NCBI GenBank assembly: GCA_016946835.1
Contig: JACVTC010000125.1
Span: forward strand, 497,501 to 545,823
Origin: Neocallimastix lanati (nom. inval.)
Lineage: Eukaryota > Neocallimastigomycota > Neocallimastigomycetes > Neocallimastigales > Neocallimastigaceae
Reading direction: 5' to 3'
DNA: 48,323 nucleotides
The position numbers and the translations under genes are program-made. The notes beneath the pieces are model-generated. The model was not told the DNA's origin. It made no database searches and saw only the letters and a program-made list of their open reading frames with translations. Shown in pieces: positions 1-48,323 of the stretch (its first letter is position 1; every line of letters starts with the position of its first letter).

Positions 1-1263
1 ATAAAATGAATTATTAAATGAAATAAAAAAAAATAAAAATAAAAATTTAATATTTAATTAAATATATTAATAAAGAATAAAATATTAATATAATACAATT
101 AATTGGAATAAATGATAATATTTTATTAGAATTATATTAGTCCAAATTAATTCTAATTTTTTCCTTTTTATGGAATAAGAACTCTCTACAAAATCTTTTT
201 TTAATTTAATTATATATTTATTGGAATATATGTAAAAATAAGATTTTAATTGAAATAAATTATAAAGAATAATATATACAGAAATATTGGGATTAACCAT
301 AGAAAGGATTAGTAAAAATTATTAAGAAGTAATAAAAAAAAAGAATATAGTTTGATATATTATAGTATAGTTTTTATATATTGATTTAATATGAATCAAT
401 AATATTTGTATATATTAAAATGTAATATATTATTATTAATTTTTTTAATAATTTAATAATATATTATAATATATACCAATAGATATAAATATATTTAACC
501 AATATATTTAATTTAAACTCTAAATTGATTATAATACAGTTTAGAAAAAATCAATTATACCTAACATATATGAACTATATTATAATTTTTTTTATATTAC
601 TTAACAATATATAACTTTATATTGATGGAGTATATAATATTTAATATAGACATAATATAATAAATAAATAAATAAATAAATAATTATAGCAACTAGTATA
701 AATTTAAATAAATTTATTTACATATTAATTTAATTAATAAATATTATTTATTAATTTATTTATTAGATTTATTCATTTATTTAAACAAGGTTTTACCAAT
801 TATTCCTATTAACTACCTATTAATTAAAATAAGTGAACAATCAATAATAAATAAATAAATCACAATTTTTTTTTTTTTTTCCATTTTATTCTATTATTTA
901 ATTCACCTATTAAATTAAATCATTATAATTATTGTTTAATGAAAAAAAAAATTTTTTTTTTTTATTTTTTGATATATAAAGAGGATATTTGGCCTTTTTT
1001 TTTTCTTTTCAACATCACAATTTTTATATTATATTTTTAAACTATTTAATAACTAAATTTTTAAAAGCGATTTTAATACAAAAAAAGAATACTATTTTCT
1101 TTTTTTTATTTATTTATAAACTAGTTAAAAAAATTAATATACCATTTAATAAATAAATACCTTATTTATTATTATTTAATTTATTTCATACAATTATAAA
1201 GTTTTTTTTTATTTAAATTATTTTATAAGATTTTTTTTTTTGAATAAATTATTATAAACAAAA
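1..1263. other. AT-rich upstream region of the HSP90 gene, no gene seen
   Basis: Almost pure A+T with homopolymer runs and a short AAAT microsatellite near 658-682. The only long open frame (minus strand, 85-300) is low-complexity and has no recognisable domain. A TATA element lies at 973-980 and a CCAAT pentamer at 796-800. I saw no convincing heat-shock element (alternating GAA/TTC triplets), although the downstream gene is an HSP90. Confidence 0.6.
973..980 (+). promoter_or_regulatory. Candidate TATA box of HSP90
   Basis: TATATAAA followed by GAGGAT is a perfect TATA consensus about 290 bp upstream of the HSP90 ATG. If transcription starts about 30 bp downstream, the 5' UTR is roughly 250 nt. 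The background is so A+T rich that TATA-like strings occur by chance, so this is only a candidate. Confidence 0.4.
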
Positions 1264-3556
1264 ATGGCTGAAACTGAAACATTTGCCTTCCAAGCTGAAA
1301 TCTCTCAATTAATGAGTTTAATCATTAATACTTTCTACTCAAACAAGGAAATTTTCTTAAGAGAACTTATTTCTAACGCTTCTGATGCTTTAGATAAGAT
1401 TAGATACCAATCTCTTACTGATGCTTCCCAACTTGATACTGAAAAGGAACTTTTCATTCGTATCACTCCAGACAAGGAAAACAAAATTCTTGAAATTAGA
1501 GATTCCGGTATTGGTATGACCAAGGCTGATCTTGTTAACAGTAAGTTGAATAAATAATATTTTTTTATTTAATTTTATAATTTTGTAAAAAAATATATAT
1601 GTATATGTATATATTTATATTATGTAAATACATGTATATACAAATTAAAATACGTAAACAATATTTATATAAATATACTAATAAAATTTAAATTTATTAT
1701 ATATTAAAATTTTATTTATTGTTATATTATTGAATTAAATAGATCTTGGTACTATTGCTAAGTCTGGTACTAAGGCCTTCATGGAAGCTCTTCAATCTGG
1801 TGCTGATATTTCTATGATTGGTCAATTTGGTGTCGGTTTCTACTCTGCTTACTTAGTTGCTGATAAGGTTCAAGTCATCACCAAGCACAATGATGATGAA
1901 CAATACGTTTGGGAATCTGCTGCTGGTGGTAGTTTTACTATTACCCGTGATACTGTTAACGAACCAATTGGTCGTGGTTCCATCATCAGACTTTACATGA
2001 AGGAAGACCAACTTGAATACCTTGAAGAAAAGCGTATTAAGGAAATCGTTAAGAAGCACTCTGAATTCATTGGTTATCCAATTCAATTAGTTGTTGAAAA
2101 GGAAGTTGAAAAGGAAGTCGAAGATGAAGAAGAAGAAGCTAAGGATGAAGATGGTCCAAAGATTGAAGAAATTGATGAAGAAAAGGAAAAGGAAGAAAAG
2201 AAGAAGAAGACCATCAAGGAAATCAAGAAGGAAACTGAAGAATTAAACAAGACTAAGCCACTCTGGACCAGAAATCCAGATGATATTACTCCAGAAGAAT
2301 ACGGTGCCTTCTACAAGAGCATTACCAACGATTGGGAAGATCACCTTGCTGTCAAGCACTTCTCTGTTGAAGGTCAATTAGAATTCCGTGCCTTATTATT
2401 CGTTCCAAGACGTGCTCCATTCGATATGTTCGAACAAAAGAAGAAGAGAAACAACATTAAGCTTTATGTCCGTCGTGTCTTCATTATGGATGACTGTGAA
2501 GAATTAATTCCAGAATGGCTTAACTTTGTTAAGGGTGTTGTCGATTCTGAAGATCTTCCACTTAACATTTCTCGTGAAATGTTACAACAAAACAAGATCT
2601 TAAAGGTTATCCGTAAGAACCTTGTTAAGAAGTGCATTGAATTATTCAATGAAATTTACGAAGATGCTGAAAACAAGAAGAAGTTCTACGAAGCCTTCTC
2701 TAAGAACATTAAGTTAGGTATTCACGAAGACAGTACTAACCGTGCTAAGTTATCTGAATTCCTTATGTTCTACTCTACTAAGTCTGGTGAAGAAATGACT
2801 TCTCTTAAGGATTATGTTACTCGTATGCCAGAAAAGCAAAAGAACATTTACTACGTCACTGGTGAATCTAAGGCCGCCGTTGAAAACTCTCCATTCCTTG
2901 AAGCTCTTAAGAAGAAGGGATTCGAAGTTTTATTCCTTGTTGATCCAATTGATGAATACATGGTCCAACAACTTAAGGAATACGATGGTCACACTCTTCA
3001 AAGTGTTACCAAGGAAGGTCTTGAATTAGAAGAAGATGAAGAAGAAAAGAAGAAGCGTGAAGAAGAAAAGGCTCAATTCGAAGAATTATGTAAGACCATT
3101 AAGGAAGTCCTTGGTGATAAGGTTGAAAAGGTTGTTCTTTCTAACCGTATTGTTAACTCTCCATGTGTCTTAGTTACTGGTCAATATGGTTGGTCTGCTA
3201 ACATGGAACGTATCATGAGAGCTCAAGCTTTACGTGATTCTGCTATGTCTGCTTACATGGCCTCTAAGAAGACTATGGAAATTAACCCAGAACACTCTAT
3301 CATTAAGTCCTTAAAGGCTAAGGATAAGAATGACAAGACCTTAAAGGATTTAGTCTTCTTATTATACGAAACTGCCTTATTATCTTCTGGTTTCACTCTT
3401 GAAGATCCATCTAACTTTGCCTCTCGTATTCACCGTATGATTAAGTTAGGTTTAAGTATTGATGAAGATGATGAAGCTGAAATGGAAACTGATGCTCAAG
3501 ATGATATGCCAGAATTAGAAGAAGTTGGTGAATCTAAGATGGAAGAAGTTGATTAA
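1264..3556 (+). CDS. HSP90: Cytosolic heat shock protein 90 (two exons, 696 aa)
   Basis: ATP-dependent homodimeric chaperone of the cytosol. Exons are 1264-1540 and 1743-3556; the intron falls after the first base of codon 93 (Asn). The N-terminal ATPase domain shows [26 protein letters not shown] and [18 protein letters not shown] charged linker, rich in E, K and D, spans about residues 210-260. The middle and C-terminal domains follow, with [14 protein letters not shown] and a final MEEVD, the TPR co-chaperone docking motif of cytosolic HSP90. No signal peptide or KDEL is present, which excludes the ER form. Length matches the family (about 700 aa). Codon use is strongly biased (AAG for Lys, GAA for Glu, CCA for Pro), unlike the neighbouring retroelements, suggesting high expression. 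The start is the first ATG and gives the standard N-terminus. Confidence 0.97.
1541..1742 (+). other. HSP90 intron
   Basis: A 202-bp intron with a GTAAGT donor and an AAATAG acceptor. Joining the exons rebuilds the conserved [13 protein letters not shown] segment of the ATPase domain and keeps one open frame. The intron is nearly all A+T. Confidence 0.95.
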
Positions 3557-4240
3557 GCGCATTAAAAATATACTTATTTTTTTATTTTAGTTAAATAAAT
3601 AACTTTTAATTATTAAAACTATAGCTAATTAATTATAATTATCATTATATAATAAAATTTTGATAAATTTTAATTTTCATCTTAATAACCAAATTATACA
3701 AAAAAAAAAAATTATTTTTTTTAAAAATTTAAATACATATATACATACATATGAGAAGGAAAAAAAAACAACAACATATAAAAAGGGCTCTTCTTTTTTT
3801 ATTTATTAAAAAAAATATTTTTCATTAATAGAAAGAAAGAAGTTGAAAGTCTTTTTAATAATTTCATAATATAAATTCAAATAATTATTATAAAATAATA
3901 ATTATGAGGTTAGTTATTAGTCATAACTATCAATACAATATTATAACCAATGCAAATAATTTATTAAAAAATATATATAAAAAATAAATTAATAGCAATT
4001 CGCAAATATATTTAATGTATATAAGTTAACATAAAAAAAAAAAAAAACTTAATAATTATAAAAAAAAAAAAATAATAAAAAAATTTAAAAAAAAAAAAAA
4101 AAATAATTGTAAGTGTGAAGTTATTTTTTGTGTTATCAATATATAAGTAAATTTAATTTTTATTTTTTTGAAATTGAGATTGAATTTTTTTGAGAAGTGT
4201 TTGATAGATAATAATGAATAGTGTTGTATAGTTAAAAATA
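3557..4240. other. Intergenic AT-rich DNA, no gene seen
   Basis: HSP90 3' UTR followed by homopolymer-rich spacer. AATAAA-like strings just after the HSP90 stop (around 3592) could serve as polyadenylation signals. Nothing else is recognisable before the retrotransposon cluster begins near 4240. Confidence 0.5.
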
Positions 4241-4326
4241 TTATGCAGTTTCTACCTATTATTCATTGAATGAAGCCAGCAATGGTCTTTGTTCAATAGG
4301 TTCAAATCGAATCGTACTACTACTAA

Positions 4327-4411
4327 CAAGAGCGTCAATGCTGAAGAAACAGTAAGAACAGCCAACAGGGCTAGCGCAACCAATGAAGATCATAATTTTG
4401 TATCTTAAAAT
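4327..4411 (+). mobile_element. LINE family-2 copy, C-terminal coding remnant (left part)
   Basis: The frame from 4328 reads KSVNAEETVRTANRAS and continues through NEDHNF to a TAA at 4406-4408. The same peptide pattern (RSVNAENAVRQASRA, EDHNF) occurs in another family-2 copy at 15665-15745. The element is cut at its stop codon by LINE C: its 3' UTR resumes at 14919, beyond LINE C. The 5' limit is uncertain; related but frame-broken sequence may reach back to about 4240. Confidence 0.6.
4398..4411 (+). repeat. Target-site duplication of LINE C (left copy)
   Basis: TTGTATCTTAAAAT here is repeated exactly at 14905-14918, just after the poly(A) of LINE C. Its last 10 bases (4402-4411) were duplicated again at 9932-9941 by the later insertion of the truncated LINE A'. 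Confidence 0.75.
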
Positions 4412-4687
4412 AAAGGATCTTATTAAATCTATTCCCAAAATGCCTTATTATTCCTGGACTAAAGAATCTAGAACACTATATAAAAAAATCAAAAAATATA
4501 AATGTGTAAAATATGACGATATTATAGAACGTTACTGGAAATCAGTTTCCAGATTTCAAGGTATTAAAGGTCAAAACTACGATAGTAACAAGTTCTCAAA
4601 CAATAAAGCTATAATAATGCTTAGCTTAAAATATCCCCAATTCAACTTAGGATTTTCGTGGATTATACGTTTACGCTGTGGTTATAA
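4412..4687 (+). pseudogene. LINE A' (5'-truncated), left fragment
   Basis: Nearly identical to 13822-14097 of LINE C; I noticed one substitution. It encodes the segment between the RT and the CCHC finger (SIPKMPYYSWTKESRTLYKK and on to LRCGY). Truncation is at the 5' end, as expected for incomplete target-primed reverse transcription. The element is broken at 4687 by LINE B and resumes at 9069. Its own flanks are ATCTTAAAAT (4402-4411 and 9932-9941). Confidence 0.9.
4675..4687 (+). repeat. Target-site duplication of LINE B (left copy)
   Basis: GCTGTGGTTATAA, repeated exactly at 9069-9081 after the LINE B poly(A). Removing 4688-9081 rejoins LINE A' into the uninterrupted frame seen in LINE C. 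Confidence 0.95.
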
Positions 4688-4851
4688 GAAAGAAAAACAA
4701 ACAAGTTTTAGCAAACAATATACACGAAAGAGAAGACAACAGCAATAAATTTTTATTTTTTTTTTAATTTTTTAATTTTTACTAATTTTATTTTTTTATT
4801 TTTTTATTACACTTAACTTTTTATTAATATAGATAAATTTTTTATTTTATT

Positions 4852-7800
4852 ATGTCAACTATACGAAGAGGTCTGCGACTTTATGGTCCTGACCATGATA
4901 AATTTGTTTTAATTTTCATTCATGATCTTGAATCTTGGACTGAAAGTAGACTATGGGAATTTTTAAGCAAAAAGATATCAAATTGTAATGAAGTTGTTCA
5001 TGGAATCGTTAAAAAACACTATATTAATATGGAAAACTACTTTATCCTAAGAGTTAACTATAATAATTGTACGGATTATTTGAAGGTTATTTATTTGATT
5101 ACTAAGCACTTACCTGTTAAAAGAATTAAATGGAAGATTACTTCAAGGATACGCACATTTAGTAATGTTAATCATAATAGCACCAGGTATTATTCTGAAC
5201 CCTCAATCCCCATCTCTGAAAGCCTCCTGTATGCTAACCCTTTCTCGAATACTAAATATTTCAACCTCTGTATTAGCTGGAACATAAATGGTTGGAATTC
5301 TGAAAAACGTGACGGACTTACCAATTTTAATTCAATCTTTAATCCTATTTGTATTTGTCTTCAAGAAGTCGGTAATAGTTCATTCCTTAACTCCTTTTCT
5401 AACTCATATCCATTCCTTAATCATTATAGAACAGTACTGAGACGTGCGGACAAAAAAATCCCTGGTATGAGGGGCCTTTATATAGGTGTGCACTCCTCCT
5501 GCCAATTCACTAATGATGATTTTGAATATAGATATATACTCTCAGTAAATATATTCTCTTTTTGGGGTGTCAGATGTTCTTTAGGGAACATTTACATCCC
5601 TAGCAAAAAACACAAAGACTCTAGAGAAAAAGCGGAAACTGATTTTGCTAATTGGCTCAAGAACCATCAGAATAACCCTTCGGCTATTGTTGGTGATTTC
5701 AACATGACTAAGCAACAACTCAAAGATCTTATTCTTAGAATTTCCCCTCAATGGTTTGTTATGGATATGGTTGGTCATCAATTTACTTGGTCTAATGGTG
5801 GAAAGAATTCTTGTATTGATTTTATAGTAGTGAACGATAAATTAAGAAATTATCTGAATATTGCTTCTGTATGCTACTCTTTTAATGACATCTCTGACCA
5901 TTTACCACTTATTCTTTCTTGTAAAAAAATATCTCCTGATGGTTTTGTTACTCCACCTCGGGATAAACAAATTAAGTGGTCTAATCGAATTTGTAGGGAT
6001 AAACGTGAAGCAATCTTCTCTCATAATAAATTCACATGTTTACTGGATGAATTTGAACATAATGATAATCTAGACTCTAATACAATGGTTAAAAAACTTC
6101 TTGACACAGCAAATAAAATAGGCGATGACATTCAAGCAAGAGTTCCTACAAATTTACAGGGTTCAGCGTTCCATTGTCCTGCTTATATTAAGAAATTATC
6201 ACATGAAAAACATTTATTTTATAAAAGGATTAAAAATTTTAAACTTCGTAATGATTTGTCAAATCTTCAAGAATTTTGTGATCTCTCAAAAGAATATAGA
6301 GTTCTTTCTGATTATATCATTAGTATTAAAAGAAATATTAGGAATATTAGATTTAATAATTTGATTCATTCCATCGGCGAATGTTTCTTAAAAAATGATG
6401 CCCAGCGTGGTTGGTCTGGACTTAAGAAAATTTCTAAACCTTCTTACTCTCCTTCCCAATCACCTGTATACATTAAAGATAAAGAAGGTAATGTTCTAGT
6501 ATCCCAAGAAGATCAACTCAATCGTTTTGCAGAACACTATGAAGAACTTGCTTCTGATATAACTGGTCACAGTCTTAATGAAAATTATTGGAAAAGAATA
6601 CTTAATAATTCTTCTACTCCTCAGGTATCATGGGATATTAATCAACCTATTTCCATGTCAGAAATTCATTCAACTGTTCTTTCAATGAAAAATAACAAAG
6701 CACCTGGTCCTGATGGTATACCTACAGAATTTTTTAAAGCATTTTTTAATTCTGAGAGTAGAAATTCTTCTCAGGATGACTCTAATCAAGAGGTTACTTA
6801 TTCCGATTGTGCAAAGTGTCTGTTATTACTTTTTAATAAAATTTGGGATGGTGACTTTCCTAATGAATGGAACTCTGCTTCTATTGTTTCTATTCCTAAA
6901 AAAGGGGATCTTTCAGATTGTAATAATTATCGTGGTATTTCACTCATCAATGTAGGTTTAAAAATTCTATCAAAAATTGTCACTAAAAGAATATCGGACT
7001 ATGCTTTTTCTAATGGAATAATTAGACCAGAACAGTTTGGTTTTAGAAATAAAGAAGAATGTATTAGTTTATTTGTATCCATTCGTGAAATTTGTCAAAG
7101 AAGAAAATTTAAGGATAAATTTACCTTTCTTGCCTTTCTTGACCTTAAAAAAGCTTATGATTCAGTTCCAATTTACAATATACTTACTAAACTAGATAAT
7201 CTTGGTATTCGTGGTAAATGCCTTCAATTCATTACTAATCTATACCTTACCTCGAAAGCTCGTGCAAACTTTAATGGTAAACTTTCAAAAGAATTTCCAA
7301 TACACCGTGGTGTTCGCCAAGGGTGTCCTCTCTCACCTATCTTATTCAATATATTTATCAATGATATTTTTGATAAATGTAAAAGATATGGTGTGATTAC
7401 TGAAAAGAAAAAGTGTTGTGGTGGATTATTTGCTGATGATATTGTATTATTAGCTCCTACAAAATCTTCACTTAAAAACCTTTTGAATATTGCTCATGAT
7501 TGGGGTATTAAAAATGAAATGACCTTTGGAATCAATAAATGCGCTACACTAGTTGTTAAACCAAAGAATTTTATTCCTTCAAGACATTATGAAAATCCTA
7601 CATTTAGACTTGGTATGAACTATATACCAAGCACTAATCAATATACATATCTTGGTATACCTTTTAATGAATCGTTGGATTTAAAACCTATTATTGCTAA
7701 GATGAATAGTAAAATTAATTATACAGTTAACTCTTTCTTTAGTTTTTTAACCAATAGGAATGTTCCTTTCTACTTTAAAACTCGTATACTAGTTTCTTTT

Positions 7801-8937
7801 GTCCTTAGCTCAGTTCTTTATTATGCTCCCTTACTTGGTTCAAATAAAAAGAATACTGAAAAAGCTCAAACTGCTTTTAATCGAGGTTTGTACTGGAGTT
7901 TCGGGTTTAAAAATAAAACCTCCAATACTTCAATTTACAATATGTCTAAGGAACTTTCTATACCTCCTATAGCTAGTTTTTGTGCTAAGGCGATGATTCG
8001 ATGCTTTAAAAAGTGGAAAGATTCTTCTTGTATTATTTCTCATTTAGTCAAAAATATACCTACACTTTCTCACTATTCATGGACGAAAAAAGCACGGAGT
8101 TTAGCAGTACACAAGCACAGTAATAAACTTCCTGGAGAAATAAGGAAGTTTTACTGGGAAAATATTCATTATTCAAGCACTCCTGCGATCAGATCTACAA
8201 AATACAAGAAATTTAAATTTGGTTTTAAAAAATTTATTCATCGTCTATCACTTAAATATTCACAATTTTCTCTTGGATTTTTTTGGATTGGACGAATTAA
8301 ATGTGGATTCAAATTTGATGTAAAAACGTATGTTAAAAGTAATCTAGTATCAGAAAATTGCCCAACATACTGCCCTTGTTGTGGTGAGAGTAACAGCATA
8401 CCTAGTTTTACACACTGGATACTTTTATGTCCTAAATTTGAAGAATTTAGGCAACATTTCATTCCCTTTGTTGATGAAATTTTTATTAATTTTTCTCTAA
8501 TTGTTCATGAGAAATCATTGAACATTCCTGATGATAAAGAGGAAGATTTTGATGATAATATCAATTTTTACGTGCTGTGTCTCCTTCTTGGCGGAAATGC
8601 AGTATTTGAAATCTTAAAGATCGGCTCGGGGGAAAGAAGGCGATATATTAATAATATTTTTCAATCACCTTCGAACGAGTCTTCTTTCCCGATTTCATAT
8701 TTTGTGGGGCTTGCGGAATTCCTTACTAACGTTATGCCTATTGTGATTGGTGATTTTTACACCATGATCGATTTGTATAGTGTTAGACCTACCGTTGTCA
8801 AGAGCGTCGACGTCGTAACGATAAGGCAAAGAAGAAATTCTGATACAGATTCGAATGATAATTTTCATCCACATGGGGTTATCTTCGATGAATGGGAAGA
8901 GTTAGAGGCCTTTTCGTCCTCGAATCTCATAACGTAG
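4852..8937 (+). CDS. LINE B ORF: AP endonuclease, reverse transcriptase, CCHC finger (1361 aa)
   Basis: A single polyprotein for target-primed retrotransposition. Residues 1-130 form an N-terminal domain I do not recognise (FIHDLESW, YFILRVNY), also present in LINE C. The APE-type endonuclease follows: SWNINGW near 142, LQE near 170, GDFNM near 281, SDHLP near 348. RT motifs are NNKAPGPDGIPTEFF, FLAFLDLKKAYDSVP, GVRQGCPLSPILFN and the catalytic FADD near 860. A zinc finger at about 1173 (CPCCGE, then H and C) fits the C-terminal CX2C...HX4C finger of LINEs. The C-terminus contains the shared GC-rich motif (KSVDV). No separate ORF1 or RNase H was seen. No internal stop or frameshift is present. 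The ATG is the first in frame after the 5' UTR. Confidence 0.93.
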   Translation: MSTIRRGLRLYGPDHDKFVLIFIHDLESWTESRLWEFLSKKISNCNEVVHGIVKKHYINMENYFILRVNYNNCTDYLKVIYLITKHLPVKRIKWKITSRIRTFSNVNHNSTRYYSEPSIPISESLLYANPFSNTKYFNLCISWNINGWNSEKRDGLTNFNSIFNPICICLQEVGNSSFLNSFSNSYPFLNHYRTVLRRADKKIPGMRGLYIGVHSSCQFTNDDFEYRYILSVNIFSFWGVRCSLGNIYIPSKKHKDSREKAETDFANWLKNHQNNPSAIVGDFNMTKQQLKDLILRISPQWFVMDMVGHQFTWSNGGKNSCIDFIVVNDKLRNYLNIASVCYSFNDISDHLPLILSCKKISPDGFVTPPRDKQIKWSNRICRDKREAIFSHNKFTCLLDEFEHNDNLDSNTMVKKLLDTANKIGDDIQARVPTNLQGSAFHCPAYIKKLSHEKHLFYKRIKNFKLRNDLSNLQEFCDLSKEYRVLSDYIISIKRNIRNIRFNNLIHSIGECFLKNDAQRGWSGLKKISKPSYSPSQSPVYIKDKEGNVLVSQEDQLNRFAEHYEELASDITGHSLNENYWKRILNNSSTPQVSWDINQPISMSEIHSTVLSMKNNKAPGPDGIPTEFFKAFFNSESRNSSQDDSNQEVTYSDCAKCLLLLFNKIWDGDFPNEWNSASIVSIPKKGDLSDCNNYRGISLINVGLKILSKIVTKRISDYAFSNGIIRPEQFGFRNKEECISLFVSIREICQRRKFKDKFTFLAFLDLKKAYDSVPIYNILTKLDNLGIRGKCLQFITNLYLTSKARANFNGKLSKEFPIHRGVRQGCPLSPILFNIFINDIFDKCKRYGVITEKKKCCGGLFADDIVLLAPTKSSLKNLLNIAHDWGIKNEMTFGINKCATLVVKPKNFIPSRHYENPTFRLGMNYIPSTNQYTYLGIPFNESLDLKPIIAKMNSKINYTVNSFFSFLTNRNVPFYFKTRILVSFVLSSVLYYAPLLGSNKKNTEKAQTAFNRGLYWSFGFKNKTSNTSIYNMSKELSIPPIASFCAKAMIRCFKKWKDSSCIISHLVKNIPTLSHYSWTKKARSLAVHKHSNKLPGEIRKFYWENIHYSSTPAIRSTKYKKFKFGFKKFIHRLSLKYSQFSLGFFWIGRIKCGFKFDVKTYVKSNLVSENCPTYCPCCGESNSIPSFTHWILLCPKFEEFRQHFIPFVDEIFINFSLIVHEKSLNIPDDKEEDFDDNINFYVLCLLLGGNAVFEILKIGSGERRRYINNIFQSPSNESSFPISYFVGLAEFLTNVMPIVIGDFYTMIDLYSVRPTVVKSVDVVTIRQRRNSDTDSNDNFHPHGVIFDEWEELEAFSSSNLIT
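8801..8817 (+). repeat. Shared GC-rich LINE 3' motif, LINE B copy
   Basis: AGAGCGTCGACGTCGTA, containing the self-complementary octamer CGTCGACG. The same or a related string occurs near the end of every LINE family here and in the SINE-like element: 4329, 9555, 14532, 15194, 15668, 16743, 17013 and 22424. Confidence 0.85.
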
Positions 8938-9025
8938 TTTTTTAATATTAATATAAAAAATTTTCATGTATTTAAATTTCATGTATTTTTTAAAAAAAAT
9001 ATTATTAAATAAAGTTTATTCCTAG

Positions 9026-9068
<43 letters not shown>

Positions 9069-9071
<3 letters not shown>

Positions 9072-9906
9072 GTGGTTATAAATACAATACTACTATTGCT
9101 ATTAGAATGGGTAGAGTTTCAGAAGATTGTCCAAAGTCCTGCCCATGTTGTGGTGAATGTAATCAATCTTTTGAACATTGGATTTTTAAATGCGATGCTC
9201 TTGCATCTTTTAGATGGAATTCTTTAAATTTCATCGATGATCTCTATGTTTTATTCCTTAGGAAGATTAGAGCGTTTAATCCTCTTTCTTCCTATGACTC
9301 TATTTCTGATTTTGAAGATTATATCAATCATTATATATACTTGTTCCTTCTTGGTGGGACTTTAGTTTTAAATGAACTACATTTCGATAGTGGGGAACAG
9401 AGACATTTAAATGAACTACTTTTCAAAGGTTCATCTGAGTCACCTGTTCCAAAAATTGTGGGCTTGGCGGAATTCTTAACAAATGCAATACCTATCATAA
9501 GTAGTTCGTTTGAACTATTATTTGATAGGTATTGCAAAATATCAAACTTAACCAAGTGCGTCGACGTCGTACTGATAAGGCATAATGAAAATACAGGATT
9601 ATCATCTATTACTACGAAGGGTGATTCTCGCCCTAGTAGCTCAATAAATGATGAATCCGGGGAGAGTTTAGTGGACACCACACTATCTATTTTAAGGATG
9701 TTACTTCTAAATTTTATTTCTTTTTTATTTGATAGGAAGGGTAAAATTCCCGCATAGTACAACTTGCCGAAATACATAGTAATTTCGAGCTTTTTATTTT
9801 TTTATTTTTTAATTTTTTATTTTTAATTTCAAATGTACTTTTCACCTACATGTATTTTTTATAATAAAATTAATAAAGTTTTGGAAGTGTATTCTCTTCC
9901 CTGTCT

Positions 9907-9937
<31 letters not shown>

Positions 9938-9941
9938 AAAT
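9069..9941 (+). pseudogene. LINE A' right fragment with poly(A) and target-site duplication
   Basis: Resumes LINE A' after LINE B. It encodes the CCHC finger (CPCCGECNQSFEHWIFKC) and the C-terminal domain (FLLGG, GLAEFLTNAIPI, VDVVLIRH) up to a TAG at 9755-9757. The 3' UTR contains ACATGTATTTT, AATAAAG and CTGTCT before the poly(A). The copy of ATCTTAAAAT at 9932-9941 is its right TSD. It retains 39 bp that LINE C has lost. Because its 5' end is missing, it is a dead copy. Confidence 0.9.
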
Positions 9942-10169
9942 GATGGAACCTAAGCTGTATGGTTTCTGAGGGGATTCAGCAATTAGTATAATAATAAAAT
10001 CTTAATTATTTTTCAATCTTATATGCAATTTCAATCTTTTTATATAAAACATAACTGTAGCTTTTTAAATCAATTATTCAATCAAAAGAATTTTTTACAC
10101 TATACTACTAACAATATTGTTTTTGTTTTTTTCTTATATTTTTTTTAATTTTTTCTATATTTTTTCTAT

Positions 10170-10201
<32 letters not shown>

Positions 10202-10279
10202 CTTTTTTATCGTTATATATGTATATATGTTATTTTATATCTCTATATTAATTTTTTACTTTAGGTTTTTTTTAATTTT

Positions 10280-10304
10280 CATATCCTTTTATTATTCCTA
10301 GTCT

Positions 10305-10336
<32 letters not shown>

Positions 10337-10345
10337 ATCCTTTTA
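10280..10345 (+). mobile_element. Extremely 5'-truncated LINE insertion (13-nt tail plus poly(A))
   Basis: CATATCCTTTTA at 10280-10291 is repeated at 10334-10345. Between the copies lie TTATTCCTAGTCT, identical to the last bases of LINE B before its poly(A), and about 28 A residues. This is the signature of a LINE B-family insertion that reverse-transcribed only its last 13 bases. Confidence 0.85.
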
Positions 10346-10609
10346 CAATATTTTAACATATAAAAAAAAAAAAAAATAAAATAAAATAAATTTACTATTT
10401 TACATTATTTTATTGAATAAATAATTTTTCCACTAACATTGTTTTTTAAATATATCTTAGGAAATACAATTCATGTGAAACTATTAACTCTTATATTCAG
10501 TAAACTTAAATGTTAAATATTTTATATATAATTCTTTGGTATTCAATCCTTATAATAAATTCATTTTAAATAGAAATTAAGTCAGTTCTTTTCTCAACTA
10601 ACTCTAAAC

Positions 10610-13600
10610 ATGGATGCTTCTAGTTCCGTTAACACTACTCCCTTCCATCGTGGTTTCTACTGCTTCGGAAATCATGTGAATAATTATAGCCTTATTTTCA
10701 TTCATGACCTTAATTCTTGGTCCCCTAGAAAACTAATGGCACAAGTTATTAGTAAGATCCCTTACTACAATGAAATTATTCCATATGTTAAAAAACTTTT
10801 TTCTCCAAGGTATGGCTCATACTTCATTATTAGGGTTAATAAATACAAAAATGATCTCATCTTTTTCTATGTTTTAAATTTCTTAAGAGATGAAATTCCT
10901 GAAACAGCTAAAATTACCTGGTCCTTGTGTAATAAACTGAATCAAAAGAACAAGTCGAGGAAATCTAATAACATTGATGTTGAACTTAATCCTATGGCAA
11001 AAGATTTTTTCTCTAGCCACCTAAATTCAAATTCTTCTTTCTTTAATCTTTGTGTTAGTTGGAATATTAACGGTTGGAATACTGAAAAGCGAGATAGTAT
11101 TTTGTATCTCAACTCTACTTTTAAACCTATATGTATCTGTCTACAAGAAACTGGAAAAAGTAAATATCTACCAAAAGATGTTTCATCACCTTTAAATCCA
11201 TATTACAACTCAGTTTTCCTTAAAGCTAATCCTAAAACCCCTGGTATGAGAGGACTCTTTATTGGTGTTCATTCTTCGTGCTCTTTCTTCCAAGAACCGT
11301 TTTTATACAAATATATCATTTCAGTTAATATTACTTCTTTTTGGAATCAAAAATGTACTATTGGTAATATCTACTTCCCTCAAAGCAAATGGAAGGAAGC
11401 AAGACTAGTTGCTTTTGATGAACTCTCTCAATGGTTACGTTTTCACAATAGAAAAAATGTTCCGGCTGTCCTAGTTGGTGACTTTAACATGTCATTAAAG
11501 AAGATCAAAACATACATTTCAAATAATTTTCCTAATTGGTATATTGCTCCTTTATATGGTAATCAATTTACATATGCTAAAGGTACTAGATCATCTTGTA
11601 TTGATCATGTCATCTATAATGAGGCTTTGGCATCCCATATTAATAAAACCTCGGTTTGTACTTCGTTTTATGGTATTTCTGATCATAAACCTATTTTACT
11701 TTCTTGCAACAAAGTTCTCTCCAATGGTTTTATAAGGCCTACTAAAGTTTCTAAATGGTCAACTCATATTTGTAAAACAAAAAATTCAGATATTTTATCA
11801 CATAATTATTTTTCAATCCTAGAAAATGACCTCGATTCTCATTACAATTCGCTTACGGCTGATGAAATGGTAGAAAAATTTATCAATACAGCAAATAATA
11901 TCGGGAAAGATATTAAGGCTTTTATTCCAACAAATTTAAAGGGCTCTGCTTTTCATTGTCCTTATTACATTAAAAAACTATCTCATGAAAAACATATTGC
12001 ATTTCGGAATATTAAGCCTTACTTTAATTGTGAAAATGTTGATAATTACCTTGAACAATTTAATAAATATGAAAAACTTTGCAAATTAATCAAGAAAACT
12101 AAGAGTAAATTTCGTTCTGCTAGATTTAAGGCTAATATAGTAAAAATAGGTAATTATTTTTTGAATAAAGATTTCAAAAATGGTTGGAGATGTTTAAAGA
12201 AAATGGCTAAACCATCATATTCATCTACCTCCCTTACTTGCATTAAATCTAAATTTGGTCAAGATATTATCTCTCCTTCAAAGCAATTAGATAGATGGGT
12301 TGAATATTATAAAGATCTTGCTTCGGATCCCTCAGGTCACAGCCTTAATCGTAATTACTGGAATCATGCTTTAAGGAATATTAGTCTTAGATCCTCTACC
12401 TGGAATATAAATGATCCTATTACGATTGAAGATATTAAAAAAACTATTTCATCGATGAAAAATAACAAAGCACCCGGCCCCGATGGTATTCCGATTGAAT
12501 TCTACAAAGCTCTTTTTTGTAACGAAGAATTACTAGAATCACATCCTGCTGCTGGAAAGTGTCTAAAATTGATATTTAATAAAATATGGAATGGGTCATT
12601 TCCTAAAAAATGGAACTCAGCTTCTATTGTATCAATTCCTAAGAAGGGTGACCTATCAGATTGTAGTAATTATCGAGGTATTTCTCTCATTAACGTTGGA
12701 CTAAAAATCATTTCAAAAATTATAACAGATAGAATATCTACTTACGCACTCTCACACAATTTCATTAGACCTGAACAATTTGGATTTCGCAACCGCGAAG
12801 AATGCATTAGTTTATTCATTTCCTTTAGAGAAATTTGTCAAAGAAGAAAATTCCAAGGAAAATTCACATATTTAGCTTTTTTAGATCTTAAAAAAGCTTA
12901 TGATTCAGTTCCTATTTTTAACATTCTTACTAAATTATATCATTATGGAGTACGCGGTAAGTGTTTTGATTTTCTTTGTAATTTATATACTTCATCTAAA
13001 GCACGTGCTCGATTTGCTTCAATGTTATCAAATGAATTTCCTATTAAAAGAGGTGTTCGTCAAGGTTGTCCTTTATCTCCAATCTTATTCAATTTATTCA
13101 TCAATGATATACTAAATGACTGTGAAAAGTATGGTGTTAATGTTGGAAGAAAAAAGTGTTGTGGTGGACTCTTTGCTGATGATGTTGTTCTCATTGCTCC
13201 AAGTGCAAAAAATTTAGAAAAATTATTAAAAAAGGTATATAAATGGGCTAATTTAAATGAAATGACTTTTGGTATTGAAAAGTGTGCAACTATGGTTATA
13301 AAACCAATGAACTTCCAACCTCCTCCAAACTATAGTGATCCAACCTTCTATTTAGGAAAGAATGATATTCCTAAAGTTTCTAGTTATGTCTATCTTGGTA
13401 TTCCTTTTTCAGATGATCTCCTACTAGAACACATTATATCTCACATGCATTTTAAAGTTAGAAAATCCCTTCTTTCATTTACACGTTTCTTTTCAAATAA
13501 ACTTATTCCTATTGTATACAAGAAAAAAGTTCTTCAATCCTTTGTTATTAGTAAAGTAATTTATTATTCTCCTTTACTTGGTTCAAACAAATCTAGAACG

Positions 13601-14734
13601 GCTAGAATTCAAACATTAATTAATACTGGTCTATTTTGGTGTATCGGTTCCTTCTCTAAAAATGGTAAAACAAATACAGAAAACAATGACTATATTAGAC
13701 ATAATTCAACAATGAGTACTTATGCTTTATCTCGAGATCTAAGCATCCCTCCTATTGCTGGTATCTGCGCAGCCTTACAGATTAAATCATTTGCAAAATG
13801 GAGTAAATCAAACTGTATCATAAAGGATCTTATTAAATCTATTCCCAAAATGCCTTATTATTCCTGGACTAAAGAATCTAGAACACTATATAAAAAAATC
13901 AAAAAATATAAATGTGAAAAATATGACGATATTATAGAACGTTACTGGAAATCAGTTTCCAGATTTCAAGGTATTAAAGGTCAAAACTACGATAGTAACA
14001 AGTTCTCAAACAATAAAGCTATAATAATGCTTAGCTTAAAATATCCCCAATTCAACTTAGGATTTTCGTGGATTATACGTTTACGCTGTGGTTATAAATA
14101 CAATACTACTATTGCTATTAGAATGGGTAGAGTTTCGGAAGATTGTCCCAAGTCTTGCCCCTGTTGTGGTGAATGTAATCAATCTTTTGAACATTGGATT
14201 TTTAAATGCGATGCTCTTGCATCTTTTAGATGGAATTCTTTAAATTTCATCGATGATCTCTATGTTTTATTCCTTAGGAAGATTAGAGCGTTTAATCCTC
14301 TTTCTTCCTATGACTCTCTTTCTGATTTTGAAGATTATATCAATCATTATATATACTTGTTCCTTCTTGGTGGGACTTTAGTTTTAAATGAACTACTTTT
14401 CAAAGGTTCATCTGAGTCACCTGTTCCAAAAATTGTGGGCTTGGCGGAATTCTTAACAAGGGCAATACCTATCATAAGTAGTTCGTTTGAGCTATTATTT
14501 GATAGGTATTGCAAAATATCAAACTTAACCAAGAGCGTCGACGTCGTACTGATAAGGCATAATGATAATACAGGATTATCATCTATTACTACGAAAGGTG
14601 ATTCTCGCCCTAGTAGCTCAATAAATGATGAATCCGGGGAGAGTTTAGTGGACACCACACTATCTATTTTAAGGATGTTACTTCTAAATTTTATTTCTTT
14701 TTTATTTGATAGGAAGGGGAAAATTCCCGCATAG
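10610..14734 (+). CDS. LINE C ORF: AP endonuclease, reverse transcriptase, CCHC finger (1374 aa)
   Basis: Same architecture as the LINE B protein but clearly diverged: the shared N-terminal domain (FIHDLNSW, YFIIRVN), APE endonuclease (SWNINGW near 150, LQETGK, VGDFNM, SDHKPI), RT (NNKAPGPDGIPIEFYKA, LDLKKAYDSVP, GVRQGCPLSPILFN, FADD near 855) and a CCHC finger near 1181 (CPCCGECNQSFEHWIFKC). The frame is open throughout. Compared with A', a 39-bp in-frame deletion near 14396 removes 13 residues that include a GEQR motif. That motif is kept in A' and in LINE D, with GERR in LINE B, so C may be impaired despite its open frame. The start is the first ATG, just after AACTCTAAAC. Confidence 0.92.
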   Translation: MDASSSVNTTPFHRGFYCFGNHVNNYSLIFIHDLNSWSPRKLMAQVISKIPYYNEIIPYVKKLFSPRYGSYFIIRVNKYKNDLIFFYVLNFLRDEIPETAKITWSLCNKLNQKNKSRKSNNIDVELNPMAKDFFSSHLNSNSSFFNLCVSWNINGWNTEKRDSILYLNSTFKPICICLQETGKSKYLPKDVSSPLNPYYNSVFLKANPKTPGMRGLFIGVHSSCSFFQEPFLYKYIISVNITSFWNQKCTIGNIYFPQSKWKEARLVAFDELSQWLRFHNRKNVPAVLVGDFNMSLKKIKTYISNNFPNWYIAPLYGNQFTYAKGTRSSCIDHVIYNEALASHINKTSVCTSFYGISDHKPILLSCNKVLSNGFIRPTKVSKWSTHICKTKNSDILSHNYFSILENDLDSHYNSLTADEMVEKFINTANNIGKDIKAFIPTNLKGSAFHCPYYIKKLSHEKHIAFRNIKPYFNCENVDNYLEQFNKYEKLCKLIKKTKSKFRSARFKANIVKIGNYFLNKDFKNGWRCLKKMAKPSYSSTSLTCIKSKFGQDIISPSKQLDRWVEYYKDLASDPSGHSLNRNYWNHALRNISLRSSTWNINDPITIEDIKKTISSMKNNKAPGPDGIPIEFYKALFCNEELLESHPAAGKCLKLIFNKIWNGSFPKKWNSASIVSIPKKGDLSDCSNYRGISLINVGLKIISKIITDRISTYALSHNFIRPEQFGFRNREECISLFISFREICQRRKFQGKFTYLAFLDLKKAYDSVPIFNILTKLYHYGVRGKCFDFLCNLYTSSKARARFASMLSNEFPIKRGVRQGCPLSPILFNLFINDILNDCEKYGVNVGRKKCCGGLFADDVVLIAPSAKNLEKLLKKVYKWANLNEMTFGIEKCATMVIKPMNFQPPPNYSDPTFYLGKNDIPKVSSYVYLGIPFSDDLLLEHIISHMHFKVRKSLLSFTRFFSNKLIPIVYKKKVLQSFVISKVIYYSPLLGSNKSRTARIQTLINTGLFWCIGSFSKNGKTNTENNDYIRHNSTMSTYALSRDLSIPPIAGICAALQIKSFAKWSKSNCIIKDLIKSIPKMPYYSWTKESRTLYKKIKKYKCEKYDDIIERYWKSVSRFQGIKGQNYDSNKFSNNKAIIMLSLKYPQFNLGFSWIIRLRCGYKYNTTIAIRMGRVSEDCPKSCPCCGECNQSFEHWIFKCDALASFRWNSLNFIDDLYVLFLRKIRAFNPLSSYDSLSDFEDYINHYIYLFLLGGTLVLNELLFKGSSESPVPKIVGLAEFLTRAIPIISSSFELLFDRYCKISNLTKSVDVVLIRHNDNTGLSSITTKGDSRPSSSINDESGESLVDTTLSILRMLLLNFISFLFDRKGKIPA

Positions 14735-14904
14735 TACAACTTGCCAAAATACATAGTATTTTTGAGCTTTTTATTTTTTAATTTTTTAACTTTTTATTTT
14801 TATTTTTAATTTTAAATGTACTTTTTCACCTACATGTATTTTCTAATAAAAAATTAATAAAGTTATGGAAGTGTATTCTCTTCCCTGTCTAAAAAAAAAA
14901 AAAA

Positions 14905-15154
14905 TTGTATCTTAAAATTATGATTAACATTGTGAAGTCAAAATTAATTATTATACTTCAGTATAATAATGCCCTTGTGAAGTCTTACAAATATTAATTA
15001 AATGAAACTAGAATATATTATACCATTATTTTATTTTATTTTATTTTGTGTTTTATTTTTGTTTATTTTTTATCTTTTTTTTTTTTTTTTTTTCTTTTTA
15101 TTACATGTATTTTATCATATATTTAAATAATAAAGATGAAACAAGTTTGCTGCC

Positions 15155-15185
<31 letters not shown>
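14905..15185 (+). mobile_element. LINE C right TSD and 3' UTR/poly(A) of the split family-2 LINE
   Basis: 14905-14918 is the right target-site duplication of LINE C. The rest continues the family-2 element broken at 4411: ACATGTATTTTAT near 15103, AATAAAG near 15130, GCTGCCGTT and then poly(A). The terminus resembles the other family-2 ends (GCGGCTATAAAA at 16013, GCCGTTATAAAA at 17358) and differs from the GTCTAAAA ends of LINEs A' to D. It contains no coding sequence. Confidence 0.65.
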
Positions 15186-15188
<3 letters not shown>

Positions 15189-15207
15189 TACCAAGAGCGT
15201 CAATGCT

Positions 15208-15414
15208 ATCTGTGTAATATCTTATCTCAATTACGATGCTTTAGAAAATGGAAAAATTCATCATGTATTATTAATCATCTCAATAATGATATTCCTACTA
15301 TGTCATATTACTCATGGACTAAAGAATCAAGGACTTTGGATAAGAAATTAAATGGTAAGAAAACAAGTGAAATAAAAAAGTTTTATTGGGAAAGAGATGT
15401 CTTCAAACCCTCAA
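15208..15414 (+). pseudogene. LINE D (5'-truncated), left fragment
   Basis: Encodes LRCFRKWKNSSCIINHL, YYSWTKESRTL and KFYWERDVFKPS, matching the post-RT region of LINEs B and C. It is 5'-truncated and interrupted at 15414 by a family-2 element. 15331-15414 is repeated at 16041-16124 with one mismatch. The preceding 15186-15207 carries the shared motif in its AGAGCGTCAATGCT form and belongs to other LINE sequence whose origin I could not resolve. Confidence 0.75.
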
Positions 15415-16040
15415 GAATAATGAGTGTGTAAATATATATGTGACGTGGTACCGATTATATAACTTTCTTCTTGGTGGAAGGGATGCAGATATAATAGATT
15501 TAAATTATAAAAAGGAATGGAATATTTTGTTTAAGAACCAAATCATTTCTGGTGATTATTCAAAAACGCCGTTCTTGGTGCGATCTGCGGCTCTCCTTAC
15601 AGAAATTATGCCTCGGGCTAGTACTCGGAAAGGGTTACTATTCCGAAAGTATAAGCGTAAACTAACCAGGAGCGTCAACGCTGAAAATGCAGTAAGACAG
15701 GCTAGCAGGGCCAATGATTCTGAAGGAGAAGACCATAATTTCTTTCAGATAGTCAATTCAAACCCTAATACATAAGGAGGTGAGGTTCGTTGCATATGAA
15801 CTTTTTTCTGAATTTATTTATACACTTATTTTTGATTATTACTTTTTATTTCACATTACTATTTCTTTATTATTATGTTCATTATGTTCTTATTGGACAA
15901 ATAATATTTATTTATTTTTTTAATTCTGTGTTTTTTTATTTTGTTATTATAATTAAAAGTATTCATGTATTTTATATAAGAACAAATAAATAAAGATTAA
16001 AGTTCGCAATAATTGCGGCTATAAAAAAAAAAAAAAAAAA
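15415..16040 (+). pseudogene. 5'-truncated family-2 LINE inserted in LINE D
   Basis: A 626-bp insertion that starts inside the coding region. The frame gives YNFLLGG, LVRSAALLTEIMPRAST and RSVNAENAVRQASRA, and stops at 15773-15775. Its 3' UTR (ATTCATGTATTTTAT, AATAAAG, GCAATAATTGCGGCTATAA) ends in poly(A). The C-terminal domain parallels FLLGG...GLAEFLTN of LINEs B and C, so family 2 is a related but distinct lineage. The whole insert lies between 84-bp direct repeats. Confidence 0.75.
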
Positions 16041-16902
16041 GGACTTTGGATAATAAATTAAATGGTAAGAAAACAAGTGAAATAAAAAAGTTTTATTGGG
16101 AAAGAGATGTCTTCAAACCCTCAAAAGCTAAAAAAGCAATTATTTACAAGGAGAATGATTTTGGATTTATTTCAGAAATCAGAAACTTAACATTTCAATA
16201 TCCTAAGTATCAGTTGGGATTCTTTTGGATTTCTCGAATTAGGTGTGGTTTTAAAATTGATATTAGTATTTCCATTAAAAGAAAAATCGTCTAAGAGGAT
16301 TGCCCTAAATGTTGCCCATGTTTTGGTGTTAGTGTACCTAGCTTTTCTCACTGGATCTTTGCCTGTAAAGAATTGGAAAATTACAGAAATAAATCTTTTC
16401 CTTTTCTAGATGGTCTCTTTTTGAAGTTTGCAATGATAATCGAACAAAAATCCTTGAATGTTTCTTTAGATTCAGAAAAGGATTATGATAATAATATTTA
16501 TTATTTTATATTGAGTGCTCTTCTTGGTGGGCGTTCAATATATGAAAAAAAAATTAAAGTTAATGATGGGGAACAAAGGCAATTATTTGACAATATTTTT
16601 AAACAAAGTTCAACTTCGTCGATTATTCCGTATTTTGTGGGGATTGCGAAGTTTCTAACAAACGTAATACCATTAATTTGTCGATCTTTTAGATTGATAA
16701 CGAAATGGTATTCCGTTGAATCTATTGAATCTACCGTTGCTAAGAGCGTCGACGTCTCAATGATATGGCATGAATTATATAATATTTTATTTCATGCATT
16801 TTGTTTTTTTTTTTTTTTCATTAAAATCATGTAATTTTATTATTAATATAAAATTTAATAAAGTTTTCTCTACGTCTAAAAAAAAAAAAAAAAAAAAAAA
16901 AT
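16041..16902 (+). pseudogene. LINE D right fragment, with internal stop
   Basis: The first 84 bp duplicate 15331-15414. The frame continues (QYPKYQLGFFWISRIRCGFK) to a TAA at 16292-16294 just before the zinc finger (EDCPKCCPCFG, then SFSHWIFAC). Beyond it the sequence stays coding-like: ALLGGRSIYEKK, DGEQRQLFDN, FVGIAKFLTNVIPL and KSVDVSMIWHE. It ends TTTAATAAAGTTTTCTCTAC followed by GTCT and poly(A). Truncation, insertion and an internal stop make it inactive. It keeps the GEQR motif missing from LINE C. Confidence 0.8.
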
Positions 16903-17376
16903 TCAAAATCGCAATTCTTGGTGCGATCTGCGGTTCTCTTTGCAGAAATTATGCCTTAGGGCTAGTACTCGACAAAGATTACTATTCCGACAGCATAAGT
17001 TCAAACTAACCACAAGCTGTCAACGCTGAAAATTCAGTAAGACAAGCTAGCAGGGTCAATACCTAGGAGATGACCATAACTTCTTTCAGATAGTCAATTC
17101 AAACCTTAATCCTTAAGAAAGTGAGGTTCGTTACATAGGAACTTTTTTCTGAATTTATTTATACATTTTAATTTTGAATATTTCTTTTTTATTTTACATT
17201 ACTATTTTAAATACTATTATGTTCAAATTGGACAAATAATATTTATTTTTATTATTTTTTTTTTTTTATTAATTCAATTTTTTTTTTTTGTTTAAAAAAA
17301 AAAATATTCATGTAATTAATAAATGAATAAATAAATAAAGATAAAAGCTCGCAATAACTGCCGTTATAAAAAAAAT
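16903..17376 (+). pseudogene. Decayed family-2 LINE 3' fragment
   Basis: Aligns with 15551-16025 (TTCTTGGTGCGATCTGCGG, TTATGCC, GCTAGTACTCG, then GCTGTCAACGCTGAAAA), but with scattered substitutions and indels that break the frame. It ends GCAATAACTGCCGTTATAA and a short A run at 17369-17376. It is clearly older than the neighbouring copy. Confidence 0.75.
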
Positions 17377-17429
17377 CCAAATTTTACTTAAAACCAAAAT
17401 AAATAAATAAATAAATAAATAAAATAAAA

Positions 17430-18090
17430 TAAAATAAAATAAAATAAAATAAATAGCTGAAATATAAATATAAAGTAAATATTGAATAAAATAAAATAAA
17501 ATAAATAGCTAAAATATATATATAAAGTTAATATTGAATAAAATAAAATAAAATAAATAGCTGAAATATAAATATAAAGTAAATATTGAATAAAATAAAA
17601 TAAAATAAATAGCTGAAATAAAAATATAAAGTACAGATTGAATAAAATAAAATAAATAGTTGAAATATAAATATAAAGTACAGATTGAATAAAATAAAAT
17701 AAATAGCTGAAATATAAATATAAAGTACAGATTGAATAAAATAAAATAAATAGCTGAAATATAAATATAAAGTACAGATTGAATAAAATAAAATAAATAG
17801 CTGAAATATAAATATAAAGTACAGATTGAATAAAATAAAATAAATAGTTGAAATATAAATATAAAGTACAGATTGAATAAAATAAAATAAATAGCTGAAA
17901 TATAAATATAAAGTACAGATTGAATAAAACAAAATAAAATAAAATAAAATAAAATAAAATAAATAGTAGAATATTAAATATAAAGTACAGATTGAATAAA
18001 ATAAAATAAATAGCTGAAATATAAATATAAAGTACAGATTGAATAAAATAAAATAAATAGCTGAAATATAAATATAAAGTACAGATTGAA
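17430..18090. repeat. 47-bp minisatellite array
   Basis: Tandem units of the form GAATAAAATAAAATAAATAG followed by CTGAAATATAAATATAAAG and TACAGATT. Successive CAGATTG positions (17640, 17687, 17734) give a 47-bp period. The first units differ slightly and contain extra TAAAA. About 13 units. The long minus-strand open frames here (TTT/TAT-rich) are a by-product of the repeat. A related 52-bp array lies at 30419-31018. Confidence 0.92.
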
Positions 18091-18438
18091 TAAAATAAAA
18101 TAAAATAAAATAAAAAATAAAATAAAACAAAACAAAACAAAGCAATAAAAAATTTTAAATAAAAAGACATAAAAAATTAAAAAAAAAAAAACCAATAAAT
18201 TTAAATAAAATTAATTTATATTAATATATTTAGTTTATAAAAATAAAATTTTATTAAATATAAATATTAATTAAAAAAAAAAAATTATTGTCCATAATTC
18301 ATAGTTTTTTTTTTTTTTTTTTTTTTTTTATTTAGGTCCAAATATTTTTATATACAAAATAGATTTAAATTTTTTTTTTTTTTTTAAGAAATAAATAAAA
18401 AATTTTTTACTTTAATAAAAATAAAACATTTCATAAAT

Positions 18439-19966
18439 TATGAACTTATTTAATAATATAATTAAATACGCAAATAGAATTAATTATTGCAACTGACGAA
18501 AATGACACTCAAAAAGTTAAAAGAATTTTAAATTATACTACTAAAAAAAAATTGTTTTAAATTTAAATAAAAAAAATAATGACAGATATTATCCACTTTT
18601 AAAAGCTGTTTCCAAAAATAATATTGAAATTGTTCAATTATTAATAAAATATGCTAATAAAAATAATTTTCATTTGAATATTAATGAAAAAAATAATGAT
18701 GGAAATAACCCACTTATATGGGCTACTATTAAAAATAACACTGAAATGGTTCAGTTATTAATACATTATGCTAACGAAAATAATATTCCTTTGGAAATAA
18801 ATGAAAAAAGTAAATATAAATATAATCCATTGATATGAGCTACTTATAAAAATAATACTGAAATAGTTCGATTATTAATAGAATATGCTAATAAAAATAA
18901 TATTCCTTTGAAAATAAATGAAAAAAATGAATATGGAAATTTTCCACTCATATGGGCTATCTTTAATAATAATATTGAGATGGTTAAATTATTAATGGAA
19001 TATGCTAATAATAATAGTATTCTTTTGGAAATAAATGGAAAAAATATTAGTGGAAATAATCCTCTTATAAATGCTACTATTAATAATAATATTGAAATGG
19101 TTATATTATTAATAAATTATGCCAATAAAAATAATATTCTTTTGAAAATTAATGAAAAAAACACTGATGGAATTAATCCTCTGATATGGGCTGCTTCAAT
19201 AAATAATATTGAAATGGTTAAATTATTAATATTATATGCTAACCAAAATAATATTAATTTAGAGATAAATGAAAAAAATAAATATGAATATAATACACTG
19301 ATATGGGCTTCTTATAAAAATAATATTGGAATGGTTCAATTATTAATAGATTATTACAATAAAAATAAAATTATTAAAAATAACGCTGAAATGGTTCAAT
19401 CATTAATAAAAAAATTAGAAAAATATTTGGAAAATGAAAAAAAGGAAAAAGAAAGCATAAAAAAAGAATTAGAGAATGAAAAAAAGAAAAATGAAAGAAT
19501 AGAAAAAGATTTGGAAAATGAAAAATGGGAAAAAGAAAGAATTAAAAAAGATTTAAAGAATGAAAAAAAGAAAAATGAAAGAAAAGAAAAAGATTTGGAA
19601 AATGAAAAAAGAGGAAAAGAAAGGGTAAAAAAAGATTTAAAGAATGAAAAAATGAAAAATGAAAGAATAGAAAAAGAAAACAAATTATTAAAAGAGCAAT
19701 TAGAAAAAGAAAGAAAGGGAAATAGGAATAAATTAATGAAAAGAAAAAGAAAAAATACTAAAAGAGATGATAAGGATACATTTTTAACCTATGAATGTCA
19801 ACATGGTAATATTGAAGAAGTAAAAAAATTAATTCATGGAGGAATGGATATCAATGAGAAAAATAAAGATGGAAGCACACCTCTATTAATTGCATGCAAA
19901 AATGGTAATATAGAGTTAGTAAAATGTTTATTAAATTATAAAGAAGTCAAGGTTACAATTTCATAA
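18439..19966 (+). pseudogene. Ankyrin-repeat / coiled-coil gene, probably decayed
   Basis: Ankyrin-like repeats of about 38 residues run from about 18590 (GNNPLIWATIKNNTEMVQLL type). One TGA (18836-18838) replaces the Trp codon of the LIWA motif. The N-terminus also appears frameshifted in an A-run near 18543. The downstream frame is open from 18908 to TAA 19964-19966 (352 aa if it starts at that ATG). It has four or five repeats, a heptad-like Lys/Glu coiled coil at about residues 175-285 (ENEKKKNERIEKDLENEK pattern) and then two canonical repeats (KDGSTPLLIACKNGNIELV). Ankyrin proteins bind other proteins; no partner can be named. The shorter ORF could still be expressed. Confidence 0.65.
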
Positions 19967-20197
19967 AATTTATTGTTAATATTATCATATTATATTAATC
20001 AAAAATTCTAATGAATTATTCAATAAATACTATCTTCTAAATCATAATACATATATAACTAATATATAAATTTATAAAATATAATCTACTGTAATCTACT
20101 ATCATTATTATATTGGATATTGAGAATATCATATCATTAAAAAGAATTCATAATTAAATTATAATGATTATATATATATATATAATTAACTGAATAT

Positions 20198-20249
<52 letters not shown>

Positions 20250-20690
20250 TATTTTATTTTATATTATTAAATCTGTATTTTATATTTATATTTCTACTAA
20301 TAACTTTATTTTTATTAATACTTTACCTTTTTATACTACTTTACTTCACTATCATTGTATTTTATTTCATTCAATCTATAATTTATTTTATTTTATTATT
20401 AATAATTTTTAAAAATTTAACATTAAAATATATTTAATAATATTAACATTTACATATATATTTATTAATAGTGATTTTTAGTATGTTCATAATTATTTTA
20501 TTTATAATAGTGTACTTTTACAAAATCAAAATAAAATATATAAAATAATAAATAATAAATTTTTATTCATTTTTAATATTAAAATAACTTTTTGATCGAA
20601 TTAAATAAATTTTATTTTATTATTTAAAATTTAAAAATAATTATTAAAAAAAAAATAAAAAAAATAAAAATGAATGAATGAATGAATGAA

Positions 20691-20733
<43 letters not shown>

Positions 20734-20780
20734 AAATTTTTTATTTATATTCCTAAATTTTTATTTATATTCCTCTTATA
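19967..20780. other. AT-rich intergenic DNA with poly(A) and AATG/AAAT microsatellites
   Basis: Contains a poly(A) run of about 33 at 20202-20235, short dinucleotide runs and an AATG then AAAT tetranucleotide repeat at about 20670-20733. No gene seen. Confidence 0.6.
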
Positions 20781-20929
20781 CTTATCTTGTGTAAGAGTTG
20801 ATGGAAAACTAACAGAATCATTTAGTATTAAGAAAGGTGCTCGTCAAGGTTGTCCCCTCTCACCAATTTTACTTAACTTGGTTATTAATGATATTTTTAA
20901 TAATTGTGATTTCCATTAAAAAAAAAAAA
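20781..20929 (+). pseudogene. LINE reverse-transcriptase fragment
   Basis: Translates to VRVDGKLTESFSIKKGARQG followed by CPLSPILLNLVINDIFNNC, the RT motif around RQGCPLSPILFN. A TAA and an A run follow at about 20916-20929. It diverges from LINEs B and C (GARQG instead of GVRQG, LLNLVINDI), so it comes from another family or an older copy. Confidence 0.75.
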
Positions 20930-20940
20930 CAATTGTAAAC

Positions 20941-21289
20941 TTTTGCTGGGATAGAGATATGGCAGGAAAATCAATCAGGGTTAAGACTTATAAGAAAAAT
21001 AAATTTGAAAAAACTAGAGACCACCTAAAGCTCAGTTTCATGTATCTTGAATTTATCATTGGTTTCTGACGAGTACTACGTACCATCTGTTTTGCTGGGA
21101 TAGAGATATGGCAGGAAAATCAATCAGGGTTAAGACTTATAAGAAAAATAAATTTAAAAAAACTAGAGACCACCTAAAGCTCAGTTTCATGTATCTTGAA
21201 TTTAACATTGGTTTCTGACGAGTACTACGTACCATCTGTGAATATAAATAAAATTTAAAGTTTATAATAATTACGGCTATAAAAAAAAA
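20941..21289 (+). pseudogene. LINE fragment with a 149-bp tandem duplication
   Basis: 20941-21089 and 21090-21238 are near-identical direct copies; I noticed two substitutions. The frame (CWDRDMAGKSIRVKTYKKN, then LKLSFMYLEFIIGF) parallels the FYWEN...KYSQFSLGFFW segment of LINE B. The tail at 21239-21289 (AAAGTTTATAATAATTACGG then CTATAAAA) is a family-2 type 3' end. It is not functional. Confidence 0.7.
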
Positions 21290-21412
21290 TAATTTCGAGT
21301 TAGAGGTTCAGTTCACCTCGAAACTAATAATGTAGTTTTTTTTTTTAATATTAATATAAAAAAATAATTAATAAAAGAATGAAAATGTTTTCGCTTCCTA
21401 CTCAAAACAGTA
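21290..21412 (+). mobile_element. LINE B-like 3' end fragment
   Basis: CGAGTTAGAGGTTCA, TCACCTCGAA, TAATGTAGTTTTT and TTAATATTAATATAAAAAA match the LINE B stop-codon region and 3' UTR at about 8898-8960. It ends GTTTTCGCTTCCTACTCAAAA, similar to other LINE tails. It is degenerate. Confidence 0.6.
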
Positions 21413-21435
21413 ATATAATAATAAATAATAAATAA

Positions 21436-21466
<31 letters not shown>

Positions 21467-22096
21467 ATTATAATAATAGTAATAATAAATTTAAAATAAA
21501 ATTATTTATTTATTAATATTTTATTTTTTTTTTACATTTTTTTTTTTTTTTTAATTATAAATTTAATTAGGCTTAGTAATACAATATGTATGCTTGTAGT
21601 AATCTCTATATTGAATATTACAGATCTCATAGTTGTTTAAATTTCATATATATAAATTATATGTGAGTGTATATAAAATCTTTTTTTAAAAAAATTTTTT
21701 TTTTTTTAATTGTAAATTTATTATATATTAAATTTATTAATTATTGATATGCAATTACTATTAATCTATTATTTAACTTTATTCTTCTATTTCTATAAAA
21801 ATAAATATTAATTATATCAATATCTAGAGTTTACTATAGACATTAATGACATAGTGAATTTTGTTCTCTAAACTGAAATACATTATAATTTTACAAATTA
21901 ACTGTTTTAAGAAATAAAATAATAATTATTCTTAATAATTCTATTGATTAAATTTAAATCTAATCTTTTCATTTTAAAATAAAATAATTTTGATTAAAAA
22001 TTTATTGATGATTTAATTTAAAAATTTGAGATTGTATTATATTAAAAAAAATTTTTAAAAAAAAAAAAACTTTAAAAAAATATTTTGTTTTTAATC
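21413..22096. other. AT-rich intergenic DNA, no gene seen
   Basis: Microsatellite (AAAT)n near 21420-21467, then A+T-rich sequence with poly(T) and poly(A) runs and no recognisable open frame. Confidence 0.55.
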
Positions 22097-22110
22097 AATA
22101 AAAAATTATC
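22097..22110 (+). repeat. Target-site duplication of the SINE-like element (left copy)
   Basis: AATAAAAAATTATC, repeated exactly at 22590-22603 after the poly(A). At least 12 of the bases are non-poly(A) context, so a chance match is unlikely. Confidence 0.8.
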
Positions 22111-22553
22111 ATAGTCCGGAGTTCGATTCCACCTTACCACCCGTTATAATCCATTTGACAGCCTAACCCTAAATCGAACAAGTCATCGTCTACACTATGA
22201 TCGTGCTTCTCAGTTGTACGTATACATTGCCTGAAGCGGGGTGATTCCTGCGTATTGTAAATCCTCATTAGTTAATGTATCTGCGTGTTCATCACGTGTT
22301 AGGATAGATTTCCTAATTTGGAGAAAGGTAATGTAGTAAATAAATAATAATGTTATAGTGTATGTAGTTGTGGCTTGCCGTATCCATCATCTTCAAATCT
22401 TGTGGTTCTGTAATCCGTGACTGAGAGCGTCGACGCCGAAATGGTATGGCATGGGAGCACTTTGTTGTATCCTGATACACCCGATATAAAGTTTGTCTGA
22501 TATTAGTTGTCTGTTGTGGCTGGGATGATATGATCAAGACCTACAAGGGATAG

Positions 22554-22589
<36 letters not shown>
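22111..22589 (+). mobile_element. SINE-like non-autonomous retroelement with a LINE 3' end
   Basis: A 479-bp insertion bounded by perfect TSDs and ending GGGATAGTCT plus about 33 A, the same GTCT-poly(A) end as LINEs A' to D. It begins ATAGTCCGGAGTTCGATTCC, where AGTTCGATTCC (22120-22130) matches the Pol III B box GGTTCGANTCC at all but one position, as in the T-arm of a tRNA. Near its 3' end AGAGCGTCGACGCCG (22424-22438), followed by GGTATGGCATG, matches LINE D at 16743-16773. No open frame for RT or other enzymes is present. It is much richer in G+C than its surroundings. Most likely it is a tRNA-related SINE, possibly 5'-truncated (no A box seen), mobilised by the LINEs through the shared tail. 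Confidence 0.7.
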
Positions 22590-22593
<4 letters not shown>

Positions 22594-22603
22594 AAAAATT
22601 ATC

Positions 22604-23219
22604 GACTTATATTTAATTTTTCTTTATTTTTATTTAGCTAAAAAAAAAAATAAAAATAAAAATAAAAATTGGTAGTAACTATGCATTAAAAAAAATATGA
22701 ATAATTTTATTGAATAATTTTGTTTAATATTTATAACAAAAAATAATAATAATAAATTAAGATTTAACAAGAAAAAATAAGTAGTTTTAATATAAAATAA
22801 ATACAATATTAAAACTTTTTTGATAATAATAATCATTACTATTACATTTAATTCTAATAATAACTATTAATTAGTAAATAATAATAATATATATGTATAT
22901 ATTTATATATTTTTGTAATAAATAAAGTTATTATAAAATTATTAAAAACCATTTTCTTTTGAATTTGCCTTCTTTAATTCTTGTAGTAATTTGTTTTTGA
23001 AATTTTGTTTATATTGTTACATAATTATATGTTATGGTTCAAAAGGAAAAAAAGAATTTTTAATTATTATTACTTAAATGTATATAAATATGATTCTTTT
23101 TTAAAAGGTTAATATTATTGTTAGTATAAACATTAATGATTAATAATTTAATTAAACAAATTTAAATATTACAATTATTAATTATGAATATCATTATGTA
23201 TTACAATGTTAATACTTCA

Positions 23220-23250
<31 letters not shown>

Positions 23251-23673
23251 CTACAATTTATTAAATTATTTTTATTATCTACAAATTAATATTTTATTTT
23301 ATTTATTATTATTCATAATTATTTTCTTTATTTTAATCTTTTTTATATTGAATATTATTATAATTATTATTGTATTTTTCTCTTTATATATATTTATTTT
23401 AATTTTTTAATATTTTGTTTTTTATTAATATTAAAATTTATTAATTTTTAATATTATATAATTAAATTAAAAATTATATAAATAAATTATTTGTATTTAA
23501 TTATTTAAATATAATATAATTTAGTAAAAAAAAATTTTTTTTTTTAATTTTTTTTATTTTTATTTTCAACATTTAAAGAAAGGTTAAGTAGGAAATTGAA
23601 TTGTTAAAAATACATTCCAATACTTAAATACCATAAATTTATTGTATCTTTTCATAAATTAAATAAAAAAAAA
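22604..23673. other. AT-rich upstream region of the aminopeptidase gene
   Basis: Homopolymer-rich spacer with a poly(A) run at about 23225-23250. The minus-strand frame at 22630-22836 is low-complexity and not a credible gene. No clear promoter element could be separated from the A+T background. Confidence 0.5.
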
Positions 23674-24017
23674 ATGGAAAAGAGAGAATTATTACCAACT
23701 AATGTCAAGCCAACACATTACCAAATTTTCTTATTCCCAGATTTGGAAAAATTCATTTTTGAAGGAGAAGTTGTTATTGAGTAAGAAATTTCAATTCCTG
23801 ATAATTTATTATAATAATAATTTATTTATATAAAATATAATTTTCATTATTATTTATTATAATTTAATTTATTCAAGTCGTTATATAAATACAAAAAAAT
23901 TAAAAAAAAAAAAAAAAAAAAAATTATGTTCTTTTTAATTAATTTTATATTAATTATTGAGAAACAAATTCTTTATATTAAATCAAAATTGAAAATGTAA
24001 TTTCAAATTAGTAATTT

Positions 24018-24048
<31 letters not shown>

Positions 24049-24257
24049 ATTTTGTATAAATATATATATTGATTTACACTCATTATTGATAATAAAAAAG
24101 TTTAAATGTTAACAATGACTCTACAGAAATTATTACAAATGCTTATGATATGACTGTTCATACAGCTACAATTACTGATGTTAGTTCCATGGAAAAGTAA
24201 TTATTATTATTATTTTTATAAATTTTACTTTATAGTGATATAATTTTGCTCGAATAT

Positions 24258-24295
<38 letters not shown>

Positions 24296-25113
24296 AGTTT
24301 ATAATAAAAAAATAAAAACAAAACTTTAAAATTTTTTTAGCAAATTTGAATATTTTTAAATTTTTTAATTTAAATAATAACTAACTAACTAACTAATATA
24401 ATATTAAAGACAAGATGCAACTGACATTCAAATAAATAAAGATAGCCAAACATTAAAATTAACTTTTACCAATGTTATTAAAAAAGGATCAAAAGCAAAA
24501 TTATCTATTAAATTTACTGGTAATTTAAATAATGAAATGACTGGTTTTTATAGAAGTGAATATACTGATAAAGATGGTAAAAAGTAAGTTTTTTATTGCA
24601 TATATTATCATAATAGGCTAATATTAAATACAAAATGATAAAAAATAAAAAATAAAATAAAAAATAAAATAAAATTTCTTTCAAATTAAATGAATATAAA
24701 TATTTTATAAACATTAACGTAATATACATATATATATAATTTTTTTTTTTTTAATTAAAAATTTATAATATAATTATATTTTAAAATTTAATATAAATTT
24801 AAAGGAAATTTATGGCTTGTACACAATTTGAATCAGTTTATGCTCGTCGTTCATTCCCATGTTGGGATGAACCAGCTCTTAAAGCTACTTTTGATATTAA
24901 ATTAAGAGCTGAAGTTGATAAAACTACTCTTTCAAACATGCCAATTATAAAAGAAGAAAAAGTTACTATCAATGGAAAGGAATATAAGGATGTTACCTTT
25001 GATACTACTCCAATTATGAGTACTTATGTAAATATAATATTATTATAATTAAATTTTTAATAGTAATATAAAATAAAATAAAGAATATCTATAATCTTGT
25101 TATAACTTGCATA

Positions 25114-25144
<31 letters not shown>

Positions 25145-25756
25145 TTTTATGTATATAAATTTTTTAATATATTAATTTAAAAATTTAATATGATTTTTAA
25201 TAGCTTGTTGCATATATTGTTGGTGAATTAGATTACGTTGAAACAATGTCAAATCCAACTGCTCCAGCTGATGCTAAGCCAATTAAAGTTAGAGTTTATA
25301 CTTTAAAAGGTGAATCTTCTCAAGGTAATTATGCTGCTGAAGTTGCAGCTCGTGTTCTTGAATATTTTTCTGAATACTTCAACATTCCTTATCCACTTCC
25401 AAAGGTAAAATAATAACTAAATAAATAACTAAATAATTAATTAATTAATAATATATATCTTTAATATAATATTTTATTGTAAATTTTAATTAATGTTATA
25501 TTCTTTTCTTAACTAAAAAATTAATTAAAAGATGGATTTAATTGCTATACCTGATTTTGAATTTGGTGCTATGGAAAATTGGGGATTGGTTACTTTCCGT
25601 ACTGTTGCATTACTTTATGATGAAAAGAAAAGTTCTGTAGCTAGTAAGGAATATGTTTGTACTACTGTTGCTCATGAACTCGCTCACCAAGTAAATTTAA
25701 CATATAGATAAAAAAAGGAAAATAAAATTAATATTTATTTGTATTTATCGATTAAC

Positions 25757-25792
<36 letters not shown>

Positions 25793-25840
25793 TATATATA
25801 TTATTTATATAAAATACAATAAATACTTAAATTAATAATC

Positions 25841-25931
<91 letters not shown>

Positions 25932-28365
25932 GTGGTTCGGTAACTTAGTTACTCTTGGTTGGTGGAATGATTTATGGCTTAATGAAGGTTTTGCTACTTT
26001 TGTTGGTACTTTAGCTACTGATTATCTTTATCCAAAATGGAAAATCTTTACTTCTTTTGTTGTTGATGAATTACAAAGTGCTTTAGATTTAGATAGTCTT
26101 CGTAGTTCTCACCCAGTTCAAGTTGAAATTAATAAGGCTACTGAAGTTGATCAAGTTTTTGATAACATTAGGTAAATAATATTATATTATATAAATAATA
26201 CATGTATATAATTCTAAATATTAATTATAAGTAATAATTTTTTTTTCTTTAAATATTAAAATAAATATATTGATCTTAAATAATTAACTATATAAATGTA
26301 AAAATATTTAATATGACTATATTTAAAGTTATGAAAAGGGTGCTAGCGTTATTAGAATGCTTTGTGCTTGTCTTGGACAAGAAAAATTCATGGATGGTGT
26401 CCGTATTTACTTAAAGCGTCATATGTATAGTAATACAATAACCAAAGATTTATGGAAGGCTTTAAGTGAGTCTAGTGGTATTGATGTTAAAAATTTAATG
26501 GGTTCTTGGATTAATGATGTTGGGTAAATATAATAATAAATAACATTTTTATTATAATTATAATAAAAATTAATATATATATATATATATATATATATTT
26601 ATTAATTATTAATCATATATGTTGAAATTTTACTTTATTTATAATTTTTTTTTTTTTATATATACATTTTAAAATTATTATATAGTTATCCAATTGTTAC
26701 TATTAAAGATTATAAACAAGAAAATAATGAATTGACACTTTCATTATCTCAAAAACGATTCATTTCAACTGGTGATATGACACCAGAAGAAGAAGCTAAA
26801 TATGCTACCTGGTGGGTTCCATTAGGTATCACTACTCATGCTTCTCCAACTAAATCATTAGAAAATATTCTTACTGAAAAAGAGCAAACTATTACAATTC
26901 CATATCCTGATGATACTAACAAATTTATTAAATTAAACTTTGGTGAAACTGGAATGTATCGTGTTAAATATCCAAAGAATCTTTTACAAAATATTGGTGA
27001 AGTCATTAAGTTAGGATTAGAAGACAAATCAAAGGAAGTTATTGGTGTCAGTGATCGTATTGGTATTATATCAGATACTTTTGCTCTTGCTAAAAATGGT
27101 TCTGAAAGAACAGACAATGCTCTTGAGTTATTGAAATATTTTGAAAAAGAAACTGATTATAAGTAAATAAGAACATGTTTATATATATATATTTTGTTGT
27201 TTTTTTTTACTTATATTAATTCTTTACTATTATAAAAGATATTCTTTATTAATGCTTTTATTCATTTTATATTTTAAATTAAAATTCGTTTTATATATAT
27301 ATATATGTATATATTTATTTATTTACACCCTTTTTTTTGTTTTTTGTTTTTTTTATTGTTTTAGTGTTTTATCTCAAATTTATGTTAATACTTATGGTTT
27401 AAGATCAATTTGGTATGAAAAAGATCCTAAATTTTTAGAAGCTTTAAGTAAACTTGTTCTTAAAATTTTCTCACCACTTGTTGATAAGTATGGTTTCGAT
27501 TATGCACAAGAAGAATCTTATATTGATTCTAAAACAAGAACCTTAGTTCTTAAGGTTGCTGGTTTCTTCGGTGATAAGAAGTAATTTTTTTTTTTTTTTT
27601 TTTTTTTTAAATGAAAAATATAAATTCATATTTATTTATAATGTTTATTTAATAAATAAATTTAACTTATATTACTACTCTATATAAATACATATACACA
27701 CATATTTATATATATCATATCAAATTTTTAAATTTTTTAGGGTTATTAATGAAATTATTAGAAGATTAGAATTATTTATCAAAGGTGATGATGCTATTCT
27801 TAATCCAAATATTCGTAGATTTGCCTATGTTATTGCATTAAGTAATACTAATGGTGAAAAGGCTGAAACATTCTATGAAGAAATTCTTAATATTTATAAA
27901 AATCATGAAATTGCTGATCAACGTCTTATTGCTTTAAGATCACTTGGTGCTTCTAAAGAATCAAAATTAATTGAACGAACTCTTAATATTGCTATGGATA
28001 CAGAATTAATTCGTTTACAAGATATTATGTATGCTCTTATAAGTTTAACTTATGATAATCCAAATATTAAGGAAAGTCGTCCACGTGCTTGGAAATGGAT
28101 GGTTGACAATTGGTCTATTTTTGAAGAAAGATATAAGACTTCTGCCAGTATTTTAGCTGATATCTTTGAATTCTGTTCTGAAGGTTTAAATAGTAATGAA
28201 TCTCTTAAAGAAGTAGAAAATTGGGTTGAAAAAATGGGACCAAAATTAGATATTATAAGAAGATCAACTAATCAAGCTATTGAACGTTTGAAACAACAAA
28301 ATACTTGGATTGAACGTGATGATAAATATGTTCAAGCTTGGGCTGAAAAATATTTAGCCAATTAA
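23674..28365 (+). CDS. M1-family zinc aminopeptidase (11 exons, 903 aa)
   Basis: Cytosolic metallo-aminopeptidase of the puromycin-sensitive / yeast Aap1-Ape2 type, removing N-terminal residues from peptides. Exons: 23674-23780, 24101-24196, 24410-24583, 24805-25027, 25204-25404, 25532-25690, 25933-26171, 26329-26523, 26686-27162, 27365-27580, 27741-28365. Together they give 2712 nt in one open frame. Motifs: GAMEN at 279-283 (substrate N-terminus binding), HELAH at 315-319 and, 18 residues on, Glu338 in WLNEGFA (HEXXH-X18-E zinc site), and YEKGASV with the catalytic Tyr near 401. The C-terminal half is the helical domain of the family. There is no signal peptide or transmembrane segment. The start ATG gives the usual opening ([20 protein letters not shown]). 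All donors begin GTAA. Codon bias is weaker than in HSP90, suggesting lower expression. Confidence 0.95.
25839..25930 (+). repeat. (TAA)n microsatellite in aminopeptidase intron 6
   Basis: About 29 ATA/TAA triplets directly before the acceptor of the intron that splits the HELAHQ/WFGN zinc-site coding sequence. It follows a poly(T) run at 25760-25789. The acceptor is AAAAAG at the end of the repeat. Confidence 0.9.
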
Positions 28366-28427
28366 GATCAATAATCAACAATAATAATTTAAAAATAAAA
28401 TAAAAAATAAAAATAAAATAAAATAAA

Positions 28428-28480
<53 letters not shown>

Positions 28481-29224
28481 AACAATAACAATAATAATAA
28501 AATAATAAAAATAAAAATAAAAATTACTATTAATAATAATATTATTATAAATATTATAAAAAAAAAATATAAATAATAAATAAATAAAAAACATTGATAA
28601 TAATATAATATTATAATAATAATAATAATAATAATGTATTCGAGAAATTAAATTAAAACAAAAATAAAAATAATTATAATAATTAAAAAAATTATATATA
28701 TATATATATGAATTAATAATAATAATTAATCATTTTGTAATAATAAATAATAAATTTTATTACAATAATTACTATTATTATGAAATTATGTAAATTTTTT
28801 TTTTTATATATTTATTAAAATATATATTTTATCTAATATATAAAATATATAACTTGATTTTAAATTATAATTTCTAGTTTTATTGATCTGTTAGAGTGAT
28901 ATAATTTTTAGATTCTAGAATAAGCATTCCTTTTTTTTTTTTTTTTTTTATTTTTTTTTATTTTTTTTATTTTATTTTTTTTTTATTTTATTTTATTTTA
29001 TTTTATTTATTTATTTTTTACGTATGTTCATATTGGTCGATAATACTGAAATTTCTCAGAGGCTTAAACACACACACACACACACATATATATATAATAA
29101 TTACATTTTGTTTAATATTTTTTGATACGTAATTTTTTTTTTTTTTCTTTTATATTTTAAGTTTTTATTATTATTTTTTTTTTTTTTATTTTTATTTCTA
29201 TTTTGTTATTAAATTTATTTAAAT
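28366..29224. other. Aminopeptidase 3' flank, AT-rich with microsatellites
   Basis: A long A-run, (AT)n runs at about 28446-28473 and 28693-28709, poly(T) blocks, and a short (CA)n-(TA)n tract at about 29069-29095. No gene seen. Confidence 0.55.
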
Positions 29225-29660
29225 TTATTATCAAAAAGTTTCTCCTTTCTTGACAATGAATTTATGTTCTTTCTGACTATCTTTTTTCTGTTCATCAAAT
29301 AGGACATGATTTGTCCTTGGTCTCCTATTTCAATGGAATTTTATTATTACCGACATCCCTAGCTCTAGTTAGATTTCTTACATCCTTGTTATTGTTGATT
29401 TCCTTACGAAGATGTTTAATCATTTCTTCTTCTGAAGAAATTATCCTTGTCTTTCGTAAAACTATTTTCGGTAGTCATGGTCTCTCTCTGATGAATTATC
29501 ACTAATCAAGCATAAAATTTACTTTGTCCAAGCTGGTCTAGATCTCTTGACTTTTCCTAATTTAACAAAATTCAACAAAATATTTATCATTTTTTACCTT
29601 AAATACAATTTTCATCCCAACTCTTCACCTGATATCTCCAACAAAATAAACCTACCTATT
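29225..29660 (-). pseudogene. Unidentified decayed coding remnant
   Basis: A block of clearly higher G+C and complexity than its surroundings. Read on the minus strand, one frame gives SEEEMIKHLRKEINNNKDVR and continues through NLTRARDVGNNKIPL before a stop. Other short frames (KVKRSRPAWTK) lie nearby, with several stops between. I do not recognise a family. It may be a remnant of a retroelement or an old gene. The plus-strand open frame 29311-29505 is probably incidental. Confidence 0.3.
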
Positions 29661-30062
29661 GTGGTATAGTCAATGAATAATTAAAAATATTTAAATGAAA
29701 TAATGAAGGATCTTACAAATTAGAACTACCAAATAATGTTAAAAAAATAAAATTATAATCATATATATTAATACTTTGTTAAATTTGGCAACGTTATGAA
29801 TTTCATTTTATGTCTTTTATAAATAACTTTAATATTTTTTACTTTTTTTTTTTTTTGATTTAAGAGTATCAATTCACCAATTGATTATAACTCATTATAT
29901 AAAGTTAATAATTTTATATCAGATATTTAATATTTAAATACATTTATATAATTAATTCCATTATTTAATTTAATAATTAAATAAAAAAACAAAAAATAAA
30001 ATAAAAATAAATATAAAAGTTTACTTTCAAACATAAAAGCAAAAGCAAAGCAAAAACAAAAC

Positions 30063-30094
<32 letters not shown>

Positions 30095-30418
30095 ACAAAA
30101 CAAAACAAAACAAAACAAAACAAAACAAAACAAAACAAAACAAAAAAAAAAAAAAAAAGATTATAATTCATTAATATATAATATAAATATATTTCTTTAT
30201 AAAATTATACTGTAAATTGTATAATCTACAACTGAAATTGAATTGAATTATTAAATAAATAAATTTTATTAATTTGAAATAAGAATTAATTAATATTAAA
30301 TTAAAGATCTAAAAAAAAAAATAATAATAAAAAATAATAATAAAAAAAACAATAATTTTAAAAAAAAAAAATAAAAATAAATAAAATAAAATAAAAGTAA
30401 AATAAAATAAAATAAAAT
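29661..30418. other. AT-rich spacer with a (CAAAA)n repeat
   Basis: Low-complexity DNA. A pentanucleotide CAAAA array of about 18 units lies at about 30056-30145 and ends in poly(A). It creates false minus-strand frames (CFVLF repeats). No gene seen. Confidence 0.7.
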
Positions 30419-31018
30419 AAATAGCTGAATTATTAAATATATAAAGTACAGATTAAATAAAATAAAGTGAAATAAATAATTGAAATATAAATATAAAGTA
30501 CAGATTGAATAAAATAAAGTTAATAAATAACCGAAATATAAATATAAAGTACAGATTGAATAAAATAAAGTGAAATAAATAACTGAAATATAAATATAAG
30601 GTACAGATTGAATAAAGTGAAATAAATAACTGAAATATAAATATATGGTACAAATTGAATAAAATAAAGTGAAATAAATAACTGAAATATAAACATAAAG
30701 TACAGATTGAATAAAATAAAGTGAAATAAATAACTGAAATATAAACATAAAGTACAGATTGAATAAAATAAAGTGAAATAAATAACTAAAATATAAATAT
30801 AAGGTACAGATTGAATAAAATAAAGTGAAATAAATAACTGAAATATAAATATAAGGTACAAATTGAATAAAATAAAGTGAAATAAATAACTGAAATATAA
30901 ATATAAGGTACAGATTGAATAAAATAAAGTGAAATAAATAACTGAAATATAAATATAAAGTACAGATTGAATAAAGTGAAATAAATAACTGAAATATAAA
31001 TATAAAGTACAGATTGAA
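30419..31018. repeat. 52-bp minisatellite array, same family as 17430-18090
   Basis: About 12 units of the form GAATAAAATAAAGTGAAATA, then AATAACTGAAATATAAATAT, then AAAGTACAGATT. The unit is the 47-bp unit of the first array with about 5 extra bases (GTGAA segment). The array ends about 28 bp from the 3' end of the tRNA-Val gene. Confidence 0.92.
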
Positions 31019-31029
31019 AAAAATAAAAT

Positions 31030-31039
31030 AAAAATAAAA
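31030..31039 (-). terminator. Pol III terminator of the tRNA gene
   Basis: On the minus strand the sequence after the tRNA 3' end reads AATAATG then TTTTATTTTT, giving the T4/T5 runs expected for RNA polymerase III termination within about 10 nt of the gene. Confidence 0.65.
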
Positions 31040-31046
31040 CATTATT

Positions 31047-31119
31047 TACCCGAACCCGGGTTCGAACCGGAGACCTTTTGCGTGTAAAGCAAACGTGATA
31101 ACCACTACACTATTCCGAT
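31047..31119 (-). tRNA. tRNA-Val (anticodon UAC)
   Basis: A 73-nt cloverleaf without intron. The A-box region reads TAGTGTAGTGG. The anticodon arm is TTTGC / TTTACAC / GCAAA, with anticodon TAC at 31084-31086. The T-arm is TCCGG-TTCGAAC-CCGGG, containing a perfect B box GGTTCGAACCC. The acceptor strands ATCGGAA and TTCGGGT pair with one wobble and one G-G mismatch, a minor oddity that could mean slight decay. The sequence closely resembles eukaryotic tRNA-Val (GTGTAGTGGTTATCACG core). Three retrotransposons begin 16 bp upstream of its 5' end. Confidence 0.93.
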
Positions 31120-31130
31120 AACTGTTTTAT

Positions 31131-31134
31131 TTAT
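31131..31134. repeat. TTAT target-site duplication, tRNA-proximal copy
   Basis: TTAT lies 12-15 bp upstream of the tRNA 5' end and directly before the 5' LTR of element E1. The same tetramer follows the E1 3' LTR (37126-37129) and the E2 3' LTR (44147-44150). Confidence 0.75.
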
Positions 31135-32173
31135 TGATAAATAACAAAATTATTAAATTAAAATAAATAATAAAAAAACAAATTCTGTCTAACTTAACCC
31201 AAAAATTAATCCATTCTAAAAAAAAAAATTAAATCCATATTTAAGAAAAATTAATTAAATAAAAATAATTAAAATAAAATAATAATAAATTAATTAATTA
31301 TTAATAATTTTAATTAAAAACTAAAATAAATTAATAAATAATATTTTTCTAAGACTACAAATAAACAAAATAATAAACATATTTAATAAATTATAAACAA
31401 CAAATAAACAAACTTATAAACAACGCAAAATTAAAATTAAATAGTTAAATAATTTTTTAAGTTACTTTTATTTAAAATAATGATTATTTTATTTATTTTA
31501 TAACTCAACTTTTATAAACAAATTGTAATTAAAATAACATTTTAAAACTCATCTTTATTAACATTTTAATTGTAAATATTGTTTAATTTAATAATAAATT
31601 ATTCTTTATTTCTCTTTTATTAATTTTATTATTTTTAATGTAAATAGTTTAAAATCAAAGAAAAATATAAAAACATGTAAATATTTCTTATAAATTATTC
31701 TTTATTATTAATTATTTAATAAATTATTATAAATATTTTATTAGTTTTAATAATCAAAAAGTATGATTATTAATTATTTAATAAATTATTATAGATATTT
31801 TATTAGTTTTTAATAATCAATTTTTATGATTATTAATTAGTTAATAAATTATTATAAATATTTTATTAGTTATTAATAATCAATTTTATTATTAAAATTT
31901 AAAATAAATTAGTATAAATAATAAATATTTCATTTTATTATTTTATTAGTTTTTAACAATTATTTTATTAATTTAAACAAAATTAATTATTAAATAAATA
32001 AAGATTAATATTAAAATAAAAATAAATTTTTTTAATAAAACATTTTTGTGTTTAATAATAAAACATATTTATTTTTTTTAAATTCCTTAAATCAATTTTT
32101 ATTCAGTATTTATCCTTTTATTCACTTCTGCAAAATTTAATTTTTGTAGATTAAGAATATTAGGTATAAATCA
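31135..32173 (+). repeat. E1 5' LTR
   Basis: 1039 bp, almost entirely A+T, with TG...CA ends. It matches 36087-37125 base for base as far as I compared. It includes several near-repeats of TTATTAATTATTTAATAAAT near 31700-31900. Confidence 0.93.
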
Positions 32174-32174
32174 A

Positions 32175-32187
32175 TGGTGGAGAATCC
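32175..32187 (+). promoter_or_regulatory. E1 primer-binding site
   Basis: TGGTGGAGAATCC begins one base after the LTR. TGG complements the CCA tail of a tRNA. The implied primer tRNA ends GGATTCTCCACCA. I cannot name this tRNA; it is not the tRNA-Val in this window. Confidence 0.6.
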
Positions 32188-32600
32188 TCTTGTTGCCCCG
32201 GTGGTAAGTAAAATTTTTTTAGTTTAATATTAGAATAAGCCTAGTTATTCAATGGTAATATTAAACAATAATTAATACAATAAATTAGTCTAGTTTTAGA
32301 ATAACTCTAAATTATTCATAGTAATAGACTCAAATAGATTTATCTAAATAATATGCAAATAAAATATTATAGCAATAAATTATTATAAATTAAAGTTATT
32401 AATATAAATTAATCAACAAATAATATACGTTAAATAAACTGCAAATTAAATTAAATTTATCTTTAATAATTAAATAAAAAAAAAAAATTTTTTTTAAAGA
32501 TAATTAAATAGTATTCATATTATTCAATTTAATTAAATAATAAAGTATATATTATAAGTAATAAATAATAATAATAATAAAATTTATTAGTAAAATTTTA

Positions 32601-32641
<41 letters not shown>

Positions 32642-32671
32642 ATTAGAAAAATTTTAATATAAAAAAATTTT

Positions 32672-32710
<39 letters not shown>

Positions 32711-33171
32711 AAAATAAAAATAAAAATAAAATATAACGGAAGAACTTTAAGAAGTTCTATTATAAAATTATTATTTATTTTTCAAAAAAGAATATTGTTG
32801 CTTTAGAAGCAATAATATAAGTAAAATAATAAGTGGTTTCCGTGATTAGTTTATTCTTTCACAGTCGGCGCGCTGGGAAGCTCTGAACTATTCTACAAAC
32901 GTATAAACGTGTAGGAGAATCACTGGTACGAGTAGTACATGACGCCTGAGCAAGTGGGCAAGCTGGCTACGAGTATACTACCTACTTATTACTTATATTA
33001 TTGGAAAATCGTAATTAATATTCTTTTGAGAATTATTAATAATAAATATTTATAATTTAACTTTTTATTCTTCTTTAAATATTCAAATAATAAAAATTTA
33101 TAAATACCATTATACTACTTTTTTATTTTTTTTTTTTAATATTTTCTAGGATATTATTGTATAAAATATAT

Positions 33172-33203
<32 letters not shown>

Positions 33204-33616
33204 TAAATAAATAAATATATAATAAAAAAAAAAATAAAATTAGAAAACAATAAAATTTAAATTAAGGAAAACAAATAAAGAAAAGAAGTATTTTTTTTAG
33301 TTGGAGGAACTGCTTCTGTTCCCTTGACTGATTGATACTTATAGTAGGAATCTCTTACCCTTAATACTAGTGTATTATTGCAGTAAGAGCTAACGGACTG
33401 TAGAATAAGAATCAATACGGGGGAGTAGGCGCTGATTATAAGTAGAGATCTACGTTAGGTGTAGACGTAGTGTAAAACTCCTATAATCAGTGGGACCAAA
33501 CGTCGTATTATTCTACAACCGTACTATAAGGACGGGAAATCATTCAAGATAAACTAAAGATAATAAGAATTAATAATTTTAGAAATATTACTACTACTAC
33601 TAATAATAATAATTAA

Positions 33617-33659
<43 letters not shown>
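32188..33659 (+). other. E1 leader with two G+C-richer structured blocks
   Basis: 1.5 kb between PBS and gag. Most is A+T with poly(A) runs. Two complex blocks stand out: 32861-32990 (starting ACAGTCGGCGCGCTGGGAAG) and 33300-33545. The second folds into nested perfect stems: CTCTTAC 33352-33358 with 33383-33389, GTAGAATAA 33400-33408 with 33508-33516, CTGATTATA 33432-33440 with 33482-33490, and CTACG 33450-33454 with 33466-33470. A packaging signal or translation element is a plausible role, but this is inference. Confidence 0.6.
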
Positions 33660-33663
<4 letters not shown>

Positions 33664-34592
33664 AAACAACTACCAAAGCTATTACTTTTAGTAGATTACC
33701 AATATTAGGTGAAGAAAAAGTCCAATATGAAGAATGGAAATTCGCTTTTGAAAATTGGTGTCGAAAATATAAAATTGAAAACGAAGAAAAGAATGAATAT
33801 TTAATTGCTGTAACTACAGATAAAGCAAGAACTATTGTTATAAATTCTTTAAATAAAACACAAGCTGACTCTTATGAAATAATTTTAGAAAACTTAAAGA
33901 AAAGATTTAAACCTTGTACGCCAAAGAATGTAAATTTTTTGGAAATATCAACATTAACCATTAAGAAAGGTGAAAAAGTTTCCGACTTCGATACAAAATT
34001 CTTACAACTCTTAAATCAATTACAATTAGATGGAAAGGATTATATTAGTACTCCATACTACATAAATGCATTTAGAAACTGGTCTAAAATGTATGAGTAT
34101 TTGTTAGAATCAGAACCTACTAAATTAAGTGATGCAATGGAAATAACTTCAAAAAAGGAAAAAATGCTTAAACTTCTTGAAGACAATAAACCAAAATCTA
34201 AAACTCAATTCTCAAATGTAAAGAAGAATCTAAATAACACTAATAATAACAATAATAAAAATACTAATTTTAGATCTTTTAACACCAATTATTACAATAA
34301 AATTCCTTTTATCTCTAATACTAGGACTAATGAAAATTCCAGTTATAATAATAAATTTAGAAATAATAACTATAACAACCATTTTACTACAAATAGAAAT
34401 TTTTACAACCCTGTAGAATTCAACAAAGGAGTCGAACAGAGAAGAGCAACTTTAAAAGGTTCTCAATTCACTGATAAAGAACTAGATGATATAACAAAAA
34501 AATTATCCGATTTAAAAATCAACCTATGCATAAATTGTCAGCGTATTGGTCACATTGTTGAAGAATGTCCAGAATTAAACCATTTAAATTAG
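33660..34592 (+). CDS. gag: E1 Gag (310 aa)
   Basis: Structural capsid/nucleocapsid protein of the retrotransposon particle. The N-terminal two thirds fit a Ty3-type capsid (EWKFAFENWCRKY, then SDFDTKFLQLLNQL). A basic, Asn-rich spacer follows at about 180-255. A zinc knuckle at about 288-301 reads CINCQRIGHIVEEC (CX2CX4HX4C) and binds RNA. The ATG follows a poly(A) run at 33620-33659. The stop is TAG 34590-34592, immediately after the slippery heptamer, so most ribosomes would make Gag alone. Confidence 0.9.
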
Positions 34593-34617
34593 TTATCGGG
34601 AGTACGCAATCTCCCGA
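34583..34617 (+). promoter_or_regulatory. E1 -1 ribosomal frameshift signal
   Basis: The heptamer T_TTA_AAT (34583-34589) is in the gag frame. A 6-nt spacer containing the gag stop follows, then a perfect 7-bp stem TCGGGAG (34596-34602) / CTCCCGA (34611-34617) with an 8-nt loop. A one-base backward slip enters the pol frame, which is open from there. This has the X_XXY_YYZ plus hairpin architecture of known -1 frameshift sites. Confidence 0.88.
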
Positions 34618-35959
34618 GATAAATAAAATTGCAACAAACAACTATGATCAAGAAAATACTATAGAATATGAAGGAAACAATAATTATATGATTAATGCAG
34701 CCCAAAAGAGAAAATCACTAAGTAAGAATGCATTGGATAAAAATAAAATATCACCAAGTAATAAATCTATAGTAAAACCTTCCATTCTAAATCAACCAAA
34801 TATAAAAGCTGTTAAACAACAGAAGAAAGCCATTAGAGATAAAAGAAGAAGAGAAATTACAAATGATATAGAAGACATGGATTTATCTAATAATAATATT
34901 ACGCATGAAGAATCTAATAATAATAGTGAAAGTGTTCGTGCAACCAATTTTGACAAACCCCAACCCAATATTCCTAATGAAAATAATTATCAAGATAATA
35001 ATTCAAATACTATACCAGAAAAAGTTAAAACAAAAGGTAAGCGAAACATGACCGAAATACAAATGTTAAAACCTGAAAATAAATTCAATATTCTAGAAGA
35101 AGCCAATAATTTATATCCTAAAATAAGCCTAACACAATTATTATCAGCTAGTCCATCTATAAGAAAAGATCTAGAACAAGGTTGTAAACCACGAGTTGAG
35201 AAAATACTTTATACTATTCAAAATTTAAATATTCCTATATTATGTGGAAAAATAGGAAACAAATCAGTCAAAATACTTTTCGACACAGGTGCAAATGTTA
35301 ACATCATAACTAAAAATTCACTTGAAGAACTAGAAAATGTAATCATTAATAATTGCGACTTTTCTGAAACTATTACAATTGCCGATGGTACAATACTCCA
35401 TACTAATTCTTATATAAATTTAAAATTAACTATAAATAATAACTTAACTGTGAATGAAAAATTCTACATAATAGATTATACAAATCCATTCTTTAATATT
35501 ATATTAGGAAGAGGTATACAAAAGAAATACAGACTTTACATAGATCCTGATGATGACTGCCTATATCAAAAAACAAAAAAAGGAATTAAAAGAATAACTG
35601 AAATATATAATAACCATACTTCTTTAAAGACGCCTATGTGTAATGCAATAATAATAGAAAAGAATAAAGGTATCGGAAGTACTCTTTTGCAAAAGGAGGA
35701 AGACAAATTAGAACACCAAATTTATTGTTTAAGTAGGACATTGTCAATCAACTATAACAAACCAATAAAATTTATAACTGATTATAAGCCACTTTTAGGT
35801 TTGCTCAAGAAAAATATTCCTAACAACAATAGACATGCTCGTTGGATAGAAGAATTCAATAAGTACAAAACCAACCTAGTTTATCAAAAAAGAAAAAGAA
35901 ATCTTTTCGATGATGCACTTTCAAGACTATCATCAAAAGACTCTGAAACAACACTTTAG
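34589..35959 (+). CDS. pol: E1 shortened Pol: protease plus RNase H remnant, no RT or integrase
   Basis: 456 codons in the -1 frame relative to gag. A spacer leads to a retropepsin with the usual active site (KILFDTGANVNIITK, nt about 35275-35320) and ILGRGIQ. The frame then jumps directly to RNase H sequence (GIGSTLLQKEED; CLSRTLS; FITDYKPLLGLL; FDDALSRL), so the whole RT is missing. A second gap removes the middle of RNase H. Compared with E2 pol both losses keep the frame open. RNase H is probably inactive, because the segment corresponding to GITDLEGAALIY is gone. After the stop, LQTGKLLKRNVHIK in another frame is the last trace of the integrase C-terminus. Movement must depend on another element's enzymes. 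Confidence 0.85.
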   Translation, partial: LVIGSTQSPEINKIATNNYDQENTIEYEGNNNYMINAAQKRKSLSKNALDKNKISPSNKSIVKPSILNQPNIKAVKQQKKAIRDKRRREITNDIEDMDLSNNNITHEESNNNSESVRATNFDKPQPNIPNENNYQDNNSNTIPEKVKTKGKRNMTEIQMLKPENKFNILEEANNLYPKISLTQLLSASPSIRKDLEQGCKPRVEKILYTIQNLNIPILCGKIGNKSVKILFDTGANVNIITKNSLEELENVIINNCDFSETITIADGTILHTNSYINLKLTINNNLTVNEKFYIIDYTNPFFNIILGRGIQKKYRLYIDPDDDCLYQKTKKGIKRITEIYNNHTSLKTPMCNAIIIEKNKGIGSTLLQKEEDKLEHQIYCLSRTLSINYNKPIKFITDYKPLLGLLKKNIPNNNRHARWIEEFNKYKTNLVYQKRKRNLFDDALSRLSSKDSETTL

Positions 35960-36071
35960 TTCTTGAAGATCTACAAACAGGAAAACTCCTTAAAAGAAAT
36001 GTTCATATAAAAATTTTTTCCCTTATGTACTACAAGAAAATGATACAACTTCAAGGGACGAAGTTGACTCT

Positions 36072-36086
36072 TAAGGGCCGAGAAAT
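36072..36086 (+). promoter_or_regulatory. E1 polypurine tract
   Basis: TAAGGGCCGAGAAAT directly precedes the 3' LTR. It is mostly purine and in the expected place for plus-strand priming. Confidence 0.55.
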
Positions 36087-37125
36087 TGATAAATAACAAA
36101 ATTATTAAATTAAAATAAATAATAAAAAAACAAATTCTGTCTAACTTAACCCAAAAATTAATCCATTCTAAAAAAAAAAATTAAATCCATATTTAAGAAA
36201 AATTAATTAAATAAAAATAATTAAAATAAAATAATAATAAATTAATTAATTATTAATAATTTTAATTAAAAACTAAAATAAATTAATAAATAATATTTTT
36301 CTAAGACTACAAATAAACAAAATAATAAACATATTTAATAAATTATAAACAACAAATAAACAAACTTATAAACAACGCAAAATTAAAATTAAATAGTTAA
36401 ATAATTTTTTAAGTTACTTTTATTTAAAATAATGATTATTTTATTTATTTTATAACTCAACTTTTATAAACAAATTGTAATTAAAATAACATTTTAAAAC
36501 TCATCTTTATTAACATTTTAATTGTAAATATTGTTTAATTTAATAATAAATTATTCTTTATTTCTCTTTTATTAATTTTATTATTTTTAATGTAAATAGT
36601 TTAAAATCAAAGAAAAATATAAAAACATGTAAATATTTCTTATAAATTATTCTTTATTATTAATTATTTAATAAATTATTATAAATATTTTATTAGTTTT
36701 AATAATCAAAAAGTATGATTATTAATTATTTAATAAATTATTATAGATATTTTATTAGTTTTTAATAATCAATTTTTATGATTATTAATTAGTTAATAAA
36801 TTATTATAAATATTTTATTAGTTATTAATAATCAATTTTATTATTAAAATTTAAAATAAATTAGTATAAATAATAAATATTTCATTTTATTATTTTATTA
36901 GTTTTTAACAATTATTTTATTAATTTAAACAAAATTAATTATTAAATAAATAAAGATTAATATTAAAATAAAAATAAATTTTTTTAATAAAACATTTTTG
37001 TGTTTAATAATAAAACATATTTATTTTTTTTAAATTCCTTAAATCAATTTTTATTCAGTATTTATCCTTTTATTCACTTCTGCAAAATTTAATTTTTGTA
37101 GATTAAGAATATTAGGTATAAATCA
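36087..37125 (+). repeat. E1 3' LTR
   Basis: 1039 bp, apparently identical to 31135-32173, and followed by TTAT (37126-37129). Confidence 0.93.
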
Positions 37126-37130
37126 TTATT

Positions 37131-37916
37131 AATACAGAATGAACAAATAATACTAATTGTGCTAGAATAATATAAATTATTCTAACCTTATAGATTATTC
37201 TATTCTATATAATTGGAACTTTCCAATATTCTTCAAATATTACTAAATAGCAATCTTAAGTTAATAAATCACTAATTAACTTATAATTCCTTTTTGAATT
37301 ATCGATCCGATTCTATTATAATGTATTAAAAATCTTTAGCCAAGAATATTGTCCTTGCCCACTTAATATATTAATATTATATTTCTTTTGTATTATGTTA
37401 TATTGAAAATAATCAAATCTATTTAATTAGTTATTAAAATTTTCGTTATCAATTTAAATTTATTTTTAATTACTAAATTTAACTAAACCACAATAAAATA
37501 TTCTGTATAATCTCTTTATTTTTATTTTATATATATTAGTATTAAACTATTATTAAATAATTAATAATTCAATAATATATAACTACTATTTATAACAATA
37601 ATATTATTAACTAAAATAATAATTCAATTTCAATTTAAATGTTTTATTTATAAAAATAATTAGTAATTAGTTTATTAAAAAAATAGTTAGGCTTTACAAA
37701 TTTTAATTTGATAAAAAAATATAAATACATGTAATTTTAGTGAAATAAAATATAATCAATAACTTTCTTTTTATTAAATAAATAATTATATTATTATTTT
37801 TCTTTTATAAATTTAAATAAATAAATATTGATTTTAAAACAAATTATTTTTTTTATTGTAATTTTATTATTTGTGTTAATTATTATTATATTCCTAAAAT
37901 TATATGAACCATACCA
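37131..37916 (+). repeat. E2 5' LTR
   Basis: Begins (T)AATACAGAATGAAC and ends ATGAACCATACCA. 786 bp, A+T rich. It is unrelated to the E1 LTR. Confidence 0.88.
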
Positions 37917-37924
37917 TGAAAAAT

Positions 37925-37944
37925 TGGTGGAGATATCGGGGAAT
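37925..37944 (+). promoter_or_regulatory. E2 primer-binding site
   Basis: TGGTGGAGATATCGGGGAAT complements a tRNA 3' end of the form ATTCCCCGATATCTCCACCA. The ATTCCCCGA part looks like a T-loop plus T-stem, which supports an 18-20 nt PBS. It starts 8 bp after the apparent LTR end. The tRNA identity is undetermined. Confidence 0.7.
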
Positions 37945-38426
37945 ATAATAATAAATTAATACATTAGGGATAAAATTATAATATTAATAAATAATTTTTC
38001 TAATAAAACAAATATTTTTTTTTAAAAAAGAAAACAATTTTTATATTTTTAACTAATTATTATTAATTGTTAAAAATATTAATTAATATTAAATTAAACT
38101 AATATTCGTGCATAGATTTCCGGGTTAAGTTTATCCTACATAGTAATTGGGCTAGTAGGCTCTGGACTGCTATTTTTTATATTGAAAATAGTAACCGTGG
38201 CACACGCGTGGCATGACACCTTTCAAGAGGTAAGCTGCACGTCAGACAGTGTGTACTATCAGATTGCACGATTATTATAATTTAATAAATGATTAATAAT
38301 AATAAATAATTAATAATTTTATTAGTTAAAAGATTTATTTTTTTTAATTTTTTTTTACTTTTACTTTTTATAACAATTTATACATTACGAGGTTTAGCAT
38401 TCTATAGATACAATAAATTTTATTTA
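37945..38426 (+). other. E2 leader with a structured G+C-richer block
   Basis: 38107-38270 is closed by CGTGCA (38107-38112) with TGCACG (38265-38270). It contains the hairpin CTATTTT (38170-38176) / AAAATAG (38185-38191). The segment at 38212-38242 (CATGACACCTTTCAAGAGG, then TAAGCTG) resembles E1 32938-32971 (CATGACGCCTGAGCAAGTGG, then GCAAGCTG), although the LTRs of E1 and E2 are unrelated. Confidence 0.55.
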
Positions 38427-39344
38427 ATGAGAACATCCAGTACTTCCAGTACTCCAACAGAGAGTACTCCAGAAAGTAAGCTTAGCTTCAGAGAATTAAA
38501 GAAAGAATTAAAAGATTTTGAAAAGCTTACTAAACAAAACCTAGACATCAATTCCTGGGCAAACGAGTTAAAGGCATGGATAAAATACCAACATATCAAG
38601 GATCCTGAAACTATTTTTACTGCTTGTATATTAACGGCTTCTGGAGAACCAAGAGAAATTATCCAAGAACTAGAAGATGGAAATGACCTTACTGAAGATG
38701 AAGATTCTGATTTCGATAGCGATAGTGAAGGAGAAGATGATGAAGAAAGTGAATCTACTACCACCTACCCAAGCCTTGATGAAATCATAAATCATCTGAA
38801 GACTTTCTATGGACTTAAAGAAGATCAAACCAATTTGTTACGAGAATTACGTTCCATGAAAATAAAGAAGAACGAGAAAGTTAAAGATTTTAATGTCCGT
38901 TATAGATCTTTGTACCATAAATTGGATAAAAAGAGAAGAAGAAAAATTAGTGTTTTAGATTATGCAGATTCCTTAACCAATAATCCTGACGCATGGAGAA
39001 AGGTTATGCTTAAAGACCATATTTCTATTACCAAAGCGTTCGCTATAGCCGAAAAAGTTGATCGTTTATCTATTAAAAATAGTACTGAATATTATGATAA
39101 GACTCATTACAATCTCCTTAACTCTAAAAGTAATTTTAATAAGAACATTTCAAATGATTTTAACAAACCAAAAACCCACAAAAATGTATCTATAGAAAAT
39201 ATCACTAACAAGATGAAAGAAATGAAAATTAGTACTTGCTGGTTTTGTAGCAATGAAGGACATACCAAACGAAACTGTCCTAAATTAAATTCTATATTGG
39301 AAAATAACCGCAAGAAGTTTTATGAAAATCATTTAAACCACTAA
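38427..39344 (+). CDS. gag: E2 Gag (305 aa)
   Basis: Capsid/nucleocapsid protein. The capsid part includes INSWANELKAWIKYQ and VKDFNVRYRSLYHKL. In the middle, about residues 88-112, sits a strongly acidic Asp/Glu/Ser stretch (DEDSDFDSDSEGEDDEE) that E1 Gag lacks. A zinc knuckle near 270-283 reads CWFCSNEGHTKRNC (CX2CX4HX4C). The stop TAA 39342-39344 lies 3 nt after the slippery heptamer. The start is the first ATG after the leader. Confidence 0.92.
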   Translation: MRTSSTSSTPTESTPESKLSFRELKKELKDFEKLTKQNLDINSWANELKAWIKYQHIKDPETIFTACILTASGEPREIIQELEDGNDLTEDEDSDFDSDSEGEDDEESESTTTYPSLDEIINHLKTFYGLKEDQTNLLRELRSMKIKKNEKVKDFNVRYRSLYHKLDKKRRRKISVLDYADSLTNNPDAWRKVMLKDHISITKAFAIAEKVDRLSIKNSTEYYDKTHYNLLNSKSNFNKNISNDFNKPKTHKNVSIENITNKMKEMKISTCWFCSNEGHTKRNCPKLNSILENNRKKFYENHLNH

Positions 39345-39364
39345 AAGGGAGTAGAAGCACTCCC
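39332..39364 (+). promoter_or_regulatory. E2 -1 ribosomal frameshift signal
   Basis: The slippery heptamer T_TTA_AAC (39332-39338) is in the gag frame. An 8-nt spacer holding the gag stop follows, then a perfect stem GGGAGT (39347-39352) / ACTCCC (39359-39364) with a 6-nt loop. The pol frame is open from 39326, overlapping gag, and lies exactly at -1. U_UUA_AAC is among the most efficient known eukaryotic slippery sites. Confidence 0.9.
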
Positions 39365-42300
39365 ATCGTCAAAAAAATTGCTTCAGTCTGCCATCGTTCC
39401 AAAATAGTTGACTTAAAAGAAGATGATGATTATGAAGAAACTGCTGATTTCCAAGAAGGTACTACTACGGATTATTACGAAGATTTTGATGATAAGTCGG
39501 ATGGTTCCAAAGAATTGAATTACTTAGTAAACGTTATAAAGAGAAAGGCAAATCATAAAGATGAAGAGACTAGTGACCAAAGAGAAAAGAGGGTTCACCG
39601 TAGTCTAAGAGATGATCCTAAGCCAATAGTTACTCCAGGTTTACAAAAACAAAAAGAAAATCAATTAAGGGGAACATCGCGACCAGTCAAAAAGCCAACA
39701 ACTCAATTACATCCTTCGATTATGGTTCAACCTAGAATAGAAAAAGAAAAGAGAATTGAGAAAGAGCTAAGAGATAAGGAAAGAGCTAGTACTAGTACTT
39801 CTGTGGAAAATAATAATAATAATAGTAATGTTAATGTTATTAATGAAGAAACTTCTCAGGAAGAAAATAATTCTAAACAAACTTTAAATAAATTAATTCA
39901 AGAAAAATCATCAGAAAAGTCAACTGAAATTATGCCAACTAGAATTCCAAGAAGAATACAAATGCAAACTGATTGTGATAGTTATGACGTGATCAAAGAT
40001 TTAAACTCCAGTAATTGCAATATTACATTTGGACAATTATTGGACGTTGCTCCCAAGATACGGTCTCAAGTATCACAAGGACTTAAATTAGAAAAGAATA
40101 ATACTAAAATTTCAGGTGCAGTGGATAATATGTGTGCTACTACAATAATAACGAACAATATAGATCATACATATAAAAGTAAACATCATGAACCACAAGA
40201 AGATGATATTGCTATGGTTGATGTAATAGTAGATGGAGTTCGTGGTAAGGCTTTAATAGATTCATGTAGCAACTTAAGTATTATCACAAAGCAATTTTTA
40301 GATAAATTACCTTATCAGTATGAACCTATAGGAGTTAGTGCAGGACGAATACGTTTAGCAACGATGAATGATGATTACTCAGAAGATGTGTTAATCAAAG
40401 TTCCCGTAAAAATTAATGAACTAGAACTACTTGTTACGTGTAGAATTATAGACAAGGAGGATCCATTCTATGATATATTAATCAACCTCAAAACTCAAAT
40501 TGATAACCAGTTATTTATACATCCAATTAGATATAGTCTTTGTCGATTTAATGATCAAGGTTTAATTGAAGAAATTACACCTATTAATAATGAATATGAT
40601 GACGAAGAAAAATTATTATGTGTAATCAAAGCATTGAATCACCAAGAAGCTAAGCAACAATTGAAAACGATTGAAGGATTACCACCCATAAAATATATAT
40701 ATGACACAGTTTTTCAAAGTACAATTAATTCAAATTATAGAGAAGCTATTACTAAATTACTTGAAGAATATATTGATATAATTGCAACTTCTTCTGAAGA
40801 ATTAACACCTTCAGATTTATCACCACACAAAATTATTCTTAAGGAAGGAGTTAAACCTATTAAACAAAAATTTTATCGACTTAGTAAATTAAAAACAGAT
40901 ATCTTAAAAGAAGAATTAACCAAACTCATATATAAACGATTAATTGAACCTTCATGTTCAGAATGGTCATCACCAGTAGTACTTGTGCCTAAAAAGAACG
41001 GTAAATGGCGCCTGTGTATTGACTATAGGAAAGTAAATGAAGCAACTAAGAAGGATTCTTATTCTTTACCAAATATTGAGGAAATTTTTGATAGCTTAGA
41101 TGGAGCAAAAATCTTCTCAACATTAGATCTTTATTCCGGTTATCATCAAATATTAATGGATGATGATAGTGTTGAAATCACTACCTTTACAACTAAGTTC
41201 GGAAACTACCAATTCAAGGTAATGCCCTTCGGTTTAACAGGTGCTCCAGCTACATTCCAAAGAGAAATGAACCGTATACTATTTCCCTTAATAGGAAAAT
41301 GCGTCTATAACTTTATAGATGATATTTTAATCTACTCAAGAACTGAAGAAGAACACCTAGAACATCTTAAACAAGTCTTAGAAATATTCAAGGAACATAA
41401 GTTAAAAATCAATATCGAAAAGTGTTCTTTCATGCAAACTGAAGTAGAAGTACTTGGACATAAAGTATCCTCAGAAGGTTTAAGTCCATTGGAAAACAAA
41501 GTTGAAGCTATTAAAGAATGGAAGGCTCCCTCTAACATTCATGAACTTCGATCATTTTTAGGAGCCATTGGATATTATAGAAATTTTATTAAGGACTTTG
41601 CAAAAGTTACTGCTCCTCTCTGCACTCTATTAAGAAAAGGTATTAAGTTTGAATGGAAAAAGGAACAAGAAGAAAGTTTTAAAATTCTTAAGGAAAGATT
41701 AATCAATGCCCCAATATTAAGATTTCCTAGATTTGATAGAGAATTTATTATAAGAACAGATGCTTCCTATGATGGAATAGGCGGTGTGCTTTTACAAAAG
41801 GATGATGAAACTGGAAAGGAGCATCCGGTTCATTATATTAGTAGAAGTTTATCTAAATCGGAAAAGAATTATGGAATTACGGATCTAGAAGGTGCTGCTC
41901 TAATTTACTGTATCAATAAATTAAAATCTTATATTATGGGAAATCCTAAGCAAACTATAGTATATACAGATCATAGACCATTAATCGGATTACTTAAAAG
42001 TAAGGAACCACAAAATTCTCGTCATACTAGATGGTGTTTGACTGTCAGTATGTTAGGAATTGATTTACGATATGAAGCTGGGAAGAATAATGTTGTCGCA
42101 GATGCTTTATCAAGAATGAAAAATGAAAAAGAAAAAGTTGTCTTAACAACACAAATTATCAAGGAACAAGATGAAAACCTGCTTTCAAGAACCATTAAGG
42201 AATTTATTGAAGAAAAATTTACGACAATTGATGGTGTGGACTACTTTGTTGATGGCAATAATTATAGAAAATTAGTTACAGATACAAAAGAAAAACTTCA

Positions 42301-43336
42301 ATTAATTTTTCAAGCACACAGTATAGGACACGAAGGCTATTACAAGACATACCAACGTTTGAAAAAGAGCTACTATTGGAACAATATGGTTAATGACATT
42401 AAGCGAATTATAGGTAAATGTGAAAAATGTCAATTAAATAAATCTCAACCATACCCTGAACCAACGGAAGATAAACCAACTGAAGTGGAAGGACCATTTA
42501 CACACTTAGGATTGGACATTATAGGACCTCTAAGTAAAACCAGAAATAATAATCAATATATAATCGTTGTGGTTGATTATTTTACTAAATGGGTTGAGGC
42601 AGAGCCCACTGAAAATGTTACTTCTCAGGATGTGATAAAATTTTTAATTAATGTATTTGCTCGACACGGTGTACCTCAAATTATCACTACTGATAATGGA
42701 ACACAATTTACATCAGATATGACAAAAATCTTCCTTGATTTATATGATGTATATGTTAAATTTATCACTCCATATCATCCTGAAAGCAATGGTTTAGTTG
42801 AGAATCGTAATAAAGAAATTGGAAAATTATTACGATTACTAGGACAACAACACAAAGAATGGGATGAAATTTTACCATCTGCACTTTGGGCTTTAAGAAC
42901 TACTAAAAACTCAATCACCAACCATTCAAGTTTTGAATTAGTTTATGGAAGGGAGGACCAACAACCTTTTGACATTGCTGCCAGACCAACTAAGGGTATA
43001 AATAAGTCTTCTGACGAAATTCTACTGGAAAAATTTGTATCACACTACCAATGGGTAATGGAGGCCGCATCTAATATCAAAAATGCTTCGAAGTATTGGG
43101 CTACTAGGAGAGAAGAAAAGACCAGTATGAATCAAGCTAAAAGAATAAAACCAGGTGATTTAGTACTAGTAAGAAACTTTAATCGAACTAAATTAGAACC
43201 TTACTTTGTTGGACCTATGAAAGTGGTAAAGAAACAATTCAATACAGTCACTTTAGCTGATCCTGCTACTAATATACAAATGAATCGTAATGTTCATTTG
43301 AAAAATATTGTCAAGTTTAACTCAGCTTCTACCTAG
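39338..43336 (+). CDS. pol: E2 Pol: protease, reverse transcriptase, RNase H, integrase
   Basis: 1332 residues after the frameshift; no ATG is needed, and the spacer before 39518 has none. The protease active site is LIDSCSNLSIIT (Asp codon 40259), with Cys where DTG/DSG has Gly. RT motifs are VLVPKKNGKWRLCIDYRKVN, LDLYSGYHQI, MPFGLTGAPATFQ and the catalytic FIDD (41312-41323). RNase H shows RTDASYDGIGGVLLQK and YTDHRPLIGLL. The integrase has an HHCC finger (His codons 42317 and 42329; Cys codons 42419 and 42428), a D,D35E triad (Asp codons 42515 and 42692, Glu codon 42800) and a GPY/F-like end (LEPYFVGPMKVV). No chromodomain is present. The frame is intact to TAG 43334-43336. Confidence 0.94.
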   Translation, partial: PLKGSRSTPIVKKIASVCHRSKIVDLKEDDDYEETADFQEGTTTDYYEDFDDKSDGSKELNYLVNVIKRKANHKDEETSDQREKRVHRSLRDDPKPIVTPGLQKQKENQLRGTSRPVKKPTTQLHPSIMVQPRIEKEKRIEKELRDKERASTSTSVENNNNNSNVNVINEETSQEENNSKQTLNKLIQEKSSEKSTEIMPTRIPRRIQMQTDCDSYDVIKDLNSSNCNITFGQLLDVAPKIRSQVSQGLKLEKNNTKISGAVDNMCATTIITNNIDHTYKSKHHEPQEDDIAMVDVIVDGVRGKALIDSCSNLSIITKQFLDKLPYQYEPIGVSAGRIRLATMNDDYSEDVLIKVPVKINELELLVTCRIIDKEDPFYDILINLKTQIDNQLFIHPIRYSLCRFNDQGLIEEITPINNEYDDEEKLLCVIKALNHQEAKQQLKTIEGLPPIKYIYDTVFQSTINSNYREAITKLLEEYIDIIATSSEELTPSDLSPHKIILKEGVKPIKQKFYRLSKLKTDILKEELTKLIYKRLIEPSCSEWSSPVVLVPKKNGKWRLCIDYRKVNEATKKDSYSLPNIEEIFDSLDGAKIFSTLDLYSGYHQILMDDDSVEITTFTTKFGNYQFKVMPFGLTGAPATFQREMNRILFPLIGKCVYNFIDDILIYSRTEEEHLEHLKQVLEIFKEHKLKINIEKCSFMQTEVEVLGHKVSSEGLSPLENKVEAIKEWKAPSNIHELRSFLGAIGYYRNFIKDFAKVTAPLCTLLRKGIKFEWKKEQEESFKILKERLINAPILRFPRFDREFIIRTDASYDGIGGVLLQKDDETGKEHPVHYISRSLSKSEKNYGITDLEGAALIYCINKLKSYIMGNPKQTIVYTDHRPLIGLLKSKEPQNSRHTRWCLTVSMLGIDLRYEAGKNNVVADALSRMKNEKEKVVLTTQIIKEQDENLLSRTIKEFIEEKFTTIDGVDYFVDGNNYRKLVTDTKEKLQLIFQAHSIGHEGYYKTYQRLKKSYYWNNMVNDIKRIIGKCEKCQLNKSQPYPEPTEDKPTEVEGPFTHLGLDIIGPLSKTRNNNQYIIVVVDYFTKWVEAEPTENVTSQDVIKFLINVFARHGVPQIITTDNGTQFTSDMTKIFLDLYDVYVKFITPYHPESNGLVENRNKEIGKLLRLLGQQHKEWDEILPSALWALRTTKNSITNHSSFELVYGREDQQPFDIAARPTKGINKSSDEILLEKFVSHYQWVMEAASNIKNASKYWATRREEKTSMNQAKRIKPGDLVLVRNFNRTKLEPYFVGPMKVVKKQFNTVTLADPATNIQMNRNVHLKNIVKFNSAST

Positions 43337-43346
43337 CTTGAGTCTT

Positions 43347-43359
43347 AGCGGGGGCATCT
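43347..43359 (+). promoter_or_regulatory. E2 polypurine tract region
   Basis: TAGCGGGGGCATC lies directly before the 3' LTR. The G-run is the likely plus-strand primer, although purine purity is modest. Confidence 0.45.
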
Positions 43360-43360
43360 T

Positions 43361-44146
43361 AATACAGAATGAACAAATAATACTAATTGTGCTAGAATAA
43401 TATAAATTATTCTAACCTTATAGATTATTCTATTCTATATAATTGGAACTTTCCAATATTCTTCAAATATTACTAAATAGCAATCTTAAGTTAATAAATC
43501 ACTAATTAACTTATAATTCCTTTTTGAATTATCGATCCGATTCCATTATAATGTATTAAAAATCTTTAGCCAAGAATATTGTCCTTGCCCACTTAATATA
43601 TTAATATTATATTTCTTTTGTATTATGTTATATTGAAAATAATCAAATCTATTTAATTAGTTATTAAAATTTTCGTTATCAATTTAAATTTATTTTTAAT
43701 TACTAAATTTAACTAAACCACAATAAAATATTCTGTATAATCTCTTTATTTTTATTTTATATATATTAGTATTAAACTATTATTAAATAATTAATAATTC
43801 AATAATATATAACTACTATTTATAACAATAATATTATTAACTAAAATAATAATTCAATTTCAATTTAAATGTTTTATTTATAAAAATAATTAGTAATTAG
43901 TTTATTAAAAAAATAGTTAGGCTTTACAAATTTTAATTTGATAAAAAAATATAAATACATGTAATTTTAGTGAAATAAAATATAATCAATAACTTTCTTT
44001 TTATTAAATAAATAATTATATTATTATTTTTCTTTTATAAATTTAAATAAATAAATATTGATTTTAAAACAAATTATTTTTTTTATTGTAATTTTATTAT
44101 TTGTGTTAATTATTATTATATTCCTAAAATTATATGAACCATACCA
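43361..44146 (+). repeat. E2 3' LTR
   Basis: 786 bp, differing from the 5' LTR at one position I noticed. It is followed by TTAT and then at once by the LTR of E3. Confidence 0.9.
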
Positions 44147-44150
44147 TTAT

Positions 44151-44936
44151 AATACAGAATGAACAAATAATACTAATTGTGCTAGAATAATATAAATTAT
44201 TCTAACCTTATAGATTATTCTATTCTATATAATTGGAACTTTCCAACATTCTTCAAATATTACTAAATAGAAATCTTAAGTTAATAAATCACTAATTAAC
44301 TTATAATTCCTTTTTGAATTATCGATCCGATTCCATTATAATGTATTAAAAATCTTTAGCCAAGAATATTGTCCTTGCCCACTTAATATATTAATATTAT
44401 ATTTCTTTTGTATTATGTTATATTGAAAATAATCAAATCTATTTAATTAGTTATTAAAATTTTCGTTATCAATTTAAATTTATTTTTAATTACTAAATTT
44501 AACTAAACCACAATAAAATATTCTGTATAATCTCTTTATTTTTATTTTATATATATTAGTATTAAACTATTATTAAATAATTAATAATTCAATAATATAT
44601 AACTACTATTTATAACAATAATATTATTAACTAAAATAATAATTCAATTTCAATTTAAATGTTTTATTTATAAAAATAATTAGTAATTAGTTTATTAAAA
44701 AAATAGTTAGGCTTTACAAATTTTAATTTGATAAAAAAATATAAATACATGTAATTTTAGTGAAATAAAATATAATCAATAACTTTCTTTTTATTAAATA
44801 AATAATTATATTATTATTTTTCTTTTATAAATTTAAATAAATAAATATTGATTTTAAAACAAATTATTTTTTTTATTGTAATTTTATTATTTGTGTTAAT
44901 TATTATTATATTCCTAAAATTATATGAACCATACCA
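44151..44936 (+). repeat. E3 5' LTR
   Basis: 786 bp, sister of the E2 LTRs. It is separated from the E2 3' LTR only by TTAT, so the two elements do not share an LTR. Confidence 0.9.
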
Positions 44937-44944
44937 TGAAAAAT

Positions 44945-45444
44945 TGGTGGAGATATCGGGGAATATAATAATAAATTAATACATTAGGGATAAAATTATA
45001 ATATTAATAAATAATTTTTCTAATAAAACAAATATTTTTTTAAAAAAGAAAACAATTTTTATATTTTTAACTAATTATTATTAATTGTTAAAAATATTAA
45101 TTAATATTAAATTAAACTAATATTCGTGCATAGATTTCCGGGTTAAGTTTATCCTACATAGTAATTGGGCTAGTAGGCTCTGGACTGCTATTTTTTATAT
45201 TGAAAATAGTAACCGTGGCACACGCGTGGCATGACACCTTTCAAGAGGTAAGCTGCACGTCAGACAGTGTGTACTATCAGATTGCACGATTATTATAATT
45301 TAATAAGTGATTAATAATAATAAATAATTAATAATTTTATTAGTTAAAAGATTTATTTTTTTTAATTTTTTTTATTTTTACTTTTTTATAACAATTTATA
45401 CATTACGAGGTTTAGCATTCTATAGATACAATAAATTTTATTTT
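44945..45444 (+). other. E3 PBS and leader
   Basis: TGGTGGAGATATCGGGG at 44945-44961 as in E2, then a leader nearly identical to E2, including the CATGACACCTTTCAAGAGG block near 45230. Confidence 0.7.
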
Positions 45445-46362
45445 ATGAGAACATCCAGTACTTCCAGTACTCCAACAGAGAGTACTCCAGAAGATAAGCT
45501 TAGCTTCAGAGAATTAAAGAAAGAATTAAAAGATTTCGAAAAGCTTACTAAACAAAACCTTGACATCAATTCCTGGGCAAATGAGTTAAAGGCATGGATA
45601 AAATACCAACATATCAAGGATCCTGAAACTATTTTTACTGCTTGTATATTAACGGCTTCTGGAGAACCAAGAGAAATTATCCAAGAACTAGAAGATGGAA
45701 ATGATCTTACTGAAGATGAAGATTCTGATTTCGACAGCGATAGTGAAGGAGAAGATGATGAAGAAAATGAATCTACTAACACCTACCCAAGCCTTGATGA
45801 AATAATAAATCATCTAAAGACCTTTTATGGACTTAAAGAAGATCAAACCAACTTGTTACGAGAATTACGTTCCATGAAAATAAAGAAGAACGAGAAAGTT
45901 AAAGATTTTAATGTCCGTTATAGATCTTTGTACCATAAATTGGATAAAAAGAGAAGAAGAAAAATTAGTGTTTTAGATTATGCAGATTCCTTAACCAATA
46001 ATCCTGACGCATGGAGAAAGGTTATGCTTAAAGACCATATTTCTATTACCAAAGCATTCGCTATAGCCGAAAAAGTTGATCGTTTATCTATTAAAAATAG
46101 TACTGAATATTATGATAAGACTCATTACAATCTCCTTAACTCTAAAAGTAATTTTAATAAGAACATTTCAAATGATTTTAACAAACCAAAAACCCACAAA
46201 AATGTATCTATAGAAAATCTCACTAACAAGATGAAAGAAATGAAAATTAGTACTTGCTGGTTTTGTAGCAATGAAGGACATACCAAACGAAACTGTCCTA
46301 AATTAAATTCTATATTGGAAAATAACCGCAAGAAGTTTTATGAAAATTATTTAAACCACTAA
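45445..46362 (+). CDS. gag: E3 Gag (305 aa)
   Basis: Same length as E2 Gag with only a few substitutions. The acidic middle stretch and the CWFCSNEGHTKRNC zinc knuckle are conserved. The frame is intact to TAA 46360-46362. Confidence 0.92.
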   Translation: MRTSSTSSTPTESTPEDKLSFRELKKELKDFEKLTKQNLDINSWANELKAWIKYQHIKDPETIFTACILTASGEPREIIQELEDGNDLTEDEDSDFDSDSEGEDDEENESTNTYPSLDEIINHLKTFYGLKEDQTNLLRELRSMKIKKNEKVKDFNVRYRSLYHKLDKKRRRKISVLDYADSLTNNPDAWRKVMLKDHISITKAFAIAEKVDRLSIKNSTEYYDKTHYNLLNSKSNFNKNISNDFNKPKTHKNVSIENLTNKMKEMKISTCWFCSNEGHTKRNCPKLNSILENNRKKFYENYLNH

Positions 46363-46382
46363 AAGGGAGTAGAAGCACTCCC
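46350..46382 (+). promoter_or_regulatory. E3 -1 ribosomal frameshift signal
   Basis: T_TTA_AAC (46350-46356), an 8-nt spacer and stem GGGAGT (46365-46370) / ACTCCC (46377-46382), unchanged from E2 although the codon just before the heptamer differs (CAT in E2, TAT in E3). Confidence 0.88.
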
Positions 46383-48323
46383 ATCGTCAAAAAAATTGCT
46401 TCAGTCTGCCATCGTCCCAAAACAGTTGACTTAAAAGAAGATGATGATTATGAAGAAATTGCTGATTTCCAAGAAGGTACTACTACGGATTATTACGAAG
46501 ATTTTGATGATGAGTCGGATGGTTCCAAAGAATTGGATTACTTAGTAAACGTTATAAAGAGAAAGGCAAATCCTAAAGATGAAGAGACTAGTGACCAAAG
46601 AGAAAAGAGGGTTCACCGTAGTCTAAGAGATGATCCTAAGCCAATAGTTACTCCAGGTTTACGAAAACAAAAAGAAAATCAATTAAGGGGAACATCGCGA
46701 CCAGTCAAAAAGCCAACAACTCAATTACATCCTTCGATTATGGCTCAACCCAGAATAGAGAAAGAAAAGAGGATTGAGAAAGAGCCAAGAGATAAGGAAA
46801 GAGCTAGTACTAGTACTTCTGTGGAAAATAATAAAAATAGTAATGTTAATATTATTAATGATGAAACTTCTCAGGAAGGAAATAATTCTAAACAAACTTT
46901 AAATAAATTAATTCAAGAAAAATCATCAGAAAAATCAACTGAAATTATGCCAACTAGAATTCCAAAAAGAATACAAATGCAAACTGATTGTGATAGTTAT
47001 GACGTGATCAAAGATTTAAACTCCAGTAATTGCAATATTACATTTGGACAATTATTGGACGTTGCTCCAAAGATACGGTCTCAAGTATCACAAGGACTTA
47101 AATTAGAAAAGAATAATACTAAAATTTCAGGTGCAGTGGATAATATGTGTGCTACTACAATAATAACGAACAATATAGATCATACATATAAAAGTAAACA
47201 TCATGAACCACAAGAAGATGATATTGCTATGGTTGATGTAATAGTAGATGGAGTTCGTGGTAAGGCTTTAATAGATTCATGTAGCAACTTAAGTATTATC
47301 ACAAAGCAATTTTTAGATAAATTACCTTATCAGTATGAACCTATAGGAGTTAGTGCAGGACGAATACGTTTAGCAACGATGAATGATGATTACTCAGAAG
47401 ATGTGTTAATCAAAGTTCCCGTAAAAATTAATGAACTAGAACTACTTGTTACGTGTAGAATTATAGACAAGGAGGATCCATTCTATGATATATTAATCAA
47501 CCTCAAAACTCAAATTGATAACCAGTTATTTATACATCCAATTAGATATAGTCTTTGTCGATTTAATGATCAAGGTTTAATTGAAGAAATTACACCTATT
47601 AATAATGAATATGATGACGAAGAAAAATTATTATGTGTAATCAAAGCATTGAATCACCAAGAAGCTAAGCAACAATTGAAAACGATTGAAGGATTACCAC
47701 CCATAAAATATATATATGACACAGTTTTTCAAAGTACAATTAATTCAAATTATAGAGAAGCTATTACTAAATTACTTGAAGAATATATTGATATAATTGC
47801 AACTTCTTCTGAAGAATTAACACCTTCAGATTTATCACCACACAAATTATTCTTAAGGAAGGAGTTAAACCTATTAAACAAAAATTTTATCGACTTAGTA
47901 AATTAAAAACAGATATCTTAAAAGAAGAATTAACCAAACTCATATATAAACGATTAATTGAACCTTCATGTTCAGAATGGTCATCACCAGTAGTACTTGT
48001 GCCTAAAAAGAACGGTAAATGGCGCCTGTGGTATTGACTATAGGAAAGTAAATGAAGCAACTAAGAAGGATTCTATTCTTTACCAAATATTGAGGAAATT
48101 TTTGATAGCTTAGATGGAGCAAAATCTTCTCAACATTAGATCTTTATTCCGGTTATCATCAAATATTAATGGATGATGATATAGTGTTGAAATCACTACC
48201 TTTACAACTAAGTTCGGAAACTACCAATTCAAGGTAATGCCCTTCGGTTTATAACAGTGCTCCAGCTACATTCCAAAGAGAAATGAACCGTATACTATTT
48301 CCCTTAATAGGAAAATGTGTCTA
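46356..48323 (+). pseudogene. pol: E3 Pol, frameshifted and cut by the window end
   Basis: Open in the -1 frame through the spacer and the protease (the same DSC active site as E2) to about 47845, then broken. Compared with E2, one A is lost in an A-run at about 47846, after which the frame ends at 47906. At least five further 1-2 base indels follow at about 48029, 48073, 48122, 48180 and 48250, all within the RT region. Upstream sequence matches E2 almost perfectly. The indels could be real decay or poor consensus near a contig end. Confidence 0.8.

Follow-up and report, generated by a model that had tools for sequence, protein, structure and literature searches.

Ty3 of Saccharomyces cerevisiae is a Ty3/gypsy element that inserts at the RNA polymerase III (Pol III) start region of tRNA genes. 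It makes a 5-bp target-site duplication (TSD), and the chromodomain of its integrase (residues 446-511) is described as serving as a ruler (PMC8632968). Tj1 of Schizosaccharomyces japonicus is reported upstream of Pol III genes in a fixed orientation (PMC4600332). In D. discoideum, an amoeba with a compact genome, DGLT-A lies 13-33 bp upstream of tRNA genes and has a short integrase tail without a chromodomain; a table in that source gives 7-32 copies per family, with a footnote on several elements at a single tRNA gene (PMC5006619). The same source explains Pol III-targeted retrotransposons as a way to live in gene-dense genomes. Tyl3, Ylt1, and Tyl6 (Yarrowia) and Beta and Tca8 (Candida) are also among the closest known systems, and their hosts are ascomycete yeasts.

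Here we describe two LTR families, E1 and E2, from Neocallimastix lanati, an anaerobic gut fungus with a genome of about 200 Mb. Like Ty3, they are Ty3/gypsy elements that occupy the Pol III start region of tRNA genes. The N. lanati system operates as Ty3 does, with differences in TSD length (4 bp), orientation, and integrase tail (the E2 integrase has no chromodomain). Tj1, with its 5-bp TSD, is oriented in the direction of the Pol III gene, whereas E1 and E2 mostly point the opposite way. Set beside DGLT-A by description, the E1/E2 system most resembles it in form: it combines a position upstream of tRNA genes, no chromodomain, and a short integrase tail. In contrast to the 7-32 copies per family tabulated for DGLT-A (PMC5006619), each N. 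lanati family numbers hundreds of LTRs, in a fungal genome of 199 Mb. What is new is the host of this Ty3-like targeting, a large-genome fungus rather than a yeast or a dictyostelid. Literature searches for anaerobic fungi or Neocallimastix with (LTR) retrotransposons and tRNA genes found nothing, and a search for Neocallimastigomycota with transposable elements and gypsy found only work on other subjects (judged by title). A further literature search gave no count for Neocallimastigomycota among the matches listed.

Three elements at one tRNA-Val gene

The published N. lanati genome, assembled from PacBio reads, comprises 970 contigs totalling 200.97 Mbp, and 27,677 genes are predicted in it (PMC8561657). 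We used an assembly of 199 Mb in 762 contigs. The window, which is the whole stretch that we analysed (48,323 nucleotides), is C30:497501-545823, the final 48 kb of a 545,823-bp contig. (An HSP90 frame at 1739-3556 of the window matches N. lanati HSP82 with 100% identity and the N. californiae protein at the same level.)

ARAGORN places a tRNA-Val gene (anticodon TAC) on the minus strand at 31046..31120. An earlier note had described three elements lying head-to-tail before this gene, and our mapping of E1, E2, and E3 confirms it. All three are on the plus strand and read away from the tRNA. The note put the start of the stack 12-15 bp from the mature tRNA 5' end, and we measured an interval of 14 bp. 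This interval includes TTAT at 31131..31134, which is the target-site copy by the 4-bp TSD rule.

E1 (31135..37125) has two identical LTRs of 1039 bp. Its 5' LTR (31135..32173) runs from TGATAAATAAC to ATAAATCA and is followed at 32175..32187 by TGGTGGAGAATCC, which resembles a primer-binding site and which we take to be a putative one by its sequence. The gag frame (33567..34592) has a zinc-knuckle-like C-terminus. It is followed by a pol remnant at 34562..35959, in which profile and sequence comparison finds a protease-like part and an RNase H tail. The 3' LTR is at 36087..37125, and TTAT (37126..37129) separates it from E2.

E2 (37130..44146) has two LTRs of 787 bp that differ at one position. 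The 5' LTR (37130..37916) begins with TAATACAG and ends in ATACCA, and the 3' LTR is at 43360..44146. Between them lie a gag frame (38310..39344) and a pol frame (39326..43336). Beyond E2 is TTA (44147..44149) and then the 5' LTR of E3 (44150..44936), which belongs to the E2 family and differs from the 5' LTR of E2 at 3 positions. E3 is 98.6% identical to E2 over 4184 bp, a stretch that contains its gag frame (45328..46362). By the frame list and comparison with E2, its pol frame (46344..47906) closes after 520 aa. The contig end cuts E3, and its far LTR falls outside the window.

The note's claim of TTAT at every LTR junction held at 31131-31134 and 37126-37129, but the third spacer is TTA, and its fourth base has to be borrowed from E3. 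The one-base ambiguity in LTR starts that the note had mentioned is seen at this junction, where E3 starts at 44150. (TTA is also what an E2 insertion one base farther from the tRNA than E3 would leave.) The proposed order of insertion, with E3 oldest, then E2, then E1, agrees with the divergence between each element's LTRs (0/1039 for E1 and 1/787 for E2).

LTR starts form narrow distance peaks at tRNA-type genes

Allowing up to 3 mismatches, we found the E1 5' pattern at 171 places in the whole genome and the E2 pattern at 534 (5' and 3' LTRs are both counted); reversed-pattern controls gave 0 matches for both. In the next search, the reverse complement of each LTR start had to be followed, across a gap, by the B box GGTTCGANYCC; gap sizes were computed from match lengths. 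With gaps of 51-80, the E1 start is found near a B box at 16 places. The gaps are 63, 63, 64, 64, 65, 65, 66, 67, and 67, and then 74 four times and 75 three times, or 9 places at 63-67 and 7 at 74-75. The E2 start is near a B box at 20 places (15 with gaps of 51-80 and 5 with gaps of 81-110), and its gaps, each of which includes one LTR base, are 64-67 (11 places), 74-78 (4), and 86-87 (5). At least one of these 20 (C5) is a tRNA-derived repeat. No place for either family lies outside these narrow peaks within the tested ranges, and the reversed-pattern controls of this search gave 0 for both. We interpret the second peak as tRNAs that carry a long variable arm (tRNA-Ser is found at L032 and C93) and the third peak as candidate intron-bearing tRNAs.

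Modelled tRNAs adjoin 12 E1 junctions (Val three times, Gln, Ala, Asn, Glu, Ser, Gly, and Met three times), at intervals of 12-15 bp. At a tRNA-Met gene (L065), the E2 interval is 15 bp. The earlier note had proposed mapping the LTRs of both families relative to tRNA and 5S genes and expected a sharp peak 10-20 bp upstream if insertion is targeted. Such a peak appears in both families, 12-15 bp from modelled tRNA 5' ends. Its suggestion that two lineages share a targeting rule is supported by the 16 E1 and 20 E2 places in narrow peaks. Given these genome-wide counts, the stack at tRNA-Val is not a chance arrangement.

Two other comparisons bear on distance. Using coordinates only, we compared 46 E1 and 100 E2 listed places with the listed B boxes (163, with 8 further rows from C137 left out), allowing 3 kb inward and 1.5 kb outward of the LTR start. 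There were seven pairs: in six the B box is 64-148 bp outside the LTR start on the opposite strand, and in one it is 2.4 kb inside. In a test for both promoter boxes, with the A box sought at 16-34 and the B box at 55-78, 19 of 145 flanks passed, with an A-box-like motif after 20-23 bases; among shuffled flanks, 37 of 29,000 passed. As judged by tRNA and B-box positions, then, these elements lie within a narrow interval close upstream of Pol III genes, as other Pol III-targeted elements do.

Orientation and target-site duplication

The orientation is nearly fixed, with the 5' LTR facing the gene. Pol III-type units lie beside 22 of 90 5' flanks versus 1 of 56 3' flanks (Fisher p = 1.1e-4). The bias persists if only 3-kb loci are considered (14/53 versus 1/55, p = 1.7e-4), if two doubtful units at L134 and L135 are removed (20/90 5' flanks, p = 4.2e-4), or if only the A and B box test is used (18 5' flanks versus 1 3' flank, p = 8.5e-4). 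In the single case of opposite orientation (L041), an E2 3' LTR ends 15 bp before a tRNA-Ala gene. The E1 3' end is found near a B box at 0 places genome-wide, versus 16 for the E1 start. The exact E2 3' end also gave 0 places, but this count is incomplete because the pattern misses L041. In fetched sequence, all 15 nonredundant junctions between E1 and E2 elements are head-to-tail.

Both families duplicate 4 bp of target. Among 27 solo LTRs with both flanks, 18 have an exact 4-bp TSD and the other 9 lack a perfect one. If the 3' flanks are shuffled, 4-bp identity occurs at a mean of 1.35 LTRs, with a maximum of 7 in 20,000 shuffles. Identity over 3 bp was seen for 3/27 and over 5 bp for 0/27, so we did not find the 5-bp duplication of Ty3 and Tj1. 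The letters of the TSD vary by locus (TTAT, CTGT, GATT, CCTT, TCGA), which suggests that position is read rather than sequence. The same 4-mer recurs within a stack, as with TTAT in the window, TCGA at both E1 ends beside tRNA-Gln (L005/L006), CTTT around E2 (L055), and CTGT around E2 (L020) and E1 (L037).

What adjoins the LTRs

We fetched 78 E1 places, of which 9 are 3' LTRs inside E1, and kept 57 distinct 5' flanks. Left out were 6 places without a clean start (L011, L031, L038, L117, L137, L138) and 6 rows that repeat another flank (among them L037, L108, L109, L116, L123), apart from the second fetches L012/L026. The 57 flanks comprise 12 with a tRNA gene, 5 with a tRNA-like unit, 37 with another LTR-like terminus, and 3 with neither. 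ARAGORN did not accept the tRNA-like units (L023, L120, L126, L134, L135). Two of these are weak: at L134 the box test is passed with the B box at an unusual distance, and at L135 the likeness to a tRNA-like unit was judged by eye only. In the remaining 40 flanks, TG is found 3-6 bases out in 39 (versus 0-2 at four other offsets), which fits an LTR terminus behind a target duplication. The three flanks with neither are L104, which lacks the TG, and L105 and L132, which do not look LTR-like by eye. By eye, the 26 nonredundant 5' flanks of E2 (one of them in the window) include 1 tRNA, 1 tRNA-derived repeat, 3 tRNA-like units, 19 LTR-like termini, and 2 that are unexplained (L010 and L053).

We recognised LTR-like termini by their TG starts and by recurrence. 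When 147 outward flanks (both families and both sides, with one counted twice) were grouped by their terminal 24-mers, 87 of them belonged to 26 clusters that are seen at 2 or more loci. (The clusters tolerate 5 mismatches in 24 low-complexity bases, and two clusters are one terminus read twice.) Because so many flanks fall into recurrent termini, more than two families seem to follow the rule. Most copies adjoin other elements, and for these we infer targeting to a tRNA. One group of termini, TGTAAG/TGTAAT, is found on both sides and may represent inverted-repeat elements. On C38, three E2 LTRs lie 789 bp apart, and some same-family rows of this kind may be duplications.

We also considered a small sample of 30 fetched loci that are centred on B boxes. 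These loci cannot serve as an unbiased sample of tRNA genes: about 20 are a tRNA-derived repeat that resembles a SINE, 4 are a second tRNA-like repeat, and 1 is unclear. ARAGORN found a tRNA at 4 of the 30 (L080, L081, L090, L093), all intact. Rfam covered 14 of the 30 and contributes a 5'-truncated tRNA (L079) and, weakly, one repeat copy (L094). Among 60 loci, nothing but tRNA reached its gathering score. At L081 and L093, a sequence that is repeated elsewhere begins 14-15 bp upstream of the tRNA. L090 has a terminus that resembles, by eye, one found beside E1, and L080 has a TG-type end without repeat support. At L079, a repeated terminus reaches into the tRNA gene, at its 5' part. The tRNA-derived repeat has an LTR terminus at the site in 2 of the roughly 20 copies (L088 and L098), and the second repeat has one at a similar distance from the B box in 2 of 4 copies (L077 and L085). 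Insertions thus occur at tRNA-like repeats as well.

Coding capacity of E1 and E2

E2 is a complete element with gag and a 1336-aa pol that contains reverse transcriptase (RT), RNase H, and integrase (Pfam); the protease match is weak, below the cut-off. The best match of E2 pol among solved structures, by sequence, is Ty3 Gag-Pol (7q5b). E2 therefore has the gag and the pol order (protease, RT, RNase H, integrase) that define Ty3/gypsy elements (Metaviridae), as well as two direct LTRs and a short target duplication. A search gave 524 homologs; among the best 120, 105 are 44-100% identical and the other 15 are plant proteins at 38%. (One homolog is labelled Orpsp1, which we take to be Orpinomyces.) A search of IMG/VR found no relative of E2.

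The integrase of E2 stops just past the last conserved module. In an alignment with 36 homologs (34 close ones, of the 105 listed, and two plant proteins), all of the integrases end 4-20 residues after the conserved VHxKN. A profile search of the E2 tail found no chromodomain, and in the predicted model, whose mean pLDDT is 84, the chain finishes in a single terminal beta unit with nothing beyond it. Because the integrase ends this soon and the model has nothing further, the Ty3 chromodomain, which would follow the C-terminal domain, is absent from E2.

In E1, both Pfam and comparison with E2 indicate that the RT and integrase cores are missing. The gag proteins of E1 and E2 are 20% identical over part of their length, and the RNase H end of the second E1 frame is 35% identical to E2. 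(The gag frames of E1 and E2 and the pol frame of E3 have no Pfam match.) E1 is a deletion derivative that lost its RT and integrase cores. The first 100 of the 171 E1 places include 18 same-strand LTR pairs less than 9 kb apart. The spacing is 4.5-7.5 kb in 16 of these: 4.87-5.09 kb, as in the window, in 13, and 5.78, 6.65, and 7.18 kb in the others. The 6.65- and 7.18-kb pairs, at C80 and C555, might hold an autonomous partner of E1. The remaining two are 1.79 and 8.16 kb apart. Because 13 spacings are close to that of the window, the short form without integrase, with copies judged by LTR spacing, probably multiplied as such.

How the stack arose

The stack is very probably the product of repeated, position-targeted retrotransposon integration. 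The earlier note had proposed such repeated use of one site, and the B-box peaks, the 4-bp TSD, and the head-to-tail order support it. Alternatively, insertion might be broad, with only the copies in a harmless strip before tRNA genes persisting. In favour of this idea, the insertion pattern is known here from resident genome copies. But the 12-15 bp peak with one main orientation is far narrower than any harmless strip, the genome has 27,677 predicted genes in 200.97 Mbp (PMC8561657), and 54 of the 57 distinct E1 5' flanks fit the rule or adjoin an LTR-like terminus, including that of the E1 in the window, whose LTRs are identical. We consider survival bias to be unlikely.

It is very unlikely that stacks come mainly from tandem duplication or unequal recombination of one array, or from misassembly. 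The stack in the window does lie at a contig end, and the three evenly spaced E2 LTRs on C38 could have such an origin. However, the 15 junctions keep both complete LTR ends around a spacer of 3-5 bp, with no LTR in common; different families meet at 8 of the 15, and the letters of the spacer vary by locus. The earlier note had named misassembly as something that would overturn its reading; as a general cause it is improbable, given that many loci show the arrangement and their target letters differ. Another idea is that elements home on the termini of older elements and are near tRNAs only secondarily. Another LTR-like terminus does adjoin 37 of the 57 E1 flanks, but the spacer is the element's own target duplication, the A box is at one fixed distance where a Pol III-type unit adjoins, and the B-box peaks would be left unexplained. 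A preference for nesting is very unlikely.

Under position-targeted integration, the integrases of several Ty3/gypsy-type LTR families would be guided to a fixed place 12-15 bp before the mature tRNA 5' end, and to the matching place at tRNA-like units. A 4-bp staggered cut would be followed by insertion, mostly with the 5' LTR toward the gene. Each newcomer would enter between the tRNA and the previous element and displace the older one outward: each insertion would rebuild the site, since it duplicates the target letters and leaves the internal promoter of the gene intact, so the newcomer would land nearest the tRNA. For E1 and E2, the position, the 4-bp duplication, the orientation bias, and the head-to-tail order hold at several tRNA species and at tRNA-like units. 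The other LTR-like termini may belong to families under the same rule. By analogy with Ty3, the guide could be the TFIIIB/TFIIIC complex, and the ruler would work without a chromodomain. E1, which lacks its own integrase, would borrow one in trans.

Implications

There is perhaps an even chance that a broader reading is correct. A whole set of Neocallimastix LTR families would share a chromodomain-free, A-box-anchored, orientation-locked rule; tRNA genes and some tRNA-derived repeats would be accretion points for growing arrays, with E1 riding in trans; and the large genome would contradict the view of targeting as an adaptation to compact genomes. With many families at one spot, a gut fungus of 200 Mb does not sit easily with the link to gene-dense genomes. 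The similar position without the Ty3 chromodomain ruler, together with the divergent and near-locked orientation, raises the question by what means a bare integrase senses both distance and direction when it meets a Pol III gene. Also, the stacks order insertions in time at single loci.

E1 and E2 elements and other element ends

E1 in the window (frames at 33567-35959) is a derivative that has neither integrase nor reverse transcriptase (RT). Across the genome, among the matches listed, 13 of the 16 pairs of E1 LTRs that lie 4.5-7.5 kb apart have a spacing of 4.87-5.09 kb. It seems that this form without integrase and RT multiplied as such. By sequence, both E1 and E2 have a primer-site-like stretch (32175-32187 in E1 and 37925-37942 in E2). 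These stretches share the opening TGGTGGAGA, and we did not find a primer tRNA for either one. Elsewhere in the N. lanati assembly, contig C38 has a row of three E2 LTRs with a spacing of 789 bp (508400-510014), which is perhaps a duplication.

We also found TGTAAG or TGTAAT termini on both sides of E1/E2 (in the flanks of loci L024, L035, L051, L121, and L128). These may belong to inverted-repeat elements sharing the insertion site of E1 and E2.

tRNA-like repeats and runs of B boxes

One SINE-like repeat, derived from a tRNA, accounts for about 20 of the 30 sampled loci with a B box (L069-L098; for example, L069); its copies share a terminal CCA and a constant 3' body. Four loci (L070, L076, L077, and L085) carry another tRNA-like repeat, which has both an A box and a B box; two of these four copies have an LTR terminus, which lies similarly far from the B box.

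The window also contains two long frames (4837-8937 and 10574-14734) in which matches to endonuclease and RT domains mark non-LTR retrotransposons. A 47/52-bp minisatellite occurs at about 17329-18260 and again at about 30253-31045, directly behind the tRNA-Val gene.

Among the matches listed, contig C137 has a run of at least nine B boxes on the same strand and C142 has at least seven, each over about 75 kb. These same-strand runs suggest that tRNA genes and element arrays were amplified together.
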